Assembly (NCBI RefSeq): GCF_003545695.1
Contig: NZ_QUZZ01000015.1
Location: 62,001 to 126,000, forward strand
Origin: Taibaiella helva
Lineage (GTDB): Bacteria; Bacteroidota; Bacteroidia; Chitinophagales; Chitinophagaceae
DNA length: 64,000 bases
Direction: 5' to 3'
The notes beneath the pieces are model-generated. The model searched no databases. It was not told where the DNA came from and saw nothing but the letters and a program-made list of their open reading frames with translations. The translations under genes and the position numbers were made by a program. Below, one piece after another: positions 1-64,000 of the stretch. Positions within the stretch are counted from its first letter, which is position 1, and each line of letters opens with the position of its first letter.

Positions 1-1
1 A

Positions 2-820
2 TTCCAGAAGCAGAGCCATGAAAATGATTTTGGACTAAACATTTACAGCTTTAAGTACAGGGAGCATGATCCGCAGATCGGAAGATTCTGGCAGGTTGAT
101 CCTTTGTCGGATAAATATGTACATAATAGTACTTATGCGTTTTCAGAAAATAAAGTAGTAAATGGTATAGAGTTGGAGGGGTTGGAGGTAGTATTAATTA
201 ACGAAAGAAAGGACCCTACAATATATAAAGCGGGTATAGGTAATACGGATAAGTCTGCCGTGCATATTTACGCACATGGCACACCATCAAATGTTGACAT
301 TTCAGGAAATGGCAATTGGTCTAACAAGAAGGAGGATTTTAAAGCTATTTTGGAAAAGAGTGATGTTTACCAGAAAAACAAAGACTCGAAGGATTTAGTA
401 GTTATTTTACACTCCTGTAGAGTTGGTAGATCGTATGTTGACGAAGACGGAAACTACACTCCTTCTTATGCAGAAAATATGAGCGGTGAGTTTCCCAATC
501 TAACGATTATTGCACCAGATGAAAGAGATGCCTTCTCTGATGATGGCGAACTCGGGCCAAGAAAAATAGACGATCCTAAGAACAAACGTGGAGATTATAA
601 ACCTGGTACAGCCCATAAGATGAATAGTGAAAAAGGCAATTGGAATGTATTTAAAAATGGGAAAATGACTGGTTCTTATAGTGCCGGAGATTATGATGCG
701 GAAGAAGCCCCGTCTTGGTATGAACGCAATTTTCAATTTAACACTAATCGCAATGTAAATACAGGTTCTAGTGAACCATCTCCAGTTACTATTGGCAAAG
801 AAATAGAAAAAGAAAACTAA
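2..820 (+). CDS. Rhs/YD-repeat protein, C-terminal end with variable toxin tip (5' end outside window)
   Basis: The reading frame is open from base 2, so only the last 272 residues are present. Residues 1-62 are the conserved end of the Rhs core: DPQIGRFWQVDPL, then NSTYAFSENK and ELEGLE. After this the sequence is a variable tip of about 210 aa. It carries a strand ending in YAHG (His codon at 275) and a strand ending in LHSCRVG (Cys codon at 416). That His-Gly/Ser-Cys-x-x-Gly arrangement is typical of clan CD (caspase-like) cysteine proteases, so I infer a protease toxin. In this family the core forms a shell that delivers the tip to rival cells. The next gene starts 10 nt after the stop, as expected for immunity. 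The tip is richer in AT than the window average. The toxin class is inference; the Rhs core is firm. Confidence 0.85.
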   Translation, partial: FQKQSHENDFGLNIYSFKYREHDPQIGRFWQVDPLSDKYVHNSTYAFSENKVVNGIELEGLEVVLINERKDPTIYKAGIGNTDKSAVHIYAHGTPSNVDISGNGNWSNKKEDFKAILEKSDVYQKNKDSKDLVVILHSCRVGRSYVDEDGNYTPSYAENMSGEFPNLTIIAPDERDAFSDDGELGPRKIDDPKNKRGDYKPGTAHKMNSEKGNWNVFKNGKMTGSYSAGDYDAEEAPSWYERNFQFNTNRNVNTGSSEPSPVTIGKEIEKEN

Positions 821-829
821 AAGCATTTT

Positions 830-1201
830 ATGAAAAACATTCTGTTAACATTGTCTCTCATAGCTAATATTGCTCTAACTGTATTTTATTTTATAAGGTT
901 CAACGCATCAGAGCCCAGTTTATCTACAAATTCTATGGAGAAAAATGATAGTTTTCCAGATTACGAAATAACATCAATGAAAAATTTCAAAGCTGTTTAC
1001 TTAAATAAAAATGACAGTCTCTATAAAGATTTATGGAGTGAAGCCTTTGAAAATGAACCGGAACAAGCCTTTTTAATTGCCTGTTCCTATTATTATGTAA
1101 AAAAGGATACAGCGATTTTAAAAGATATCAAGGTGTCAATCGAGCAATTAGAACATGCCTATAAAAGAAGAATCATGATAGACTACGATTCCTTACAATA
1201 G
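830..1201 (+). CDS. Small membrane-anchored protein, candidate immunity protein to the Rhs tip
   Basis: This encodes 123 aa with one N-terminal hydrophobic segment (about residues 4-23, ending FYFIRF) and a polar remainder that looks helical and contains ACSYYYVKKDT. I do not recognise the family. It starts 10 nt after the stop of the Rhs gene, in the same AT-rich stretch, which is the standard place for the cognate immunity gene of a polymorphic toxin. An anchored protein facing the periplasm would fit a toxin acting there. Its TAG stop (1199-1201) lies in the same frame as the protease remnant that follows directly, so the two could once have been one frame. Role is inference from position. 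Confidence 0.6.
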   Translation: MKNILLTLSLIANIALTVFYFIRFNASEPSLSTNSMEKNDSFPDYEITSMKNFKAVYLNKNDSLYKDLWSEAFENEPEQAFLIACSYYYVKKDTAILKDIKVSIEQLEHAYKRRIMIDYDSLQ

Positions 1202-2332
1202 CAAACTGCCTTCAATATTCAGAACTCACTCAACGATGATCCCAACTGGCCCAAGGCGTATCTGAATGTACTGCAATTCAACAATAAATTCGAATTGGTA
1301 AAAAGGGGAGCAGTGACAATCATTTCTACATTGACCTTGAATAATAGTAATAACATTCCATCGCTGTATATTTTCAATTATGCCAATGATGGTGGATACG
1401 TTGTGATGCCCGCCGATTGCCGGTTCGAACCCATCAGCGCATTTGTTGAAAAAGGCAATCTTGGTGAAACAGAGAAAATACCTCCTGCTTTGGCTGCCTG
1501 GTTTCTCACAACAAGGGCGATCATTGAAGGCATACGAAACGGCGAAATGGCAGATGCTATAGATGATCATAGAGCTTCCTGGGTCCAAATGGGCGCATTG
1601 ATTCCTGCGGTTTACGAAAATAGAGTTCTCCTCTATTTAAAGGTTTTGGAGAACGCCAGAATTTGCTTTCCCGATTTGATTCAGCTTAAAGAGCCTTTGG
1701 TCAATAATAATTGGGGGCAGGGCTGCAGCTACAATAATCTTATTCCCGTTGGCGGTTGTTCCATGGATTGTGGAAAAGCCTTAACCGGATGCGTTGCAAC
1801 AGCTGGCGCCATTCTTTCGCACTATTGGGCAGCACCCAGCACTGCCTTAAATTATAATTATGCTGCGATGGACCGTAACAATGGGGATACCGGTGTCCAG
1901 CGGTTGATGCTGAACATTGGTCAAACTGTCCATATGGATTGGAACTGTGGCGAATCAAGTGCGGACACAAAAGACCTTCGTAACTTCTATAGGTACTATC
2001 TTTACTATAACGCCTTTGGCGAATATGATGATTTTGACAACAATACAAGCCGGTGGACCATTAAGGGGGATATTGATGCAGGACGGCCGGTAATCCTTGA
2101 TGGCTGTACAGAGAATGCCACTCTTTTTCATTGGAGCTATGGTGCATGCCATGCCTGGATATGTGACGGTTATCGGCAATATTCCAACCCCTGCCGTTCT
2201 TCCAGCTTTCACTTCCATATGAATTGGGGTTGGGACGGATCCAACACTGGGTACTTCTTTCAGGCCGGTGAATGGCCCGCTGGCAGCGTGTTTCAATATG
2301 AGCGCAGCATTTTACACAATGTTCATCCTTAA
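1202..2332 (+). pseudogene. C10 family (streptopain-like) cysteine protease lacking its 5' end
   Basis: The frame is open from the base after the preceding TAG to the stop at 2332. It encodes a pro-domain-like part (NYANDGGYVVMPADCRF) and a full C10 catalytic domain. Visible catalytic features are TGCVATAGAIL (nucleophile Cys), GACHAWICDGY (His) and the MNWGWDG Asn/Trp motif, so the active site looks intact. There is no signal peptide and no convincing start: the only early starts are a TTG at 1295 or an internal Met in YVVMPAD. Members normally begin with a signal or lipoprotein peptide and pro-peptide. I therefore read this as a 5'-truncated gene, probably cut when the upstream toxin cassette arrived. 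A short expressed form from TTG cannot be excluded. Confidence 0.7.
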
Positions 2333-2335
2333 ATT

Positions 2336-2860
2336 ATGACCAGATATTGTTTCATTGCCTTGCTAACATTTTTAGGTATTAATCTAACTGCTTGCAAACC
2401 GAAAAAGATTCCGGCTCTTCCTCCCAATGTCCTGTTTTTTCAAATTAAGCAGAATGGAGCGATCCTTCCAGATTCGATATTATCTAAAATTAAGCTGTTT
2501 TACTATTCCGGAAATAGTAAAGTGGAAGCACCTCCTGCTAACTATGATGATAAAACCTTCCTATTTCCTGCTTCCCGAAGCTCGGCTGGATTGGATGGTA
2601 AAGGCGTATTATGCAGCGGCTATATTGCAGACCTAATTGTCCACTACGGAGGCGCTAATACGATGTACCTGTCCTATCCGGATGGCGATGTAGATACCCT
2701 TTATGTTGAGGTTAGCGATATTGGTAATAAGGCCGGTGTAAATGATCGCTGCTATTGCGCGTTCCCATTTACGGTCGTTCGGTTCAATGGAAAGGATGCG
2801 CCGGAGGTTACGGATATACATACTGATGATAATAAACCCATATACCTGTTTTCAAAATGA
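2336..2860 (+). CDS. Lipoprotein of unknown function
   Basis: The 174-aa product starts with a lipoprotein signal peptide whose lipobox is NLTAC (Cys about residue 20). The mature part contains several short beta-like segments and the motif LSYPDGDVDTLYVE. No domain is recognised. It begins 3 nt after the stop of the C10 protease frame, so the two were probably co-transcribed. In other bacteria C10 proteases are partnered with a pro-domain-like inhibitor, but nothing in this sequence shows that role here. Confidence 0.75.
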   Translation: MTRYCFIALLTFLGINLTACKPKKIPALPPNVLFFQIKQNGAILPDSILSKIKLFYYSGNSKVEAPPANYDDKTFLFPASRSSAGLDGKGVLCSGYIADLIVHYGGANTMYLSYPDGDVDTLYVEVSDIGNKAGVNDRCYCAFPFTVVRFNGKDAPEVTDIHTDDNKPIYLFSK

Positions 2861-3053
2861 GCCTTTCAATATTCGAAGTCATAGGCTTATCGTATAATTT
2901 ACAACTAGCTTAGTAAATGGTTGTACTAACATCATCATTTATACTTATGGTTAAAGTTCAAATCGCATATACTTGTATCATTTCGTTAGTGCTTCTTGAA
3001 TTAGAAGGTCAGAATCAGTATCACTAAAAGATTTATGGCGCAGCGCAAGATAC

Positions 3054-3608
3054 CTATGATTGTACGCCGGCAAAACGGCTCACCTTACCTTCCAGGTCTA
3101 TCTTCATGATTTCCAGCTTGCCCTTTTTATCCCTCAGCTGGATAAAGTAAGCGTCGGCATCGTCAAAGTGCCCGCCATACAAATACATATCCGTATCGTT
3201 GTCGCTATTATCATCGAAAAAGAGTACCGGTGCTTTATCGCAGCCATCGTAGCGGCGGGATAGCTCTTTCTGTGCGGCAGACGGTATTTCTTTGAAAGAG
3301 GAAGCTGCTGTCGTTCCGATCAGCCGGGCGTTGCTGTCATAATAGGCATCCATGCGGCTGCCGTTAGCATTGGTAAAGCTTACCCGGTCGTAGTAAGCTT
3401 CGCGCTTCCAGCTGATGTTCGATGTGTATTGAAAATCCTGTGCGAATTGCTGCTGCGCCCTGTCGCTGACAGCGCCGGGATCCAGCCTGGTCAGGCCGGT
3501 TTTGGCAGTATGCTTGTTGTTACGGCTTTCTTTCTTTTCAGCGAAGGTTTGTCCCCAGCTCAATTGTGCAGAGAAGCTCAGGGCCAGGAGAAGGATCAAC
3601 GGTTTCAT
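3054..3608 (-). CDS. Secreted PepSY-like protein
   Basis: The product has 184 aa with a clear signal peptide (MKPLILLLALSFSAQLSWGQ). The mature part has the pattern of small periplasmic PepSY-like proteins of Bacteroidota: an FQYTSNISWKREAYYDRVSF strand pair, then SRMDAYYDSNARLIGT, then a second repeat ending LEGKVSRF. Such proteins are thought to be inhibitory or folding domains; the substrate is unknown. It stands alone between AT-rich DNA to the left and a divergent T9SS cargo gene to the right. Confidence 0.7.
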   Translation of the reverse strand: MKPLILLLALSFSAQLSWGQTFAEKKESRNNKHTAKTGLTRLDPGAVSDRAQQQFAQDFQYTSNISWKREAYYDRVSFTNANGSRMDAYYDSNARLIGTTAASSFKEIPSAAQKELSRRYDGCDKAPVLFFDDNSDNDTDMYLYGGHFDDADAYFIQLRDKKGKLEIMKIDLEGKVSRFAGVQS

Positions 3609-3890
3609 CTTTACGGTATTTAGAAGGTTAGCAAATATAACTTAAACGGGATATTGATCGTCCGGTATTGGTGCTGCATACCTTGTTTCTTTTTTAGGGA
3701 AACCTGCTGTTATGTGCAGGAGCAATGGATAGACGACCCAGCGCTCTTTGTGTTTATCCGGACATGATATTTGGCTTTTTGTTTGCATTGCGGCGGGCGG
3801 GCAGCAATTAAATTATGCAAGGAGCTGACTAAGAAAAGAGGGAAGTGATAACGTCTTGTTTTTTATAGAGAGCCTGAAACGATAAGCCCG

Positions 3891-5447
3891 ATGAAATATT
3901 TGTTTTCCTCCTTGCTGCTCTGCAGCGTCCTGCTTGTACAAGCGCAGCAGCTTACTTTCGATAGCACCTTTGCCGATAACGGCATTGCCACCAGCCTTGC
4001 CGGCGATGTGGCGCGGGAAGCCCTGGATATCACTCTGCAGACCGATGGCAAGTTGGTGACCGCCGGTACGGAAATTGCCGGTAACGGAGCATCTTCCTTC
4101 CGGACGCTTGTCAGCCGCTTCCAGGCTAATGGCCAGCCCGACAGCAGTTTTGCCGGGAACGGGCACGCTTTGCTGACCACCGGTTTCGATAACCATGCAC
4201 ACGCGGTAAGGGTGCAGGCCGACGGCAAGATATTGGTAGCCGGTAACGAGATCTATGTGACGCCGCCGGCACAGATCATCAGCCGACCCTTTATCGCCCG
4301 GCTGAAGGCCAACGGTCAGCGCGACAGCAGCTTCGGCAATAACGGAATCCACTGGCTCGGCCAGTTGAATATTTTTGCCCGTAAAGAAGTGAGCTCCCTG
4401 GCCCTGCTTTCTGATGGACGCATTGTCGCGGGGGGTACGGTTGGCGACCCGGCCCTGAAAATGATGCTGGTATGTCTGAACCCCGACGGTAGCTATGATA
4501 CGGGCTTCGGCGTTTCGGGCGTGGCCAGCTATGTGATGGAGACAGGCAGGAATGCCGTGCTCTGGGATGTGCTGGCGCAATCGGACAACAAGGTGCTGCT
4601 GACCGGCTATTCCGGCGAGGCCAGCCTGAACGCTCCGCCTGCAACCCGCATTGCGCTGGCCCGCGTACAGACCAACGGTACTTTAGATCCCGCATTCGGC
4701 GCCGGAGGCGTTGTGCTCACAACACTTTCCCCGTCGGCCAGCCCGTTTGACGCTGCACGTGTCGTACGCCAGCAGCCCGATGGTAAAATATGTATTGCCG
4801 GCAGCTCCGATACCAGCCTGGTCCTGGCGCGCTACCGCTCCGACGGCACGCCGGATCCCGCTTTCGGACAAGGCGGCAAAGTTGCTTATGCCGGCTTTCC
4901 GGCAGCATCGGGCCTGGCCCTGTCCGGGGGTAAGCTGTATGTTTCCGGCTTTGTGCGTACCGGCGGCGACTCCGTAGCGCTTAGTCTTTCCGGTTTTCAT
5001 GCCAATGGCAGTCCCGACACTTCCGTAGGCTTATACGGTCAGCTGAAGGCGCATCGCTTTGCAAAAAATCACCTGCGCAGCCTGCTGGTGCAGCCGGATG
5101 GCAGGCTGGTAGCTGCCGGCAGCTTTGATGATGCCGGGAACAGCGGCATTCTGCTGGCCCGTTTCGGGCGCCCGATGGTTGTGAGTACCGGGAAAAAAAT
5201 GAAGGGTAATATACAGGTCACCCTCTATCCCAATCCCGCCGGCGACCAGGTAACGCTGACCATCAGCGGTATCCGTAACCCGGAAGCAACGGTAACCATC
5301 TATAGTACGGCGGGTAGCGTTGTTTATTGCGGAAGCTACCAGGACAGCCCGCTGCAAATCCCGTTGCATGCGCTGGCGGCGGGCGTTTATTTCCTGCGGC
5401 TGGAAGCCAGAGAAGCTACCGAAACACTCCGCTTCGTCAAAGAATAG
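3891..5447 (+). CDS. Delta-60 repeat surface protein with T9SS type A sorting domain
   Basis: The 518-aa protein begins with a signal peptide ending VQAQQ. It then has seven delta-60 repeats of about 50-60 residues, each built on the pattern NGxxDxxFGxxG followed by QxDGKxxVAG, for example ANGQPDSSFAGNG and VQADGKILVAG. These repeats probably fold into a propeller. The last 75 residues, from VTLYPNPAGDQVTL to LEAREATETLRFVKE, are a Por secretion (T9SS type A) tail, so the protein should cross the outer membrane through T9SS and be anchored at the surface. No enzyme motif is visible. It is convergent with the HxlR gene only 5 nt away. Confidence 0.9.
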   Translation: MKYLFSSLLLCSVLLVQAQQLTFDSTFADNGIATSLAGDVAREALDITLQTDGKLVTAGTEIAGNGASSFRTLVSRFQANGQPDSSFAGNGHALLTTGFDNHAHAVRVQADGKILVAGNEIYVTPPAQIISRPFIARLKANGQRDSSFGNNGIHWLGQLNIFARKEVSSLALLSDGRIVAGGTVGDPALKMMLVCLNPDGSYDTGFGVSGVASYVMETGRNAVLWDVLAQSDNKVLLTGYSGEASLNAPPATRIALARVQTNGTLDPAFGAGGVVLTTLSPSASPFDAARVVRQQPDGKICIAGSSDTSLVLARYRSDGTPDPAFGQGGKVAYAGFPAASGLALSGGKLYVSGFVRTGGDSVALSLSGFHANGSPDTSVGLYGQLKAHRFAKNHLRSLLVQPDGRLVAAGSFDDAGNSGILLARFGRPMVVSTGKKMKGNIQVTLYPNPAGDQVTLTISGIRNPEATVTIYSTAGSVVYCGSYQDSPLQIPLHALAAGVYFLRLEAREATETLRFVKE

Positions 5448-5452
5448 CCCTG

Positions 5453-5830
5453 CTATTTCCGGTATTCCGGCTGCAGCCGGTGTCTTTCCTGCGCCAGGAT
5501 ATCGTCTACCTGTGCCGGAGCATATTCATTGGCCCAGGCTTCAAGCCGGGCCAACGCGGTACCCAGCGCCCGGCCTTTATCCGACAGGCGGTAATACACT
5601 TCGGGAGGGAAGCTGTGCTTTTCTTCCCGTAATATAAGTCCGTCTTCTTCCAGCTGCCGGAGCTGCTCGAGCAGCACTTTCTTCGAAACCTTCGGGATCA
5701 CGCGCCACAGCTCATTGGAACGGATATCCCTGTTGTGGAAAAGATGGTAGAGGATCGCCGGCTTCCATTTACCCGACAGGGCTTTGAGTGCCACATTGAG
5801 GCCGCAGTATCTGAATTGGTTTTCCGTCAT
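5453..5830 (-). CDS. HxlR family winged-helix regulator
   Basis: I place the start at the ATG at 5830, giving 125 aa and the usual HxlR length; the open frame further upstream would add a tail unlike the family. The sequence shows the HxlR pattern: YCGLNVALKALSGKWKPAIL, RSNELWRVIPKVSKKVLLEQL (recognition helix region), then the wing VYYRLSDKG. Such proteins are dimeric repressors or activators responding to redox or aldehyde stress. The gene is divergent from a metallo-beta-lactamase-fold hydrolase, and the shared 92-bp gap contains repeated GTAAC/GTTAC boxes, so that hydrolase is the likely target. Confidence 0.9.
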   Translation of the reverse strand: MTENQFRYCGLNVALKALSGKWKPAILYHLFHNRDIRSNELWRVIPKVSKKVLLEQLRQLEEDGLILREEKHSFPPEVYYRLSDKGRALGTALARLEAWANEYAPAQVDDILAQERHRLQPEYRK

Positions 5831-5845
5831 GAGGTGTAAACTTAA

Positions 5846-5873
5846 AAGTAACCCGGTTACCCGGAGGTAACTT
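5846..5873. promoter_or_regulatory. Candidate HxlR operator between divergent genes
   Basis: The gap between the HxlR gene and the hydrolase gene carries three spaced boxes: AAGTAACC (5846-5853), GTTAC (5856-5860) and GGTAACTT (5866-5873). The outer boxes form an inverted pair with the middle one. HxlR proteins often bind such TTAC/GTAA sites in their own promoter. This is inference from position and symmetry. Confidence 0.5.
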
Positions 5874-5922
5874 TCTTGGCTGCCGGTTGGCGAAGCGTCA
5901 ATTTTGTGTAAAATTAAGCACA

Positions 5923-6684
5923 ATGACTTTACGATTGCTCCGCAACGCCACACAATGGCTTACACTCAACGGCAAACACCTGCTTGTCGATCCTATGCTG
6001 GCGCCTAAAGGTACCTATCCGGCTTTTCCCGGTACCGGCAACGACATTCCCAATCCTACCGCAGGCCTGCCCATCGATGCAGCTGCTCTGGACAGCCTGC
6101 TGCAACAGACGGATGCCGTGCTGCTCACACATCTTCACCTCGATCACTGGGATACCGTAGCTAAAGAAAAGCTGCGCAAAGAGATGCCTATCCTTTGTCA
6201 GCCTGCAGATGCTGGAGTCATCAGGCAGTCTGGATTCACCAATGTAACCGCAGTCGACGACCGGCTTGATTGGGAAGGTATAAGCCTGTACCGTACCGGC
6301 GGGCACCACGGTACCGGCGAGATCGGGGAGCGTATGGGTGTCGTATCAGGTTATGTGCTGGCATATGGCGGACAGCGGCTGTACATCGCCGGCGATACCA
6401 TATGGTGCGATGAAGTAAAACAGGTGCTGGATGAGCACCTGCCGCAGCAGATCGTGGTCAATGGTGGCGGGGCGAGGTTTGAGACCGGCGATCCTATTGT
6501 GATGGATATTAAAGATATCCGGTCGGTGTGCGCTTACGCGCCGGAGGCACAGGTTTACGTGGTGCACCTGGAGTCGGTCAATCACAGCCGCGAGAGCCGT
6601 ACGGCAATAAGAACGGCGATGGCGGAAGCCGGCTTGTCACAGCGCTGCCATGTGCCGGAAGACGGGGAAGTATTTATCGTTTAA
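5923..6684 (+). CDS. Metallo-beta-lactamase-fold hydrolase
   Basis: The ATG at 5923 gives 253 aa, beginning MTLRLLRNATQWLTLNGKHL. The zinc-binding motif is THLHLDHWD (about residues 74-82), followed by a GGHHGTGEIG loop and YIAGDTIWCDEV, where Asp supplies another metal ligand. This order matches the UlaG/RomA-like branch of the superfamily, which acts on phosphodiester, lactone or similar bonds; the substrate cannot be read from sequence. It is divergent from the HxlR gene and probably controlled by it. An upstream in-frame TTG at 5887 was rejected because it falls inside the shared promoter gap. Confidence 0.88.
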   Translation: MTLRLLRNATQWLTLNGKHLLVDPMLAPKGTYPAFPGTGNDIPNPTAGLPIDAAALDSLLQQTDAVLLTHLHLDHWDTVAKEKLRKEMPILCQPADAGVIRQSGFTNVTAVDDRLDWEGISLYRTGGHHGTGEIGERMGVVSGYVLAYGGQRLYIAGDTIWCDEVKQVLDEHLPQQIVVNGGGARFETGDPIVMDIKDIRSVCAYAPEAQVYVVHLESVNHSRESRTAIRTAMAEAGLSQRCHVPEDGEVFIV

Positions 6685-6698
6685 GATGATAATGAACA

Positions 6699-6739
6699 GG
6701 ACCGGCCGGTTCCTCCGGCAGGGGCATGCCGACCGGTCC
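6699..6739. terminator. Bidirectional hairpin between convergent genes
   Basis: GGACCGG at 6699-6705 pairs with CCGGTCC at 6733-6739, with additional GC pairing inside and a T-run (GTTTTTA) to the right. It separates the hydrolase gene from the convergent aminopeptidase gene. Confidence 0.55.
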
Positions 6740-6760
6740 GTATGTTTTTATGCGCTGCTG

Positions 6761-8059
6761 CTATAGCTCTTCTACCTTTTCCACAGCTGCAGTAAGGTTT
6801 TCATTGCCCGTTTCTGTAATGAGGATGTTGTCTTCGATGCGCACGCCGCCGATCGTTTTCCAGTGTTCCAGTTCCTGCTGGTTGATATAATCCTGGTAAG
6901 GCTTCATCAATTCCCGGTCTTCGAGCAGGGCTTTGATAAAGTACAGGCCCGGCTCGACCGTAATGAGGTGACCGGCTTCCAGCCGGAGGTCCACCCGGAG
7001 ACGGCTGCCGAAATATTTTTTCGGTGAAAGATTTTCTTCCTGTCCGGTATCCCGTACCCTCAGCCCGACCAGGTGACCCAGGCCATGCGGGAAGAAGGGC
7101 GCGATCACTTCTTTTTCGATCAGTGTATCCAGGCTGCCTTTAAAGATACCGAAGCCCAGCAAACCTTCGGTAAACCGTTTGGCCGCATGGCCGTGCACAT
7201 CGCGCCACCAGGCCCCGGCCTGCGTCATGCTGATACATTCCTGCTGTACCGACAATACCAGTCCGTAAAGATCTTTGCGGCGGCTGCCGATGGCTGCGGA
7301 AGAGCCAAAGGTACGGGTAATGTCCACGCAATAGTCATAGATATCGGCGCCGGCATCGACCAATACCAGCTCGTTTTCTCCTATGATCCTGGCTGTAGGC
7401 AGGGCATGCAGCGTTGCCGCATTGGGGCCGCTGCCCACGATGGTATCATAAGGCACAGTATGCGCGCCACAGCGGAGGATCTCCGTTTCAAAGACCAGCT
7501 GCAACTCCTTTTCGGAAACGCCGGGTCGGATCGCTGCTTTAAGCGTACGGTAGCCCCGGGCCGCAATATCGGCGATAGCGCGCACAAGCTTTACCTCCGC
7601 AGCATCCTTTACCCGCCGGGTCTGATCCATGAGCGTGCGCAGTATGAAGGCCTTGCCTTCGACTGCCGGATTGCCCGGCGCCTGGCCCAATGCATACACC
7701 GTGCTAAAGTGCTTACTCTTCAGGTAATCCTCCAGTTCTGTAAGGTCTTTGCCTGGCTGCTGTACCAGGAGATCGTTACGGTCGCCTTCCCATACCGCCT
7801 GCTCTTTGGTCCATTCCTTCTGGAATTCAACCCAGCCTTCCCCCTTGCTGTAGAGCAGCACCTCTTCTTCGCGGCGGCGGCCGGTAAGCCAGAAGTAGGC
7901 CGGGTGGGGTAAAAAGGGATAGGTGATGTCCAGCCCGCCCGGCTTCTGAATGGGCTGTCCACAGTAAACCAGCACCGCTTCATCATCGTTCAGCTGTTCC
8001 TGCCATTGCGCCGCCAGCCTTTCCCGGCGCGCTGCTATATCGGCTGTCGTAAAATACAT
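6761..8059 (-). CDS. pepP: Xaa-Pro aminopeptidase (M24B)
   Basis: The 432-aa protein has an N-terminal aminopeptidase P domain (to about residue 170) and a C-terminal pita-bread metalloprotease domain. All five metal ligands can be placed: Asp in LVDAGADIYD, Asp in CVDITRTFG, His in FPHGLGHLVGL, Glu in ITVEPGLYF and Glu in VRIEDNILIT. It removes an N-terminal residue ahead of proline and has no signal peptide, so it should act in the cytoplasm. The length is normal. The kinase-like gene lies 26 nt upstream on the same strand and may be co-transcribed. Confidence 0.93.
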   Translation of the reverse strand: MYFTTADIAARRERLAAQWQEQLNDDEAVLVYCGQPIQKPGGLDITYPFLPHPAYFWLTGRRREEEVLLYSKGEGWVEFQKEWTKEQAVWEGDRNDLLVQQPGKDLTELEDYLKSKHFSTVYALGQAPGNPAVEGKAFILRTLMDQTRRVKDAAEVKLVRAIADIAARGYRTLKAAIRPGVSEKELQLVFETEILRCGAHTVPYDTIVGSGPNAATLHALPTARIIGENELVLVDAGADIYDYCVDITRTFGSSAAIGSRRKDLYGLVLSVQQECISMTQAGAWWRDVHGHAAKRFTEGLLGFGIFKGSLDTLIEKEVIAPFFPHGLGHLVGLRVRDTGQEENLSPKKYFGSRLRVDLRLEAGHLITVEPGLYFIKALLEDRELMKPYQDYINQQELEHWKTIGGVRIEDNILITETGNENLTAAVEKVEEL

Positions 8060-8085
8060 CGTTCTTATGTTTTGTTCCGTATCGT

Positions 8086-9105
8086 TTAAATATCGCTATT
8101 GTGCTTAGGTAAGAGCTTGGGGCTTAGTTCCATCCATTTCCGGATGAGCGCTGTCCTTTCTGTCAGGAATCTCGGGCCAAAGAAAAAATTGGACCAGTCG
8201 TCAAAATGATCATGCTGGAAGCCGAGATAGAATATCCAGTAGGCAAACCCGAGCACAGGGATGGCTTGCAGCTCCTCGTCGTGCAAAGGCCTTACTTCCC
8301 GGTAAGCCGCTACAAATATAGCGAAAGCTTCACGCGCTTCTTCTATGGTTTGCCTGCCATATACCGTATCCAGGAAAAAGTGGTTGAAGAAGGAGACGAT
8401 ATCATTGGCCAGCAAACCCTTCCCGGCGAAATCGAAATCAAAGAAAGTGATCCCGCCTTCAGAGAAGTGAAAATTCTTGGGCAGAAAATCGTAGTGGCAA
8501 TAGCCTTTGCTGAAGTTAGCCGTATCCATTTCCGACAGGGTTGCATACACTTCGTCGCCGGTTTGTCTGAGGTATTGATAAGCCTCTTCCAGTCCTTCAA
8601 AAGCCGGGGCAATGCGATGTAAGGGCTCTTTTATCGTTGTGTAGGGCGTATAGGACCGGCGAAAATGGTCCAGCTCAATGCTGCTGCTGATCTGGTGAAT
8701 CAGCGCCATTTCACGGCCTACGGTCTGTAGCTGTTCCCTGCTAAGCGCTGTTACCACCCGGCCAGGGGCCCAGTCAAACAACACTCCGTAGCGGATTCCT
8801 TCTGCAGCCTGGAAGCGCTGGAGATAGCTGCCGGAAAGATCGGCAACGGGAGTAGCCACCTTTGCGCCACCTGCCGCCAGCAAGTGCAGCAGCTGTACTT
8901 CTCCCCGGATCTCATCGGGCTTCCGGTGCACATCGCGGTAGATCTTGAACAGGTACTTTTCCCGGTTATTTCCGATCACATAAGCATCGCTTACATTACG
9001 GATCAGCAGCCGGCAATGCATGTCCTTAAGGCCGTAAGCCTGCTGTAGCTGCAGGTTCAGCGCGGGGGCGGAGAGGGTTGAATATTGTGTCGGGAAAATG
9101 TCCAT
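8086..9105 (-). CDS. Aminoglycoside phosphotransferase-like kinase (APH family)
   Basis: I use the ATG at 9105 (339 aa, start MDIFPTQYSTLSAP); the TTG three codons upstream is less likely. The N-lobe has the NREKYLFKIYRD lysine strand. The catalytic loop is GYCHYDFLPKNFHF and the metal-binding segment is ITFFDFDFAGKG, both diagnostic of the APH/homoserine kinase II fold. The sequence resembles the broad group of small-molecule kinases rather than a known antibiotic enzyme, so I do not call drug resistance. It sits upstream of the aminopeptidase with a short gap. Confidence 0.85.
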   Translation of the reverse strand: MDIFPTQYSTLSAPALNLQLQQAYGLKDMHCRLLIRNVSDAYVIGNNREKYLFKIYRDVHRKPDEIRGEVQLLHLLAAGGAKVATPVADLSGSYLQRFQAAEGIRYGVLFDWAPGRVVTALSREQLQTVGREMALIHQISSSIELDHFRRSYTPYTTIKEPLHRIAPAFEGLEEAYQYLRQTGDEVYATLSEMDTANFSKGYCHYDFLPKNFHFSEGGITFFDFDFAGKGLLANDIVSFFNHFFLDTVYGRQTIEEAREAFAIFVAAYREVRPLHDEELQAIPVLGFAYWIFYLGFQHDHFDDWSNFFFGPRFLTERTALIRKWMELSPKLLPKHNSDI

Positions 9106-9157
9106 CTCGGGCAAAAAAGTTATTAAGTAATCATTACTGGCCGGTATCCCCTGCTGA

Positions 9158-10057
9158 TCAGCTTTTACAAGGCAGGTCCATCAAGCCTCCCGGCTTAAGG
9201 TAAATAAACGCACGTGCAGCATCGATAAACACATGGAAACGTTTCCATACGTCGCCGCCCAGGATACTCATCTTTTGCCGGCCGATGGCGCCTTCGAAAA
9301 AACCGGCAGGGACCTGCGCCAGCGTATAACGACCTAATTGCAATGAAGGTAAAGTGGCTTTTTTTACTTTCAACACATGGCCATAAGCATCGGTCAGCTT
9401 TTGTTCCGACAACACTTTCAGCTGCGCATCGATGCCGCTGACGGCGACAAAGGCGTCGTCGAGCAGCAGCGCACCGGCATAGCCAGAATGCAGCAGGAAT
9501 TCATTTTTCCAGGAATGGCTGCCGTCACTGAGCGCCGCTTCGACAAAAAGCATGTCGCCTTGTTGCCGTAAAGCCAGCTTGTCGTAGGTAGCACAGGCAG
9601 CAGGAAGGGTATCGCGAACGACCAATACCTGCTGATCGAAATCCAGCTCAACGGTTTTACCGCGGAACAGGTCGAGGCCAAATTTGCCATCTGTTCCTTG
9701 CCCCGATTGCCGGTCTTCCCAGACTGCTATCGAATCCCATTGCAGCGTTCCGATCTGTACCCGGTTAGGAGCACTATAACGGGTGCTGTTCTCCGAGCCG
9801 CCCCAGCTTTTTATGTGCTCATCGGTCCGGTTGAAATGCAGGGTTTTCAGCCGGGCTACAGCCGTTTCGGTAAGGCTGAGATCTGACGTCGCTGTATGCA
9901 GCATCAGGTTTACAGTATCTGTCCCGTTAAGCACCGCCTGAAACATGAGGTTATTGTCTGACGAAAGATGAAACGGAATACGTGTATCCTGTGCATGCAG
10001 GATACCGCAGCCGAGGCAAAGGAGCAGCAGGTAAATTCGGAAAGCGCGCAGCATCAT
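9158..10057 (-). CDS. Secreted retropepsin-like protein with both catalytic Asp replaced
   Basis: The pair of ATGs at 10057/10054 starts a signal peptide (LRAFRIYLLLLCLGCGILHA), giving about 299 aa; the longer open frame lacks a sensible N-terminus. The mature part has the layout of Bacteroidota aspartyl-protease-like proteins with two similar halves: VNLMLHTATSDLSL in half one and EFLLHSGYAGALLLD in half two. At both places the family normally shows D-T/S-G, but here His stands in place of Asp (HTA, HSG). Peptidase activity is therefore unlikely, and the fold may serve binding. It is divergent from an alpha/beta hydrolase gene. Confidence 0.7.
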   Translation of the reverse strand: MMLRAFRIYLLLLCLGCGILHAQDTRIPFHLSSDNNLMFQAVLNGTDTVNLMLHTATSDLSLTETAVARLKTLHFNRTDEHIKSWGGSENSTRYSAPNRVQIGTLQWDSIAVWEDRQSGQGTDGKFGLDLFRGKTVELDFDQQVLVVRDTLPAACATYDKLALRQQGDMLFVEAALSDGSHSWKNEFLLHSGYAGALLLDDAFVAVSGIDAQLKVLSEQKLTDAYGHVLKVKKATLPSLQLGRYTLAQVPAGFFEGAIGRQKMSILGGDVWKRFHVFIDAARAFIYLKPGGLMDLPCKS

Positions 10058-10204
10058 TGTGTCGGATCGGTTTTGGTGAACGGGAACGCAAAGAACGGTA
10101 AATATCCTGTGTTTCGCGTCAATAGCGAAAGCCGGTTCATCTGCAGGGTGGCCATAAAAACAAAGGGATCGTAGAAAAAAGAACGGCTTATGTCCTGTTT
10201 CGCC

Positions 10205-10212
10205 TAGCTTTG
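10205..10212 (+). promoter_or_regulatory. Candidate -7 promoter element of the alpha/beta hydrolase gene
   Basis: TAGCTTTG matches the Bacteroidota -7 consensus TAnnTTTG and ends 24 nt before the ATG at 10237. No clear TTTG -33 box is seen. Confidence 0.4.
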
Positions 10213-10236
10213 AAGCCTGAACCGCAACCCGCATTT

Positions 10237-11160
10237 ATGAAAACGATCGTTATGCTCCTCCTTGCCTGTCTGCCCGGCTATATGCTGTGCGCACAGCAAT
10301 TGTACAGCAAAGCTTATGGGAACAGCAGGAATCAGCCGGTGATCTTCCTGCATGGCGGTCCCGGCGGCAATGCCACTTTATTTGAAGCGACCACCGCTGC
10401 CAGACTTGCCGACAGCGGCTTCTATGTGATCGTGTACGACAGGAGAGGAGAGGGCCGGTCGCCCGATCCTAAGGCCACCCTGACCTACCAGGAAGCTTTC
10501 GACGACCTGAACAGCATTTACCGGAAGTACGGCCTGAAGCAGGCCGCGCTGATCGGGCATAGCTTTGGTGGCCTGGTAGCGACTTTGTATACCCGGCAGT
10601 ATCCACAAAAGGTGAGCAGGCTTGTTCTTGCCGGCGCGCTGTTTGCCCAGCAGGAGACTTATGACTGGATCCTGTCGAATGCCGGGGATTACGCACGCTA
10701 CCACAACGATACGGCGATGCAACAGCGAACGAAAGTACTGATGGCCGCAGACAAACAGTCGGCGGCATACCGGAAAGGTTGCTATGACCTGGCCGGGAAG
10801 ATGGACTACTTTGAGATGCCACAGCCCACTAAGGCATCCCGCGAATTGAGAAAAGCCTACGAGACCGGTCCTTTTTACGCGCAGAATATCCGCAACAGCA
10901 ATGCGCCGCTGCTCTTCTATAAAAATGAGCCGCGCAAAAATATCGATACCAGGCCCGATCTGAAAGCGCTGAAGCAAAAAGGCGTCCGCATTTATGCCGT
11001 GTATGGTGAACAGGACCGTATTTTTTCCGGCAGGATGCTGGCCGGCCTGAAAAACCTTGTCGGCCCCGACGAGTTCCGCTTTATCGATAACTGTTCGCAT
11101 TACCTCTTCGTCGATCAGCAGCCGGATTTTCTAAGGTATATAACACAGTGGATGCGCTGA
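10237..11160 (+). CDS. Secreted alpha/beta hydrolase, proline-iminopeptidase-like
   Basis: The ATG at 10237 gives 307 aa with a signal peptide (KTIVMLLLACLPGYMLCAQQ). The alpha/beta-hydrolase features are FLHGGPGGN (oxyanion hole), GHSFGG (nucleophile Ser elbow), YGEQDRIF (acid Asp) and NCSHYLF (catalytic His). The HGGPG motif is typical of the proline iminopeptidase group. The signal peptide places it in the periplasm. The substrate is unknown. Confidence 0.88.
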   Translation: MKTIVMLLLACLPGYMLCAQQLYSKAYGNSRNQPVIFLHGGPGGNATLFEATTAARLADSGFYVIVYDRRGEGRSPDPKATLTYQEAFDDLNSIYRKYGLKQAALIGHSFGGLVATLYTRQYPQKVSRLVLAGALFAQQETYDWILSNAGDYARYHNDTAMQQRTKVLMAADKQSAAYRKGCYDLAGKMDYFEMPQPTKASRELRKAYETGPFYAQNIRNSNAPLLFYKNEPRKNIDTRPDLKALKQKGVRIYAVYGEQDRIFSGRMLAGLKNLVGPDEFRFIDNCSHYLFVDQQPDFLRYITQWMR

Positions 11161-11167
11161 ACCGCGA

Positions 11168-11902
11168 TCAGAGCGGCTTACGGGCGGAGATGATGAACCG
11201 TTTGCTCACAATACCGAGGCATACCTGCTGCACAAAGCAGGCGTCCAGCAAAGTGCGGATCAAACCGAAATCGAACTGCCCCTAATGGTCAAAAAGATAA
11301 GGCATCGATCGGATGTAGAAGAGCAGTGCCTCCGCATCGAAGAAACGGGTGTAGCCCGTATGCTCCAGCTGCTTCAGTACAGTAAGCTCTGTTTGTTTAT
11401 ACTCCTTCAGCGCATAGGCCAGGTTCCAGTGCGGGAAGTCGTCCTTGGTTTTCTGTTGAATGACGTCGGCAATATTACGGTCGCTTAGCCCATCTACCTG
11501 CTGGTTGATGAAATGGCCGCCGGACTTCAGGATGCGCGCTACTTAGCCGAGCACATAGCTTTCGTGCCGGTTGATCACCAGGTCGAAAAAGCCATCGTCG
11601 AAGGGTAGGGCATCATCTTCGTATTCCGATACCAATGTGGCGCCGAAGCCCGCCAGGCGTGCAGCAGCTACAGGGATATTATCGGCATAGCCTTCTGTGG
11701 CATAGATATGGTATTGCTCTTTATGCGGCAGCAGGCTGAGGAACGCTCCGCCGCCTGTACCCATGTCCAGCACGCAGATGCCCGGTCGCAGATAGGGCAG
11801 CAGCTCATTGTAATAATTCCGGGGCAGGGGACTTTTCACCATCCGGCGGCTGCGCTCAAGGTAGCTGAAATCCCAGCCGCTTATTTTTTCCGGTGCTTGC
11901 AT
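11168..11902 (-). pseudogene. Class I SAM-dependent methyltransferase with two in-frame stop codons
   Basis: From the ATG at 11902 one frame reads for 245 codons with recognisable methyltransferase sequence throughout. Motif I is VLDMGTGGGAFL and the post-motif region is ALPFDDGFFDLVINRHESYVLG. TAA at 11543-11545 then interrupts exactly where the family reads G-E-V-x-R-I-L-K-x-G-G. The frame continues with VARILKSGGHFINQQVDGL, down to SMPYLFDH, is broken again by TAG at 11282-11284, and continues to a TGA at 11168. No indel is needed, so both lesions are single-base changes. The product would be a 119-aa fragment lacking half of the fold. Decay is the simplest reading; sequencing error at two sites is the alternative. 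Confidence 0.85.
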
Positions 11903-12088
11903 AGACCTATCGGCTTAGCCCCATTGTATGACCGAATGTTTTTATGGGTTGAGCAAAGCTAAGAAATACCCGTTGCCGGTTTGCAGAACAATTTGCTCCT
12001 TTTGCAGACAAACAGGGGTAATTGGTGTATTGCATCCGGCAGATGCGGGCTGGCGGGCTACTTTTGGTCCAGGATCAAAAAAAATGTC

Positions 12089-13009
12089 ATGACGCCATTC
12101 CTCATTGAGACTGCTGGACTGAGCTACCGGTTCCGGCAAGACGAAAAAGTGCTCGACGATGTCGCGCTCCAGGTGCCCGAAGGTGCCATCTATGGTTTCC
12201 TGGGCCCCAATGGCGCAGGCAAGACCACTACATTAAGACTCTTGCTGGGTCTGCTCCGCAAACAGCAAGGCAGCATCCACATCTCGGGACAAGATGTTTC
12301 TGTACATCGCTCAGCGTTGCTCCGAAAGGTAGGCGCGCTGATCGAAAGCCCCTCTATCTATCACCACCTCAGCGCAGCAGAGAACCTGGAAGTATGGCGT
12401 AAACTCTATCGCTGTCCCCGTTCCCGTGTCGCTGCCGCGCTGTCCATGACCGGCTTGGACCGTACCGGCAATAAGAAGGCCGGTCGGTTCTCGCTGGGCA
12501 TGAAGCAACGCCTGGGTATCGCCGCAGCCCTGCTGCACGAGCCGCCGCTGCTGATCCTGGACGAACCGACCAACGGACTTGATCCTGCAGGCATCGTGGA
12601 GATGCGTGCACTGCTGCAACGACTCAACCGCGAGCTGGGCACAACAATCCTGATCTCGAGTCACCTGCTACCGGAGATCGAGCGGCTGGTAACCCATATC
12701 GGCATCATCAACGGGGGGAGGCTGCAATACCAGGGAACATTGGCCGGGCTGACCGAAGAAAGGGAGCAGGCCGGCGGGTTTCTTATCGATTGTAACGGCG
12801 ACCCGGGTGCAACGGCGGCTGTGGAGCGGCTTCAGCTTTCCTTCAGCTGGCAAGGTAAGCTGCTGGCAATAGATAAGGTAACGCGGGAACAAATGCCGCT
12901 CCTGCTCCGGGAGCTGGTGGGCGACGGGATAGCCATTTACGGTATGCATGTGCAAAAAAACGACCTGGAAACCATTTTTATGAACCTTACGCAATCTCCC
13001 TTATCATGA
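12089..13009 (+). CDS. ABC transporter ATP-binding protein
   Basis: The ATG at 12089 gives 306 aa. Walker A is GPNGAGKTT, the ABC signature is FSLGMKQRLGIA, Walker B is LLILDEPTNGLD and the H-loop is ISSHLL. A C-terminal domain of about 80 residues follows, as in bacitracin/lantibiotic-type exporters (BcrA-like). The stop overlaps the start of the permease (ATGA at 13006-13009), so the two are translationally coupled. The operon continues with a LytS-type kinase and a LytTR regulator, a combination suited to sensing and exporting a membrane-active compound. Substrate is unknown. Confidence 0.93.
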   Translation: MTPFLIETAGLSYRFRQDEKVLDDVALQVPEGAIYGFLGPNGAGKTTTLRLLLGLLRKQQGSIHISGQDVSVHRSALLRKVGALIESPSIYHHLSAAENLEVWRKLYRCPRSRVAAALSMTGLDRTGNKKAGRFSLGMKQRLGIAAALLHEPPLLILDEPTNGLDPAGIVEMRALLQRLNRELGTTILISSHLLPEIERLVTHIGIINGGRLQYQGTLAGLTEEREQAGGFLIDCNGDPGATAAVERLQLSFSWQGKLLAIDKVTREQMPLLLRELVGDGIAIYGMHVQKNDLETIFMNLTQSPLS

Positions 13010-13770
13010 GCAATGTCTTTCTGAACAGCTTCCGCAGCGAATGGCTGAAACGCAAGCGCACTGCTGGCGCCTGGCTGACGATCGCAGGCGGTACCATGAT
13101 CCCGCTGATCATACTGATCCAGCGCTTTTATTTCTTTGAACGGCTTGCCAGCGACAATGGTTCGCCAAGAATATGGGAGATGCTTTATTCCCGCTGCTGG
13201 CAAAGCATGGCCTTCTTCCTGCTGCCTATGGGTGTTATCCTGGTGACGACACTGGTAGGGCAGCTGGAATTCCGCAATCAGACATGGAAGCAGGTTCATG
13301 TAACGCCGCAATCGCCCACTACGATTTTTCTGGCCAAGCTGGGCGTGATCCTGGTCATGCTGCTGCAGTTCTTTATCCTGTTCAATATCGGCATCTATCT
13401 TACCGGTGTGCTGCCGGCGCTGTTCCTGAAACAGGTGCCATTCCCGGCGGAGGCTTTTCCCTGGGGCAAATTCCTGTTGGGTAACGGCAAGTTCCTGTTG
13501 ACCTGTCTCCCGGTGCTGTCCCTGCAATTCCTGCTGAGCCTGCAATTCCGGAACTTCATGGTGCCTGTAGGTATCGGATTGGGCCTTTACATTTTGTCGA
13601 TGACGGTGATCCAGTGGCGATATGCGTTCATTGTTCCGTACATTTATAGTGCAGCAGCGTTTATGAAGGATCAATTCAAGACCAATATCTATGCCTGGGC
13701 CCTCGGCTATTCCCTGGTATTCGGAGCAGCAGCCTATCTTTTGTTCCTCTTCAAAAAGGAAAGGAGCTGA
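13006..13770 (+). CDS. ABC-2 type transporter permease
   Basis: The 254-aa protein has about six hydrophobic segments, for example AGAWLTIAGGTMIPLIILIQ near the N-terminus and LVFGAAAYLLFLF at the end. The LVGQLEFRNQTWKQVHVTP region between the second and third segments is typical of BcrB/lantibiotic immunity permeases. It overlaps the ATPase gene by 4 nt and is followed after 1 nt by the sensor kinase gene, so it is the membrane half of the same export system. Confidence 0.88.
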   Translation: MSNVFLNSFRSEWLKRKRTAGAWLTIAGGTMIPLIILIQRFYFFERLASDNGSPRIWEMLYSRCWQSMAFFLLPMGVILVTTLVGQLEFRNQTWKQVHVTPQSPTTIFLAKLGVILVMLLQFFILFNIGIYLTGVLPALFLKQVPFPAEAFPWGKFLLGNGKFLLTCLPVLSLQFLLSLQFRNFMVPVGIGLGLYILSMTVIQWRYAFIVPYIYSAAAFMKDQFKTNIYAWALGYSLVFGAAAYLLFLFKKERS

Positions 13771-13771
13771 T

Positions 13772-14812
13772 ATGCGGAAGCCGATGATCGTTTTGCTGCA
13801 CCTGGGTTACTGGCTACTGTACCTGCTGTTGATCACTACCATCCTGCTGGCCTTACCCAAGACCCGCCCGCCGGTGGAACACCTGGGCCAGGTCCTGTTC
13901 TTTTCTCCTTTGGCTGTATTCGCGCTTCTGCCTGGTGTGCTGGGATTCTATTCTTACTATCTAATCTTGTTCGATCGCTGGCTGATGCGAAAACGTTTAT
14001 GGGCTTGCCTGCTCTGGGGCATCCTGTTTGTCCTGGTCGCCGGAGGCCTTACAACGCTTCTGCTCAGCTTTCCCCTCAATGCCCTCGGCTACCTTCGTTT
14101 TCCGCAGACCTTCTTCATGGGGCTCTTCCTGTCGATGCTGGCCGGCATACACGGGGTCATCGGCCTGGTGCTGAAAGGCTTCATCCGCTGGTACGGCGAC
14201 ATCCGGTTTAAGGAAGAGCTGCAGCGGCGCCATCATGAAACAGAGCTGGCGCTGATCAAATCACAGATCAATCCGCATTTCCTGTTCAATACCATCAACA
14301 ACATCGATGTGCTGATCGGGAAGGATCCAGCCAAGGCCTCGCTTTTCCTCAATAAGCTGTCGGGTATCATGCGCTTTATGCTGTACGAGACCCGAACGGA
14401 AAAAGTGCCCCTGTCGAAAGAGCTGGGCTATATCGATGCTTACCTGGATCTGCAGCGCATCCGCTCGGCCAACCACGATTTTGTCCGCTATGCGCTGCAG
14501 GGGGAGCCGGGCAACCTGATGATCGCACCCATGCTGCTGATCGCCTATATTGAAAATGCCTTCAAGCATGCTGCCAACAAACGGGAGGGACCTGTGGTGC
14601 AAATCGGGATCGATATTACTGATAATAGCGTTGTTTTCCGCTGTGAAAACCGCTACCAGCGCAAGGGTATCAAAGAGGACGTTTACAGCGGCCTGGGTAA
14701 TGAACTGTTACAGCGGCGGCTGGAGCTACTGTATCCCGGCAGGCATACGCTAAACCTTTCGGACCAAGGCGGGCTTTACTCTGTACAACTTATCCTGGAC
14801 ACGCATGATTAA
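13772..14812 (+). CDS. LytS-type sensor histidine kinase
   Basis: I choose the ATG at 13772 (346 aa, start MRKPMIVLLHLGYWLL); the open frame further 5' lies inside the permease gene. Four hydrophobic segments occupy about residues 5-145. The kinase part begins with LIKSQINPHFLFNTINNID, holding the phospho-acceptor His of the His_kinase family, and ends with an HATPase domain containing IAYIENAFKHA (N-box). There is no separate sensory domain, so the membrane segments are likely to sense. The gene overlaps the response regulator by 8 nt. Confidence 0.92.
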   Translation: MRKPMIVLLHLGYWLLYLLLITTILLALPKTRPPVEHLGQVLFFSPLAVFALLPGVLGFYSYYLILFDRWLMRKRLWACLLWGILFVLVAGGLTTLLLSFPLNALGYLRFPQTFFMGLFLSMLAGIHGVIGLVLKGFIRWYGDIRFKEELQRRHHETELALIKSQINPHFLFNTINNIDVLIGKDPAKASLFLNKLSGIMRFMLYETRTEKVPLSKELGYIDAYLDLQRIRSANHDFVRYALQGEPGNLMIAPMLLIAYIENAFKHAANKREGPVVQIGIDITDNSVVFRCENRYQRKGIKEDVYSGLGNELLQRRLELLYPGRHTLNLSDQGGLYSVQLILDTHD

Positions 14813-15488
14813 CTGCATCATCATAGAAGACGAGCCCCTGGCCCAGGAGCGCATTAAAGGTTACCTGAAGAAGCTGCCCTGGCTCCACCTGGTAGCCGTA
14901 TTCGACAACGGCATCGACGCGCTTGTTTACCTGCAGACCCATGTGCCCGACCTGATCTTTCTGGATATCAATATTGGCGAGCTATCGGGCATACAGCTGC
15001 TGGAATCGGTCAACCGAAGCGAGGTGATCATCACCACCGCATATCATCAATATGCTTTGAAAGGCTATGAGCTCAATGTACGTGATTACCTGCTGAAACC
15101 CTATACCTTCGATCGTTTTGTGCAGGCGGTGGATAAGGTAAAGCAGCAGCTGGAACGTAAAGAAACAGCGCCCCGCAGCTTTATCTTCATCAAGACCGAA
15201 TACCGGCTGGAGAAAGTGCAGCTCAGCGATGTGCTGTACATTGAGGGCCGACGGGATTACCGTATGATCCACACCTTGCACAAGAAGATCATGACTCTGC
15301 AGACCTTTCGCGAGCTGGAGACGGATATACCGGAAGCGCTGGTGTGCCGGGTGCACAAGTCTTTCATGGTAGCCATCGACAAGATCGACAGCATCGAGAG
15401 AGAAGGCATCCGCATCCTCGATCGTTTGATCCCGGTCTCAGATACCTACCGTAAGCGGTTTTACGAGATTGTTACCGCAGGTAAATAA
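14805..15488 (+). CDS. LytTR-family response regulator
   Basis: The 227-aa protein has a receiver domain (residues 1-120) with acidic pocket IIIEDEP, phospho-acceptor DLIFLDINIGE and conserved Lys in YLLKPYTFD. A LytTR DNA-binding domain follows, from FIFIKTEYRLEKVQLSDVLY to IPVSDTYRKRFYEIV. It is the partner of the overlapping kinase gene. As the whole group is co-transcribed with the ABC genes, it probably regulates its own operon, although no repeated LytTR site was identified upstream of 12089. Confidence 0.93.
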   Translation: MINCIIIEDEPLAQERIKGYLKKLPWLHLVAVFDNGIDALVYLQTHVPDLIFLDINIGELSGIQLLESVNRSEVIITTAYHQYALKGYELNVRDYLLKPYTFDRFVQAVDKVKQQLERKETAPRSFIFIKTEYRLEKVQLSDVLYIEGRRDYRMIHTLHKKIMTLQTFRELETDIPEALVCRVHKSFMVAIDKIDSIEREGIRILDRLIPVSDTYRKRFYEIVTAGK

Positions 15489-15524
15489 AATCCCGGGAAC
15501 CGCCTTTGCCTTAATCGGTGTCCG

Positions 15525-16793
15525 TTATTTTCCCTTACCCAGCAATCCGAAGCTGATACCACCGATAGCCAGTATCTCGTTTGGTTTACTGTAGACACGG
15601 GTATTGCCGTCGAACTGTGATCCGAAGCTGAGGCGCAGCGTGATGTTCTCCTGCAGGGTATAGCTGAAATTGCCCACCCAGGAATAAGTCCAGTGGGAGC
15701 TTTGGGTGGCGGGTATGTCCGAGGCCCGGCGGAAGACGCCCTCGAAGCCAATGTTCCAGTCGTTACGGTTGAACTGCGCTTTGGCGCCGAAATCCAGGTA
15801 GTTGCCGGGATCGACCCTATGGTCGTTCCAGATATAGCGTACGATGCCCAGAAAGTCGAGCGACTGGACCAGTTTCAGATCTTTGTCGCTGCTGAGGTCG
15901 AGACGGTACGAAGGCGTGATCCAGACACCTGTTTTCGCATACACGCTGTTATCCCAGTTATTGTTTTGCAGTACGGTCACTCCGGAATAAGCCGCTTCCA
16001 GGATGAAGCCATCCCGGGCAAAAGGTGCTTTCCGTTTATTGATCCGGTCCAGCGCCACCAGCTTCGCGGAATCGAGCGCGGGTTCCTGCTCATCGAGCCA
16101 GCGCCGGAGAGCGGCTGTATCCCTTATGCCGGCCACCTTGCCTTTTAAGGAAAGCAGGTCGCTTTGCACGCCGGGCTTCATCGCGTCGGGTATATCTTCC
16201 CGTTCCGATGTGCGTGCCGCTGCCATATCGAACGCCCGCTGTACGTCGTCATAAGTAAAGGAAGGCACGGCCAGTAGATTTTGCAGCAGGCTTACCGTCA
16301 TTTGCCGGGTTTCCGCGAGGGCCCAGGCGCGCAGGTCTTCGGTCGTCCGCTTGTTGACGGTGCCGGGCAGCAGGGTTACCCGAAGGCCGTAGCCCAGGCC
16401 GGTACCCTTATCAAGGTCGCCGAATTTAACGGTGTCCGTGCTGGAAGTGGCAATGGAGATCGCGAAATTCTTTTTAATAGCGGGGAAAATATCAGAAGAA
16501 AAATAATCGTTGGCCTTGAAGGAATATTGATTCCCGGGCGCCTTTTTATTCCAGTTGAAGGGATTGACCTCCAGGGCAAAATTGGGCTGCAGCACGCCGT
16601 TCACCGTTGCCGATTGCAGGCTCGCTGCAAAGTCCCTGGGCGTGGAAGGCCGCTGGATATTGGTCGGCTGAACGCCCAGCAGGATGTAAGCCGGACTGGC
16701 GGTGAGCTCCAGCGGTTTCAGATCGGGTTCCTGCGCCTGCGCTACGGTACCGAAGCCCAGCAGGCCTGCTATGATCAGATAGCTTTTTCTCAT
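15525..16793 (-). CDS. Secreted protein, probable outer-membrane beta-barrel
   Basis: The 422-aa product starts with a signal peptide (YLIIAGLLGFGTVAQAQ). The second half has alternating aromatic strand patterns such as WNIGFEGVFRRA, SYTLQENITLRLSFGSQF and IGGISFGLLGKGK, which suggest a barrel ending at the C-terminus. The middle holds a charged helical insert (RRWLDEQEPALDSAKL). No family is recognised. Its start overlaps the stop of the 134-aa gene upstream by 4 nt (ATGA), so the two are a coupled pair. Confidence 0.75.
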   Translation of the reverse strand: MRKSYLIIAGLLGFGTVAQAQEPDLKPLELTASPAYILLGVQPTNIQRPSTPRDFAASLQSATVNGVLQPNFALEVNPFNWNKKAPGNQYSFKANDYFSSDIFPAIKKNFAISIATSSTDTVKFGDLDKGTGLGYGLRVTLLPGTVNKRTTEDLRAWALAETRQMTVSLLQNLLAVPSFTYDDVQRAFDMAAARTSEREDIPDAMKPGVQSDLLSLKGKVAGIRDTAALRRWLDEQEPALDSAKLVALDRINKRKAPFARDGFILEAAYSGVTVLQNNNWDNSVYAKTGVWITPSYRLDLSSDKDLKLVQSLDFLGIVRYIWNDHRVDPGNYLDFGAKAQFNRNDWNIGFEGVFRRASDIPATQSSHWTYSWVGNFSYTLQENITLRLSFGSQFDGNTRVYSKPNEILAIGGISFGLLGKGK

Positions 16794-17194
16794 GACTGCG
16801 GGGCTTTGAGTGTGATGGTGAAGAAGAAGCGGGAATTGGCCGTCGGCGTCTTTTTATCATCCAGCTGGTATTCCTGCAGCAGATCGTTACCGGCATCCAC
16901 GATCAGCGAGCACTTTACCGGTATCTTCGAACCGTCATCGTCGCTTTCGCCGGTCTTGATCTTGCTTACATTCACTTCAACGCTTAAGGTAGCGCCATAA
17001 AGCTTATTGGCATAGTCGAGCGGATGGTCGGTGAAGCTCACCGCTTCGATCTCGATCTGCAGGCAATTGATCACGGAATGACCGGCAATGCTGATCACAT
17101 TGTTGTCCGGGGCTACATTGGCTGACAGGTAAAGTTTGGTGTTCTGGTACTTTGCGGGCAGGACAAGGGTATCCTTAAGGTTGAATTTAGCCAT
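16790..17194 (-). CDS. Hypothetical protein coupled to an outer-membrane protein
   Basis: The 134-aa protein has no signal peptide or membrane segment and consists mostly of beta-like stretches (LYLSANVAPDNNVISIAG, ATLSVEVNVSKI, SRFFFTITLKAP). I do not recognise it. It is the first gene of a two-gene unit, with its stop codon overlapping the next start. A good Bacteroidota promoter lies 47 nt upstream. Confidence 0.7.
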   Translation of the reverse strand: MAKFNLKDTLVLPAKYQNTKLYLSANVAPDNNVISIAGHSVINCLQIEIEAVSFTDHPLDYANKLYGATLSVEVNVSKIKTGESDDDGSKIPVKCSLIVDAGNDLLQEYQLDDKKTPTANSRFFFTITLKAPQS

Positions 17195-17240
17195 AAAGGT
17201 TTGTAGGGTTTAGATCAGGTATAGCATTGGTTTGGTAACG

Positions 17241-17270
17241 CAAAGCTACAATCTCCCTTTATTTATGCAA
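17241..17270 (-). promoter_or_regulatory. Bacteroidota-type promoter of the 16790-17194 gene
   Basis: On the minus strand TAGCTTTG (17248-17241) matches TAnnTTTG. A TTG -33 element (17270-17268) lies 19 nt upstream, the usual spacing. The start codon is 47 nt downstream of the -7 box. Confidence 0.6.
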
Positions 17271-17324
17271 CCCCATTTTTGTGCCCCCCGGGTTATCAAA
17301 TCACTATGTCCTGAAGGCCGGTGG

Positions 17325-19379
17325 CTAACGGATCAGCACCACATCCCCTTTTTTGATCACCTCGCCCAGCAAAGAATGCTTATACCTCAGGTAATAGAAA
17401 TAAGTGCCTGCATCGGCCATCCCGCCTTTATGGCTGCCATCCCAGCCTTCGCCGGGAACTTTGCTGAGAAAGACTCTTTTGCCCCAGCGATCATAAACTG
17501 ACAAGACATAGCTGCTCGCATCCGGACAGTTAAAGGTTACCTGGAACACGTCATTGATACCATCACCGTTAGGAGAAAAAGCATTGGGTAAATAGCTGCG
17601 GCACTGGCAGCCTTTGATATCGATGTATACGCTGTCGGTAAAGCGGCCACAGACATTGTCGGCGGCTACCGTGTACCAGCCTGCCTGATCGATGTCGATG
17701 GCCTGGGCCGTAGCGCCGTTATTCCAGCGCATGTCGCCTGGAGGATTCACGGTAGCATCCAGGCGGAAAGGAACGTCGCTGCAAAAGCTGGTGTCGCGCT
17801 GAAGGATGCGTACATAAGGATCAATGAGCCTTACTGAAAGCGTGTCGGATAGGGTACATCCGCCTTTGCTGACCACCACCGTGTACCGGCCGGCCGCTGT
17901 CGCAGTATAGGAGCGGGCGGTGCTTCCGTCCTGCCAGCGATAATCGGCATCATCCGGCATCGTAGGTTGTATCAGGAAGGTATCGCCCGGGCAGATCTGG
18001 GTATCGACGCCCATAGCGACATCGAAGTCGACGAAGCGTACATTAAAAGAGTCGATATAATTGCTGCAGCTACCCCTGGACCAGGCCCAGTAACGGCCTT
18101 CCTGGCTTATGGTGATGCTTTGCGTTTGCTCGCCTGTACTCCATAAATAGACATTTGAGGAAGGCAAGGTCAGCTGCCCCTGGCTGCTGAAGCAGATCGT
18201 TGTATCTTTTACAGCGCGGATAATGGTATCTCCGGCTTCGGGAAGGTGGAAGGGCTTGCTGAAGCGGAAAAAATCGTAAGCCGGGAATGGCATGCTTGGC
18301 GGCAGCTGCAGCATTAAAGGATTGAACAGGCAGGCCGTACCCGCATTATTGGGAGCCTCAATCGCCGCCATAACCGCCTGGGGTGTTGCGGTGCTGAGGC
18401 CCGCGAGGTAAAGCTTGCCGTCTGTTGCCGGCTGGATATCGACATAAAGCCCTGTCGCTATAGCCACTTTCGAGCTCTTGACGGCATTGGTATCCGGCAG
18501 CAGGCTGATGTTACATTGCGTTACCTGCCCGGTCAGTCCCAGGGTACAGAAGTATAGCTTGGTGTCGTCGGGAGAGACGGCCATAGGCCAGGTAAAGCTC
18601 AGGTCGGCAGGGGTGGCGGTAACGGGAGCAGAGAACATCCCGGTTGCCCGGTTGAAATCATAAATGTACAGTCTCCCGTTCGCAGCGTACATCCGTTTAC
18701 CATCATTGGAAAATACCGGTGGTGCCGCAACAACCTGGGGCGCTGTAGAAACGACCGGTGTGGTATGTACACCGAAGGCATCCACTCTGAAAGCCAGGTA
18801 ACGCGTCGCAGGCAGCCAGTCTTTCTTTACGACTACCCAGTAGCTGTTGCAATCGCTGCCGAAAGTGAAGGTCAGGCTTTCCGATAAGGAGTCAGCCAGG
18901 AAGATATTCTTTTGCGTGGATACTACATCGCCCATACCCCCGTTGAGCCGCATATCGATTACCGAGTACCAGAGTTTGGGCTGACCATCTTCGTAGGCCC
19001 CTATGCAGAAGGAGTAGTAGATATTCGTATCGGTAACAGAACGCAGCGCCAGCGTTCCGCCTTCGCTCGAGCCTGTTGGTATGCCGCCGATCACCGGACC
19101 GTTGCCCAGCAAGCCGATGCTGTTAGGCATTACATTGCCGGTCCGGTCCCATATACGGCTGCCCAGTGAGTAGAAAAGAAGATTCCCTGTAGCGCTGGAA
19201 ACCGTGACGCATCCTTCGAAGGCGTCCATATTGTGTGTAAAGAAGCTTGGCGGCTGTGTGTTGAAATTGAGGCCTACACCCTGGCCGAAACACCAGATGC
19301 TGTTTTCCTTCTGAGCAGTAGCGGCGTTGTAGCAGCAGATCAGCAACAGGATATAAAAAAGGGATAACCATCTCGTCAT
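17325..19379 (-). CDS. Surface protein with gliding-motility type B sorting domain
   Basis: The 684-aa protein starts with a signal peptide ending NAATAQ. Residues about 25-400 hold propeller-like repeats in the style of surface PKD/WD proteins (FSNDGKRMYAANG, AVSPDDTKLYFCTLG). Three Ig-like modules follow, each with WSTGEQTQ, WQDGSTARSY or WNNGATAQ and paired Cys residues. The last 90 residues begin YLPNAFSPNGDGINDVFQV and continue with VYDRWGKRVF, the gliding-motility-associated (T9SS type B) C-terminal domain. The protein should be exported by T9SS to the surface. Ligand is unknown. Confidence 0.93.
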   Translation of the reverse strand: MTRWLSLFYILLLICCYNAATAQKENSIWCFGQGVGLNFNTQPPSFFTHNMDAFEGCVTVSSATGNLLFYSLGSRIWDRTGNVMPNSIGLLGNGPVIGGIPTGSSEGGTLALRSVTDTNIYYSFCIGAYEDGQPKLWYSVIDMRLNGGMGDVVSTQKNIFLADSLSESLTFTFGSDCNSYWVVVKKDWLPATRYLAFRVDAFGVHTTPVVSTAPQVVAAPPVFSNDGKRMYAANGRLYIYDFNRATGMFSAPVTATPADLSFTWPMAVSPDDTKLYFCTLGLTGQVTQCNISLLPDTNAVKSSKVAIATGLYVDIQPATDGKLYLAGLSTATPQAVMAAIEAPNNAGTACLFNPLMLQLPPSMPFPAYDFFRFSKPFHLPEAGDTIIRAVKDTTICFSSQGQLTLPSSNVYLWSTGEQTQSITISQEGRYWAWSRGSCSNYIDSFNVRFVDFDVAMGVDTQICPGDTFLIQPTMPDDADYRWQDGSTARSYTATAAGRYTVVVSKGGCTLSDTLSVRLIDPYVRILQRDTSFCSDVPFRLDATVNPPGDMRWNNGATAQAIDIDQAGWYTVAADNVCGRFTDSVYIDIKGCQCRSYLPNAFSPNGDGINDVFQVTFNCPDASSYVLSVYDRWGKRVFLSKVPGEGWDGSHKGGMADAGTYFYYLRYKHSLLGEVIKKGDVVLIR

Positions 19380-19726
19380 GATCGGCAGGTTTGTTTATTG
19401 GACTTTAAAGATAGGGCTGAAAGCGCATTTTACCATGATTTATATTTTAAATGAATAAAATTACTACATTAAAAAAGCCGCGGCGGAAGCCGCAGGCTGT
19501 TATGATAAACAACTGTGGGTGGATGGCCGTTTTATTTTCCCTAGGTGCTCCTGCGGTCCGGGATGTTGTGCCTGCTCGCTTGGGCCATAACGCCGGAAGG
19601 CAATCCCATGGCTAATCATAATCAATAAGTCATAGATGCTCGTTATGACGGGAAGTGACGATGCTGGGCGCTCCTGGAAAAAAATGAAGCAAACCTGCTC
19701 CGGTTTGCTTCTATCTTTTAATGCCC
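19380..19726. other. Intergenic region upstream of the type B surface gene
   Basis: No gene is seen here. It contains an imperfect GC-rich hairpin at about 19473-19497 (GCCGCGGC with GCCGCAGGC), an AT-rich promoter-like stretch next to 19379 (minus strand TATCTTTA, near the TAnnTTTG consensus), and the lipase terminator at the right end. Confidence 0.5.
19686..19711 (-). terminator. Rho-independent terminator of the lipase gene
   Basis: GAAGCAAACC and GGTTTGCTTC form a perfect 10-bp stem with a 6-nt loop. On the minus strand the stem is followed by a T-run, 16 nt past the lipase stop codon. Confidence 0.85.
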
Positions 19727-21001
19727 TTAAGCGGTAGCCGCTGTTTCTTTAGCGGCGGCTATGGCTGCGGTATCGATCCGCACACCGTAATATTTAGACA
19801 ATGCGGTGAACATAGCGCGCTGCCTGCGTTCGTCGGTGCTGGTACCGGTGGCATCCTTTTTCACTTTAGCGAGCTCGTCGGTTACTGTCTGGATATTCAG
19901 CAGGATATCGTAAGCCGTTGTGTGCTGGTAGGCCATCTGCATCAGGAATTGATAGAAGGCCTTAAAGTAAGGCTGGTATTGCGCCAGGGCGCCGGTCGCA
20001 TAGATACCGATAAGGGCGGCCTCTGTATCGGCTTTATCGTTGGTGTCCTTATCGAAGGTACCGGTCATGGCATTCCAGGGAGTGATCTGCTGGTACTTGA
20101 TCCGGGTATAGAAATCCGAGGTATCGATAGTGCGCAGGTTGGCCAGCAATGTCAGCAGGCCCATCGTGGTATAGTAAGGCGCCTGGCCTTCGGGGGCGGT
20201 GATCTCCGGGTATATCGCCGGGATATTTTCCATAGAAGAATACATCCAGGCCTGCGGTACCACGTCGATGGTATTGTAACGGCTGGTATAATTGCTGCCG
20301 ATATTATCCTGGAAATAGGTGGCAAAGTCGGCATCACCCGGTGTAGGTCCTGCCGTGGGCCAGGCGGTGATGGCGGAGATACCGCCGCTTACGGTATCCC
20401 AGCTGCTTTGGGTATCCTGCATATACAGGGCCATTACCGGGGACAGCGCGCCGCCGAGGCTATGGCCGGCAACAGCAACACCAGCGCTGCTGATCTTGTT
20501 CTGGCCGATATAGGTATTGAGCTGCTGCAGCATGGTTGCGCCGCCGGCCTGCATGTTCAGCAGGTTCTGCAAGCCCAGGTGGGTACCGGCCGCAATCGAA
20601 GGCGTAAAGAAAAGCTTATTGACATCCTTGTTGACGATGCTTTCCCACTCGACCAGGCTGTTGACCCCGAAATCTTCCTGGAACCATCCGTACATAGATA
20701 CGGCATTGGTGCCGGCGATGGCGACTACGAATTGGTTCTCGTCGGCATTATAAGCCAGCAGCATCGTGTTGTCGGCCACTACAGTGGCGGCGTCGGGATT
20801 ATTGGAAAACACAACAGGGCCCCATACCAGTTCCCAGCTGCCGATGCAGCCTTGTATGGTGGCATCATTCAGGGCATTGGTCACGATGGTTGTGGTAAGT
20901 GATTGCAGCGCTTCGAAAGAAGGCTCCTGCAGGTCGAAGGCAGCATTGGATATGGAAGACAGGCAGTGGATCTGCTGTTCCAGCGAATAAGTTTGTGACA
21001 T
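19727..21001 (-). CDS. Class 3 lipase-like alpha/beta hydrolase
   Basis: The 424-aa protein shows a Lipase_3 arrangement: LLAYNADENQFVVAIAGTNA (the strand and oxyanion region), then the nucleophile elbow VAVAGHSLGGALSP. Candidate Asp and His of the triad lie further on (YNTIDVVPQAW and the C-terminal part) but are not certain. There is no signal peptide. Such enzymes hydrolyse acylglycerols or other esters. The gene stands alone with its own terminator and a promoter-like box. Confidence 0.82.
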   Translation of the reverse strand: MSQTYSLEQQIHCLSSISNAAFDLQEPSFEALQSLTTTIVTNALNDATIQGCIGSWELVWGPVVFSNNPDAATVVADNTMLLAYNADENQFVVAIAGTNAVSMYGWFQEDFGVNSLVEWESIVNKDVNKLFFTPSIAAGTHLGLQNLLNMQAGGATMLQQLNTYIGQNKISSAGVAVAGHSLGGALSPVMALYMQDTQSSWDTVSGGISAITAWPTAGPTPGDADFATYFQDNIGSNYTSRYNTIDVVPQAWMYSSMENIPAIYPEITAPEGQAPYYTTMGLLTLLANLRTIDTSDFYTRIKYQQITPWNAMTGTFDKDTNDKADTEAALIGIYATGALAQYQPYFKAFYQFLMQMAYQHTTAYDILLNIQTVTDELAKVKKDATGTSTDERRQRAMFTALSKYYGVRIDTAAIAAAKETAATA

Positions 21002-21042
21002 GATCTTTGGTTTGGTTGATTAAGAGATTCGGTTTAGTGAGA

Positions 21043-21050
21043 CAAAAATA
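21043..21050 (-). promoter_or_regulatory. Candidate -7 box of the lipase gene
   Basis: The minus strand reads TATTTTTG, matching TAnnTTTG, 41 nt upstream of the lipase ATG. A -33 box was not found. Confidence 0.4.
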
Positions 21051-21194
21051 CTACCGCCGCAGCGCGATCCTGCACGTGAAAACACCTGTATTTTTCCTGT
21101 AACAAAACTTTAGACCTTACCGGGACAAGGCTTGTAATCCTGTTTTGTCATGTTTTTTTTACAAAAGAAACAGACAGGCTAAACCTGCACGCAG

Positions 21195-21202
21195 TACTTT
21201 TG
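21195..21202 (+). promoter_or_regulatory. Candidate -7 box of the TonB receptor gene
   Basis: TACTTTTG matches TAnnTTTG and ends 21 nt before the ATG at 21224. No clear -33 box or Fur site was identified. Confidence 0.4.
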
Positions 21203-21223
21203 CGCCCGGCTCAAAAAAAACCA

Positions 21224-23647
21224 ATGACACAAAAGATCTTCATTTTAAGCTTTATTTTCTCTTTATCTACCGGCTGGCTGTTTGCACAGAACGGTACGAT
21301 CAAAGGCCTCGTCAGCACTTCCGATGGCAAGCCGGCCGAATGGGTGACCGTCAGCATACAAGGCGGCGATAAAGCCGCAATGACGGGCCGGCACGGACAA
21401 TACCAATTAAGAAATATTGCTCCCGGCACCTATATGCTTACAGCTTCATCCGTCGGCCTGGAAAGCCAGGAGCAATCCGTAACACTGAAGGCCGGCGAGA
21501 CCTTAGTGGCCGATTTCCAGCTGAAAGAAAGCGCGGCAGAATTGCAGGAGGTCGTAATCCCCATACGCCAGGGCGATAAGGTGAACAATTTTGTCTCCAA
21601 GATGCCTTTAAAGAACCTGGAGAATGCGCAGGTGTACAACAGTGTATCGGCCGAGACCATCAGGCAGCAGGGCCTTACCAGCTACGATGATGCGCTGCGC
21701 AATGTTCCCGGCATTTCCCGTACCTGGGAATCTACCGGCAGGGCGGGGGATGGCGCTTCTTATTTCGCCCTGCGTGGCTTCGATGCGCAGCCTATGCTCA
21801 TCAACGGCCTGCCGGGCCTGCCCAGCGGCAACCTCGACCTGGCCAACGTGGAAGAGATACAGGTGATCAAAGGCCCTTCCGCCACCTTGTTCGGCGGCAG
21901 CTATTACAGCTACGGCGGTATCATCAATACTATTACCAAGAAGCCTTACGACCAATTCGGCGGCGAGCTGAACTATACGGCCGGCAGCTTTGGTCTCAAC
22001 CGCATCGCAGGCGATGTCAATATACCATTGAGCAAAACGGAAAAGATCGCCGTGCGCATCAACACTGCCTACCATACCGAGAACAGCATCCAGGATGCCG
22101 GTTACCGTAAGGCTTTCTTCTTTGCGCCCACTATGAGCTATAAGGTGAACGACAGGCTTTCCTTCCTGGTAATGGCCGAGATCATGGAGGAAGGCAGGGC
22201 TGTGGCGCCAATTTTCTTCAACTCCGATCGTGCTACCCCTCTGCCTTTCCGCAACCTGAAGGAGCTGAACCTTAATCCCGGTCTTTCTTTTATGAGTAAT
22301 GACCTCAGCATTAAGAACCCGAGGTTCAACCTGCAGGCACAGATACTGTACAAGCTTTCGGAGCATTGGACTTCGCAGACCGTTATTTCAAGGGGTACGG
22401 TCAAATCCAACGGCTATTATACCTATATCTGGGACGATGGCTACAGTGATAATTATTTCGACCAGTATTTTCACAAGGAACAGCAGACAACCACGACGAT
22501 CGATGTACAGCAGAACCTCAACGGCGACTTTAATATCGGGAAGCTACGCAACCGTGTCCTGGTGGGCGTGGATTTCTTCAGCCGCAACATGATCAACAAT
22601 GGTTCGGGATGGGCTACAGTACGGAAGGTGACGCCGCAGGGCGGCGAAGTGCCCTATATCAACCCGGCAACGGGCGATACAACAGCTCCGGTCTACCTGT
22701 CGCAGGCCCTGGTGGACAATATGCTCAGCACTACAGGCGGCGCCCGGGGCAACCTGGACAATTATACCTACAGCGCTTATCTTTCCGATGTGCTCAACAT
22801 CACCCCCGGGCTTTCGCTAATGGCCGGCGTGCGCGCAGACTACTTTGTAACCAAAGGCGATAAGACTACTCCCGATGATGATGTGAACCAGTTTGCAGTT
22901 TCACCCAAATTCGGCATCGTTTACCAGCCCGTACTGGAGCAGGTATCTGTATTCGCCAATTACATGAACGCCTTCGTGAACGTAACGCCCCGTTCGGTAG
23001 CCGATGCCGATGGCAGTAATCCCAGGCTGAAAGCTTTCGATCCCGAGCATGCCAACCAGTGGGAAGTCGGTGTCAAGACCAATCTCTTCTCCGACCGCCT
23101 GCAGCTGACTGCATCCTATTATGATATCCGCGTGGGCAACAGGGTTTATCCCGATCCGGCTAACCAGAACAATTCATTGCAGGGCGGTAAAGTGGGCAGC
23201 AAAGGTTTCGAGATCGACCTGAATGCACATCCGCTGCCCGGCCTCAGCATCCTCGCAGGCTACAGCCACAACAAGACAGAAGTGCTTACCGGCAATGCGG
23301 CCGATTTCTACAACGAACCGGGAAGAGCGCCGGGCGGACAAGGGCCACAGGACCTGGCCAATCTATGGGTCAATTACCGGCCTGCGAATGGTGTACTGAA
23401 ACATTTCTCGCTGGGTGTAGGTGGCAACTATGCCGGGGAGTACAAAGTAATCGACAACAGCCTTACAGGTGTATTCGTACTTCCGTCCTATACCTTACTT
23501 AATGCTACGCTTGCTTACCAGGCTGATCATTACCGCATCGGTTTTACCCTGAATAATATTACCAACAAGGAATATTACATCGGCTACTGGTCGGTGAATC
23601 CGCAGCGTCCGCGTAATTTTGCGCTGAACCTTGCTTATAAGTTCTGA
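21224..23647 (+). CDS. TonB-dependent siderophore receptor
   Basis: The ATG at 21224 gives 807 aa with a signal peptide ending LFAQ. A carboxypeptidase-regulatory-like domain (about 25-105, with GIVSTSDG-like GLVSTSDGKPAEWVTVSI) precedes a plug (about 115-235, including LRNVPGISRT, FALRGFDAQPMLING and VEEIQVIKGPSATLFG). A 22-strand barrel follows and ends NFALNLAYKF, with the terminal Phe of outer-membrane barrels. The plug type is that of ferric siderophore receptors. A ferritin gene lies 129 nt downstream on the same strand, which supports a role in iron uptake. Confidence 0.93.
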   Translation: MTQKIFILSFIFSLSTGWLFAQNGTIKGLVSTSDGKPAEWVTVSIQGGDKAAMTGRHGQYQLRNIAPGTYMLTASSVGLESQEQSVTLKAGETLVADFQLKESAAELQEVVIPIRQGDKVNNFVSKMPLKNLENAQVYNSVSAETIRQQGLTSYDDALRNVPGISRTWESTGRAGDGASYFALRGFDAQPMLINGLPGLPSGNLDLANVEEIQVIKGPSATLFGGSYYSYGGIINTITKKPYDQFGGELNYTAGSFGLNRIAGDVNIPLSKTEKIAVRINTAYHTENSIQDAGYRKAFFFAPTMSYKVNDRLSFLVMAEIMEEGRAVAPIFFNSDRATPLPFRNLKELNLNPGLSFMSNDLSIKNPRFNLQAQILYKLSEHWTSQTVISRGTVKSNGYYTYIWDDGYSDNYFDQYFHKEQQTTTTIDVQQNLNGDFNIGKLRNRVLVGVDFFSRNMINNGSGWATVRKVTPQGGEVPYINPATGDTTAPVYLSQALVDNMLSTTGGARGNLDNYTYSAYLSDVLNITPGLSLMAGVRADYFVTKGDKTTPDDDVNQFAVSPKFGIVYQPVLEQVSVFANYMNAFVNVTPRSVADADGSNPRLKAFDPEHANQWEVGVKTNLFSDRLQLTASYYDIRVGNRVYPDPANQNNSLQGGKVGSKGFEIDLNAHPLPGLSILAGYSHNKTEVLTGNAADFYNEPGRAPGGQGPQDLANLWVNYRPANGVLKHFSLGVGGNYAGEYKVIDNSLTGVFVLPSYTLLNATLAYQADHYRIGFTLNNITNKEYYIGYWSVNPQRPRNFALNLAYKF

Positions 23648-23776
23648 TCAACCTGTTCCGTAGCTTCTCTGGCAGCACAACGTTAATCTATTCTAAAAGC
23701 CTCATAAAACAGCTTGCCTTTTAATCTTTTGCAGTTTAATGGTGTTATTCCGTAAAAGAACCAAAACGCAGCTGTC

Positions 23777-24328
23777 ATGAACAAGAACAGGCTTTCTTCC
23801 GCTTTGCAGGAAGGACTTAACAAACAAATGACGCAGGAGGCCTGGGCCGCCCAGGTATACTTGTCTTATGCTTCCTGGGCCGCCGACGAAGGCTATAATG
23901 GTATTGCCAACTTCCTGTTCCGGCATGCCCATGAGGAGCGGAACCACATGATGAAATTCCTGGAATATATTCTCGAGCGTGGTGGGAAAGTAAGGGTGGA
24001 CGCTATTCCCAAGCCCCCGGATGATCCGACCAGCGTACAGACCTGCTTCGAAAAAGTATTTCAGCAGGAAGTGGACAATACGGCCGGTATCTATAAGCTG
24101 GTCAAGCTAAGCCACGATGAATCCGACTGGGCTACCTGGCATTTCCTGCAATGGTTTGTGCAGGAACAGACCGAAGAGGAAACACTGGCACTCGGCCTGC
24201 TGGATAAGATCAAGGTCGCCGGTGGCGAGAACGCTTCGGCCGATGCGCTCTACAACCTGGACCGCGATCTGGGTAAAGCCCCCGATGAAGCGGAGCTGGC
24301 GGAAAGCAAAACGGTCGAAAATCCATAG
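23777..24328 (+). CDS. ftnA: Ferritin
   Basis: The 183-aa protein is a non-haem ferritin of four helices. Ferroxidase ligands can be placed at Glu in TQEAWAAQVYLSY, Glu/His in HAHEERNHMMKFLEYI and Gln/Glu in VQEQTEEETLAL. It stores Fe as ferric oxide mineral in the cytoplasm. It follows a siderophore receptor gene, so import and storage are encoded side by side. The C-terminal tail (about 15 acidic residues after DLGKAPDEAELA) is slightly longer than usual. Confidence 0.95.
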   Translation: MNKNRLSSALQEGLNKQMTQEAWAAQVYLSYASWAADEGYNGIANFLFRHAHEERNHMMKFLEYILERGGKVRVDAIPKPPDDPTSVQTCFEKVFQQEVDNTAGIYKLVKLSHDESDWATWHFLQWFVQEQTEEETLALGLLDKIKVAGGENASADALYNLDRDLGKAPDEAELAESKTVENP

Positions 24329-24347
24329 CATATTTTTTCCGATACCA

Positions 24348-24377
24348 GGCGGTCCGGTTCAGCAGAGCCGGGCCGTT
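24348..24377 (+). terminator. GC-rich hairpin after the ferritin gene
   Basis: GGTCCGG and CCGGGCC pair around a loop, ending in GTTTGTCG. The T-run is weak, so this is only a probable terminator. Confidence 0.4.
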
Positions 24378-24474
24378 TGTCGTTAAGCATGATTAACCGC
24401 GTTAACCTTATTGAATCACTATTGAAGCGGACCGGGGTAGGCTTGCCTTATCAAAATCAAGAAAAACAACCACC

Positions 24475-24553
24475 ATGAACTACTGCAAATTTACCTCCGT
24501 GCTGCCTCGGTCTGTTCCTGGCCGGGGCAGCTGCCACTGCCGCTCAGCGCTAA
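24475..24553 (+). pseudogene. Remnant of a secreted-protein gene (signal peptide only)
   Basis: An ATG at 24475 starts MNYCKFTS. After a +1 shift in frame the sequence reads CCLGLFLAGAAATAAQR, a typical signal peptide core and AQ cleavage site, then a TAA at 24551. This looks like the broken 5' tip of a lost secreted-protein gene. It is a short match and so of modest weight. Confidence 0.4.
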
Positions 24554-24599
24554 GGCCGGTCATGTAGCGTTTTTGAGCTACCTTTGCCCGTCTACCGAT

Positions 24600-25343
24600 A
24601 TGGATACTGCAAATGACAATATGCGGCTGGCGAAAAGAATGGCTGTATTGGGCTATTGTTCGCGAAGAGAGGCCGATGAATATATTCTGAAAGGCTGGGT
24701 GAAGGTGAACGGGCAGGTGACCCGGGAAAAAGGCATGAAGGTGGCGGAGAAGGATGTGATCACGCTTGGCCCCGAAGCCCGCCGCGCGCAGGCCGGCAGG
24801 GTAACCATACTGCTCCACAAGCCGGTCGGCTATGTGAGCGCCCAGCCTGAAAAGGGCTACAGGGCTGCCGCCGAGCTGATCATTCCGCAAAACCACTGGT
24901 CCGAAGACAGGAGCGGCATCCGTTACCATGAGAAGCAGAAGTACGGCCTGGCGCCTGCGGGTCGTCTCGATATTGATTCCGTAGGCTTTCTGGTGCTGAC
25001 CCAGGATGGCCGCGTAGCCAAGCAGCTGATCGGCGAAAACAGCGGTATCGAAAAAGAATACCTGGTGCGGGTAACCGGCAGGATCGCAGAGAACGGTCTG
25101 CGCCTGCTGAACCATGGTCTGAGCCTGGACGGCGAAAAGCTGCGCCCGGCAAAGGTGAGCTGGCAAAATGAAGATCAGCTTCGCTTCATCCTGAAACAGG
25201 GAAAGAAGCGCCAGATCCGCCGCATGTGCGAATTGGTAGGCCTGCATGTAGTAGGCTTGAAACGCATCCGCATGGGCAAGGTACACCTGGGCAAGCTTCC
25301 TCCGGGGAAATGGCGCTACCTGCGCGAAGATGAAAGCTTCTAA
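24600..25343 (+). CDS. rRNA pseudouridine synthase (RsuA/RluB/E/F family)
   Basis: The ATG at 24600 gives 247 aa. An S4 RNA-binding domain covers about residues 8-60 (RLAKRMAVLGYCSRREADEYI). The catalytic Asp is in GRLDIDSVGFLVLTQDG and the KKRQIRRMCELVGLHVVGLKR motif region closes the fold. The enzyme converts a uridine of rRNA to pseudouridine; which position cannot be told, though the order resembles RluF. It ends just before a strong bidirectional terminator. Confidence 0.92.
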   Translation: MDTANDNMRLAKRMAVLGYCSRREADEYILKGWVKVNGQVTREKGMKVAEKDVITLGPEARRAQAGRVTILLHKPVGYVSAQPEKGYRAAAELIIPQNHWSEDRSGIRYHEKQKYGLAPAGRLDIDSVGFLVLTQDGRVAKQLIGENSGIEKEYLVRVTGRIAENGLRLLNHGLSLDGEKLRPAKVSWQNEDQLRFILKQGKKRQIRRMCELVGLHVVGLKRIRMGKVHLGKLPPGKWRYLREDESF

Positions 25344-25359
25344 CTCCTGAAGTATAAAA

Positions 25360-25387
25360 AATCCCCGGTCCTTAAGGGCCGGGGATT
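25360..25387. terminator. Bidirectional rho-independent terminator
   Basis: AATCCCCGGTCC and GGGCCGGGGATT form a 12-bp stem with one G-U pair and a TTAA loop, with A-run before and T-run after. It serves the convergent pseudouridine synthase and AAA ATPase genes. Confidence 0.9.
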
Positions 25388-25405
25388 TTACATTGCTATA
25401 CCTGA

Positions 25406-26860
25406 TTAATTATAGATCTGTCCCAGCAGGTTGCGGAACTGGTAACCCTCGGTAAAGCGGGTCTTGCCCAGCTTCTTGAATTCCGAAAGGCCCCAGAGCA
25501 GGAACTCCATCAGGAAATGCCGGTCTTCTTCAGGCACATCATGCTGGTACTTCCGGATCAGGCCGTATAAGGGCCCTGCCGCATCGAGCTGCTGTCGATA
25601 GTCGTAATCGCTATCCTCATCCATCAGCTCGATCTCGTTTTCAGCAAACCAGTCGATCGCTTCCTGGTAGGGCGTTTTCTCTTTCGGCCGCTCCAGCTTT
25701 TCGATCTTGGGGAAATAAAGGGGAAATAAAGTCTTGATGGCGTTCCCGATCAGGTGCTCGGCCACAATAGCGGCGCCTTCCTGCTCGCCTTCGTACACCA
25801 GCTCTACCTTGCCCGTAATGGCGGGGATCACGCCCATAAAATCGGAGAGGCGAACGGTTGTTTTCTCTGCGCCGGCTTTCAGCGCTCTCCGCTCAGCAGT
25901 GCTCAGCAGGTTCTCATAAGCTGTGATGCTCATCCTGGCGCTCACACCGCTCTTGGCATCTACATATTCGCTGATACGGGCCTCGAAGCCGATCTGCTCC
26001 AGCAGATCTTTCGCCAGCGAGGGTACATGGATCACTTCGCTTTGCCTGCCATCGAGGTTGGCTTCCTGCTCGGTAATAGTGCGGGCGATCTTGATGTTTT
26101 CGGGATAGTGCGTCAGTATCTGCGAACCGATACGGTCTTTCAGCGGGGTGACGATGCTGCCACGGTTGGTATAATCTTCGGGATTGGCGGTAAAGACAAA
26201 CTGAAGATCCAGGGGCAGGCGCACCTTGAAGCCGCGTATCTGGATATCGCCTTCCTGCAGGATATTGAACAGGGCTACCTGTATCCTGGCCTGCAGGTCG
26301 GGCAGTTCATTGATGACGAAGATGCAGCGGTTAGCGCGCGGGATCATGCCAAAGTGGATTACGCGATCGTCGGCATAAGACAACTTCAGGTTTGCCGCTT
26401 TGATGGGATCGATGTCGCCGATAAGGTCGGCTACTGTTACATCGGGTGTGGCCAGCTTCTCGTAGAAGCGGTCGTTGCGGTGCAGCCAAGCGATGGGCGT
26501 CTCATTGCCTTTTTCGGCGACCAGGTCGCGGGCAAAACGGGAAATAGGCCGGAATGGGTCGTCGTTGATCTCCGAACCTTCCACATAGGGGATCCATTCG
26601 TCGAGCAGGTTCACCATCAGGCGGGCCAACCGTGTTTTAGCCTGACCGCGGAGGCCCAGCAGGTTGATGTTGTGCCGCGACAAGATCGCTCTTTCCAGTT
26701 CGGGGATCACGGTATTTTCAAATCCCCATACGCCTTCAAATACAGGTGCGCCTTCAGCGATCTTACGGCGCAGGTTTTGCCGCAGCTCATCTTTAATACT
26801 TTTACTCTGGTAACCGGCTTGCTTCAGCGCGCCGAATGTTTTTATCTGTTCTGTGTTCAT
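25406..26860 (-). CDS. MoxR/Mg-chelatase-like AAA+ ATPase
   Basis: The 484-aa protein has an AAA+ core of the BchI/MoxR type: Walker A GLRGQAKTRLARL, Walker B CIFVINELPDL (Asn precedes Glu where Asp is usual), sensor FTANPEDYTNRGSIVTPL with an Arg finger region DRIGSQIL. It lies 20 nt downstream of a VWA-domain gene in the same direction. Such pairs use ATP to remodel or insert a cofactor into a client protein; the client is unknown. There is no tetrapyrrole gene nearby, so a chelatase role is not supported. Confidence 0.88.
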   Translation of the reverse strand: MNTEQIKTFGALKQAGYQSKSIKDELRQNLRRKIAEGAPVFEGVWGFENTVIPELERAILSRHNINLLGLRGQAKTRLARLMVNLLDEWIPYVEGSEINDDPFRPISRFARDLVAEKGNETPIAWLHRNDRFYEKLATPDVTVADLIGDIDPIKAANLKLSYADDRVIHFGMIPRANRCIFVINELPDLQARIQVALFNILQEGDIQIRGFKVRLPLDLQFVFTANPEDYTNRGSIVTPLKDRIGSQILTHYPENIKIARTITEQEANLDGRQSEVIHVPSLAKDLLEQIGFEARISEYVDAKSGVSARMSITAYENLLSTAERRALKAGAEKTTVRLSDFMGVIPAITGKVELVYEGEQEGAAIVAEHLIGNAIKTLFPLYFPKIEKLERPKEKTPYQEAIDWFAENEIELMDEDSDYDYRQQLDAAGPLYGLIRKYQHDVPEEDRHFLMEFLLWGLSEFKKLGKTRFTEGYQFRNLLGQIYN

Positions 26861-26880
26861 GTTTCTTTTTCTGGAAAAAA

Positions 26881-28002
26881 TTATTTGATCCGTTTCTTAC
26901 GATTGGCTTCATAATCTTCAAAGATCATCTCACCCAGGCCTTTAAGGCCCGTATAGAAAGCCTTACCCTGGTTGGCCTCGGTAAAGTGGCTTACAAAGCG
27001 CTGCAGGTAAGGATCGCTGGCGATCATGAAGGTAGTGATGGGAATATGCAGCTTGCGTGCCTGCTGAGCCATGGTGTAGCATTTGTCGACGATGTATTCG
27101 TCCAATCCTATGCTGTTCATATAATAGGTACCATCGGCTTCCCGCACGCAGCTGGGCTTCCCGTCGGTGATCATAAAGATCTGCTTGTTGGTATTGCGCT
27201 TGCGGCGCAGGAGGTCCATAGCCAATTGCAGGCCGGCCACCGTATTGGTATGATAAGGTCCTACCTGGAGGTAGGGCAGGTCCTTGATCCCGATAGACCA
27301 GGCATCATCACCGAATACAAGAATATCCAGTGTATCCTTGGGATACCGTGTGGTGATCATCTCAGCCAGCGCCATGGCTACCTTTTTGGCAGGGGTGATG
27401 CGGTCTTCGCCATAGAGGATCATACTGTGGCTGATATCGATCATCAGCACGGTGCTCATCTGGGATTTGTACTGTGCATCTTCGACCACGAGATCATTCT
27501 CGGTAAGACGGAACACATCGGCGCCATTGTTGACCTGGGCATTCTTCAGGCTTTCGGTCAGTGAAATGCGATCGAGGCCGTCGCCGAAATGGTATTCCCT
27601 GAATTCTCCGGTATGCTCGTCGCCGCTGCCTGCGTACTTCGTCTTGTGGTTACCCGATCCGCTTTTCTTCAGGTTGCCGAAGATCTGCTTCAATGCCTGC
27701 TGCCTTATGGCCCTTTCCGTTTTGGCAGTGATGCCCAGCCCGCCCCCGGTACCATCGTTCTGCACTTCTTCCCTGATATAGCCTTTCTTCTTCAGGTCTT
27801 CGATAAAATCATCGATGGTGTACTTGTCGTCGGTCAGCTGGTATTCTGCGTCGAGCTCCCGCAGCCAGGCTATGGCTTCGTCCAGGTCGCCGGAAGTGTG
27901 CGTGATCAGTTCGGTGAAGATTTCGAAGAGTTTGTCGAAGGGAGCAATATCAGGCGGTTCATACTGTTTGAACAGGAACCCTTTCCTTTTATCTGTTTCC
28001 AT
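26881..28002 (-). CDS. VWA domain protein partner of the AAA ATPase
   Basis: The 373-aa protein has a C-terminal von Willebrand A domain with the MIDAS motif MIDISHSM (D-x-S-x-S) and later metal-contact residues in MITDGKPSC. The N-terminal half is helical and contains EAIAWLRELDAEYQLTDD and a Gly-rich linker near GTGGGLG. BchD/CoxE-like proteins of this kind bind the client and the ATPase. It is the first gene of the two-gene unit. Confidence 0.88.
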   Translation of the reverse strand: METDKRKGFLFKQYEPPDIAPFDKLFEIFTELITHTSGDLDEAIAWLRELDAEYQLTDDKYTIDDFIEDLKKKGYIREEVQNDGTGGGLGITAKTERAIRQQALKQIFGNLKKSGSGNHKTKYAGSGDEHTGEFREYHFGDGLDRISLTESLKNAQVNNGADVFRLTENDLVVEDAQYKSQMSTVLMIDISHSMILYGEDRITPAKKVAMALAEMITTRYPKDTLDILVFGDDAWSIGIKDLPYLQVGPYHTNTVAGLQLAMDLLRRKRNTNKQIFMITDGKPSCVREADGTYYMNSIGLDEYIVDKCYTMAQQARKLHIPITTFMIASDPYLQRFVSHFTEANQGKAFYTGLKGLGEMIFEDYEANRKKRIK

Positions 28003-28103
28003 AATATGCGTAAAATTAAGGCTATTGGCGTTAAGCCTTTATCAATTTTCTATTCGGCAGATAAGGAATTTCAATGGCCTGCAGACACCGCGCCCCGCCT
28101 GGC

Positions 28104-28595
28104 TCAGGGCCTCAGCCAATGGGTCATGGCGGGGTAGGGCGCCCGTTCCAGGGCCTCTGCCTTGTGGACTTCTGCTGTCATGCCTACCCATTGAAGCAGG
28201 GGAACGCCAAAGGTATGCCCCTGTCCGAATGCTTTTGCGATCGCGCTGCCGCCGTCCTGGTAGCCTTCGTCATGAAAAACAAAAGAAGGATCGATCGACA
28301 GGTGCCGGCAGGCAGCAAAGGACCAGGCAATGGCCATCATTTCTTCTGCAGCGCGGTTGTTGCGTGCCGCGATGGTATCCCCGGTAAGTCGGCTGCGTTC
28401 TTCCGGCGGCACCACGGCTATATGGCCGGCCTCGTGAAGGATATCGCCGGGGTACCGCAATAGCGCTTTATCTACGAGGATGCGGCCCTGGTCGATCAGC
28501 AGGCCGGGCAGGAACGTTTCGGCGGAAAGCTCGCAGAAGAGCACAGGAATTCCGATGGATCGGAGAAAGGTCACGGCTTTTTCAAAGGCTTCCAT
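28104..28595 (-). CDS. Hypothetical protein with HEAGH zinc motif
   Basis: The ATG at 28595 gives 163 aa; an upstream ATG at 28667 would add an AT-rich 24 residues. The sequence ILHEAGHIAVVP contains a HExxH metal site, and downstream NNRAAEEMMAIAWSF offers candidate acidic ligands, so a metallopeptidase fold is possible. It is found in Bacteroidota as a stand-alone protein without known substrate. There is no signal peptide. Confidence 0.65.
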   Translation of the reverse strand: MEAFEKAVTFLRSIGIPVLFCELSAETFLPGLLIDQGRILVDKALLRYPGDILHEAGHIAVVPPEERSRLTGDTIAARNNRAAEEMMAIAWSFAACRHLSIDPSFVFHDEGYQDGGSAIAKAFGQGHTFGVPLLQWVGMTAEVHKAEALERAPYPAMTHWLRP

Positions 28596-28693
28596 GGATC
28601 GGTCGGTTATTGGTCGGATGAATACAATGATACGATAAAATTGAAAAAAGCGCTGCCTGCTATACATTACCCCAAAAATTTGAAATGAATGAT

Positions 28694-29107
28694 TCAGCTT
28701 TTCACCAGGCCCATACCCCTTGAACGTGGATAAACCTCCCGGAAGCCATATTGTTCATAAAGCCTGTAGGCTTCGCCGTCGGCGATGAGGCTGATATAGC
28801 AGGAGGCCGGAAGTGATTGGGCTACAAAGGCCATCAGCTTTTCCATTATGAGCTTGCCTAATCCCTGTTTCTGATGCTCGGGTAATACACAGATATCGAC
28901 GATCTGGCAAAAGCAGGCGCCATCGCCGATAATGCGTCCCATGCCCACTACAGCATCCTGTTCAGGATCACGGATCACTACGGTACACACCGAACGGGGC
29001 AGACCGGCAGCTGCCGCTTCGGCCGTCTTGGGACTTAAGCCGGATGCCTGCCGGAGATAGCAATAGGTTTCGGTATCAATAGGAGCGTAGCTGGCCTGGT
29101 AGCGCAT
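28694..29107 (-). CDS. GNAT family N-acetyltransferase
   Basis: The ATG at 29107 gives 137 aa. The acetyl-CoA motif A is QIVDICVLPEHQKQGLGKLI, with Q-x-x-G-x-G, and motif B is LYEQYGFREV. A conserved RDPEQDAVVGMGRI strand precedes it. Substrate is unknown. The short gap to the HEAGH gene suggests the same direction of transcription but not a clear operon. Confidence 0.88.
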   Translation of the reverse strand: MRYQASYAPIDTETYCYLRQASGLSPKTAEAAAAGLPRSVCTVVIRDPEQDAVVGMGRIIGDGACFCQIVDICVLPEHQKQGLGKLIMEKLMAFVAQSLPASCYISLIADGEAYRLYEQYGFREVYPRSRGMGLVKS

Positions 29108-29245
29108 GTGGAATAAGGTTTTGCGCAAAGGTACCGTATTCCGCCTGTCCTGCTTTAACCGATCATTGATTCGTTAAAGCTGCCGCCGCAGCAAACTTCA
29201 GCGCTCATTATCTGTCCAAGCATTGCATTTGTAAAGCAAAGCAAA

Positions 29246-29614
29246 ATGAAAAAGGTAGGATTAGTATTGCTCTTTTCAGCAATCGTATCAGGTGCCTGGG
29301 CCAGGGTACCTGGCGGACATTTCCTGGATGGTTTTGGCCACAGGGTCATTGTCGTGAACGGAGGACTTTATCATCCTTTCTATAGCACATGGGGATTTAA
29401 TTACGGCTATCCTTACTACAACAGCATAACACCTCCGCCTTCAAAGCTTGATATTGAAATTGCCGGGATCAGGAACGATTATGCCGATAAGATCAGGTCG
29501 GTGAAAATGGATCCATCGCTGACAAAAAGCGAACGCAAGGCACAGGTAAAAATATTCAGGGAAGAGCGCAAGCTGGATGTCATAAACGCCGAGCGGAATT
29601 ATTATAAGTCGTAG
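29246..29614 (+). CDS. Small secreted protein
   Basis: The 122-aa product has a signal peptide (KVGLVLLFSAIVSGAWA), then a Gly/Tyr-rich part (WGFNYGYPYYNSI) and a charged helix with KSERKAQVKIFREERKL. It resembles small envelope proteins whose helical tail binds partners, but no family is recognised. A strong terminator follows 21 nt after its stop. Confidence 0.7.
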   Translation: MKKVGLVLLFSAIVSGAWARVPGGHFLDGFGHRVIVVNGGLYHPFYSTWGFNYGYPYYNSITPPPSKLDIEIAGIRNDYADKIRSVKMDPSLTKSERKAQVKIFREERKLDVINAERNYYKS

Positions 29615-29634
29615 CGGGTGTGTATAGGTAAAGC

Positions 29635-29665
29635 AAGGGCTGTTCCGATCTCAGGAGCAGCCCTT
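29635..29665 (+). terminator. Rho-independent terminator
   Basis: AAGGGCTGTTCC pairs with GGAGCAGCCCTT (12 bp, one G-U) around a 7-nt loop and is followed by TTTT. It ends the 29246-29614 gene. Confidence 0.85.
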
Positions 29666-29700
29666 TTGGTGCGGCTTATACGATTACGGGAACGGCAAGG

Positions 29701-30459
29701 CTACCAGGAAAAGACCCTCAGGCTTACGGTGCCGCTTAAGTTGAGGTTGTTCAGTGCACAGTAATAGGCATTCAGCTCCTTCAGCTTGCGCAGGCCGGCT
29801 ACCTTAAGGCTGGTCAGCTGACGGTTCTTATATACATTCAGCTCTTCCAGGTCTTTCAGGTGGGTAACATTGAGGGACTCCAGCATGTTGGCGTCCAGCC
29901 GCAGCACTTTGATTGCTGTCGATCCGGCTGCATTGAAGGTATACAGCTCATTGTCGTTAAGCTGGCATTCCTCCAGGAGCGGTTTGCCGCTCACATCGGC
30001 GCCCAAAAGCTTATTGTTGTGCAGCTGCAGCGCTTTAAGCCGGTTCAGTCCGCCCAGGTCGATCCGTTGCAGCTGGTTGTAGGCAGCATAAAGCGTTTCG
30101 AGGTTGGTGCAACCCTTCAGGTTGAGCACTTCCAGCTGGTTGCTGAAACCATAGACGGCCTTTAGCTTCGTCATGCCCTGCAGGTCGGCTTCCTTGAGCT
30201 CATTGTTATAGAACCCGAATTCTTCAAGATTGGTAAAGCTTTTGATGCCGGACAGCGATTCAATATGCCGCTTTTCGACATAAAGCCGCGTCACTTTCTG
30301 CGCCTCCGTTACCTGGATCTCTCCGTCGCCATTGAGGTCGACACCCTGGCTGATCAGGGCCTTTTTAAAGTTGGGATCTTCTATTTTTACGGTCTGGGCC
30401 TTTACTGCCGTTACTGCTAAAAGCAGGAGCGCGCAGCATTGTATGATCTTTCTGTTCAT
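29701..30459 (-). CDS. Secreted leucine-rich repeat protein
   Basis: The 252-aa protein starts with a signal peptide ending TAVKAQ. After an EF-like start (VDLNGDGEIQVTEAQ, matching the calcium-loop pattern D-x-N-x-D-G) it has about nine LRRs of roughly 21 residues, for example LKALQLHNNKLLGADVSG and LEELNVYKNRQLTSLKV. It ends abruptly after a repeat without a T9SS tail, so it may stay in the periplasm. It is 11 nt downstream of a secreted protein gene in the same direction. Confidence 0.88.
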   Translation of the reverse strand: MNRKIIQCCALLLLAVTAVKAQTVKIEDPNFKKALISQGVDLNGDGEIQVTEAQKVTRLYVEKRHIESLSGIKSFTNLEEFGFYNNELKEADLQGMTKLKAVYGFSNQLEVLNLKGCTNLETLYAAYNQLQRIDLGGLNRLKALQLHNNKLLGADVSGKPLLEECQLNDNELYTFNAAGSTAIKVLRLDANMLESLNVTHLKDLEELNVYKNRQLTSLKVAGLRKLKELNAYYCALNNLNLSGTVSLRVFSW

Positions 30460-30470
30460 CGTATCCTGCT

Positions 30471-31085
30471 TTAATTGCTGATGACTGTGGTTACTGTTTC
30501 TCCGTTGCTTTTTACCTCTACGATACCGGTCACCTCATCGTCCAGCGTGTACTTGTGGGTATAGGTGGTGTAGATCGGCCATGAGGCGACTGCGTTACCG
30601 TAATAATTATAACCGACTTCAGTGCCGGTCTGTACCGTTTCCTTGTATTCCCGCTCAAAGGTGATCCAGGTAGCGATATAGTATTTTCCGGGCTTCAGGT
30701 CCCTGAATTCGAAAGTGCCTTTGTTATCGACGAATTTGCCTTCGATCCGGTAGGTAAAGGCCTCATTGCTCATAGCTGCTATCTTTTTACCCTTGTGGTG
30801 TTTTTTCCTTAAGGCGGCAAACTCAAGCAGGTAGGGTGTTACGGGGAACAAGTCTATCCGGTCTCCCTGCCAGGGCAGGTAATCCACACCCCTTTTTCTC
30901 AATTTGGCAGTACCCCTGATGCGTGCGGTGCCTTCTCCCATCAGCTGTGCAGCCTCGGCTTCATTAAAAGCGGTAGCGGGAAAAAGGTATTGGGGTTCCT
31001 GCGCGCATACTTCCGATACACCGGCAAGTGATAGCAGGATAAGGAAGATACTGGTTTTGAAATGAAAATGCATAATTGTGCTCAT
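30471..31085 (-). CDS. Secreted carboxypeptidase-regulatory-like protein
   Basis: The ATG at 31085 gives 204 aa with a signal peptide ending SEVCAQ; a further ATG is four codons in. The region KFVDNKGTFEFRDLKPGKYY is a typical prealbumin-like strand pair (GTFEFRDLKPGKYYI). The rest is beta-like, ending VEVKSNGETVTTVI. Function is unknown. It is followed closely by the LRR gene, so the two are likely co-transcribed. Confidence 0.75.
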   Translation of the reverse strand: MSTIMHFHFKTSIFLILLSLAGVSEVCAQEPQYLFPATAFNEAEAAQLMGEGTARIRGTAKLRKRGVDYLPWQGDRIDLFPVTPYLLEFAALRKKHHKGKKIAAMSNEAFTYRIEGKFVDNKGTFEFRDLKPGKYYIATWITFEREYKETVQTGTEVGYNYYGNAVASWPIYTTYTHKYTLDDEVTGIVEVKSNGETVTTVISN

Positions 31086-31409
31086 GAGGTGAACAATAAA
31101 GCAAGTGCCTGCTTTTGCCCTGCAAAGCAAGGCACTGTCCGGCGGGGGATCAATACCTTGAATCCGGTATTTTTTGTACCGGGAAGCCGGTAGGCAAAAA
31201 TATCGGCTCGGTCCGCCGGGAAATGACGGTATACCGGTTTCTTGCGGCAATACGCTCAGTGCTTTGGCGCCTGGTGAGAAAAATGAAAATGTGTACGGCT
31301 TCCATGGCCTTGTAAAAAGTTTTGGCCGTCTGTTGCTATTCCTGCAATTTTAAGCCGCAAGAAAGACATTTGAACAGCACTGTTTACAGATTGAAACTTC
31401 TGATCGCTT

Positions 31410-32453
31410 ATGAAAAGGCTGCACCGGCACCTCCTTTATTTTCTTATCTTATCGCTCGCGGCCTGCCAGGACCAGAAAAGCCCGGGAGCGGCCGGCAGCA
31501 ACGATTCAGTCACAGCGCGTAAAGCCACTACCGCGCCCGTAAGCGATACCCTGCAATACATCGGGACAGGACAACACAACAATCGTTCCTCGCATTCCTT
31601 TATCAACCGGAAGCTGGATACGATCATCATCCGCTGGGGCAATCCTTATCCCGGTCTGGGCCCGAAAGCTGTATTCCGCTGCACATGGGTAGGGATACAG
31701 CCTGCTTCCGGCGGTGGCGCGGTCAATGAGATGAAGTCCTGCGAAGCGCTCAACCTGCCGCCCTTTGTGAACCCGGACATCAAGCCGGCCGACCGAAGGA
31801 TCAGCTATCTCTTTTTTGCCAACGGGGGTACCATTGGTTACCTGAACGATGGTACAGTAGTTGGTTGCCCACGGTGCGAGCCCAGCGCCGGCAATGCGGA
31901 AAAGATGCTGAGTGATCTGGCCATGGGGACCTATCAGGTGCTTAAAGATGGTTCCCTGCTCGTCAATGGTGAACAGATCGAGCGGCCGGAAATAAAAGAG
32001 GAAGGGAACGAATGGATGATCTTCGACACGAAGGAAAAGTGGGATGCTTTTATCCATGATATCGACGATCTGTCCACTGCCCGCAACCAGCAATACCTGT
32101 TGCAATTCGTGAACGGCTACCTGCGGCAGCTGAATCGGAACAAAGGCCTTGAAGCAGATAGAAGCTGGGTGCTCTCCAATACAAACGTCACCGATTCCTT
32201 CAAATATCAATACCGGCAATTGCTGGTCAGGACGCCACAATTAGAAGCCGATCCCATACTGGATGCGCAGGATTACCCGGATGGACAGCTGACAATCCAT
32301 TCTTACAGCGAAGAAGACCATTACTTCTGGCTGAAGGCCCAGGACTCGGATGACCCCGTACTGGTGGCCCGGCTGAAGCTGGAACAGGGCAAATGGCTGG
32401 TAGATGGCTGTGGTACGGTGAATGTCCCGGCAGAAAAACGGTTGCACAGGTAA
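31410..32453 (+). CDS. Lipoprotein of unknown function
   Basis: The 347-aa protein starts with a lipoprotein signal (YFLILSLAACQDQK; Cys about residue 19). The middle has KSCEALNLPPFVNPDIKP and FANGGTIGYLNDGTVVGCPR; the C-terminal part (RLKLEQGKWLVDGCGTVNVP) resembles the DUF3828/NTF2-like ends seen in Bacteroidota lipoproteins. No catalytic motif is seen. Confidence 0.75.
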   Translation: MKRLHRHLLYFLILSLAACQDQKSPGAAGSNDSVTARKATTAPVSDTLQYIGTGQHNNRSSHSFINRKLDTIIIRWGNPYPGLGPKAVFRCTWVGIQPASGGGAVNEMKSCEALNLPPFVNPDIKPADRRISYLFFANGGTIGYLNDGTVVGCPRCEPSAGNAEKMLSDLAMGTYQVLKDGSLLVNGEQIERPEIKEEGNEWMIFDTKEKWDAFIHDIDDLSTARNQQYLLQFVNGYLRQLNRNKGLEADRSWVLSNTNVTDSFKYQYRQLLVRTPQLEADPILDAQDYPDGQLTIHSYSEEDHYFWLKAQDSDDPVLVARLKLEQGKWLVDGCGTVNVPAEKRLHR

Positions 32454-32484
32454 AAAACGCAAGCATTTTAAATAAATACATCAC

Positions 32485-32946
32485 ATGAACATACTCCCTG
32501 AAATTGCCTGGGCCTTCAAGCGAAAGGCCTACGTAAACGAACAAGCATTTGACCAGGAGATTGCCGCTTATCAAAGTGCTATTTTAAAGGAGCGGGCACG
32601 TTGGAATGCCAGCCAGGTTGTTATCCCTGCTGCTGCGATAGATGTTTGCTATGAAGCCTGGATCAAAGGCAAAGAGGACCTGAGGCCTAATGAAACCCTG
32701 CTGGATGAAGAAGAGGCCTTCGATGAAGACAACGGGGATAATGGCTTTTACCAGGTGGAAGTGTGCGCCCGGCTAAAAGCTGCCAACGACGTTCATTTCA
32801 CGGCGCTTGACCTTATGTATCAATTGCAGCAGCAAACCAACAACAAAGAGCTGGGCGATCATATCTTCTTTGAGGGTCTTACACTAAGCCAGGAAGAAAG
32901 TTTCCAAAGCGATGTCCCGTTGTATTACCTGGATTGCGGCAGTTAA
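32485..32946 (+). CDS. Hypothetical cytoplasmic protein
   Basis: The 153-aa product is acidic with no signal peptide. The C-terminal part (FTALDLMYQLQQQTNNKELG followed by DHIFFEGL) resembles a group of small Bacteroidota proteins found near toxin or immunity loci, but I cannot name the family. It lies 31 nt after the lipoprotein gene. There is no sign of a toxin here. Confidence 0.6.
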   Translation: MNILPEIAWAFKRKAYVNEQAFDQEIAAYQSAILKERARWNASQVVIPAAAIDVCYEAWIKGKEDLRPNETLLDEEEAFDEDNGDNGFYQVEVCARLKAANDVHFTALDLMYQLQQQTNNKELGDHIFFEGLTLSQEESFQSDVPLYYLDCGS

Positions 32947-32992
32947 TTTTTTTGCCGGCGGAAAACAGTGGGGTTGTATACAAGCTATTTTT

Positions 32993-33805
32993 CTACACCA
33001 GCCATTCAGTAGGCGCTTTCCCGAATTTTTTCTTGAAGGCATGGGAAAAGTGGGAGAGGCTTTCAAAGCCAAGGTCGAGATAGATGGCTGAAGGTTTCCT
33101 GTTCTTGGTTTCGATCAGGTGCCTCGCTTCTGCGAGCCTTCGCTCCTGGAGCCAGTGTCGTGGCGCCATCCCGAATACCTTTTGAAAATCGCGCTTGAAG
33201 CCCGCCAGGCTTCTGCCGGTGAGCTGCGCAAATTTTTCAACGGGCACGTTGTAATGAAAATTGCTCAGCATGAATTTTTCCAGGTCCATCTTATAGGGTT
33301 CAGAAAAATCGAACAGCAGCGCTTCAAGCCCGGGTAGGGTATACAAGAGGAGATGTACGGCTTCTTTTACCTTCAGCATGCCGAGGGTTCGGGTAATGCT
33401 TTCTTCGGGGTGATGTACATAAGGAAGGATAGATTGAAAGAAAGCCCGCATGAAGTCGTTGCCGGGGATCAGGATATTAGCGGGACCCCTGTATTTCTGC
33501 CGGGGTCCGATCTGCTCTTCAAGGGCGATAGCCCTGAGAAAAGCCTCCTCCAGGCGGATGACAACCGTTTGATAGTCCTCTCCTTCCAGCGGCATTTTGG
33601 TGATCTCTCCCAACTGGTTTTTCCGGATCAGCAGCATTTGTCCCCGTTCCATGGATATGCTTTCGCTGGCGGTCTTCAGGGAAAAGCGGCCTCCGGCCTG
33701 CATAACCAGGATGTTATTTTCAAGGAAAGCCACCTTCTCCTTTCTCATCCTGGAAAGATAAGAGAAGAAGATGACTCCCGGAAGGATTTCTGTTCTATGC
33801 TGCAC
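32993..33805 (-). CDS. AraC family transcriptional regulator
   Basis: The 270-aa protein probably starts at the GTG at 33805, because the HRTEILPG segment just after it belongs to the cupin-like N-terminus. The C-terminal 100 residues hold two helix-turn-helix units: GRSLAGFKRDFQKVFGMAPRH and YLDLGFESLSHFSHAFKKKF. The gene is 40 nt downstream of an aldo/keto reductase gene on the same strand, so it may regulate that gene in response to a carbonyl compound. This link is inference. Confidence 0.87.
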   Translation of the reverse strand: MQHRTEILPGVIFFSYLSRMRKEKVAFLENNILVMQAGGRFSLKTASESISMERGQMLLIRKNQLGEITKMPLEGEDYQTVVIRLEEAFLRAIALEEQIGPRQKYRGPANILIPGNDFMRAFFQSILPYVHHPEESITRTLGMLKVKEAVHLLLYTLPGLEALLFDFSEPYKMDLEKFMLSNFHYNVPVEKFAQLTGRSLAGFKRDFQKVFGMAPRHWLQERRLAEARHLIETKNRKPSAIYLDLGFESLSHFSHAFKKKFGKAPTEWLV

Positions 33806-33845
33806 TATGTAAAGATATTAAACGCAAGGCTTACAGGCAACCCTC

Positions 33846-34814
33846 TTATCGTTGGAGATAGGTGCCGCCCAGTATGGCGCCCGGTGCAAAACAGGTATTC
33901 AGGGTATTCATCTCCTCCGGGCTGAAGGAGATCTCCATAGCTGCTGTATTTTCGGGCAGCCGCGACCTGCTGCTCATGCTGACCAGGGGCATGATGTGTT
34001 CGCCCTGCGCATTCACCCAGGCAATAGCCAGCTGAGCAGGCGTATAACCTTTATCCCTAGCCATTTGCTTCAGCACTTCTACTTTTTCCAGATTCTTTAC
34101 CAGGTTTTCTCCCTGAAAGCGGGAGAAGTGATGATGATAGCCTTCAGGCAGGGGAACCTTCATGTCGCCGGTAAGCAGGCCTTCAGCGGTATTGGCAAAG
34201 GCAACGACGCCGATACCCAGCGCTTCAGCAACAGGCAGCAGATCGCTTTCTATCTGCCGGTCGGCCAGCGAATAACCGATCTCCAATGCCGTTACGGGAT
34301 GTATGCTGTGCGCTTTGCGCAGCTGTTCTGCCGTGATCTCTGAAACACCGAGATAACGCACCTTCCCTTCTTTGATCAGGTCGGCAATGGTACCGATCAC
34401 CTCTTCTATGGGCACACTATTGTCCAGCCGGCAGGGCTGGTAGAGATCGATGGTGTCTATGCCCAGGCGTACCAGGGAATAGTTGATAAAGTTTTTGATC
34501 GCGACCGGCCGCAGATCCAGGCCCAGCATCTGGTTATTGTAAAAGATACCGCCGAATTTTACGCTGATGAAAGCATCGTCGCGGCGGCCTTTGATCGCCT
34601 TGCCGACCAGCAGCTCGTTGTGTCCGCTACCGTAAAAATCACCCGTGTTCAGGAAGTTGATGCCCTGGTCCAGGGCCGCCCGGATGGTGGCGATGCTTTC
34701 GTTTTCATCTCTTGCCTGGCTGCCCCAGACTGGCGACATGCGCATGCAGCCGAGGCCAAGTTTGGACACAAGCGGCCCGTTCTGTCCGAGGTTTATTTTT
34801 TTGATCGTCGTCAT
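33846..34814 (-). CDS. Aldo/keto reductase
   Basis: The 322-aa NADPH-dependent oxidoreductase shows the (alpha/beta)8 pattern: GLGCMRMSP at the start, NTGDFYGSGHNE (Asp/Tyr of the tetrad), SVKFGGI (Lys), and YLGVSEITAEQLRKAHSI. Where the tetrad His would be (YQPHRLD-like) the sequence is YQPCRLD, a variant also seen in the family. Substrates are typically aldehydes or ketones. It is upstream of an AraC gene. Confidence 0.92.
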   Translation of the reverse strand: MTTIKKINLGQNGPLVSKLGLGCMRMSPVWGSQARDENESIATIRAALDQGINFLNTGDFYGSGHNELLVGKAIKGRRDDAFISVKFGGIFYNNQMLGLDLRPVAIKNFINYSLVRLGIDTIDLYQPCRLDNSVPIEEVIGTIADLIKEGKVRYLGVSEITAEQLRKAHSIHPVTALEIGYSLADRQIESDLLPVAEALGIGVVAFANTAEGLLTGDMKVPLPEGYHHHFSRFQGENLVKNLEKVEVLKQMARDKGYTPAQLAIAWVNAQGEHIMPLVSMSSRSRLPENTAAMEISFSPEEMNTLNTCFAPGAILGGTYLQR

Positions 34815-34981
34815 ATTGTTTTAGTCATTAAGGATGCAAAGATCGGGGTAGCGGTCTCTGCCGGCTTTCCCATACAGCTCAAATTACTTGCTTGTACGGA
34901 TCAGCTGCTTGCCTGATTCGTATATGAACGGCATGCAGAAAACAGGAGTTATGCTACTTCCGGCTAAACAAAACCACATTT

Positions 34982-35013
34982 TTTGGCTGATCGCACTCTT
35001 TTATTTATCTTTG
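34982..35013 (+). promoter_or_regulatory. Bacteroidota-type promoter of the arr gene
   Basis: TTTG at 34982-34985 and TATCTTTG at 35006-35013 match the -33 and -7 consensus with 20 nt between. The ATG of arr follows after an AT-rich leader of 67 nt containing two AAGATAA repeats. Confidence 0.75.
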
Positions 35014-35080
35014 TAACTAAGATAATTACAAAATAAGATAAATTTCACCAGGATATTTAACCGCTAAAAATCATAATACA

Positions 35081-35524
35081 ATGGAAACAGCCAACGCAGT
35101 ACACGAGACGCAGACACCTGTCCAGGATGCCTTTTCCCAGACTTTCTTTCATGGAACCAAAGCGGATCTGCGCATCGGCGACCTTATAGAGACCGGCTTT
35201 CCATCCAATTTTGTAGACAGGAAATTGAAGCACATTTACCTGTCCGCTACCCTGAACGCGGCGATATGGGGTGCTGTGCTGGCATCGGGGGAGGGACGTG
35301 AACGAATATACCTGGTAGAAGCAACCGGCCCGCTGGAAGATGATCCCAATGTGACGGATAAAAAATTCCCGGGCAACCCGACGATGTCCTATCGCTCCAT
35401 TTATCCTTTCAAAGTGGTTGGCGAGGTTACGGTGTGGCAAAGGCATTCAGCAGAACAGATCCAGGCCATGAAAGAGGGGCTGGAAAAGCTGCGGCGGCAA
35501 GGGAGCCTGGTGATAGAGGAATAA
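35081..35524 (+). CDS. arr: Rifampin ADP-ribosyltransferase
   Basis: The 147-aa protein matches Arr in length and order: FFHGTKADLRIGDLIETGF near the N-terminus (His and Gly that bind NAD), IYLSATLNAAIWGAVLASGE, IYLVEATGPLEDDPNVTDKK (Asp region), and GNPTMSYRS before the C-terminal helix. Arr transfers ADP-ribose from NAD to the ansa-chain hydroxyl of rifamycins and inactivates them. The gene stands alone behind a good promoter; there is no integron or transposon next to it, so it looks chromosomal. Confidence 0.93.
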   Translation: METANAVHETQTPVQDAFSQTFFHGTKADLRIGDLIETGFPSNFVDRKLKHIYLSATLNAAIWGAVLASGEGRERIYLVEATGPLEDDPNVTDKKFPGNPTMSYRSIYPFKVVGEVTVWQRHSAEQIQAMKEGLEKLRRQGSLVIEE

Positions 35525-35893
35525 ATGAAGCTGCTGCTTTCACATCACGTCCTTAAAGATCCTTAAAGGATGCGGCGTACCCTGTACATTAATCTGCGCA
35601 GGCTTGTCCGGCATATCTCCCATCGCGTCGCGTCTTTTAGTCTTTGATATTAATTTAACAAGCAGGCGGGCACGTTCTTCCCGGCGCCGGGAGGGACAGG
35701 GAATATTGCAGCTGCATCAATATCACCAGGCCTTCCGGCTCCGGGTATGTGTCCCGGCGTACCAGGTGCTGCGTCTGCTTTTGATAGAAAAGTTGATCTT
35801 AACAATTAAACAATGCTATTAATATATGTACCGGCAATATTCCATATCGGATTTTAGGTACTTTCGGCGATCCATAACCAAAGCTTCAATTCT
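35525..35893. other. Intergenic region between arr and the C1q-like gene
   Basis: No gene is seen. It contains an inverted GC-rich stretch near 35687 (CCCGGCGCCGGGA) and, just before 35894, a box TACTTTCG close to the -7 consensus. Confidence 0.45.
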
Positions 35894-36826
35894 ATGCGCA
35901 AAATTTTATTCAATGCTGTAGCGCTGTGCGCTATTTTATCCGGATACTCTTCCTTTGGCCAGAGCGGAAATACCGGCATCGGTTCTATTACTCCGGGTTC
36001 CAGGCTAACGGTAAACGGTTCCTTCGGAGCGCCATATACTGTAGTTACCGCCAGCGGAACGGTAGGCGCCAATGATTTTTACCTCGCTTACAATGGCAGC
36101 ACGAACGGCACGCTGACGTTGCCTGCTGCCATCGGCGGAGCAGGAAATTTCCTGGGGCGTATGTATCATTTTAAGAACACCGGCACGGCGACGCTTACAG
36201 TAGCTGCTAATGGAGCGGAGCTGATCGACAATCAAAGCGGAGCCGGGGTCGGCACGGTTGATGTCCCTTCCGGGTACTATGCTTTCTTCATCTCCAAAGG
36301 CACCACAACGGGCACTACCTGGGAACTGGTGCTGCTTTCCAGCTCCAACAGCGTTCCTGCTGCGGCATCCACATATCCTTTTTCAGCGACAGCTACGACA
36401 AGCCGGCAGACCTGTACGAGTACGGTAGGCACCGGTCCTTATGTGCAAACGGAAATTATCTATCCCCAGGGCACCGTTATCAATACCGGTAATGTACTGA
36501 ATACCGGCAACGGGCGCTTTACCGCTCCCGCAAATGGATTCTATTTATTCTATGGCGCTACCCAGTTTGACAATGGTGCAGTACCGGGCACACCCGCCTT
36601 CAACTGGACAGTATTGTACCTGGTCAAGAATCCTGGCCCTTCCGGAACAATATTGGTACAATCCTATAAAGCCAATCCGGGTACGCTCGTCGGCGATAAT
36701 GTCTCCGCTATCGTGTACCTGAATGCCGGTGAAACGGTAAGCATGTCCGGTGTAGCTCAGGTCACAACAGGAACCGAATACCAGGTAGTAGTCAGCTCTC
36801 TTTACGGTTATAAGATCGCCAATTAG
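35894..36826 (+). CDS. Secreted protein with C1q/TNF-like domain
   Basis: The 310-aa protein has a signal peptide ending SFGQ, a Gly/Thr/Ala-rich beta region (residues 25-155) and a C-terminal domain of about 140 residues of the C1q type. The signature segments are NTGNGRFTAPANGFYLFYGA (first strands), TVLYLVKNPGPSGTILVQSY, and VSAIVYLNAGETVSMSG. C1q-like domains form trimers and bind ligands; in bacteria they occur on surface filaments. There is no T9SS tail, so export is probably through Sec or by association. Confidence 0.82.
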   Translation: MRKILFNAVALCAILSGYSSFGQSGNTGIGSITPGSRLTVNGSFGAPYTVVTASGTVGANDFYLAYNGSTNGTLTLPAAIGGAGNFLGRMYHFKNTGTATLTVAANGAELIDNQSGAGVGTVDVPSGYYAFFISKGTTTGTTWELVLLSSSNSVPAAASTYPFSATATTSRQTCTSTVGTGPYVQTEIIYPQGTVINTGNVLNTGNGRFTAPANGFYLFYGATQFDNGAVPGTPAFNWTVLYLVKNPGPSGTILVQSYKANPGTLVGDNVSAIVYLNAGETVSMSGVAQVTTGTEYQVVVSSLYGYKIAN

Positions 36827-37117
36827 CATTTTTCTCAGCGCCGGTTTACCGTGTTCAGGCTGGCATGCAGCAACAGATGCTCTATACCTTGACGGGTTAG
36901 GCTTGAAGTGGACAGCAGGACCTGTAGCCATGCCAGCGTCTTCCCGGTGCTGAAGGCGAAACGCAAAGGAAGCGTAGGCCTTTATACGTATAGCCGCAGA
37001 TTTGTTACCGGTAACGGGTTCTGTGTGCTGCAGATCATGATCGGTTCCTTGAACGGTATGTGTGCCTGAACGCAGCAAACCTGTATATCTCCATTTTTCA
37101 CCTTTTAATCGTCGTGT

Positions 37118-38680
37118 ATGAAAACCAGACATTGCCTTTTAACGACGCTTTGTTTATCTATAGGATTGATTCCGGCCAGGGCACAGTTTTATCTTGACGG
37201 GCTGAATCATTATAATAACGGTGGTACCGTGTCTTACTTCCAGGACTCTGCCGTGGTTACGGCTGCAGGCAACTATACTGCTGCTGCAGGCGCGCTCACG
37301 GTGCATGGCGGCAGTATTTTCCATACGGATGGTGCTTATACTGCCGGCGGCGGTTCCCGGGATTCTTTTCCCGGCAACGGCTCGGCCACCTGGCCTCCGG
37401 CTGATGCAACCAAGACCATTTCCGGTTCCGTAGCGCCCACTTTCGATATCGCCAGCTTTACTAATGGCGCTGCGCAGCCGCTGGACATTACGAATACCGG
37501 CGGCGTCAACATCGCCACGAGCTTATCCTTCAGCAATGGTATTACAAGTACGGTACGCAGCCTGAACAGCAATGGCGCGTTGCGTTTTGCCAACGGAGCG
37601 ACCTATTCCAATTCGGCTTTAGGCGATGCCCAATATGTGAACGGCTATGTCAGCAAAACAGGGAATAGTGCGTTTACCTTTCCTGTGGGCAGCCAGGCGG
37701 GCAATAATGTACGCACGTTGCAGATCAGCGCTCCCGGAAGCGCTACGGATCAGCTGAGCATCGCCTACTGGACAGGCGACGCAGCGGCGGCCCTGGACCC
37801 TACACCATCCGGAACGCAGAGCAGGTCTTCGCTTAACCCGGCAGGTACGGCGGGTGTCGATCAGCTGGTCTCTGTTTCCCCCATCGGTTTCTGGGACTGG
37901 ATAGCCGTAAGCGGTACTTCTTCCCTGACGGTTACCGTATCCCTGCCTGAGTTTTCGGGGAACGGAGGATATTCCTCCGCTACAGCAGTGCGCCTGGTCG
38001 GCTGGAACATAACGACACAGCAATGGGACAACCTGAGTGGCAGCACCGGCGCCTCCGGACTTGCGGAAGGCAGCCAGCTTACGGGCACCGTACCCGATAT
38101 GAGCCAATACAGCGCTATTGCGGTAGGCAATGTGTTGGAAATACCTTTACCACTGGACATTACGGCTTTTGCCGGGTATATGGACAGAAGCTGTGCTGCT
38201 CACCTGGAATGGGCGGCAGCCAACATCATCGGCGTTGAAAAATTTGTGATCCAGTATGGCAGGGACGGACAATCGTATAAGGATGCAGGAGAAATGGCCT
38301 GTTCCGATGCGTCCTCCGGTCAATATCGCTTTATGATAGAGAACATCGCCCGCGGCGATGCTTTCTTCCGCCTCGTCACCCGGGATCGTGATGGGAGCAT
38401 TACCTACCATAGCCGCATCGTAAAGCTGCGCAGCGAGTGTTCTCTGGAGCCTGTTCCTACAGTGACTCCTAATCCGGCTAAAGATCACGTTACCGTTAGC
38501 GGGCTGGCGCCAGGCAGCAGCCTGCTCCTGCTGGATGCGACAGGCCATCAGCTCCGGGCGATTACTGCACAGCATGCTGCCGAGCAGATCGACCTGGGCG
38601 GCTATAGCAAGGGCCTGTACTTTTTGCATATTGTGGATGGCCGTAAAAATGTGATCAGTAAAAAAATAACCAAGCAGTAA
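37118..38680 (+). CDS. Secreted protein with T9SS type A sorting domain
   Basis: The 520-aa protein has a signal peptide (IGLIPARAQ), a beta-rich middle (residues 25-340) with pattern NITTQQWDNLSG, then a fibronectin-like segment LDITAFAGYMDRSCAAHLEW. The last 70 residues (PTVTPNPAKDHVTVSGLAPG to KNVISKKITKQ) are the Por secretion type A tail. It should be exported by T9SS. A 12-bp perfect hairpin follows the stop. Ligand or enzyme role is not visible. Confidence 0.9.
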   Translation: MKTRHCLLTTLCLSIGLIPARAQFYLDGLNHYNNGGTVSYFQDSAVVTAAGNYTAAAGALTVHGGSIFHTDGAYTAGGGSRDSFPGNGSATWPPADATKTISGSVAPTFDIASFTNGAAQPLDITNTGGVNIATSLSFSNGITSTVRSLNSNGALRFANGATYSNSALGDAQYVNGYVSKTGNSAFTFPVGSQAGNNVRTLQISAPGSATDQLSIAYWTGDAAAALDPTPSGTQSRSSLNPAGTAGVDQLVSVSPIGFWDWIAVSGTSSLTVTVSLPEFSGNGGYSSATAVRLVGWNITTQQWDNLSGSTGASGLAEGSQLTGTVPDMSQYSAIAVGNVLEIPLPLDITAFAGYMDRSCAAHLEWAAANIIGVEKFVIQYGRDGQSYKDAGEMACSDASSGQYRFMIENIARGDAFFRLVTRDRDGSITYHSRIVKLRSECSLEPVPTVTPNPAKDHVTVSGLAPGSSLLLLDATGHQLRAITAQHAAEQIDLGGYSKGLYFLHIVDGRKNVISKKITKQ

Positions 38681-38720
38681 GACTACCTGGTGAAACAGGA
38701 TATCAGCGAATGCAAAGCGA

Positions 38721-38747
38721 CAATAGCCACTCTTAGAGTGGCTATTG
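38721..38747. terminator. Bidirectional hairpin terminator
   Basis: CAATAGCCACTC and GAGTGGCTATTG form a perfect 12-bp stem with a TTA loop. It lies between the convergent T9SS gene and the outer-membrane barrel gene. Confidence 0.8.
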
Positions 38748-38780
38748 TATTTCTGGTGAATGTCGTTTTATAAGCTCCTG

Positions 38781-41186
38781 TCAGCGGAAATATTTATACC
38801 GGTACATCACAGAGAACAGGAAGTAGCGTCCCAGCCGGTTATAGCTACGGTCTTCGATGTAGTTGTCGCTGACGGTGCGCTGGATATTGGGCTCATTGTT
38901 GAGCAGGTCGGCGATCTGTGCTTTCACAAACAGGCCCGGCACCTTTTTAAATTCCTTGCTGATCCCTGCGCCGATCAGGGCAAAGTTGCGGTCCAGGCCA
39001 TCGGAATAGCCCTGGTTGGCAGAATAGGTTACGCTGCCGCTCAGGGTAATATAAGCCGGCAGGTGCAATTTGAAATCAGCAGACAGCAGCTGCGTATTGA
39101 TGTTGTTGCTGCCATACATCAGCGGGCTTTCGGTCTTGCTCATGCTGTAGGTATAGGAGACCTGGCCCTCCAGCAGCGCAGTGGTCAGGTTGGCGCGGAA
39201 CGTCGGCCGCAGGTTGTATTCCCGTATAGTCTGCTCCACCGCGTTTGTGATATTCCCGTTACTGGTCATGCCGGCCTGCATGGCGAACATGATCCGCAAC
39301 GGCTTGATGATGTTTTTCGAATAGTTGATGGAAGCCGTCATATTGCTGCCATCCACGTTGACCGGCTGTATGTATTGCTTGTTGCCGGATATCGTTATTT
39401 TATTGACGATGCGGTTAGCGGTACGGTTATAGGTGAGGGTAGCCCAGAGCGAGGATCCTGTTTTTACATTAAGCCGGTTATAGTTGAGCGCAAAATTGTT
39501 CTGCACCTCCGGTTTCAGGTCAGGGTTACCGGTAAATATGTTCAGGCTGTCCTGGTAATTGGGAGCAGTTCTCAGCATGCTGATATCCGGAGGCTGCATA
39601 TTACCCGAATAGCTGAACTCCAGCTCGTCGCTGCTGGCCAGCCGGTAGCGCAGGTTCAGCACAGGCATATAGCTGACCTTGCTGTTTCGGATAACGCTTG
39701 CCTCATATATATTCCGGTTGTTGCCCGAAAAGAACTGGCTTCTGAAGCCGATACCGGCAGTAAGATTTTTGGCGGACAGCTGGTATTTGATGCCAGCCGT
39801 ATGTTGCTGGTAGCTGAATTGGGTAATATAGCTCTGCAGGCTGTCGAAAAGATGCTCGCCGCCTGCCTCCGGTGTAAAGACATCTTTCTGGTCCCTGCTG
39901 CTGAAAAGCTGCATGGAGTAGTCGACCGCCAGCCGGTGTTTGTCGCCCAGCGGCTCTGTATATTGCAGGGAAAGCATGGTGTTCCGTTCCCGGGTTTGCT
40001 GGTCTGTGGTGCTCTTGTTGGGATCGCCACTCTGCACGCCGTCGCTGAAGCTGGTATTGTTGTTGTATCCGTCTATATTGCCGCTCTGGTAACGATTGTC
40101 CAGGCTGATGAATAAGGTACGGCCGGGCGTGGCAAACCGCTTCATATAGGAAAGCAGCAGCGATACCGCCGGTGTATTCCGGGTAGTGCGCGCATCGCCC
40201 AGGCGGGAAAAGTGTCCGCCTGCGCCGCTGCCGTAATAGTTGGAATCGAGGTTGTGCTGCAAGCCGTCCATGCGGGTGTAATTGGTGTTGAGCGCCATGG
40301 TCAGCGTGCTGGAAGGATCGGCCTGGTATTCCAGTCTGGTATTCAGCTTATACAGATCGTTGGTATTGCGCTGGTTGCCGGTCCGGTTCTGGTAATAAAT
40401 ATCGTCCGGCAGGAAGGTCCTGCGTCCTGCTTGCTCTTCGAGGGTCTTCTGCCTGCTCAGGGCCTCGACGTTGCCGGATATCTTCAGCTTAGATCCCGGG
40501 TTATTGTACACATAGTTGGCGTTAATGTCTTTCTGGACCACGAGGCCCTGGTTCGGCGGACTTTGCCCGCCGGCGTCATTATCGTCGTTGAGCCCTGTAT
40601 TGTTGGTATTGGTAATATAGCCGGTAGAAGTGATGCGGAGCCTGCCGCTCATATAGTTCAGGAAGTTATTTCCGGCATAGCGGCGCCGGGTACCGGCGCC
40701 GGCCGATGCCCGCCCGTAAACACCGCCGTCCAGGTCCTCTTTCATCCGGATATTGATGATTTTCTCCCCGATGCCGTCCTTAATCCCTGACAGGCGCGAC
40801 TGTTCCGAATACAGGTTGGTCACTTCTATTTTATCAATGATCTCGGCCGGCAGGTTCTGGGTGATCGAACGGATGTCGTTAACCTCCATCTCCGTGCCGT
40901 TGACAAAAATGCGTGTCACATCTCTTCCCTGCACAGCGATCCTGCCGGAAGAGCTGACGTCTATCCCCGGCATTTTTTTCAGGATATCTTCTGTTACGGC
41001 TGAAGCATCGTTGTAGAAGGAATCCGCCACATAGATCGTCGTATCGCCCTTACGGCTTATCGCCTTCCGGCTTACGATGACGAATTCTTTCAGTTCAATA
41101 GTATCTTTCAGTGAATACGATTCCTGCGCTGATAAATCCAAAGACAGCAGCAGGAAGATAAGGCCAATTATGAAGCGCTGAAGCAT
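38781..41186 (-). CDS. Outer-membrane beta-barrel protein, TonB-receptor-like
   Basis: The 801-aa protein starts with a signal peptide ending LSAQE. A plug-like domain (about 30-150) includes VTEDILKKMPGIDVSSSGRI, QGRDVTRIFVNG and EIIDKIEVTNLYSEQ. A large barrel of OMP type 3 follows, with strands such as LEFSYSGNMQPPD and ending in MYRYKYF. These proteins are relatives of TonB receptors and often import unknown ligands. The gene is alone, upstream of (and in the same direction as) the array region. Confidence 0.87.
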   Translation of the reverse strand: MLQRFIIGLIFLLLSLDLSAQESYSLKDTIELKEFVIVSRKAISRKGDTTIYVADSFYNDASAVTEDILKKMPGIDVSSSGRIAVQGRDVTRIFVNGTEMEVNDIRSITQNLPAEIIDKIEVTNLYSEQSRLSGIKDGIGEKIINIRMKEDLDGGVYGRASAGAGTRRRYAGNNFLNYMSGRLRITSTGYITNTNNTGLNDDNDAGGQSPPNQGLVVQKDINANYVYNNPGSKLKISGNVEALSRQKTLEEQAGRRTFLPDDIYYQNRTGNQRNTNDLYKLNTRLEYQADPSSTLTMALNTNYTRMDGLQHNLDSNYYGSGAGGHFSRLGDARTTRNTPAVSLLLSYMKRFATPGRTLFISLDNRYQSGNIDGYNNNTSFSDGVQSGDPNKSTTDQQTRERNTMLSLQYTEPLGDKHRLAVDYSMQLFSSRDQKDVFTPEAGGEHLFDSLQSYITQFSYQQHTAGIKYQLSAKNLTAGIGFRSQFFSGNNRNIYEASVIRNSKVSYMPVLNLRYRLASSDELEFSYSGNMQPPDISMLRTAPNYQDSLNIFTGNPDLKPEVQNNFALNYNRLNVKTGSSLWATLTYNRTANRIVNKITISGNKQYIQPVNVDGSNMTASINYSKNIIKPLRIMFAMQAGMTSNGNITNAVEQTIREYNLRPTFRANLTTALLEGQVSYTYSMSKTESPLMYGSNNINTQLLSADFKLHLPAYITLSGSVTYSANQGYSDGLDRNFALIGAGISKEFKKVPGLFVKAQIADLLNNEPNIQRTVSDNYIEDRSYNRLGRYFLFSVMYRYKYFR

Positions 41187-41286
41187 ACCAGTTCGTTAAG
41201 ATAACAAAGCTTTCAATGAAAAGAAGTAAGCGAAGCGGCCGGAGCCGCTTCGCCGGATATGCCCGCCTCCGGGGCATAAGCATTCA

Positions 41287-41727
41287 TCAGTTAAAATCGA
41301 CAAAGGTATTGCCGCCAATAGCCGTCCAGGTGCCGGTTACGGTTACACCGCCGCAGGCGCTGGGAAAAGTAACCGAAGTGGGGGAGCTGCAGGCAGATCC
41401 CAGGCCGCCACCGAATACACCGCCGGACAAGGCATAGAACTTAACGGCATCCCAGCCCCATACAGTAGTTCCTCCTGTAGTTACTGCTGTAATACCACCT
41501 TGCCAGCCTGGGGTAGTATTCAGGGAGGCCACGTTGTTGTAGGCCAGGGAGCCGAAAGCAGGCACAGTGACTTCGAAGCTTTGAAGCGTGCATTCGCCCG
41601 TATGGCCGGCATCATGTCCGCGGATGCTCATGTTGATCGGGCAGGCGGTATTGTTGGTGATAAATAAAGCCGCTTTGGCAGAAACGGCGGCCATGCAGAG
41701 CATGCCCAGTGCGAGAACCTTTTTCAT
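41287..41727 (-). CDS. Array protein 14 (last copy in transcription order)
   Basis: This 146-aa member of the tandem family has signal peptide MKKVLALGMLCMAAVSAKA and mature start ALFITNNTAC. The four cysteines sit in NNTAC, GECTL, GSAC and SACGG. It keeps GGTTVWGWD and GNTFVDFN at the end, but the second motif is GHDAGH rather than AHDxNH. It is the member nearest the outer-membrane barrel gene, 101 nt from it. Function unknown. Confidence 0.8.
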   Translation of the reverse strand: MKKVLALGMLCMAAVSAKAALFITNNTACPINMSIRGHDAGHTGECTLQSFEVTVPAFGSLAYNNVASLNTTPGWQGGITAVTTGGTTVWGWDAVKFYALSGGVFGGGLGSACSSPTSVTFPSACGGVTVTGTWTAIGGNTFVDFN

Positions 41728-41817
41728 AGATTTTGATGTTTAAACTGGATGATTGATTAAGAATGAAAAATAAAAATGAGCAAGGGAGTATAATATTCCG
41801 GGGTGACTATGCAGCAA

Positions 41818-42261
41818 TCAGTTGATATCGATAACGACATTAGCCCCCGGAAGCCAGGTAACAACGACATTACCGGAGCCCTGGCATACATTGGGGACGG
41901 TTACTGTATTCGTTGTGGTGCAGGTAAGGTCTCCGACGGTGCCGCCGACGGTGCTCCCCTGGAAATTGAAAAGGAACGAACGCCAGCCCCAGCTGCCGGC
42001 TCCGCCCGCGGTCGTGGCCATATAGCCTCCGCCCCAGCCGGGAGAAACATTCAGAGAGCTTACATTGTTATATGCAAAGGAAGAGATGGGCGGGATGATC
42101 ATCGGATTGGTATGCATCACGCAGCCCGGCACGTTGATGTCGTAGGCTACGATATAGCCCTCATAAGTACAGCTCGTATTGTTGTTGATGAACAAGGCGG
42201 CCTGTGCTCCTGAGGACAACAAGCCCATTAAGGCAATCATAAGGAAACGTTTCATGATCAT
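41818..42261 (-). CDS. Array protein 13
   Basis: This 147-aa copy has signal peptide ending SSGAQA (ATG at 42261 with a second in-frame ATG two codons in). The mature start is ALFINNNTSC and the four Cys lie in NNTSC, PGC, LTC and NVC. It is a divergent copy: AHD-NH is replaced by AYDINVPG and the tryptophan motif is WGWRSF rather than WGWD. The C-terminus is VVIDIN as in other members. Confidence 0.78.
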   Translation of the reverse strand: MIMKRFLMIALMGLLSSGAQAALFINNNTSCTYEGYIVAYDINVPGCVMHTNPMIIPPISSFAYNNVSSLNVSPGWGGGYMATTAGGAGSWGWRSFLFNFQGSTVGGTVGDLTCTTTNTVTVPNVCQGSGNVVVTWLPGANVVIDIN

Positions 42262-42301
42262 GAATTTTAAGGTGGATTGGAAAATGCCCTCAGGGCTTTG
42301 C

Positions 42302-42754
42302 TTAATTGATATCGATGACCGAATTTCCGCCAGGGTTGGTCCAGATAACTGTTACATTATTTCCATTGCAGCCGCCGGGCATCGTTGTGGACATATTGCT
42401 GACACAGCTTCCGGTATTGCCGATTACGCCGCTGATGCTGGATACGGTGAAATAGAATTTGCTGGCGTCCCAGCCCCAGGCGGTGGTACCGCCGGTGAGT
42501 ACGGCCGGACCATTGATCCAGGAGGGCGTTCCTGTGTTCAGCGTGGTGACATTGTTAAAGGCGATCGAGTTGTTTGCCGGTACCACAAACCAGTTGGAAT
42601 GAAGCATACAGGTGGCGTGGTTGAAATCGTGCGCATAGAGCTCGATGGTCAGGTCGCAATCGGTGTTATTGGTGATGAACAGGGCGGCCCTGGCCTGGGA
42701 GCTGGCTGTAACAAGCAGTGCTCCGGCGAGCAGTTTGGGGAATAGTTTTTTCAT
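42302..42754 (-). CDS. Array protein 12
   Basis: The 150-aa copy has a longer signal region (LLAGALLVTASSQARA) and mature start ALFITNNTDC. It keeps AHDFNH and AFNNVTTLNT, carries TAWGWDASKF, and has the four Cys in NTDC, ATC, GSC and GGC. It ends SVIDIN. The 63-nt distance to array protein 11 (ATG-proximal) and 40 nt to copy 13 show the usual tight spacing. Confidence 0.8.
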   Translation of the reverse strand: MKKLFPKLLAGALLVTASSQARAALFITNNTDCDLTIELYAHDFNHATCMLHSNWFVVPANNSIAFNNVTTLNTGTPSWINGPAVLTGGTTAWGWDASKFYFTVSSISGVIGNTGSCVSNMSTTMPGGCNGNNVTVIWTNPGGNSVIDIN

Positions 42755-42777
42755 AAAATGTTTGGTTTGATTACAGG

Positions 42778-43215
42778 TTAAGGATTAAATTCTACTAAAG
42801 TGTTTGTGCCGATCGCCGTCCAGGTAACCGTTACGGGATTGCCCGAACAGGCATTGGCATAAGTAAAAAAATAACCGGTAGCGCAGCCTGTAGGTGGTCC
42901 GACCTGGCTGCTCAGCATGGGAAAGGTAAAGGCAACTGCATCCCAGCCCCAGACGGCTGTGCCGCCTGCAGTGGAAGCAAGGGCGCTTCCCATCCAGCCG
43001 GGGCTGACGTTCAGGCTGGTCACATCCTGGAAAACGGCAGCCACGCCCGGGCCCAGCATGAATGTGTTGGACTGCAGTCCGCAGGTCAGGTGTGCAATGT
43101 CATGTGCTTTGATAATAACCGGAATAGTACAGGTCGTATTGTTCGACAGCAGCAGCGCTGCTTTTGCGCCGACCGTGCCCAGTGAACACAGTAACAGGAT
43201 TAAGATCTTTTTCAT
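42778..43215 (-). CDS. Array protein 11
   Basis: I use the ATG at 43215 (145 aa), because the open sequence upstream is not a signal peptide. The signal is ILILLLCSLGTVGAKA and the mature start ALLLSNNTTC. It has AHDIAHLTCGLQSN and GGTAVWGWDAVAF. The four Cys are in NTTC, LTC, TGC and NAC. The C-terminus is NTLVEFNP, slightly different from the DIN ending of most copies. Confidence 0.8.
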   Translation of the reverse strand: MKKILILLLCSLGTVGAKAALLLSNNTTCTIPVIIKAHDIAHLTCGLQSNTFMLGPGVAAVFQDVTSLNVSPGWMGSALASTAGGTAVWGWDAVAFTFPMLSSQVGPPTGCATGYFFTYANACSGNPVTVTWTAIGTNTLVEFNP

Positions 43216-43256
43216 TATTCTTCTTTTAAGCGTGAAAAGACAGGCAGTATAAGGCA

Positions 43257-43694
43257 TCAATAGAAGAAGTCAGCGACGGTATTGGTGCCCACTACATAGA
43301 AATAGCCGCCTACATCGGCACCGCAGGGATCTTCCGCTGCATTGCTTACGCCCTGGGCGCAGGTATTGGGATGTCCTATGATCATGCTGCCGACGCCGTT
43401 ATACTCCACCGCGTCCCAGCCCCATACCGCAGTACCGCCGGCTATAGTGGCCGTAGTGCCGCCCTGCCAGCCTGGTGCAGCGTTCAATGTGGTGACATCC
43501 GCATACATGACAAAATCGCTGGCGGCTATGGTGATCACATTGGAGCGCAGGGCGCAGGAGCTTGTATTGTTGGCATCATGCGCAAGCACCCGTACCTGGA
43601 TCGTACAGTTGCTGTTGTTGGTGATGATCAGGGCGGCATGGGCTTGCATGCCCAATAAGGCCATCACAACAAAAAAGAGTAGTTTTTTCATCAT
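43257..43694 (-). CDS. Array protein 10
   Basis: The double ATG at 43694/43691 starts a 145-aa copy with signal FFVVMALLGMQAHA and mature start ALIITNNSNC. It has AHDANN, a changed AFNN segment (YADVTTLNAAPGW) and GGTAVWGWDAVEY. The four Cys lie in NSNC, SSC, NTC and DPC. The C-terminus (YFYVVGTNTVADFFY) is the most diverged of the regular copies. Confidence 0.78.
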   Translation of the reverse strand: MMKKLLFFVVMALLGMQAHAALIITNNSNCTIQVRVLAHDANNTSSCALRSNVITIAASDFVMYADVTTLNAAPGWQGGTTATIAGGTAVWGWDAVEYNGVGSMIIGHPNTCAQGVSNAAEDPCGADVGGYFYVVGTNTVADFFY

Positions 43695-43784
43695 TCGCTT
43701 TTTTAGGTTTTTGATAAATGGTATACGCTTAACGCTCCCGACAGAGAACATGAGAGGGCCTGGAGTATCCCATGTGGTGGCTTT

Positions 43785-44207
43785 TTAATTATATAGCTCC
43801 ACCAGGATATTGCGCCCTGCAATGGTCCATTTCACATTCAGGTCGGCGCCGCAGGCATCTTTGACGACCCCGGTAGTTACTGTTGCACAGCCTGTTCCTA
43901 CCTTCAATGTGCTGGTACCATTGTGAAAGCCCAGGGCATCCCATACGGCTGCCTTAGGATCACCAGCCACGGTCATTCCCTTTTCCCAGCCCGGGTTTTC
44001 GGCTACCTGGCCGGCATTATTGAATGCCATCGTTCCCATAGAAGGGATGGTCATTATTTTGGATTCCAGCTCACAGGCTTTACCTTTTTCACTATGGGCG
44101 TAGACACGCACCTGCACGGTACATTTGCTGGTATTGTTGATAAACAAGGCTGCCCTTGCAGCAGGGGCGAGGAGGAAGAGCAATGCTGCGGTGAATAATT
44201 TTCTCAT
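43785..44207 (-). CDS. Array protein 9 (divergent copy)
   Basis: The 140-aa copy (ATG at 44207) has signal TAALLFLLAPAARA and start ALFINNTSKC. It has lost two family motifs: AHD-NH is AHSEKGKA and GGT-VWGWD is PKAAVWDALGF. The four Cys are still present (SKC, KAC, TGC, DAC) and it ends NILVELYN. Retention of Cys while motifs drift suggests the disulphides matter most to the fold. Confidence 0.75.
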   Translation of the reverse strand: MRKLFTAALLFLLAPAARAALFINNTSKCTVQVRVYAHSEKGKACELESKIMTIPSMGTMAFNNAGQVAENPGWEKGMTVAGDPKAAVWDALGFHNGTSTLKVGTGCATVTTGVVKDACGADLNVKWTIAGRNILVELYN

Positions 44208-44319
44208 AGTTCTATCTTTGATGTTACAGAAAAAAACCTGACAAGGATTGACCGGCACAGGAGCGATATACGGACAGCCTTATATCGCTCCCAATGATCC
44301 GGATCCTATACGAAAGCCC

Positions 44320-44760
44320 TTAGTTGGCTTCCAGCAGAATATTGCTGCCGAAAGGCTGCCAGGTTACGGTAGCCGTACCGCCGCAGGGGTTGGGTACCGA
44401 CTCCAGTTGGTTAAGCCCGCAGCTGGTCACGCCTACAGTAGCGCCGCCGCCACCACCAGAAAAGAAGAACTTACCGGCATTCCAGCCCCAGGTAGTCGGT
44501 CCGCCGGCGATAGAAGCCATGACGCCGCCACCCCAGAGAGGAGCTGCTGTATTCAGCGTGGCCACCGTATTGTAAGACTCCGAGCTGTTGGGGCCCAGCG
44601 TAAGCACGTTGCTTTGCAGCCCCCAGCATCCGGGATGGGCCGGGTCGAAGGCGAATATGGTAATGTTTATCGTACAGTTGGTATTGTTATTGATGAGCAG
44701 GGCGGCCTTTGCCTGGGCGCCGAGCACAAGCAGCGAAGCAGCAAGAAACAGTTTTTTCAT
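44320..44760 (-). CDS. Array protein 8 (subtype A)
   Basis: The 146-aa copy has signal FLAASLLVLGAQAKA, mature start ALLINNNTNC and the subtype A motif FAFDPAHPGCWGLQSN in place of AHD-NH. A Gly run (SGGGGGATVG) follows TTWGWN. Its near relative is array protein 2 at 47261-47701, some 2.9 kb away. The four Cys are in NTNC, PGC, TSC and NPC. Confidence 0.82.
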   Translation of the reverse strand: MKKLFLAASLLVLGAQAKAALLINNNTNCTINITIFAFDPAHPGCWGLQSNVLTLGPNSSESYNTVATLNTAAPLWGGGVMASIAGGPTTWGWNAGKFFFSGGGGGATVGVTSCGLNQLESVPNPCGGTATVTWQPFGSNILLEAN

Positions 44761-44807
44761 AAGCAGGTTTTTAAAAAGTTTGGGTTAAAGAATAGATGAA
44801 CCCGGAT

Positions 44808-45251
44808 TTAGTTGATGTCGATAAAAGTATTGCTGCCCATTACCGTCCAGTCGGCAGTTACGCTATTGGTGCCGCAGGCATTCGGCGTAGTAACCGAAGC
44901 CGTAGGGAAACAGCTGCCGGGATTACCTATTTCTGCCCACATCGTTCCGCCGAGGGAGACAACAGTGGCCGCATCCCAGCCCCATACGGCAGTGCCGCCG
45001 GAAGTGGTAGCCGTCTGGCCATTTATCCAGAAAGGATTCGTGGTATTAATGGTCGCCACATTATTGAAGGCGGCAGATGTGCCGGGGTCTACCTGCAGGC
45101 GGCCGGATTCCAGTCCGCAGATACCATGATTCAGGTCGTGAGCGCGTATAACCACAACCATGATGCAGCTCGTGTTGTTGGTGATGAACAGGGCTGCCTT
45201 GGCGCCCACGGCCGACAGCGATAGCAGTAAAGCGATAAAGAGTTTTCTCAT
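44808..45251 (-). CDS. Array protein 7 (subtype B)
   Basis: The 147-aa copy (ATG at 45251) has signal LFIALLLSLSAVGAKA. Cys residues are at 29, 45, 114 and 126. It contains AHDLNHGICGLESG, GGTAVWGWDA and TTPNACGTNSVTADWT, and ends NTFIDIN. Subtype B copies (this one, 45723-46163 and 46676-47116) share the RKLFI/RTFLI start and the TTPNACGT segment. Confidence 0.83.
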   Translation of the reverse strand: MRKLFIALLLSLSAVGAKAALFITNNTSCIMVVVIRAHDLNHGICGLESGRLQVDPGTSAAFNNVATINTTNPFWINGQTATTSGGTAVWGWDAATVVSLGGTMWAEIGNPGSCFPTASVTTPNACGTNSVTADWTVMGSNTFIDIN

Positions 45252-45270
45252 AAAAATGGTTTTAAGTGAA

Positions 45271-45711
45271 TTAAGGTGTGAATTCAACGATCGCAGTAGT
45301 ACTATTGATAGAAGTCCATGTCGCGGTCACGCTGGCTGAAGGTACACAGCCGTTATCCGGTACCGTCAGCACGTCGGTGCTGAAACAGGCGGTGGTATTG
45401 CCGATCAGGCCGCCGAGGGAGCCGTTGAATGCGGCGCCATCCCATCCCCATACCGTAGTCCCTCCGGTGGTTACAGCTGTTTGCCCCAGCCAGCCCGGAG
45501 TCGTATTGAGGTTTGTCACATTATTGAATGCAGCGGAGGAATTGGGCAGTACGGTCACCCGGCCTGAGATCAGGCCACAGGTGCCGTGGTTCAGATCATG
45601 CGCATAAACCTGGACGTATACCGTGCAATCCGTGTTGTTGTTAATGAACAGGGCCGCCTCAGCCCCTGCACCGGGCACAAGAAGCGAAGCTGCGAGGATC
45701 ATTTTTTTCAT
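45271..45711 (-). CDS. Array protein 6 (subtype C)
   Basis: The 146-aa copy (ATG at 45711) has signal ILAASLLVPGAGAEA and mature start ALFINNNTDC. It has AHDLNHGTCGLISG, GGTTVWGWDGAAF and ASVTATWTSINSTTAIVEF. The last segment marks subtype C, shared with 46197-46631. Its ATG lies 12 nt downstream of the stop of array protein 5 (45723). The four Cys are in NTDC, GTC, TAC and NGC. Confidence 0.82.
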   Translation of the reverse strand: MKKMILAASLLVPGAGAEAALFINNNTDCTVYVQVYAHDLNHGTCGLISGRVTVLPNSSAAFNNVTNLNTTPGWLGQTAVTTGGTTVWGWDGAAFNGSLGGLIGNTTACFSTDVLTVPDNGCVPSASVTATWTSINSTTAIVEFTP

Positions 45712-45722
45712 AGACAAACTTT

Positions 45723-46163
45723 TTAAATGATATCGAGGAAAGCATTACCACCTACCACGTGCCAGGCTGTCGTTACGGAGCTGGTACCGCAGGCATTTGG
45801 TGTCGCGAGCACGGGTATTGGGAAACAGCTTCCGGTTCTCCCTATTTGTGCCCACAGTGTGCTGCCGTTGGTGACGAAAGCGCCGTCCCAGCCCCATACC
45901 GCAGTGCCACCGGCTGTAGTAGCCATCTGGCCATTTTGCCAGCCGGGTAATGTGGTGTTGAGCGTAGCCACATTATTGAAGGCGGCAGATTCTCCGGCGG
46001 CCAGCTGCAGGCTACCGGATTCCAGGCCACAGACGCTATGGTTCTGATCGTGGGCATATATGGTGACGGTGACGCTACAATTCGTATTGTTGGTGATGAA
46101 CAAGGCCGCTTTAGCGCCTATGGCCGGCAATGATAGCAGTAAGGCGATGAGGAAGGTTCTCAT
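45723..46163 (-). CDS. Array protein 5 (subtype B)
   Basis: The 146-aa copy has signal FLIALLLSLPAIGAKA and mature start ALFITNNTNC. It has AHDQNHSVCGLESG, GGTAVWGWDGAF and TPNACGTSSVTTAW. It differs from the other subtype B copies mainly near the C-terminus (GGNAFLDII). The four Cys are in NTNC, SVC, GSC and NAC. Confidence 0.82.
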   Translation of the reverse strand: MRTFLIALLLSLPAIGAKAALFITNNTNCSVTVTIYAHDQNHSVCGLESGSLQLAAGESAAFNNVATLNTTLPGWQNGQMATTAGGTAVWGWDGAFVTNGSTLWAQIGRTGSCFPIPVLATPNACGTSSVTTAWHVVGGNAFLDII

Positions 46164-46196
46164 AAGATGTATTTCATGAGTGATAGCGTAAATGCA

Positions 46197-46631
46197 TTAA
46201 TTAAAGTCCACTATTGCAGCAGTGCTGCTGATGGAAGTCCAGGTAGCCGTTACGTTGGCTACAGGTATGCAGCCATTGGGTACGGTCAGGTTGTCGGTGG
46301 TGAAGCAGGCGGTAAGGTTGCCTATAGGGCCGCCGTTGGCGCCGTTGAAGGTGATGCCGTCCCAGCCCCATACTGCGGCTCCGCCGGTAGTTACGGCCGT
46401 TTGTCCCATCCAGCCCGGGTTCGTGTTAAGGCTCGCTACATTATTGAACGGAAGTGCCGTCATAGGTGGCACAACGATGCGACCGGAGAGCAGGCCGCAG
46501 ATACCATGATTCAGGTCGTGCGCATAGACCTGGACAATTACCGTACAATTGGTATTGTTATTAAGGAAGAGCGCAGCCTTCGCCTGGGCGCCGAGCGCAA
46601 GCAGCGAAGCCGCAAGGATCAGTTTTTTCAT
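46197..46631 (-). CDS. Array protein 4 (subtype C)
   Basis: The ATG at 46631 gives 144 aa; the open frame upstream of it lies in the next gene. The signal is ILAASLLALGAQAKA and mature start ALFLNNNTNC. It has AHDLNHGICGLLSG, GGAAVWGWDG and ANVTATWTSISSTAAIVDFN, close to array protein 6. The four Cys are in NTNC, GIC, TAC and NGC. Confidence 0.83.
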   Translation of the reverse strand: MKKLILAASLLALGAQAKAALFLNNNTNCTVIVQVYAHDLNHGICGLLSGRIVVPPMTALPFNNVASLNTNPGWMGQTAVTTGGAAVWGWDGITFNGANGGPIGNLTACFTTDNLTVPNGCIPVANVTATWTSISSTAAIVDFN

Positions 46632-46675
46632 AAGCTTTTTTTTAGGATGGATTTGGTTAAAGAAGGGGGTGATTT

Positions 46676-47116
46676 TTAATTGATATCGATGAAGGTATTG
46701 CCGCCGAAAATGGTCCAGTCGGCAGTTACGCTGTTGGTGCCGCAGGCATTCGGCGTAGTAACCGATGCCGTAGGGAAACAGCTGCCGGGATTGCCTATTT
46801 GCGCCCACATGGTTCCGCCGTTGGTGACGATGGCTGCATCCCAGCCCCATATCGCAGTGCCGCCGGCGGTGGTCGCCGTCTGGCCGTTTTGCCAGAAGGG
46901 CAGCGTGGTGTTGATGGTTGCCACATTATTAAAGGCAGTGGAGGCGCCGGGGTCCAGCTGCAGACGGCCCGATTCCAGTCCGCAAGTACCATGGTTCTGG
47001 TCATGGGCGTAGATCAGCACGACCATAATACAGTTCGTGTTATTCGTAATGAATAAGGCTGCTTTGGCACTGGCGGCCGATAACGATAGCAGCAAGACGA
47101 TGAATAGTTTTCTCAT
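46676..47116 (-). CDS. Array protein 3 (subtype B)
   Basis: The ATG at 47116 gives 146 aa with signal LFIVLLLSLSAASAKA and start ALFITNNTNC. It has AHDQNHGTCGLESG, GGTAIWGWDA and TTPNACGTNSVTADWT. By eye about four residues in five match array protein 7, which lies 1.9 kb away, so these two are recent duplicates. The four Cys are in NTNC, GTC, GSC and NAC. Confidence 0.83.
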   Translation of the reverse strand: MRKLFIVLLLSLSAASAKAALFITNNTNCIMVVLIYAHDQNHGTCGLESGRLQLDPGASTAFNNVATINTTLPFWQNGQTATTAGGTAIWGWDAAIVTNGGTMWAQIGNPGSCFPTASVTTPNACGTNSVTADWTIFGGNTFIDIN

Positions 47117-47260
47117 AGCAATGGTTTTAGATTGGCTAACGGATAAACAGGCAGCCAGCTTCCGCTGCGGCCGTATCTCCACATCCTGCTTTGACCGTAG
47201 CGGGAGCGATATACAGTTGCCTGCAAATCGTTCCCGCCGGCCGGCCATACCAGGAAGCAG

Positions 47261-47701
47261 TTAGTTGGCTTCGACAAGAATGTTGTTGGTGCCCGGTAAA
47301 GGTGTCCAGGTTAAGGTTACGCTGGTACCGCAGGCAGTGCTCGTAACGGAAGCCGGTACCCCGCAGCTGGCTACGCCTACGCTGCCGCCACCACCACCGG
47401 TAAAGAAAGTTTTGGCAGCATTCCAGCCCCAGGTAGTCGGCCCGCCGGAAATGGACGCCATGGCGCCGCCATACCAGAACGGCGCTGTTGTGTTCAGGGT
47501 GGCCACCGTAGTATAAGAAACGGAGGAGCTGGGTCCCAGGGTGATCAGGTTGCTTTGCAGCCCCCAGCATCCGGGATGGGCCGGGTCGAAGGCGAACATG
47601 GTAATGTTTAAAGGACAGCCGGTGTTGTTATTGATAAACAGGGCCGCTTTGGCCTGGGCGCCGAGCGCGAAGAGTGAAGCGGCAAGGAGCAGTTTTTTCA
47701 T
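47261..47701 (-). CDS. Array protein 2 (subtype A)
   Basis: The ATG at 47701 gives 146 aa with signal LLAASLFALGAQAKA and start ALFINNNTGC. It has the subtype A sequence FAFDPAHPGCWGLQSN and a Gly run (TGGGGGSVG) after TTWGWN. It pairs with array protein 8. The 144-nt gap to copy 3 is one of the widest in the array. The four Cys are in NTGC, PGC, ASC and TAC. Confidence 0.83.
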   Translation of the reverse strand: MKKLLLAASLFALGAQAKAALFINNNTGCPLNITMFAFDPAHPGCWGLQSNLITLGPSSSVSYTTVATLNTTAPFWYGGAMASISGGPTTWGWNAAKTFFTGGGGGSVGVASCGVPASVTSTACGTSVTLTWTPLPGTNNILVEAN

Positions 47702-47744
47702 AGTTTGGTTTTTATGTTTTAATAAAGGAAAACGAGCGTATGGT

Positions 47745-48158
47745 TTAATAAAAGTCAATAAAGGTATTCCCCCCGATGGTGTACCAGTCGGCCTGTACAG
47801 TCGTAGTCCCGCAACCGTTGGGCACCGTTATGGATGTGCTGCCGCCACAGTTGGGGCCCAGGTTGCCGCCAATGCTGACACCGCCGAAAAGCGCCGAATC
47901 CCAGCCGCTGCCGGTAGTGACCGCAGGACCGTTCTGCCAGCCGGGGCTTGTATTCAGGGAGGTCACATTGTTGAATGCCTGGGACCCAAAGGCAGCGACA
48001 AGGAAACGGTTGGATTGCATCAGGCAGGTACCATGGTTCTGATCGTGGGCCTGGAGTACGATGTACACATCGCAAGCCGTGTTATTGGTGATGAACAACG
48101 CAGCCCTGGAGCTTAGTACCAGCAAGGAGCAGCAGGCGATCATGAATAGTTTTTTCAT
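47745..48158 (-). CDS. Array protein 1 (first copy in transcription order)
   Basis: The 137-aa copy has signal FMIACCSLLVLSSRA and mature start ALFITNNTAC. It has AHDQNHGTCLMQSN but a shortened tryptophan motif (TTGSGWDSALF, missing GGT-V). The four Cys are in NTAC, GTC, PNC and NGC and the end is NTFIDFY. As the most upstream gene it is the likely head of a long transcript; no consensus promoter is visible just upstream. Confidence 0.82.
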   Translation of the reverse strand: MKKLFMIACCSLLVLSSRAALFITNNTACDVYIVLQAHDQNHGTCLMQSNRFLVAAFGSQAFNNVTSLNTSPGWQNGPAVTTGSGWDSALFGGVSIGGNLGPNCGGSTSITVPNGCGTTTVQADWYTIGGNTFIDFY

Positions 48159-49193
48159 AAGGACAAATAGAATTTTAAGGTTAAAAAATAAAACAGGCTT
48201 GAAGATGAAAGGGCCCCGCTAAACTGTGGGGTAAACGAATGCATTTGTCCGTGCGGTGTAAGCGCGAAGGAGCATTGCCCGGGACAGTCCGGGATACCTG
48301 CATGTCCTCTCTGCAAAGCATAGGCATAGCGAAAGCGCTTGTAGCAAAACAAGATCACCGGGGGCCATTAGCCATGCGCTGCCATAGCGATATGCCGATT
48401 GCGCCGGAAACTGCATGCTGCCGGAGCTGTCTGTGGCGCTGCTGCTGTAAAACAGGCGGGAACAGCGCCAACGCATCCGGGATGGGTATTGTTGATATTA
48501 AATGCTTGCGGTCAGGCCGGTTGCCGTATCCGTATAAGATACTTTGGCCTGTATGCCAGTCGGGACATGCCAGTCACGAAGTTCGCGGGGTGCACTGCGA
48601 AGAAGCAAAGGCAATTGTCCGGGAGCTGCTGCGCCCGGTTATTTTGGCAGAAGCTTGTGTGCTCCTGGTAATATAAATATAAATGTGCGGGGAGGCACCT
48701 GGAAGGATAATGGCGCGTTCATAAATTAGATGTTAGTGTTTGGTTGAAGGATATAATTGATATAACCAGTATTGAAAATAAGGGTGAAAACCTTAAATAA
48801 CCAAAGGTTTCTTTACTAACGGTATTTTTTTTCTTATAAACGGTTTATAATACCTGAAATAACAAATGGAAATATTGAAGCAACGGACATAAGCTATGCT
48901 GCATAAAAGGATACCTTATCCCAATGAGCAACCGGAACAGCTGTAAAAATTAAGATTATCATGATAAATCCGGGGATAATGGCATGTGTACATGGAGCAG
49001 ATGTTCGGTTCTGCTTGTCGTCAAAGCCGCGGGCATATTAATGCATGAACAGGCATCGCAGGTTGTGCAACCGCATACAGATGCGCACCACCGATTTAAG
49101 AGATAATAACATTGACTCCAGCAGGATATGCGGATGGGCAGAATGCCCGCAAAGCCTGCTGCTTTTGTATCTTTGAAGATGGATCGTTAAGCT
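48159..49193. other. Gene-poor region upstream of the tandem array
   Basis: About 1 kb without a convincing gene. The left part (48230-48670) is GC-rich with open frames on both strands that look like no protein I know. The minus strand there reads NINNTHPGC, vaguely like the array motif, so a decayed copy is possible. The right part (48670-49100) is AT-rich. The promoter of the array may lie in this region but was not recognised. TATCTTTG for the next gene lies at 49168-49175. Confidence 0.5.
49168..49175 (+). promoter_or_regulatory. Candidate -7 box of the WYL regulator gene
   Basis: TATCTTTG matches TAnnTTTG and ends 18 nt before the ATG at 49194. No -33 box was found. Confidence 0.4.
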
Positions 49194-49928
49194 ATGAGCA
49201 ACCATACCGATATGAAGAGGCTTACCCGCCTGAGCGCCATCCTGCTGCAGCTGCAGACCCGACGGATCGTCAACGCAACCGACCTGGCCGAAAAGTTTGC
49301 CGTGAGCGTGCGGACCATTTACCGCGATATAAGAGTGCTGGACCAGATCGGCGTTCCGATAGCCAGCATTGAAGGTAAAGGCTACTCCCTGGCAGAAGGA
49401 TACAAAATCCCCCCGGTCATGTTTACAGAACAGGAGGCCAATGCCCTGATCACGGCCGGACAGCTGGTCAATCTGAACAAAGACAGTTCCCTGATCCGCT
49501 CCTATAACGACGCGGTGGATAAAGTGAAAGCAGTGCTGAACTATACAACAAAAGATAAAATAGCGCTGCTTCCCGGGCGTGTTGCGGTAAGCCTGGCAAG
49601 CCTGGAGCAGCCCACCAGCAGCTCCTTATCGGCCATCCAGGATGCGCTTACCAGCTTCATCGTGCTGCGCATGACTTACCTGGCAGCGGGTAAAAAGGAA
49701 AGTACGGAAAGGCTGATTGAGCCCTTCGCTTTTTATTACAGCAGCCGGCAGCAATGGACGCTGATCGCCTTCTGCCGGCTGAGAAATGACTTCAGGATGT
49801 TCCGGCTGGACAGGATCGTAACGGTTAATACTACCCATCTTAAGTTTTCACCACACCAGCTTAGTCTCCAGGAATATCTGCAGGAAAAAGAAATAAATTT
49901 CATAAGCCCTGACAAACAGTTGTCATAG
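49194..49928 (+). CDS. YafY-type HTH/WYL transcriptional regulator
   Basis: The 244-aa protein has an HTH_11 domain at residues 7-60 (LTRLSAILLQLQTRRIVNAT, with DIRVLDQIGVPIASIEGKGY as the recognition and wing part). A WYL domain follows (RLIEPFAFYYSSRQQWTLIA and FRMFRLDRI). WYL domains bind small ligands or nucleic acid fragments. It is followed after 39 nt by a VOC gene on the same strand, which may be its target. Confidence 0.9.
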   Translation: MSNHTDMKRLTRLSAILLQLQTRRIVNATDLAEKFAVSVRTIYRDIRVLDQIGVPIASIEGKGYSLAEGYKIPPVMFTEQEANALITAGQLVNLNKDSSLIRSYNDAVDKVKAVLNYTTKDKIALLPGRVAVSLASLEQPTSSSLSAIQDALTSFIVLRMTYLAAGKKESTERLIEPFAFYYSSRQQWTLIAFCRLRNDFRMFRLDRIVTVNTTHLKFSPHQLSLQEYLQEKEINFISPDKQLS

Positions 49929-49967
49929 CCTCCCTATACCTTAGCCGGACAATTAAATCAATCAGCT

Positions 49968-50393
49968 ATGCATTTAGTATCCGTCCGCATCATCACTTCC
50001 AGGATAGAGGAGCTCGTCCGCTTTTATGAACAGGTAACAGGGGTAACAGCCACCCGGTATACGCCCGATTTCGCCGAAATAAAGACGCCAACGGCCACCC
50101 TGGCCATCGGCAGCACAAATACGCTGCAGTTTTTTGGCGGTGACGACATCGCCCGGCCTGTCCACAACCACAGTGTTATTATTGAATTCCTGGTCGGCGA
50201 TGTGCAGCAACATTTTGAGCAATTACCTGCTGCAATAAAAGACAGCATAGTACAGGAGCCCACAACTATGCCCTGGGGAAATCGGTCTTTGTTGTTAAGA
50301 GATCCCGATGGTCATCTCGTGAACCTCTTTACACCAGTAACGCCAGAAGCCATTGCAAAGTTTAAGAACGGCTGGCCGGATAAGCTGGAGTGA
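49968..50393 (+). CDS. VOC (glyoxalase/bleomycin resistance) family protein
   Basis: The 141-aa protein has the two beta-alpha-beta-beta-beta modules of the VOC fold: RIITSRIEELVRFYEQVTG and the C-terminal GNRSLLLRDPDGHLVNLFTP, where the second part carries a metal-type ligand pattern. Substrate unknown. It follows the WYL regulator gene. Confidence 0.86.
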   Translation: MHLVSVRIITSRIEELVRFYEQVTGVTATRYTPDFAEIKTPTATLAIGSTNTLQFFGGDDIARPVHNHSVIIEFLVGDVQQHFEQLPAAIKDSIVQEPTTMPWGNRSLLLRDPDGHLVNLFTPVTPEAIAKFKNGWPDKLE

Positions 50394-50536
50394 GAAAGCC
50401 CCGATACCCATCCTCATCGATGGCGATAGGCAAACGATAGAAGAACATTGATCTTACATTTGACTTATAGTGGCCGGCACATGCAAAGCGTCACGAAAAA
50501 CTTTATTACTTCATCCTCTATTAAAATACGATCACG

Positions 50537-51016
50537 ATGCAACATCTGCAACCAAGCCTCAGGCCAACCGAAATCGCTGACTTAGCCGTTTTGTTTCAAT
50601 TTCAGCTGGACAAAGAGGCGAATTATTTAGCCGCATTCACCTCAAAAGATCCGTTGGATAAAGAAGCTTACCTGGAAAAATTTACGAAGCATCTGAATGA
50701 TCCGACCATCAATATGCAGACCATTCTGCTTGGCGACACGATTGTAGGCAGCATTGCCAAATTTGAAACGAGAGGAGATACGGAAATTACTTATTGGATT
50801 GACAAAAGTTACTGGAGAAAGGGAATTGCATCGGCAGCGCTTAAAAGCTTCCTGGCTATCGAAAAGACAAGGCCTGTTTTCGGCAGGGTTGCCTTTGATA
50901 ATTTAGGTTCGCAGAAAGTGCTGGAAAAATGTGGTTTTATAAGGCTTGGCACGGACAGGGGTTTCGCCAATGCAAGACAAGCCGAGATAGAAGAATTTAT
51001 TTACAGGCTCGGTTAA
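50537..51016 (+). CDS. GNAT family N-acetyltransferase (RimJ/RimL-like)
   Basis: The 159-aa protein has LRPTEIADLAVLFQFQLDKE at the start, ITYWIDKSYWRKGIASAALK (motif A, acetyl-CoA binding) and VAFDNLGSQKVLEKCGF (motif B). The pattern matches acetyltransferases that modify proteins or small molecules. The upstream sequence is AT-rich with no clear promoter. Confidence 0.88.
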   Translation: MQHLQPSLRPTEIADLAVLFQFQLDKEANYLAAFTSKDPLDKEAYLEKFTKHLNDPTINMQTILLGDTIVGSIAKFETRGDTEITYWIDKSYWRKGIASAALKSFLAIEKTRPVFGRVAFDNLGSQKVLEKCGFIRLGTDRGFANARQAEIEEFIYRLG

Positions 51017-51189
51017 CGGCTGCCAAATGGTGCTTGTTTGCTGCTGGTGCTAACACCAACAGTGGCGGGCAGCTCCGATATAGCGGGCGCGGGCATTCAG
51101 CGAGCCACCTGGGGCGGAGACTTTAGGCAGGAATAATTGCTTAAGGGGTATTCCTAGGCTCCTTGATGATCTTTTCCCAATTTTGCAGT

Positions 51190-52224
51190 ATGAATAGCAA
51201 GATGATGAATGCGGTGGTCCAGGTAAGGAAAGGTAAAGTGGCGCAGGCATTTGAGACCAGAAAAGTACCGGTTCCCCGACCAGCTGCTAACGAGGTGCTG
51301 ATACGGGTGGAAGCTTTTGGACTGAATTATGCCGATGGTATGGCGATCCGCGGGCAATACCGGGATGCGCCTCCTTTACCTTGTGTGCTGGGATACGATG
51401 TCTGCGGAACCGTGGTGGACAAAGGTCAGGAAGTAACAGCTATTGCTGTCGGCGATCGGGTTACCGCTATGACCCGCTTCGGCGGCTATGCGCAATATGC
51501 CGTTACGGATCAGCGTGCTGTGGTCAGGATAGACGCGGCTACATCGCTCACGGATGCGCTGGCATTGGCAACACAGGCTGCAACCGCCTGGTATTGCACC
51601 CGGGAAGCTTGTACCGTATATGCGGGAGAACGGGTGATCGTTACAGCCGCAGCGGGTGGCGTAGGATCGTTGATCGTGCAGCTTTGTAAGCTGCACCAGG
51701 CAAAAGTTTATGGCATTGTCAGCACAGAAGAGAAGGAAACGATTGCCAGGTCATTGGGTGCAGATGCTACGCTGAACCGCAGCAAAGGCGATGTGTTTGC
51801 GCAATATGAGCAGCTGGAAGGGGCCAAGGCGATCGACGTGATGTTTGATTCGGCAGGCGGCTCCTATATCCGGAAAGCAATGCGCAACCTGGCGCCCGGA
51901 GGCCGTCTTGTCGGCTATGGCGGAGCGCAGGGCAATGATGCGGGTAATATTTTTAAGCTGGTCTCCTTTGCGCTTTCTTTTGGTTTTTTTCACCCGGCGC
52001 CCTTCCTGCTCGACAGCCGCTCGTTTACCGGTGTCAATATGTTGCGGCTGGCCGATCACAAGCCCGCGCTTGTACAGCGTTGTCTCGCCATGGCCTCGCA
52101 GCTGTTCCGGGAAGGTTTGCTTCGTCCCCTGCCGGGCAAGGTATATCCCGTGACGGATCTTGTTACGGCGCATGACGACCTGATGAACGGTAAAGTTCCC
52201 GGCAAGATTGCCATCGCCTGGTAG
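51190..52224 (+). CDS. Zinc-type alcohol dehydrogenase-like (quinone oxidoreductase) MDR protein
   Basis: The ATG at 51190 gives 344 aa (MNSKMMNAVVQVRKGKV). The N-terminal GroES-like domain includes GLNYADGMAIRGQY and VLGYDVCGTVVDKG. The cofactor domain has the Rossmann motif VTAAAGGVGSLIVQLCK and later GGRLVGYGGAQG. There are no structural zinc cysteines, so this is the quinone-oxidoreductase branch (NADPH). Product or substrate unknown. Confidence 0.9.
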   Translation: MNSKMMNAVVQVRKGKVAQAFETRKVPVPRPAANEVLIRVEAFGLNYADGMAIRGQYRDAPPLPCVLGYDVCGTVVDKGQEVTAIAVGDRVTAMTRFGGYAQYAVTDQRAVVRIDAATSLTDALALATQAATAWYCTREACTVYAGERVIVTAAAGGVGSLIVQLCKLHQAKVYGIVSTEEKETIARSLGADATLNRSKGDVFAQYEQLEGAKAIDVMFDSAGGSYIRKAMRNLAPGGRLVGYGGAQGNDAGNIFKLVSFALSFGFFHPAPFLLDSRSFTGVNMLRLADHKPALVQRCLAMASQLFREGLLRPLPGKVYPVTDLVTAHDDLMNGKVPGKIAIAW

Positions 52225-52340
52225 CAGCTAGCGACAGCTTGATACAGGCCTGGCATGTACATTAAGTTCAGGCGATCTGCCAACCAGGTTCTTCGTTCCC
52301 GCAGGGGACGCAGCAAACGTTTGGATGGAAATATCAGACT

Positions 52341-53588
52341 TTATTCCAATGGTCCCTGCCGGGCGGCTGCAACGGCGGCCCGGTCGCCGGGATAGGCTTT
52401 TAGCAAAAGCCGTTCGATTTCTACGAGACGCTTATGGGTTGCAGCAGAAGCTTCCGTTGTATGCCGCAGTTCGGCTTCCAGTTGCTCTACACGGCTTTTC
52501 AGCGCTTCGTTTTCCGCACTCAGCTTCCTGCTGCGGATTTCCAGCGCCTGTATGGCCGCCATATTGACGCCGTCGATATCAACCGTATTAATGGTAGTGT
52601 CGTTCCCGATACCGTCAAGCTGAAACGCCGCATAGAAATCCTGCGCCATGGGGCCTATATGACGTTGTGTAGCAGGCTGGCTTTTATAGTTCCAGCTCGT
52701 CAGGGGTAACGCGGCAACTTTAGTTAGTATTTCTTCGCGGTCAAGCGTTTGAAAGTTCTCTTTTTTGCGCCGGTCGCTCAATGAAGACCATGAACCTCCT
52801 CCGGGGGAGAGCGCGATGCCGCTGGTGAGGTTCAAATTAGTAAAAAGTCGGTAGCCACCAACGAAGCGCATGGACATCTGGTTGTTCGCTGAACTGTATA
52901 CACTGTCGCTGGTGAATCCTGCGCTGCCATCGCCCAGCACAAAGGAGCCGTTATGATTGGACCGCGCTGTTCTGCCGAGCGCGAAGCTGTACCAGTTCGA
53001 AGCGCGGTTGGAGACCCCGATCGCTACTGAAAATATTCCGCTGGAGGTTGAGGGCCCTATACTTACGGAACCGAAGCCGTAGGCAACAGCGTTCTGACCC
53101 AGGGCCATCGCCTGATCTCCTGCGGCAATGGCGCCGCTTCCTATGGCCACTGCGCCGGTATCCGTTGCCTGTCCGTTGAGCGCTACGCTGGCTAAGGCCG
53201 ATGCTATGCTATAGCTACCCATCGCTACAGACTCGTTCCCGGAGGCAGTCGTATTGTTCCCGGCAGCAAATGAGCTGGTACCGCTGGCCCGGGTGTTTGT
53301 GCCGGCAGCAAAAGAGTAATTGCCTATATTGGAAGCATCCCAGAAGCTGCCGCCGCCGGCATCCAGGTAACCAGCCCGAAAGGCTGCTTTCGGCGCATAC
53401 CACATCATGCGGCGCCCGTCGCCGCTTATGGGCGTTGCTGTAGTCGTAACTGCAGCGCCGGCAGCGGAGAAAAGTACGCTGCTATCGGTAACGTGCAGTC
53501 CTGCGAGCGGGTTCGTGGTCCCTATGCCTACCTGTGCCTGTGCCAATACCGGGACTAATCCCAGCATGGAAATAATGATGACTTTCAT
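52341..53588 (-). CDS. Surface protein with YadA-like head repeats and S74 chaperone domain
   Basis: The 415-aa protein has a signal peptide ending LAQAQ and then repeats of the YadA-head type (SFAAGTNTRASGTSSFAAGN, AVAIGSGAIAAGDQAMALG). An S74 (endosialidase-type) intramolecular chaperone starts at LSDRRKKENF, where the conserved Ser is the self-cleavage residue, and continues to GPMAQDFYAAF. A short coiled coil (NEALKSRVEQLEAEL) follows. Such proteins fold as trimers and release the C-terminal chaperone by autocleavage. Related domains occur in phage tail fibres, but no phage genes surround it. Confidence 0.88.
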   Translation of the reverse strand: MKVIIISMLGLVPVLAQAQVGIGTTNPLAGLHVTDSSVLFSAAGAAVTTTATPISGDGRRMMWYAPKAAFRAGYLDAGGGSFWDASNIGNYSFAAGTNTRASGTSSFAAGNNTTASGNESVAMGSYSIASALASVALNGQATDTGAVAIGSGAIAAGDQAMALGQNAVAYGFGSVSIGPSTSSGIFSVAIGVSNRASNWYSFALGRTARSNHNGSFVLGDGSAGFTSDSVYSSANNQMSMRFVGGYRLFTNLNLTSGIALSPGGGSWSSLSDRRKKENFQTLDREEILTKVAALPLTSWNYKSQPATQRHIGPMAQDFYAAFQLDGIGNDTTINTVDIDGVNMAAIQALEIRSRKLSAENEALKSRVEQLEAELRHTTEASAATHKRLVEIERLLLKAYPGDRAAVAAARQGPLE

Positions 53589-53756
53589 ATGGTTTTTGGC
53601 TTATTCGTTTGTAGGGATCAAAAATACAATTATGAGCGGTATTTTGTTTTGATTTCAGGCAATGGCTGCAAAGGATCAACATCGTTGCGCAAATATTATT
53701 ACCTGGTCTTCGTATAACTCCTGCCTCTGGGAAAAAGCAATAATGCCCGAAGCCGG

Positions 53757-54458
53757 CTACAGTCCAAGCTTTTCAAACAAGGATTGCTTGTAATTTTCCC
53801 CTACAGGGATATCCCCGGAAGACAAAATCAGCATATTTCCTTTTAACGCCTTAATCTTGGACAGGTTGACCAGGTAGGAGCGATGGACACGCCGGAACTT
53901 GTTTGCAGGCAGCATTTCCTCCAGCGCTTTGAGGTGCATCGAAACGAAGTGCCTGGTTTCCCCCTCGCAGAATATCCGGCAAAAATCTCTTTCAGCCCTT
54001 ATAAAGCCGATATCTGCGTGCTCAATTCGTATCCATTTAGCATCCTGCCTGACGAATATATGGTTGGGTGAATCCTGCACCGGCTGTGGAAGATGAAGCG
54101 CTTTCCGTTCTATTGCTTTTTGTACCGCCTGGTAAAACCGTTCAAAAACAATAGGTTTCAGCAGGTAGTCAACCGAGTTGAGCTCGAATCCTTCCAGTGC
54201 AAAATGCGCATGGGCCGTAGTAAAGATAACCAGAGGCGGCCTGCGCAAAGATCTCAGGAACGCCGTTCCGGTAATGGCCGGCATCTGGATGTCCAGAAAG
54301 ACGAGGTCGATGCTGGCTTCGTGAAGCGCGTTATAGGCTTCCGTCGCATCCCTGCATTTTTTTACAAGCAGCACTTCAGGGATCCTTTCGATATAGCTTT
54401 CGAGCAGGTTCCTTGCAATCGGCTCGTCATCAACGATAAGGCAGTTAAGTTTGGTCAT
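53757..54458 (-). CDS. LytTR-family response regulator
   Basis: The 233-aa protein has a receiver domain (acidic pocket LIVDDEP, phospho-acceptor IDLVFLDIQMP, Lys in YLLKPIVFE) and a LytTR DNA-binding domain from HIFVRQDAKWIRIEHADIGF to IPVGENYKQSLFEKL. Its start overlaps the stop of the kinase gene by 4 nt. Unlike the system near 14 kb, no ABC transporter is next to it. Confidence 0.93.
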   Translation of the reverse strand: MTKLNCLIVDDEPIARNLLESYIERIPEVLLVKKCRDATEAYNALHEASIDLVFLDIQMPAITGTAFLRSLRRPPLVIFTTAHAHFALEGFELNSVDYLLKPIVFERFYQAVQKAIERKALHLPQPVQDSPNHIFVRQDAKWIRIEHADIGFIRAERDFCRIFCEGETRHFVSMHLKALEEMLPANKFRRVHRSYLVNLSKIKALKGNMLILSSGDIPVGENYKQSLFEKLGL

Positions 54459-55564
54459 AGCCGGATGATTAGGTTTACGGAATAGATACCATCTGAAGCC
54501 GAAGCTTCGTACCGGTAGTTGTTCTTGTAATAGAGCTCCAGCCTTTTCTTCAGGTTGCTGATGCCAATGCCTCCGGGTTCAGGCTGGCTCTGCCCGTCCC
54601 TTACACAATTCCTGATAGTAAACCTGAGCCAACCTTGTAGCAGGTCGATAAAGATGTCGATACAGGAATGCTCCGAATCACGGTTATGCTTAAAGGCATT
54701 GTCAATTAACGGCATCAGCAAAAGGGGAGCGATACGATAATCATTATGGTCAATATTGCACCTGAAATGCACCTTGGTTTCGTTCAGCCTTACCTTTTCC
54801 AGCTCGATGTAATCGTTCATGAGCTTCAGCTCACGTTCAACCGGCATCAGGTCTTCATTGGAATCGTATAGCGTATAGCGCAGCAGTTCGGAAAGCCTGG
54901 ACACCAGCCCTGCTGATTTCTCCTTTTCGCCGCTGAGAATAAGCCCGTAAATGTTGTTCATGGCATTGAACAGAAAATGCGGATTGAGCTGTGCCTTTAA
55001 AAAGCTGAACTCCAGCTGCAGATTGTCTCTCGCCAATTCGAGTGCGCGGATGTTGTTCCTGAATGCCTTGATGGCCATCTTTATGCTAAATGGAATACAA
55101 AGGGCGAACAGCAGGAAGATAGGCGTACCCAGGCCCAGAATCCTTGTCAATACGATGTTGATGAGCCCCCGGTCCAGGTAGGCAGCATATGCAGTATGTT
55201 CCTGGTGCAGCAGTCCGATACATGCCTTGCATGCACCGATGATCGACAGCTCAAAATAGGAATCCAGCACCGTATAGCAGGTCAATGCCACTACCAGCAA
55301 TATAAAGCAGAGGATATAGCGTTTTTTGGGCAGGGTTGCCGGAAGGATAAGGTAAACCGCAGTATAGTAGAACAGCGCTAAGGCAATCGTACCGGCCAAC
55401 GTCAGAAGCACATGGGTTTTCGTTGGCAATGCGCTGTACACGTTGAACGAAATGTGGGCAAGATAGAGCCTGGTTCCCAGAAGTACTGTCCAAAAGAGCA
55501 GGTGCAGGCTTACCCTTATCGCCCGCTTTGAATAGGCATATTCGATGGACGTTGAGGTCTGCAT
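54455..55564 (-). CDS. LytS-type sensor histidine kinase
   Basis: The 369-aa protein has four hydrophobic segments (residues about 20-170). The phospho-acceptor His lies in FLKAQLNPHFLFNAMNNIYG and the HATPase has LMPLIDNAFKHN (N-box). It is coupled to the response regulator by ATGA overlap. The gene starts close to a divergent CPBP protease gene across a gap of about 220 nt, so the two may share control. The signal is unknown. Confidence 0.92.
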   Translation of the reverse strand: MQTSTSIEYAYSKRAIRVSLHLLFWTVLLGTRLYLAHISFNVYSALPTKTHVLLTLAGTIALALFYYTAVYLILPATLPKKRYILCFILLVVALTCYTVLDSYFELSIIGACKACIGLLHQEHTAYAAYLDRGLINIVLTRILGLGTPIFLLFALCIPFSIKMAIKAFRNNIRALELARDNLQLEFSFLKAQLNPHFLFNAMNNIYGLILSGEKEKSAGLVSRLSELLRYTLYDSNEDLMPVERELKLMNDYIELEKVRLNETKVHFRCNIDHNDYRIAPLLLMPLIDNAFKHNRDSEHSCIDIFIDLLQGWLRFTIRNCVRDGQSQPEPGGIGISNLKKRLELYYKNNYRYEASASDGIYSVNLIIRL

Positions 55565-55782
55565 GAGATAAATATCAGCTTTTCCCTTTGGTGCAGCAAA
55601 TAATAACGACAGTTAGCCTGGAATCGCCGACCAAACCCGGCAATTGACCGACAAACGCTTTTTGCGACGGACATATTTCCCTTATTGCCGGAACAGGGGT
55701 GTCTGCCTGTTTCTTTTACTGGTCTGCCGATTAAAGTTGCAGGTGCGCCTTAAGTTGATCTATTTGCAGAAAATCAATAGGC

Positions 55783-56562
55783 ATGAAAGCAATAAAATCT
55801 TTATTATCTCCCTGGATGAAGGTATTGGTCTATTTCCTTATTTTATGGTCAGCCACAGCTGTTGCGGGAACAGTTCCAATGCTCAATGATTTCCTGTTTT
55901 TTTTCCTTGTCGCCCTTTTTTTAAGTTGGGTATTCCTTAAGGCAGAAAACAGCACACTTTCTTCGTTAGGATTTTGGCCAAAGGATAGAACAGCTGCGCG
56001 AAATTTTTTGAAAGGCCTTGGCATTGGAATAGCCATGCTGCTCGTCACCTTCGTCCTTACTGTTTGGCTGACACAGGACGGTTGGAAAATAAGCACCCAT
56101 GTTGATCCTGTTTTTATCGTCATCACTTTTTTAGGATGCCTGTGGTCTGCATTTGTACAAGAGTTCATTTTCAGGGGGTATCCTTTCCAGGAGCTGCTGA
56201 GGAACTACAGGGTATGGATTGCTCAGCTGCTGATCGCTCTGCCTTTCGGGTTGATGCATGTCAGCCGCGGCATGCCGGCCGAACAAATCACTATGGTTAT
56301 GTTTTCCACCGGAACAGGCTCCGTCCTGTTTGGTCTGGCATTCATAAAGTCGGGAGACCTGATGTTCCCTATTGGCCTTCACCTGGGCTGGAACTATGCA
56401 CAGGAACTGATTCCACGCACAGCCGGGGGACAGATAAATGCATTAGTTGTTTTCAAAGAAAGTCACAAGGACTATAATGCGTTCCTCCTGTTATTGCCAT
56501 ATTTTTTTGTAATGATCGTCACGATTATTTTAATCCGGAAATTCCCTTTCCCGCGGCGTTGA
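55783..56562 (+). CDS. CPBP family intramembrane protease-like protein
   Basis: The 259-aa protein has about seven hydrophobic segments. The CPBP motifs are present: SAFVQEFIFRGYPFQELLRN, where Gln replaces the usual first Glu of the E-E pair, then QLLIALPFGLMHVSR (His) and LHLGWNYAQEL (His/Asn). CPBP enzymes cleave membrane-bound prenylated or signalling peptides, and in gram-positive bacteria also act in bacteriocin self-immunity. The Glu-to-Gln change may reduce activity. It is divergent from the LytS gene. Confidence 0.82.
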   Translation: MKAIKSLLSPWMKVLVYFLILWSATAVAGTVPMLNDFLFFFLVALFLSWVFLKAENSTLSSLGFWPKDRTAARNFLKGLGIGIAMLLVTFVLTVWLTQDGWKISTHVDPVFIVITFLGCLWSAFVQEFIFRGYPFQELLRNYRVWIAQLLIALPFGLMHVSRGMPAEQITMVMFSTGTGSVLFGLAFIKSGDLMFPIGLHLGWNYAQELIPRTAGGQINALVVFKESHKDYNAFLLLLPYFFVMIVTIILIRKFPFPRR

Positions 56563-56613
56563 GATACACTTTGGCGGTATACTACAGCCGGCGCGGACTT
56601 GTATTGCCTCTAA

Positions 56614-57048
56614 TTATCCGTTATAACCGGGGTCGAACTCTATAATCCATTCAATACCGTATTTATCTCTGAACATGCCGGCATAGGTACCCCAGGGACT
56701 GTCGCCGATAGGTCCTTCAACCGTGCCGCCTGCGGATAATCCGTTGAATATTTGCTCTGCTTCTTCGCGGCTTTCAGCAGCAACATGTATTTTAGACCGG
56801 TTCTCGTTTTCGTCTACCCGACCCATAAATCCGGGGACGTCATTGGCGATGAGCACATTGTTTTTGCCAACAGGCAGACATATGTACATGATCTTGTTTG
56901 CATCGCCTTCTGCGATCGGGAATTCATTGCCCGCGAGATCTTTGAAACGGACAATCTTTGTAAACGCTCCACCAAAAACGGATTTGTAAAAGGTGAATGC
57001 TTCTTCGGCATTGCCGTTGAAATTGATCCAGGGATTAATTGCTCTCAT
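56614..57048 (-). CDS. VOC family protein, PhnB-like
   Basis: The 144-aa protein shows NPWINFNGNAEEAFTFYKSVF at the start and GDSPWGTYAGMFRDKYGIEW near the end, the two halves of a VOC/PhnB-type dimer fold. Function is not known. It is convergent with the CPBP gene and divergent from the DinB gene. Confidence 0.88.
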   Translation of the reverse strand: MRAINPWINFNGNAEEAFTFYKSVFGGAFTKIVRFKDLAGNEFPIAEGDANKIMYICLPVGKNNVLIANDVPGFMGRVDENENRSKIHVAAESREEAEQIFNGLSAGGTVEGPIGDSPWGTYAGMFRDKYGIEWIIEFDPGYNG

Positions 57049-57129
57049 AAAGATGGTTTAATAGTGTCAAATTTCCTGTTTCTTTCGTTATTTCTCCCGA
57101 AATTACATCATTCAATTAAGATCAATGTC

Positions 57130-57636
57130 ATGATGGAGTCCTTTGAGGCATATAAAAAACGTATCCTGGACTATGTAAAAGGGAGGAATCCCCTGGAGCT
57201 GCAGGCGCAAATGCCGGATATCCTTGAATCCCTGCTAAAAAGCATTCCGGCTGAAAGATTGCTGATCAATCCCTCGCCTGGGAAATGGTCTGTTACAGAA
57301 ATCGTAGCACACCTTGCCGATGATGAATTGGTGGGTGCATATCGGATACGTACCATCCTCAGCAGGCCGGGAACCGATATACAGGCGTTCGATCAGGCGG
57401 AATGGGCTATCAGGGGAAAATATCAGAAAATACCGGTAGCCGACTCTTTGGCATTGTTTAGACGTTTGCGACAGGCCAATATACAATTGTTCGGCTTGCT
57501 GGAACCGGCGCAATGGGATTATTATGGTATTCATGCGGAACGCGGTATAGAAAGCATACGCGATATTGCATTATACTACGCAGGGCATGATATCAATCAT
57601 TTGATGCAGATCAAAGAGATGCTTAAAGATGCTTAG
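57130..57636 (+). CDS. DinB family protein
   Basis: The tandem ATGs at 57130/57133 give 168 aa; the open frame further 5' overlaps the VOC gene on the other strand. It is a four-helix DinB protein: metal ligands can be His in KWSVTEIVAHLADDELVGA and the C-terminal ALYYAGHDINHLMQIKEML. DinB proteins are thiol-dependent or metal-dependent transferases of unknown substrate. Confidence 0.88.
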   Translation: MMESFEAYKKRILDYVKGRNPLELQAQMPDILESLLKSIPAERLLINPSPGKWSVTEIVAHLADDELVGAYRIRTILSRPGTDIQAFDQAEWAIRGKYQKIPVADSLALFRRLRQANIQLFGLLEPAQWDYYGIHAERGIESIRDIALYYAGHDINHLMQIKEMLKDA

Positions 57637-57711
57637 GCGTTGTCAATAAAATAAACAACCGCCCCTGGTGCTCAAAAAAGCTGCTGCAGCGGCATATATA
57701 AACGAAAAAAA

Positions 57712-57727
57712 GCATTCCTGAGAATGC
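57712..57727 (-). terminator. Minus-strand terminator with no minus-strand gene upstream
   Basis: GCATTC and GAATGC pair around CTGA. The A-run at 57705-57711 becomes a T-run on the minus strand, so the hairpin is oriented to end minus-strand transcription, yet the nearest upstream minus-strand DNA has no gene. It may be a leftover of a lost gene or may weakly terminate the DinB transcript. Confidence 0.5.
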
Positions 57728-57751
57728 CTGTGCGCGCCTTGGGGTATTTGA

Positions 57752-57976
57752 GTTTTAAAATTTAGCGGCTCGGTTAAGGCGCAGTTGGGAAACAAGGGCT
57801 ATTTGCTTCAAATTCATGGTTCCAGTTCTCCAAGCCTTAATGCTCGTTGTCACGCTAAGCTAAGAACTTACTTCAAGGATGGCTTAATGTCATTTGGTGT
57901 TCCCTCTTCTGCAGCCAACAATATATATGGCAATCCCAACGTGCCAACAGGTTTTACTATGTTTCGGGAAGCATGA
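57752..57976 (+). pseudogene. 3' fragment of a hypothetical gene
   Basis: The frame is open from 57752 (after a TGA) to the stop at 57976, about 74 codons. The only early start is TTG at 57785. The protein part includes LQIHGSSSPSLNARCHAKL and FGVPSSAANNIYGNPNVPTG, unlike any family I know. It has no proper start or promoter, so it looks like the tail of a gene otherwise lost. Confidence 0.4.
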
Positions 57977-58036
57977 CGCCAGTTGATGATGACTAGTCCT
58001 AAAAATCGATACAGGATTAAAGAAAAACCAAGAAAA

Positions 58037-58064
58037 GGGCTGTCTGGAAAAATACAGGCAGCCC
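58037..58064. terminator. Hairpin ahead of the lone response regulator
   Basis: GGGCTGTCTG and CAGGCAGCCC form a 10-bp stem (one G-U) with an 8-nt loop, with TTTT available on the minus strand side and CTCTTTG on the plus side. Confidence 0.55.
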
Positions 58065-58209
58065 CTCTTTGTTTGTTTTCATGGTTTATCTCTATATCGC
58101 TATAAACCATTTCGCTTTGTGGTCACCTTGTAGGGTGAAAATAGCTGTAAGCACAAGAGGGATTGATTCTGTCGGCAAAAAAAGCTGGTATTTTTATAAA
58201 AAAGTGAAA

Positions 58210-58848
58210 ATGGTAAGCGTTAGCGTCATTGATGACAATAAAATGATTCGGGACAGCATAACCCAATTGCTCGCCTTACACCGTGACGAGTTTGAAACCG
58301 CTGGTGTATATGAATCTGCGGTTGCTTTCCTGAATAGCTTGATCATCCGGAATCCGGGTCAGATACATATTCTGTTGCTTGATATTGGTCTGCCGCGCTT
58401 GTCTGGACTTGACGCTATTCCCCTTATACTCGAGAAGGTGCCAGACATCAATATCGTTATGCTCACCACTTATGAAGAGGAAGACGTAATCTTGAAAGCA
58501 CTGTGCTCGGGGGCTTACGCCTATATTTCCAAACGATCAGGTCTGGATGATATTATGGCAGCATTGCGTATTGTAGCAACGGGTGGGTCTTACATGTCGC
58601 CGTCCATCGCCCGCGAGATTGTCAATCACCTGATGGGTGGACATGTCAGTAAAGCCTCCATACTTAGTGAAAGACAAAGAGAGATACTTCAAAAGCTGGT
58701 GGATGGGAAGAGCTATCAGACTATAGCTTCTGAACTCTTTCTTTCAGTAGAAACGACTCTGTATAGTATAAAAAAAATATACAAAGTTTTGCACGTTAAT
58801 AATAAAACGGAAACTATTGCGCAATATCTACGTGGCTTTATCCATTAA
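58210..58848 (+). CDS. NarL/LuxR-type response regulator without a kinase
   Basis: The ATG at 58210 gives 212 aa. The receiver domain has VSVIDDNKMIRDSI (acidic pocket), ILLLDIGLPRLSGLDAIP (phospho-acceptor), and Lys in YISKRSGLDDI. The C-terminal HTH is LSERQREILQKLVDGKSYQT with FLSVETTLYSIKKIYKVL. No histidine kinase is adjacent, which is unusual for this family in Bacteroidota, where such regulators are paired with TPR kinases. The DNA is richer in AT than average. Confidence 0.9.
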   Translation: MVSVSVIDDNKMIRDSITQLLALHRDEFETAGVYESAVAFLNSLIIRNPGQIHILLLDIGLPRLSGLDAIPLILEKVPDINIVMLTTYEEEDVILKALCSGAYAYISKRSGLDDIMAALRIVATGGSYMSPSIAREIVNHLMGGHVSKASILSERQREILQKLVDGKSYQTIASELFLSVETTLYSIKKIYKVLHVNNKTETIAQYLRGFIH

Positions 58849-59555
58849 AATGTAGGCTGCATTACGCTGATTCATATGGCAAGTATTGCTATTTTTGCGT
58901 AAAACTGTATTTATACATTGCTTTTAAAGCTTGATTTCCTGCTAGCAACATTGCTGTTTCCGGCTTATCCTCTTTTGGCACAAGGATCAGGATTCGTATG
59001 TGCGCCACCGACCTGTTTGTTTAGCAACTTTCCTGTCAGAGCTAGCAATATTTTATCGAATGTTCTCTTAAAGGTAATCAGGCTTACGGGAATCGTAGTT
59101 CCTGACATCACTGGATCGGCCCATTGGCATTCTGAGAAATAGCCGGATCGGGCAAAGCATTGGTGTTATTTGGCTTGAGCTGCCACAGTTGCTTCAGTAA
59201 TCTGCACTGCCCCCTTACACTTAAAACTACGGTAAGTACCCCTAAATCCAGATAGTCGTAAATTAGAGCTTTCTAATTTCTTTGTGTCTATAAATCCTGG
59301 AGCCGAAAACAAAAATTAATCAAACCTGTCAGATTAAGTATTAGCGATTACACATTAAATACCTACGCAGCCATAGCACCTTCCCATATCGAACGTTCCA
59401 AAAAAATTGGAGGCGACTAAAAAATAGCACTCTACTTTTTAGTCGCCTCCAAATAAACCAGGCCAGAAAAGGGTTTCAACCAATTTTAAGCACCATCTTT
59501 GGCCACATTGTCTAAAAGAAAGGAATCGTATTAAGTTGGTTCCGGAAACATCCGG
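58849..59555. other. AT-rich intergenic region with a strong hairpin
   Basis: About 700 nt without a clear gene. At 58918-59142 there is a TTG-started frame (LLKLDFLLATLLFPAYPLLAQ) that resembles the signal peptide of a lost secreted protein. A perfect 17-bp hairpin lies at 59407-59452. No other structure was recognised. Confidence 0.5.
59407..59452. terminator. Strong bidirectional hairpin
   Basis: TTGGAGGCGACTAAAAA at 59407-59423 and its exact complement at 59436-59452 form a 17-bp perfect stem with a 12-nt loop; A-runs and T-runs are built into the stem. It lies 104 nt past the stop of the T9SS adhesin fragment on the minus strand and probably terminates it. Confidence 0.75.
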
Positions 59556-60665
59556 CTATTTTACCTTGATTACCTTTGTCCAGTATTTCTTTTTCCTATC
59601 CCTATCAATGAGATTGATATAGTAAGTGCCATTTGTATAAGCCGTAAGATCAATCTCAACCTGATGACCTTTAACTTCTCGAGTAGTCAGAATTCGTCCT
59701 TCTGGTGTTAACAACTGTATTTGATCTCCATCTGATAGTTCGCGAATAGTAATCCTACTATTTGTAGGATTAGGGAACACCTCAATATCCTTATTTTTAC
59801 AATCAATCATCACAGGCAACACTCGGCTATAGCTGTAACGGCTATCAATGTCCAGCATTTTAAGGCGATAATAATGTTTACCAGGAGCAGGGTTTGTTTG
59901 TTTATACACATATGATGTCACATTATCAGTATACTGCAATATTGCTATCTTTTGATAGCTGGCGCCATCTCGGCTCTCTTCAACCTCGAACCGGTCAAAG
60001 CCAATAGCGTCTGCAATTGCCCATTTAAGTAATATTTCGTTGCATTCGTTCGGCAATGCCACGAAATGCAGCAATGTTAATGGCAGTGGGGTTGTCCAAT
60101 TAACAGTATATGTAGCCGGAACCCCTTGCAGGCCTGCAGCATCAATAAAAGTATAATTGAATACTATAGATGTAGTGCCTGAAGCAATGTCTGAATAGGA
60201 AAGCAATGAAGGGTCGAAACCGGTGATTTGCTGGTTAAGGGTTACTGCAAGGCCGTTGTATAGCACGACAGCATTAGTTGGCAACTGGGTGATCACAATG
60301 GTATTGGCATTGCCGAGACTACCATCTTCAGGATCACTTCCCTCAACGTCCTGGCTAATAGTGCCTGCCGGAATAACCGCACTGGTCGGACTGCCGATCG
60401 TCTGCGTTTGCGAATTTGACACAGGGGGGCGCTCTATGCCGAAGTTAATGTCTGTTATTGCAGTAGTGGTTATTGTTACGGAGGTAAGGCCGTTGCCAGG
60501 GGTGGCGTCTGTGGAGCTCACATGCTGATAACCCGCTGGTGGCGCTACGCCAACTACATAGTTGCCAGGTATCTGGCCGGGGAAGCTATAGTTGCCATTG
60601 GCATCAGTAGTAGCGGTGGCCAGCACCGTAGTACCGTTGGCAGCATACAGGGTCACGGTAGCCGA
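59556..60665 (-). pseudogene. 3' end of a large T9SS adhesin (SdrD-B and sorting domain), 5' end missing
   Basis: The frame from about 60665 to the stop at 59556 encodes [15 protein letters not shown] and [18 protein letters not shown], which are the second half of an SdrD B-like repeat, then [10 protein letters not shown] cadherin-like/PKD module follows, with [20 protein letters not shown]. The last 75 residues ([18 protein letters not shown] to YWTKVIKVK) are the T9SS type A tail. There is no signal peptide or start; such adhesins begin far upstream. At 60.66 kb the sequence joins the truncated gene 60604-62646 on the same strand, so the missing 5' part is replaced. The fragment is richer in AT than the gene it joins. 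Confidence 0.82.
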
Positions 60666-62646
60666 TATTGAAATGATGGTTCTCGAACAGATCGGTAAAG
60701 CCGCCGCTGGCCATAGCGCCTACGCTAGGAAACTTGAAGGTGCCCAGGTAAGCCTGGAAAGGCTGGTAGCGGTTGATGTAATAATCGTTGTTGATCTGCG
60801 CTGAAAAGTAGGCGCTGTATAGCTGTAGCAGATAGGGACGAACTTTCTTTCGGGTATAGGCCAGGGCTTTCCTGGTGCTGTCTTTTTGCAGGTGCGCCTT
60901 TGCTTTGGCGTCTCCGGGGCTCAGCAACTTGCCGAGGAAGGACGGCGTTTCCCTTCCATCGATCTCTCTGAGCAGGGCAGCAAGGCTGTCGCGCCGTTTC
61001 TGTGCGGCCAGGTAGTCCTTCAGCCAGGGGCTTTGCCCGGTTGGTGCTGTGGGCCATACCTGCGGCGGAATATCGCTCTGCGTATCCCGGTGTACCTTGC
61101 CGCCCAGCGTACTGGTCAGCGCCAGCCGCTCATCCGGTAGCCAAGCCGGGTCTTGCCAGCGGACATAGGCCGAGTCCAGCAGCAACAGGTGGTCACCTGT
61201 TTTCGCAGCGCCGTTTTCATCGCCAAGAGGTTTATAGTATATTCCATAGGGACGGGCCAGGGTATCCTTATGGTACAGGCTGTCGGCGGGGTAGCCCGAG
61301 CGGTAGACGAGCATACGACCGGGCAACAGGGCCGCTTCGGTATGATCGGCAGTGCCAGAGGTTAATGGTGTATAGCGCAGCCGCGCGGCATCGAACCAGA
61401 CGATATCGCTGCGCCCCCTGCGGTAGGCGGAGAGCAGGAAGCGGTCACGTTCTGCGGCATCGAGGGTGCCGGCTCCGTCCAGGCCATACAGGGTGCGGTC
61501 GTCACGATACTGCCCCCGCAGGTCGTAATGTTCCAGTTTCATTTTGCCTTTTACCGGCCGCAGCAGGTAGAGGCCACGGCTATCGCGCTGCCAGCCAATA
61601 AGCGGATACGGGTCGTCGCTATGGCTTTCCAGCCAGGGAGGCATCTGGTATAACGTAAAGGGCTTCAGGCGTTGTGTCGTATCATACAGGGCTTTGAGGT
61701 CGGCGAGATATACCAGTCGCTTATGGTCGCGCTGCAGCACGAAGGCTGCCTGCTGCCTGTCAGGGCTGTATTGCAAAGCCTGCAGCCGGCCTTTGTATTG
61801 CCGTTCAAGCCGGGCTGCGAGAGTATCAACGGGATGGTTGTCGTCTATACGCTGCCGGTAAAGGGCCAGGCATTGGCTGGTGAGCGTATCCATCCGGCGC
61901 TTAGTGACCAGGCGCAGGGCGCGGGCCAGGGTCTTGCCCTGGCGCAGCTGGAACAGGACTTGTTTCGTGGCATCCTCCTGGTAGCGTTGTCGCAGAAAGT
62001 TGCAGAAGGCCTGCCCGGCCTGTGCCAGCGCTTTATCCGCTACCTGCTGCCAGTCGCTGGGAGGCTGCTGCAGCACAGCGGCAAAGGCTTCTTCGTCGCC
62101 CAAAGGCCAGTCCTGGGCAAAGAAGCGGACGGCGCCCTGCTTGAACCAGGCAGGCCACAGAAGGCGGGCATTGGTGAGCTGCTCCTCCGCATCGCTTTTG
62201 AACTGTTCTTCCCAGCTCAGTCTTACCCAGGCTTCGGTCAGCTGCTGCCGGAAGGTCTCATACGAACCGCCGAAGGCAAGCAGTACCCGGTCCCCTTTCA
62301 GCTGTATCGTCGGAAAGGTCTGCAACTGGCCATCATTACGCCCGATATTGGATTCGTAGAGTTGGTCTATGGAGGGATAGAAGACCAGGTTGGGCTTGTT
62401 CTTCAGGGTGATGCCCATCTGCCGCTGCACGGCTTCTTTGATATCGGGCAGCTGCACCGAGGCAAAGCTGGCCAGGCTGTCGTAGCCGGCCGGGAAGTAC
62501 AGGTGAAAGGCCTCCGTATGCAGGCTTTTCCAGGTATACTTATGGTACTGGAAGCGGTTATACACGGCCTGCTGCTGGGCACGGATCGCCGCAGGCAAAA
62601 GTGCCAGCCCAAGCAGGTATAGGATAAAATTTACGGGTCGTTTCAT
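60604..62646 (-). pseudogene. Propeller/outer-membrane protein (TolB-like), truncated at 60.66 kb
   Basis: The frame of 680 codons begins with a signal peptide (LYLLGLALLPAAIRAQQQ). The middle carries a propeller-like pattern (QYSPDRQQAAFVLQRDHKRL, IGWQRDSRGLYLLRP). From QLYSAYFSAQINNDYYINRY to [17 protein letters not shown] the sequence is the start of a surface-antigen (BamA/TamA-like) barrel, which normally runs on for 300 or more residues. At about 60655 it enters the adhesin fragment in the wrong frame and ends after 16 foreign residues ([16 protein letters not shown]). The barrel is lost, so the gene cannot be functional as is. Confidence 0.8.
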
Positions 62647-62667
62647 GGATCAGTCATAAGGCCGAGA

Positions 62668-63546
62668 TCACCTCCACCGTTTGCCGAGAGCCAAGCCAAC
62701 AAAGAAAGAAGCCTGGTAGGGATAGGCCTTGCGTTCGGCCATGATTTCGATCTTAGAAGTATAAAAAGCGGCATTGCCGCCGATCAAAATAGTTTTCACA
62801 AAGGCTTTCGGTTTCTCGGGTTCTATGGCAAAGGCCAGCTCGGCAAAGAGTCCTGGTATATATTTTATTTCACCCAGCCCCTTGCTCCATTTGCTGCCGC
62901 TCTGGATAAAGCCGGGTTGCAGGAAGTGTTCGGCGTTGGCGGCAGCATATCGCTCCGTCTGGATATGGGCTGCAGGATCTGGGGTATAATCAACGTAGAT
63001 CAGGTCGAGGTAATAGGGCTTCAGCAGGGCCAGCCCGGGTCCTGCGGTATAACGCAGGCTTACCGACAGGTTGCCGTCGAGCAGGGCCGGCAGCAGCATC
63101 TGCTCCCGGCCATAGCCCAATTGTATGGTATAAGCCGTGTTGATCTTGCCGAAGATATAGGCGGTACGGCGCCCCAGGCCGGGATACAGGTCACGGATCT
63201 GCTGCTGCCTGGCTTCCTTTTCGTGTTTGATCTCCGAGAACCAGAGCTGCCACAGCACTTTCTTGCCAGCGCTTTTCTGCATCACGTAGCTAAGCCCACC
63301 GCTCCAGCCATTGGTGTTCAGCCGGCCGGCCAATGACAACGCATGGTTAAAGTCCGGGTCCAGGCCCCATTCCTGGATATGCTGCTTCCATTGCTTAAGT
63401 TTGTTCGTTTTACGTCGCTGTCTTTCTTTAAAATTTTCTAGCTTATCCTTGCTCCAATCCCCAAAAATCGTCTGGGCGTGCAACGAGCACTTTGTGACAC
63501 ATAAAAAAACCGCAATTAAAATAAATCCAAATCGAGACATGGACAT
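62668..63546 (-). CDS. Outer-membrane protein of unknown function
   Basis: The 292-aa protein has a signal peptide (IAVFLCVTKCSLHAQ). A charged helix (ENFKERQRRKTNKLKQWKQH) precedes beta strands such as ALSLAGRLNTNGWSGGLSYV and a final SFFVGLALGKRW. It lies 21 nt upstream of the truncated TolB-like gene and its start overlaps the stop of the upstream secreted protein gene by one base (TAATG). The three genes form an operon read on the minus strand. Confidence 0.78.
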   Translation of the reverse strand: MSMSRFGFILIAVFLCVTKCSLHAQTIFGDWSKDKLENFKERQRRKTNKLKQWKQHIQEWGLDPDFNHALSLAGRLNTNGWSGGLSYVMQKSAGKKVLWQLWFSEIKHEKEARQQQIRDLYPGLGRRTAYIFGKINTAYTIQLGYGREQMLLPALLDGNLSVSLRYTAGPGLALLKPYYLDLIYVDYTPDPAAHIQTERYAAANAEHFLQPGFIQSGSKWSKGLGEIKYIPGLFAELAFAIEPEKPKAFVKTILIGGNAAFYTSKIEIMAERKAYPYQASFFVGLALGKRWR

Positions 63547-64000
63547 TACCTGGTCTTTAGTCGATGTAAAATGCTATCCTTATCAAACCAAACTGTGTCA
63601 TTAAAATTGTACGATTGTCTATACTTCTCTGACGAAACAATAGAAGTAAATGTATAATACCCCTTAGAAATCGATAAAATAGTCGTTACCGTTTTAAAAG
63701 ATTTTACATAATCCTCTTCACCAGGTTCAAATGCTGTTGTACTCTTTAAGAGAAGCATTTCATAGGTGCAAGGATTAGCCCATTTTACACTGTAAATTGA
63801 CGTGTCATTGGTGTTACGAAAAATCTCCGTTTGTGTATCGTCGTTTCTGAATATTTCAGACCATGCATTTTGCTTTGTAGAATAAAAGTAGAAGTGCCCA
63901 ACCTTGATTTTTTCAGAACAATGGTTTTCATGCTTCTGCGCAAAATTAATACCCCCTTTTAAAGATAAAAGAAGGCTTAATAAAAAAGCCTTCTTTAAAT
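63546..64000 (-). CDS. Secreted protein, 5' end just outside the window
   Basis: The minus-strand frame from the edge to the stop at 63546 encodes about 151 residues: a signal peptide visible as LKKAFLLSLLLSLKGG then INFAQ, and an AT-rich mature part with KVGHFYFYSTKQNAW and VKWANPCTYEMLLLKS. The start is likely only a few codons beyond the window. No family is recognised. It overlaps the next gene by one base (TAATG), a sign of translational coupling. Confidence 0.75.
   Translation of the reverse strand, partial: LKKAFLLSLLLSLKGGINFAQKHENHCSEKIKVGHFYFYSTKQNAWSEIFRNDDTQTEIFRNTNDTSIYSVKWANPCTYEMLLLKSTTAFEPGEEDYVKSFKTVTTILSISKGYYTFTSIVSSEKYRQSYNFNDTVWFDKDSILHRLKTR

What the first reader, a model, noticed from the sequence alone, without database searches (positions are those of the whole stretch)
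41287..48158. Fourteen tandem genes for secreted four-cysteine proteins of an unrecognised family
Seen directly: 14 consecutive minus-strand genes, each about 137-150 aa, share a signal peptide, a mature start near ALFITNNT, four cysteines in every mature chain and, in most, AHD-NH and GGT-VWGWD motifs. I know no named family that fits. Tandem families of secreted small proteins that diverge while keeping Cys are known for adhesins, effectors and immunity-type ligands. A function in recognition, in attack on other cells, or as surface coat is inference. This is the best candidate for an undescribed system in the window.
Basis: partly seen in the sequence, partly recalled or inferred. Interest (0 to 1): 0.9.

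Follow-up and report, generated by a model that had tools for sequence, protein, structure and literature searches.

The report
Secreted disulfide-protein gene array in Taibaiella
A Bacteroidota bacterium keeps fourteen side-by-side genes for small, probably exported proteins that share one predicted shape and two likely internal cross-links but match no named family, and a conserved stretch of DNA that looks like a control switch sits in front of them, so they may be turned on together for a task that is still unknown.

Summary
In detail: 14 consecutive minus-strand genes at 41287-48158 (137-150 aa), each with a signal-peptide-like start and exactly four mature cysteines. The genome belongs to Taibaiella (Chitinophagaceae). 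No convincing match was found in Pfam, NCBIfam, PHROGs, PADLOC or PDB sequences. The family is wider than the array: 16 copies in this genome, 15 in T. koreensis, 38 in T. chishuiensis, none in a fourth congener. T. koreensis has a 14-gene array too, with 11 reciprocal-best pairs under purifying selection (mean dN/dS 0.13; neighbouring gene 0.11): old, differentiated paralogues rather than an arms race. AlphaFold gives a confident beta-sandwich; its nearest solved folds are membrane- or ligand-binding sandwiches (aegerolysins, NttC, Vps13 VAB), too weak for membership. Coupled cysteine loss points to disulfides C10-C106 and C27-C94. A LytTR-type direct repeat (48844-48815) precedes the array, is conserved in T. 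koreensis, and recurs before one small lipoprotein-like gene in both species; a hairpin closes the array. Best reading: a LytTR-switched, exported repertoire of ligand-binding beta-sandwiches. Binding and regulation are inferred, not shown.

The parts
48815..48844 (-). LytTR-type operator candidate: 9-bp direct repeats with a 12-bp spacer, upstream of the array
   Evidence: The only consensus match in the 64-kb window (expected 0.02, 60 Markov simulations); one match in the 16-kb T. koreensis locus, at the homologous place; leader alignment
48682..48844 (-). conserved non-coding leader block (probable promoter region)
   Evidence: 73% identity over 164 columns to the T. koreensis leader, E 1e-20
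48639..48722 (-). short ORF (27 aa) at a conserved ATG downstream of the operator; leader peptide, gene remnant or chance, uncertain
   Evidence: ATG also present in T. koreensis but the ORF lengths differ (27 and 42 aa)
47745..48158 (-). array gene g14 (137 aa), first in transcription order; pairs with T. koreensis k01
47261..47701 (-). array gene g13 (146 aa), type A
46676..47116 (-). array gene g12 (146 aa), type B; AlphaFold model 1 (pLDDT 88.7)
46197..46631 (-). array gene g11 (144 aa), type C
45723..46163 (-). array gene g10 (146 aa), type B
45271..45711 (-). array gene g09 (146 aa), type C
44808..45251 (-). array gene g08 (147 aa), type B
44320..44760 (-). array gene g07 (146 aa), type A
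43785..44207 (-). array gene g06 (140 aa), most divergent; 11 K+R in the mature chain
43257..43691 (-). array gene g05 (144 aa)
42778..43215 (-). array gene g04 (145 aa)
42302..42754 (-). array gene g03 (150 aa)
41818..42255 (-). array gene g02 (145 aa)
41287..41727 (-). array gene g01 (146 aa), last in transcription order; AlphaFold model 2 of the mature chain (pLDDT 91.4, pTM 0.85)
41229..41254 (-). intrinsic terminator-like hairpin (11 pairs, 8 G-C) after the last array gene
   Evidence: Strongest of 14 terminator-like sites in 8.4 kb, where shuffles give 9.3 (sd 3.0); a similar hairpin stands between array and barrel gene in T. koreensis (sequence printed)
38781..41186 (-). outer-membrane beta-barrel gene (PF14905), also next to the array in T. 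koreensis; lies beyond the hairpin, functional link uncertain
   Evidence: no ORF at three T. chishuiensis loci of the family matched it at E 1e-8

Best explanation
The locus is a co-regulated array of paralogous, Sec-exported proteins of about 118-128 mature residues. Each folds outside the cytoplasm into a beta-sandwich stapled by two disulfides (C10-C106 and C27-C94, numbering of mature g01). A LytTR-family response regulator probably binds the direct repeat at 48844-48815 and turns on a long transcript through all 14 genes, ending at the hairpin at 41254-41229. The mature proteins act in the periplasm, at the cell surface or in the medium as a set of binding modules of differing specificity, most likely for a lipid, glycan or other surface ligand; most of the paralogues were already separate before this species and T. 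koreensis split. Shown: array, orthology, purifying selection, conserved leader motif. Predicted: fold, signal peptides. Inferred: disulfide pairing, LytTR control, co-transcription, ligand binding.
For: Array and four cysteines. Confident all-beta models of two members. High fold neighbours in both second looks are membrane- or ligand-binding sandwiches: best aegerolysin Z 7.9 and 7.1, NttC 6.7 and 6.7, Vps13 VAB 6.7 and 8.3. Cysteine presence is coupled: C10 and C106 agree in 99 of 102 members, C27 and C94 in 99 of 102, the four other pairings in 78-82 of 102. 10 of 11 reciprocal-best pairs are sisters in the tree and all 11 have dN/dS well under 1. Operator: one match in 64 kb against 0.02 expected, and again at the homologous place in T. 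koreensis; a tighter pattern with up to 3 mismatches occurs exactly twice in each of these two genomes, at the array and before an orthologous 79-aa lipoprotein-like gene. One T. chishuiensis cluster directly follows a histidine kinase and LytTR regulator pair.
Against: No ligand, secretion or expression data. Fold scores sit at the level the tool calls middling (Z 7-8 is usual for models without a clear match); Foldseek found nothing at E 0.001 or better. The loose LytTR consensus is not enriched genome-wide: 3 matches against 3 for the reversed control here, 4 against 5 in T. koreensis, 2 against 2 in T. chishuiensis, and the tight pattern was written from the sites themselves. The introduction of PMC4847170 says LytTR sites share no common consensus sequence (passage). 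The operator lies about 656 bp before the first array gene, against 83 bp at the T. koreensis lipoprotein-like gene. Cysteines change only 2-4 times each on the 69-row tree, too few for a significant test. The T. chishuiensis cluster beside the LytTR pair has only a 17-of-18 site, on the other strand.
Confidence: 0.4

Rival explanations
1. Surface-coat or matrix subunits: the proteins are made in bulk and pack on the cell surface or in the biofilm matrix, the copies serving dosage and packing variants.
For: Mature chains are low in charge (13 of 14 have K+R of 2 or fewer) and 44-57% S/T/N/G/A. Pilin and pilus-adhesin sandwiches appear among the fold neighbours at Z 4.4-5.2.
Against: Paralogues are old and distinct (down to 30% identity), more than dosage needs; no anchor or C-terminal sorting domain was found in the Pfam scan of the 14.
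Confidence: 0.22
2. Antagonistic lipid-binding proteins: aegerolysin-like modules released against other bacteria, protists or fungi.
For: Aegerolysin-type chains are 8 of the first 12 rows of the first second look (that Cry34Ab1 and IP-1A belong there is recalled) and stay high in the second. LytTR-type repeats control bacteriocin genes elsewhere (PMC6193735, passages). Looser copies of the site in T. chishuiensis precede SpvB-like and IgGFc-binding-like genes.
Against: No aegerolysin match over the cut-off and no MACPF match in the genome; no profile similarity to the one Bacteroidota aegerolysin tested (probability 0.4%); no non-family gene of size within the array that could serve as immunity gene; purifying selection.
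Confidence: 0.15
3. Ligand-scavenging proteins that deliver cargo to the neighbouring outer-membrane barrel (38781-41186), hemophore-style.
For: Array plus barrel is one block in two species while the next genes on either side differ.
Against: A hairpin terminator separates them in both species; at three T. chishuiensis loci of the family no ORF matched the barrel at E 1e-8. Against this objection: a different 779-aa ORF of unscanned function lies 2.6 kb after one of those clusters.
Confidence: 0.1
4. Neutral gene amplification without a maintained function.
For: Copy number differs strongly between congeners: 16, 15, 38 and 0.
Against: dN/dS 0.083-0.280 in 11 orthologue pairs and invariant cysteines; no internal stop in any of the 14.
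Confidence: 0.03

Closest known systems
Aegerolysins (Pfam PF06355; PlyA, OlyA, RahU; Cry34Ab1 and IP-1A by recall)
   Same: Similar size and predicted beta-sandwich; Z 5.7-7.9 over 87-99 residues in the two second looks
   Different: No PF06355 match over cut-off in the genome and no profile similarity in one test with a single sequence; these carry signal peptides and four cysteines; no MACPF match in the genome
NttC, Legionella type II secretion substrate (PDB 6sjt, Pfam PF24268)
   Same: Small secreted beta-sandwich with a disulfide; Z 6.7 in both second looks; the paper reports an internal cavity and a fold match to DdCAD-1 (PMC7325957, passages)
   Different: Only a weak Pfam hint in one distant relative, E 0.099; the paper reports one disulfide and no detectable homologues outside Legionella
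Thaumatin-like proteins (TLXI, Act d 2)
   Same: Beta-sandwich; Z 4.5-6.9 in the two second looks
   Different: Only four cysteines; no thaumatin match among the Pfam hits of the 14; canonical members have far more cysteines (recalled)
DUF6759 (Pfam PF20545)
   Same: Shared N-terminal hairpin pattern (I-x-N-x-S/T-x-C); weak hits in g05, g03 and one distant relative (E 0.0099, 0.11, 0.077); profile match of 21 columns, probability 55%; copies also cluster in other Bacteroidota
   Different: Similarity covers only the first two strands; no DUF6759 match at E 1e-5 in this genome
LytTR-regulated operons (AgrA, HdrR/BrsR type)
   Same: 9-bp direct repeats 12 bp apart, close to repeats tabulated for LytTR regulatory systems (PMC6193735, passages)
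   Different: Regulator not identified; the genes here are not bacteriocins of a known family

Membership tests
Aegerolysin (PF06355) | match to the PF06355 profile | tested here: not met
   No match over cut-off in the whole genome; the one weak match, E 0.54, lies elsewhere; not among the Pfam hits of the 14 proteins at E 0.1
Aegerolysin (PF06355) | aegerolysin beta-sandwich fold | tested here: inconclusive
   VIA-align Z 7.9, rmsd 3.7, 99 aligned; Z 7.1, rmsd 3.5, 94 aligned with the second model; Foldseek nothing at E 0.001 or better
Aegerolysin (PF06355) | MACPF partner protein in the same organism (bicomponent pore formers only) | tested here: not met
   No PF01823 match at E 10 or better in the genome
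Aegerolysin (PF06355) | binding to membrane sphingolipids | not testable with these tools
   needs purified protein
Thaumatin-like proteins | many conserved disulfides (recalled: 10 or 16 cysteines) | tested here: not met
   Exactly four cysteines in 14 of 14
Thaumatin-like proteins | thaumatin fold | tested here: inconclusive
   Z 6.9, rmsd 3.2, 81 aligned; Z 5.2, rmsd 3.5, 89 aligned
DUF6759 (PF20545) | match over the family cut-off | tested here: not met
   Best E 0.0099, 16.4 bits against a cut-off of 27
DUF6759 (PF20545) | profile-profile similarity over the domain | tested here: inconclusive
   21 columns, probability 55%; shuffled and reversed controls 0.02-0.35%
LytTR-controlled operon | paired 9-11-nt repeats with an 11-13-nt spacer upstream | tested here: met
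   spacing from passages of PMC4847170 and PMC6193735
LytTR-controlled operon | binding and regulation by a LytTR response regulator | not testable with these tools
   two LytTR regulator genes lie in the window but no link to the site was shown

The most novel reading that the evidence does not exclude
An undescribed Chitinophagaceae superfamily of secreted, two-disulfide beta-sandwich recognition proteins, deployed as a LytTR-switched repertoire in which each paralogue binds a different surface lipid or glycan of neighbouring microbes: a prokaryotic panel of fixed-specificity recognition proteins, expanded separately in different species.
Probability: 0.12. Interest if true: 0.85.

Novelty: new variant of a known kind. 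Interest (0 to 1): 0.57.

Why it matters
A tractable family would be added to the unknown part of Bacteroidota secretomes: up to 38 copies in one genome, a confident predicted fold, a disulfide hypothesis that mass spectrometry can test, and a candidate operator that links the copies to a regulator class known for secreted products. If the copies bind different ligands, the array is a ready-made panel for studying how bacteria recognise surfaces.

Tried and rejected
Homology by sequence: Pfam, NCBIfam, PHROGs, PADLOC and PDB gave no convincing match. Results I set aside as noise: an NCBIfam fimbrial chaperone model (StdC) at E 0.004 in one of 14 (its cut-off was not shown), DUF4126 at E 0.015 in one, a PDB chain at E 3.4.

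Aegerolysin membership: rejected on sequence, kept as a fold resemblance. Only one Bacteroidota aegerolysin, a single sequence, served in the profile test, so that test is weak; in 395 genomes of the phylum only 2 had a PF06355 match at E 0.001 and 1 was over the cut-off. Aegerolysins are not among the 50 rows shown by Foldseek for either model, though they are in both second looks. The viral structure library gave nothing at E 0.001.

Mobile origin: no plasmid or phage record matched g01, the only member tried there; 9 viral stretches matched a pattern but none encoded a relative.

Leader: no Rfam match at E 0.1. The sigma-70 scan found 3 sites where shuffles give 8.8. A Bacteroidota TTTG/TAnnTTTG promoter pattern (recalled) was not found in 41000-49300.

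Rapid diversification: not supported by whole-gene dN/dS. Five sites differ among paralogues but are kept in at least 90% of orthologue pairs (17, 30, 77, 89, 95), four of them in strands; without coordinates I could not test whether they share a face.

Literature: searches on Taibaiella genomes, Chitinophagaceae tandem paralogues, aegerolysin with Bacteroidetes, DUF6759 and OMP_b-brl_3 listed no paper that I could recognise as describing this family; two searches returned none, for the others I read the listings only (the top 15, 10 and 2 rows). The library is open-licence PMC. Passages of PMC9505663 and PMC4227749 were also read and not used.

Limits: large genome searches scored at most 9 or 10 candidates per genome, so distribution counts are lower bounds. 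The 38 rows of A2 were picked by hand for diversity from those listed; A2 therefore leaves out some window members. The profile test used 73 family rows after duplicates and rows under 110 residues were dropped. The tree's 38 T. chishuiensis rows come from fetched stretches and are not the same set as the 38 matches, some of which were not fetched; one of those 38 matches has an internal stop and several are weak (E to 5.8e-4). dN/dS is a Nei-Gojobori calculation of my own, with dS 0.73-1.37 in the 11 pairs, near saturation.


Full report
OBSERVATION. The 14 genes exist as described: minus strand, 41287-48158, 137-150 aa, gaps of 11-144 bp. Each starts MK or MR, has a hydrophobic stretch and a plausible signal-peptidase site before AL[FIL] (read by eye), and each mature chain has exactly four cysteines (14 of 14). 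Identities run from 30% to 84%. The motif claims need trimming: AHDxNH is exact in 7 of 14 and GGTxVWGWD in 6 of 14.

ORGANISM. The window is G000:C5:62001-126000 of a 4.8-Mb genome. Its same-genus relative G001 has a contig of the same length and matching positions as Taibaiella koreensis NZ_QVNU01000009.1, and G174 likewise matches Taibaiella chishuiensis. The genus lies in Chitinophagaceae, Bacteroidota. The species of the window itself was not determined.

FAMILY. Scans of all 14 found nothing convincing: Pfam best E 0.0099 and under its cut-off, NCBIfam best E 0.004 in one member, PHROGs best 0.085, PADLOC none at 0.1. A profile of the 14 hits 30 of 394 genomes of the taxonomic family, this one included, at E 0.001 or better, in 15 of 101 genera. 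A wider profile hits 5 of 395 genomes spread over the phylum: this genome, one more of the same family, and three outside it that are marginal, E 2.5e-5 to 7.8e-4. Both counts are lower bounds because at most 9 or 10 candidates per genome were scored. With the wide profile this genome has 16 copies at E 0.001 or better, 14 in the array and two alone; T. koreensis has 15, T. chishuiensis 38, and a fourth congener none. In the loci viewed, relatives are also short proteins with signal-peptide-like starts, alone or in small clusters, in differing surroundings.

EVOLUTION. T. koreensis carries a 14-gene array with the same order at its ends and turnover of three gene types (A, B, C) in the middle: here A-B-C-B-C-B-A, there A-A-C-B-C-B-A (the naming is mine). 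Eleven of 14 genes form reciprocal best pairs. In the tree of 69 members 10 of these 11 are sisters; g12 and k05 are not, k05 pairing weakly with g08. The 14 T. chishuiensis copies closest to the array group among themselves (support 93/73, not at the starred level), which suggests separate expansion. The 11 pairs have mean dN/dS 0.128 (range 0.083-0.280); the adjacent outer-membrane gene has 0.111. The array genes are thus old, different and constrained.

STRUCTURE. AlphaFold2 gives an all-beta fold for g12 (pLDDT 88.7, pTM 0.81) and for mature g01 with a broader alignment (pLDDT 91.4, pTM 0.85). Foldseek finds no PDB match at E 0.001 or better with either model, and its 50 listed rows hold no aegerolysin. 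The second look ranks an aegerolysin first for model 1 (Z 7.9, rmsd 3.7, 99 aligned) and Vps13 VAB first for model 2 (Z 8.3, rmsd 4.4, 95 aligned), then an aegerolysin (Z 7.1, rmsd 3.5, 94 aligned) and NttC (Z 6.7). The tool warns that Z near 7-8 is usual for models with no clear match. I read this as a common type of ligand- or membrane-binding sandwich, not as family membership.

DISULFIDES. Among 102 members, C10 and C106 are both present in 92, both absent in 7 and discordant in 3; C27 and C94 are both present in 80, both absent in 19 and discordant in 3. The four other pairings are discordant in 20-24 (a cysteine within two columns was accepted). This points to C10-C106 and C27-C94. On the 69-row tree each cysteine changes only 2-4 times, so independent events are too few for a significant test.

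COMPOSITION. In 13 of 14 mature chains K plus R is at most 2; g06 is the exception with 11. S, T, N, G and A make up 44-57%.

REGULATION. The 1-kb leader holds a block 73% identical to T. koreensis over 164 columns. Inside it is a direct repeat, 9 bp twice with a 12-bp spacer, at 48844-48815. It is the only match to the LytTR consensus (form recalled) in the window; simulated sequence gives 0.02. T. koreensis has its only match in 16 kb at the same place, and none in two further stretches of 19 kb around it. Genome-wide the loose consensus is not enriched: 3 against 3 for the reversed control here, 4 against 5 in T. koreensis, 2 against 2 in T. chishuiensis. A tighter pattern, written from these sites and allowing three mismatches, occurs twice here (control 1), twice in T. 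koreensis (control 0) and three times in T. chishuiensis (control 0). In the first two species the second site lies before orthologous 79-aa lipoprotein-like genes, and the four stretches align on from the operator towards the start codon. In T. chishuiensis the sites have two mismatches each; two lie before an SpvB-like and an IgGFc-binding-like gene, and one lies between a LytTR regulator gene and an oppositely oriented pair with an acyl-carrier-like gene. One T. chishuiensis cluster of the family lies directly downstream of a histidine kinase and LytTR regulator pair, although its own upstream region has no full site. From passages of two papers: LytTR sites are two 9-11-nt repeats 11-13 nt apart without a common consensus (PMC4847170), and tabulated repeats such as ACCGCTTGT-12-ACCGCTTAT resemble this one (PMC6193735). 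A strong hairpin with a T-rich tail follows the array (terminator-like sites in the region are 14 against 9.3 in shuffles), and T. koreensis has a similar hairpin there.

NEIGHBOURS. The outer-membrane barrel gene at 38781-41186 (PF14905) keeps its place in T. koreensis (83% identity) while the next genes on either side differ; homologues of the window's first 3 kb lie about 8-12 kb before the T. koreensis array, so the region has been rearranged rather than replaced outright. The hairpin, and the lack of a barrel match at three T. chishuiensis loci, argue against a tight functional bond.

VERDICT. The likeliest reading is a jointly switched, exported repertoire of two-disulfide beta-sandwich binding proteins (confidence 0.4). 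Coat subunits and antagonistic lipid binders remain open.

Noticed in passing
L108 1179-1418 (-), G000:C21 near 80900; L107 1614-1853 (+) in T. koreensis: A 79-aa lipoprotein-like gene with several cysteines shares the array's operator type in both species and has no Pfam match at E 0.1.
   Followed up: partly
L113, L116, L119 (T. chishuiensis): Looser copies of the operator lie before an SpvB-like gene, an IgGFc-binding-like gene and beside a LytTR regulator gene.
   Followed up: partly
window 43785-44207: g06 and its orthologue k09 differ in residue make-up from the alignment as a whole; g06 lacks the WGW motif, though orthology is clear.
   Followed up: no
L065-L084: DUF6759 proteins occur in several copies, some adjacent, in other Bacteroidota genomes: 4 matches in each of 6 of the 7 positive genomes, of 296 searched.
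   Followed up: partly
window 48639-48722: A conserved ATG after the operator opens a short ORF whose length differs between species; it may be a leader peptide, what is left of a lost gene, or chance.
   Followed up: partly
window 52341-53588: Protein with YadA-head repeats and an endosialidase-chaperone domain (PF05658, PF13884), on the same strand just downstream of a histidine kinase and LytTR regulator pair.
   Followed up: no
window 1-2000 and 58001-60000: G+C falls to 0.39 and 0.41 where most of the window lies between 0.46 and 0.58; possible recent insertions.
   Followed up: no
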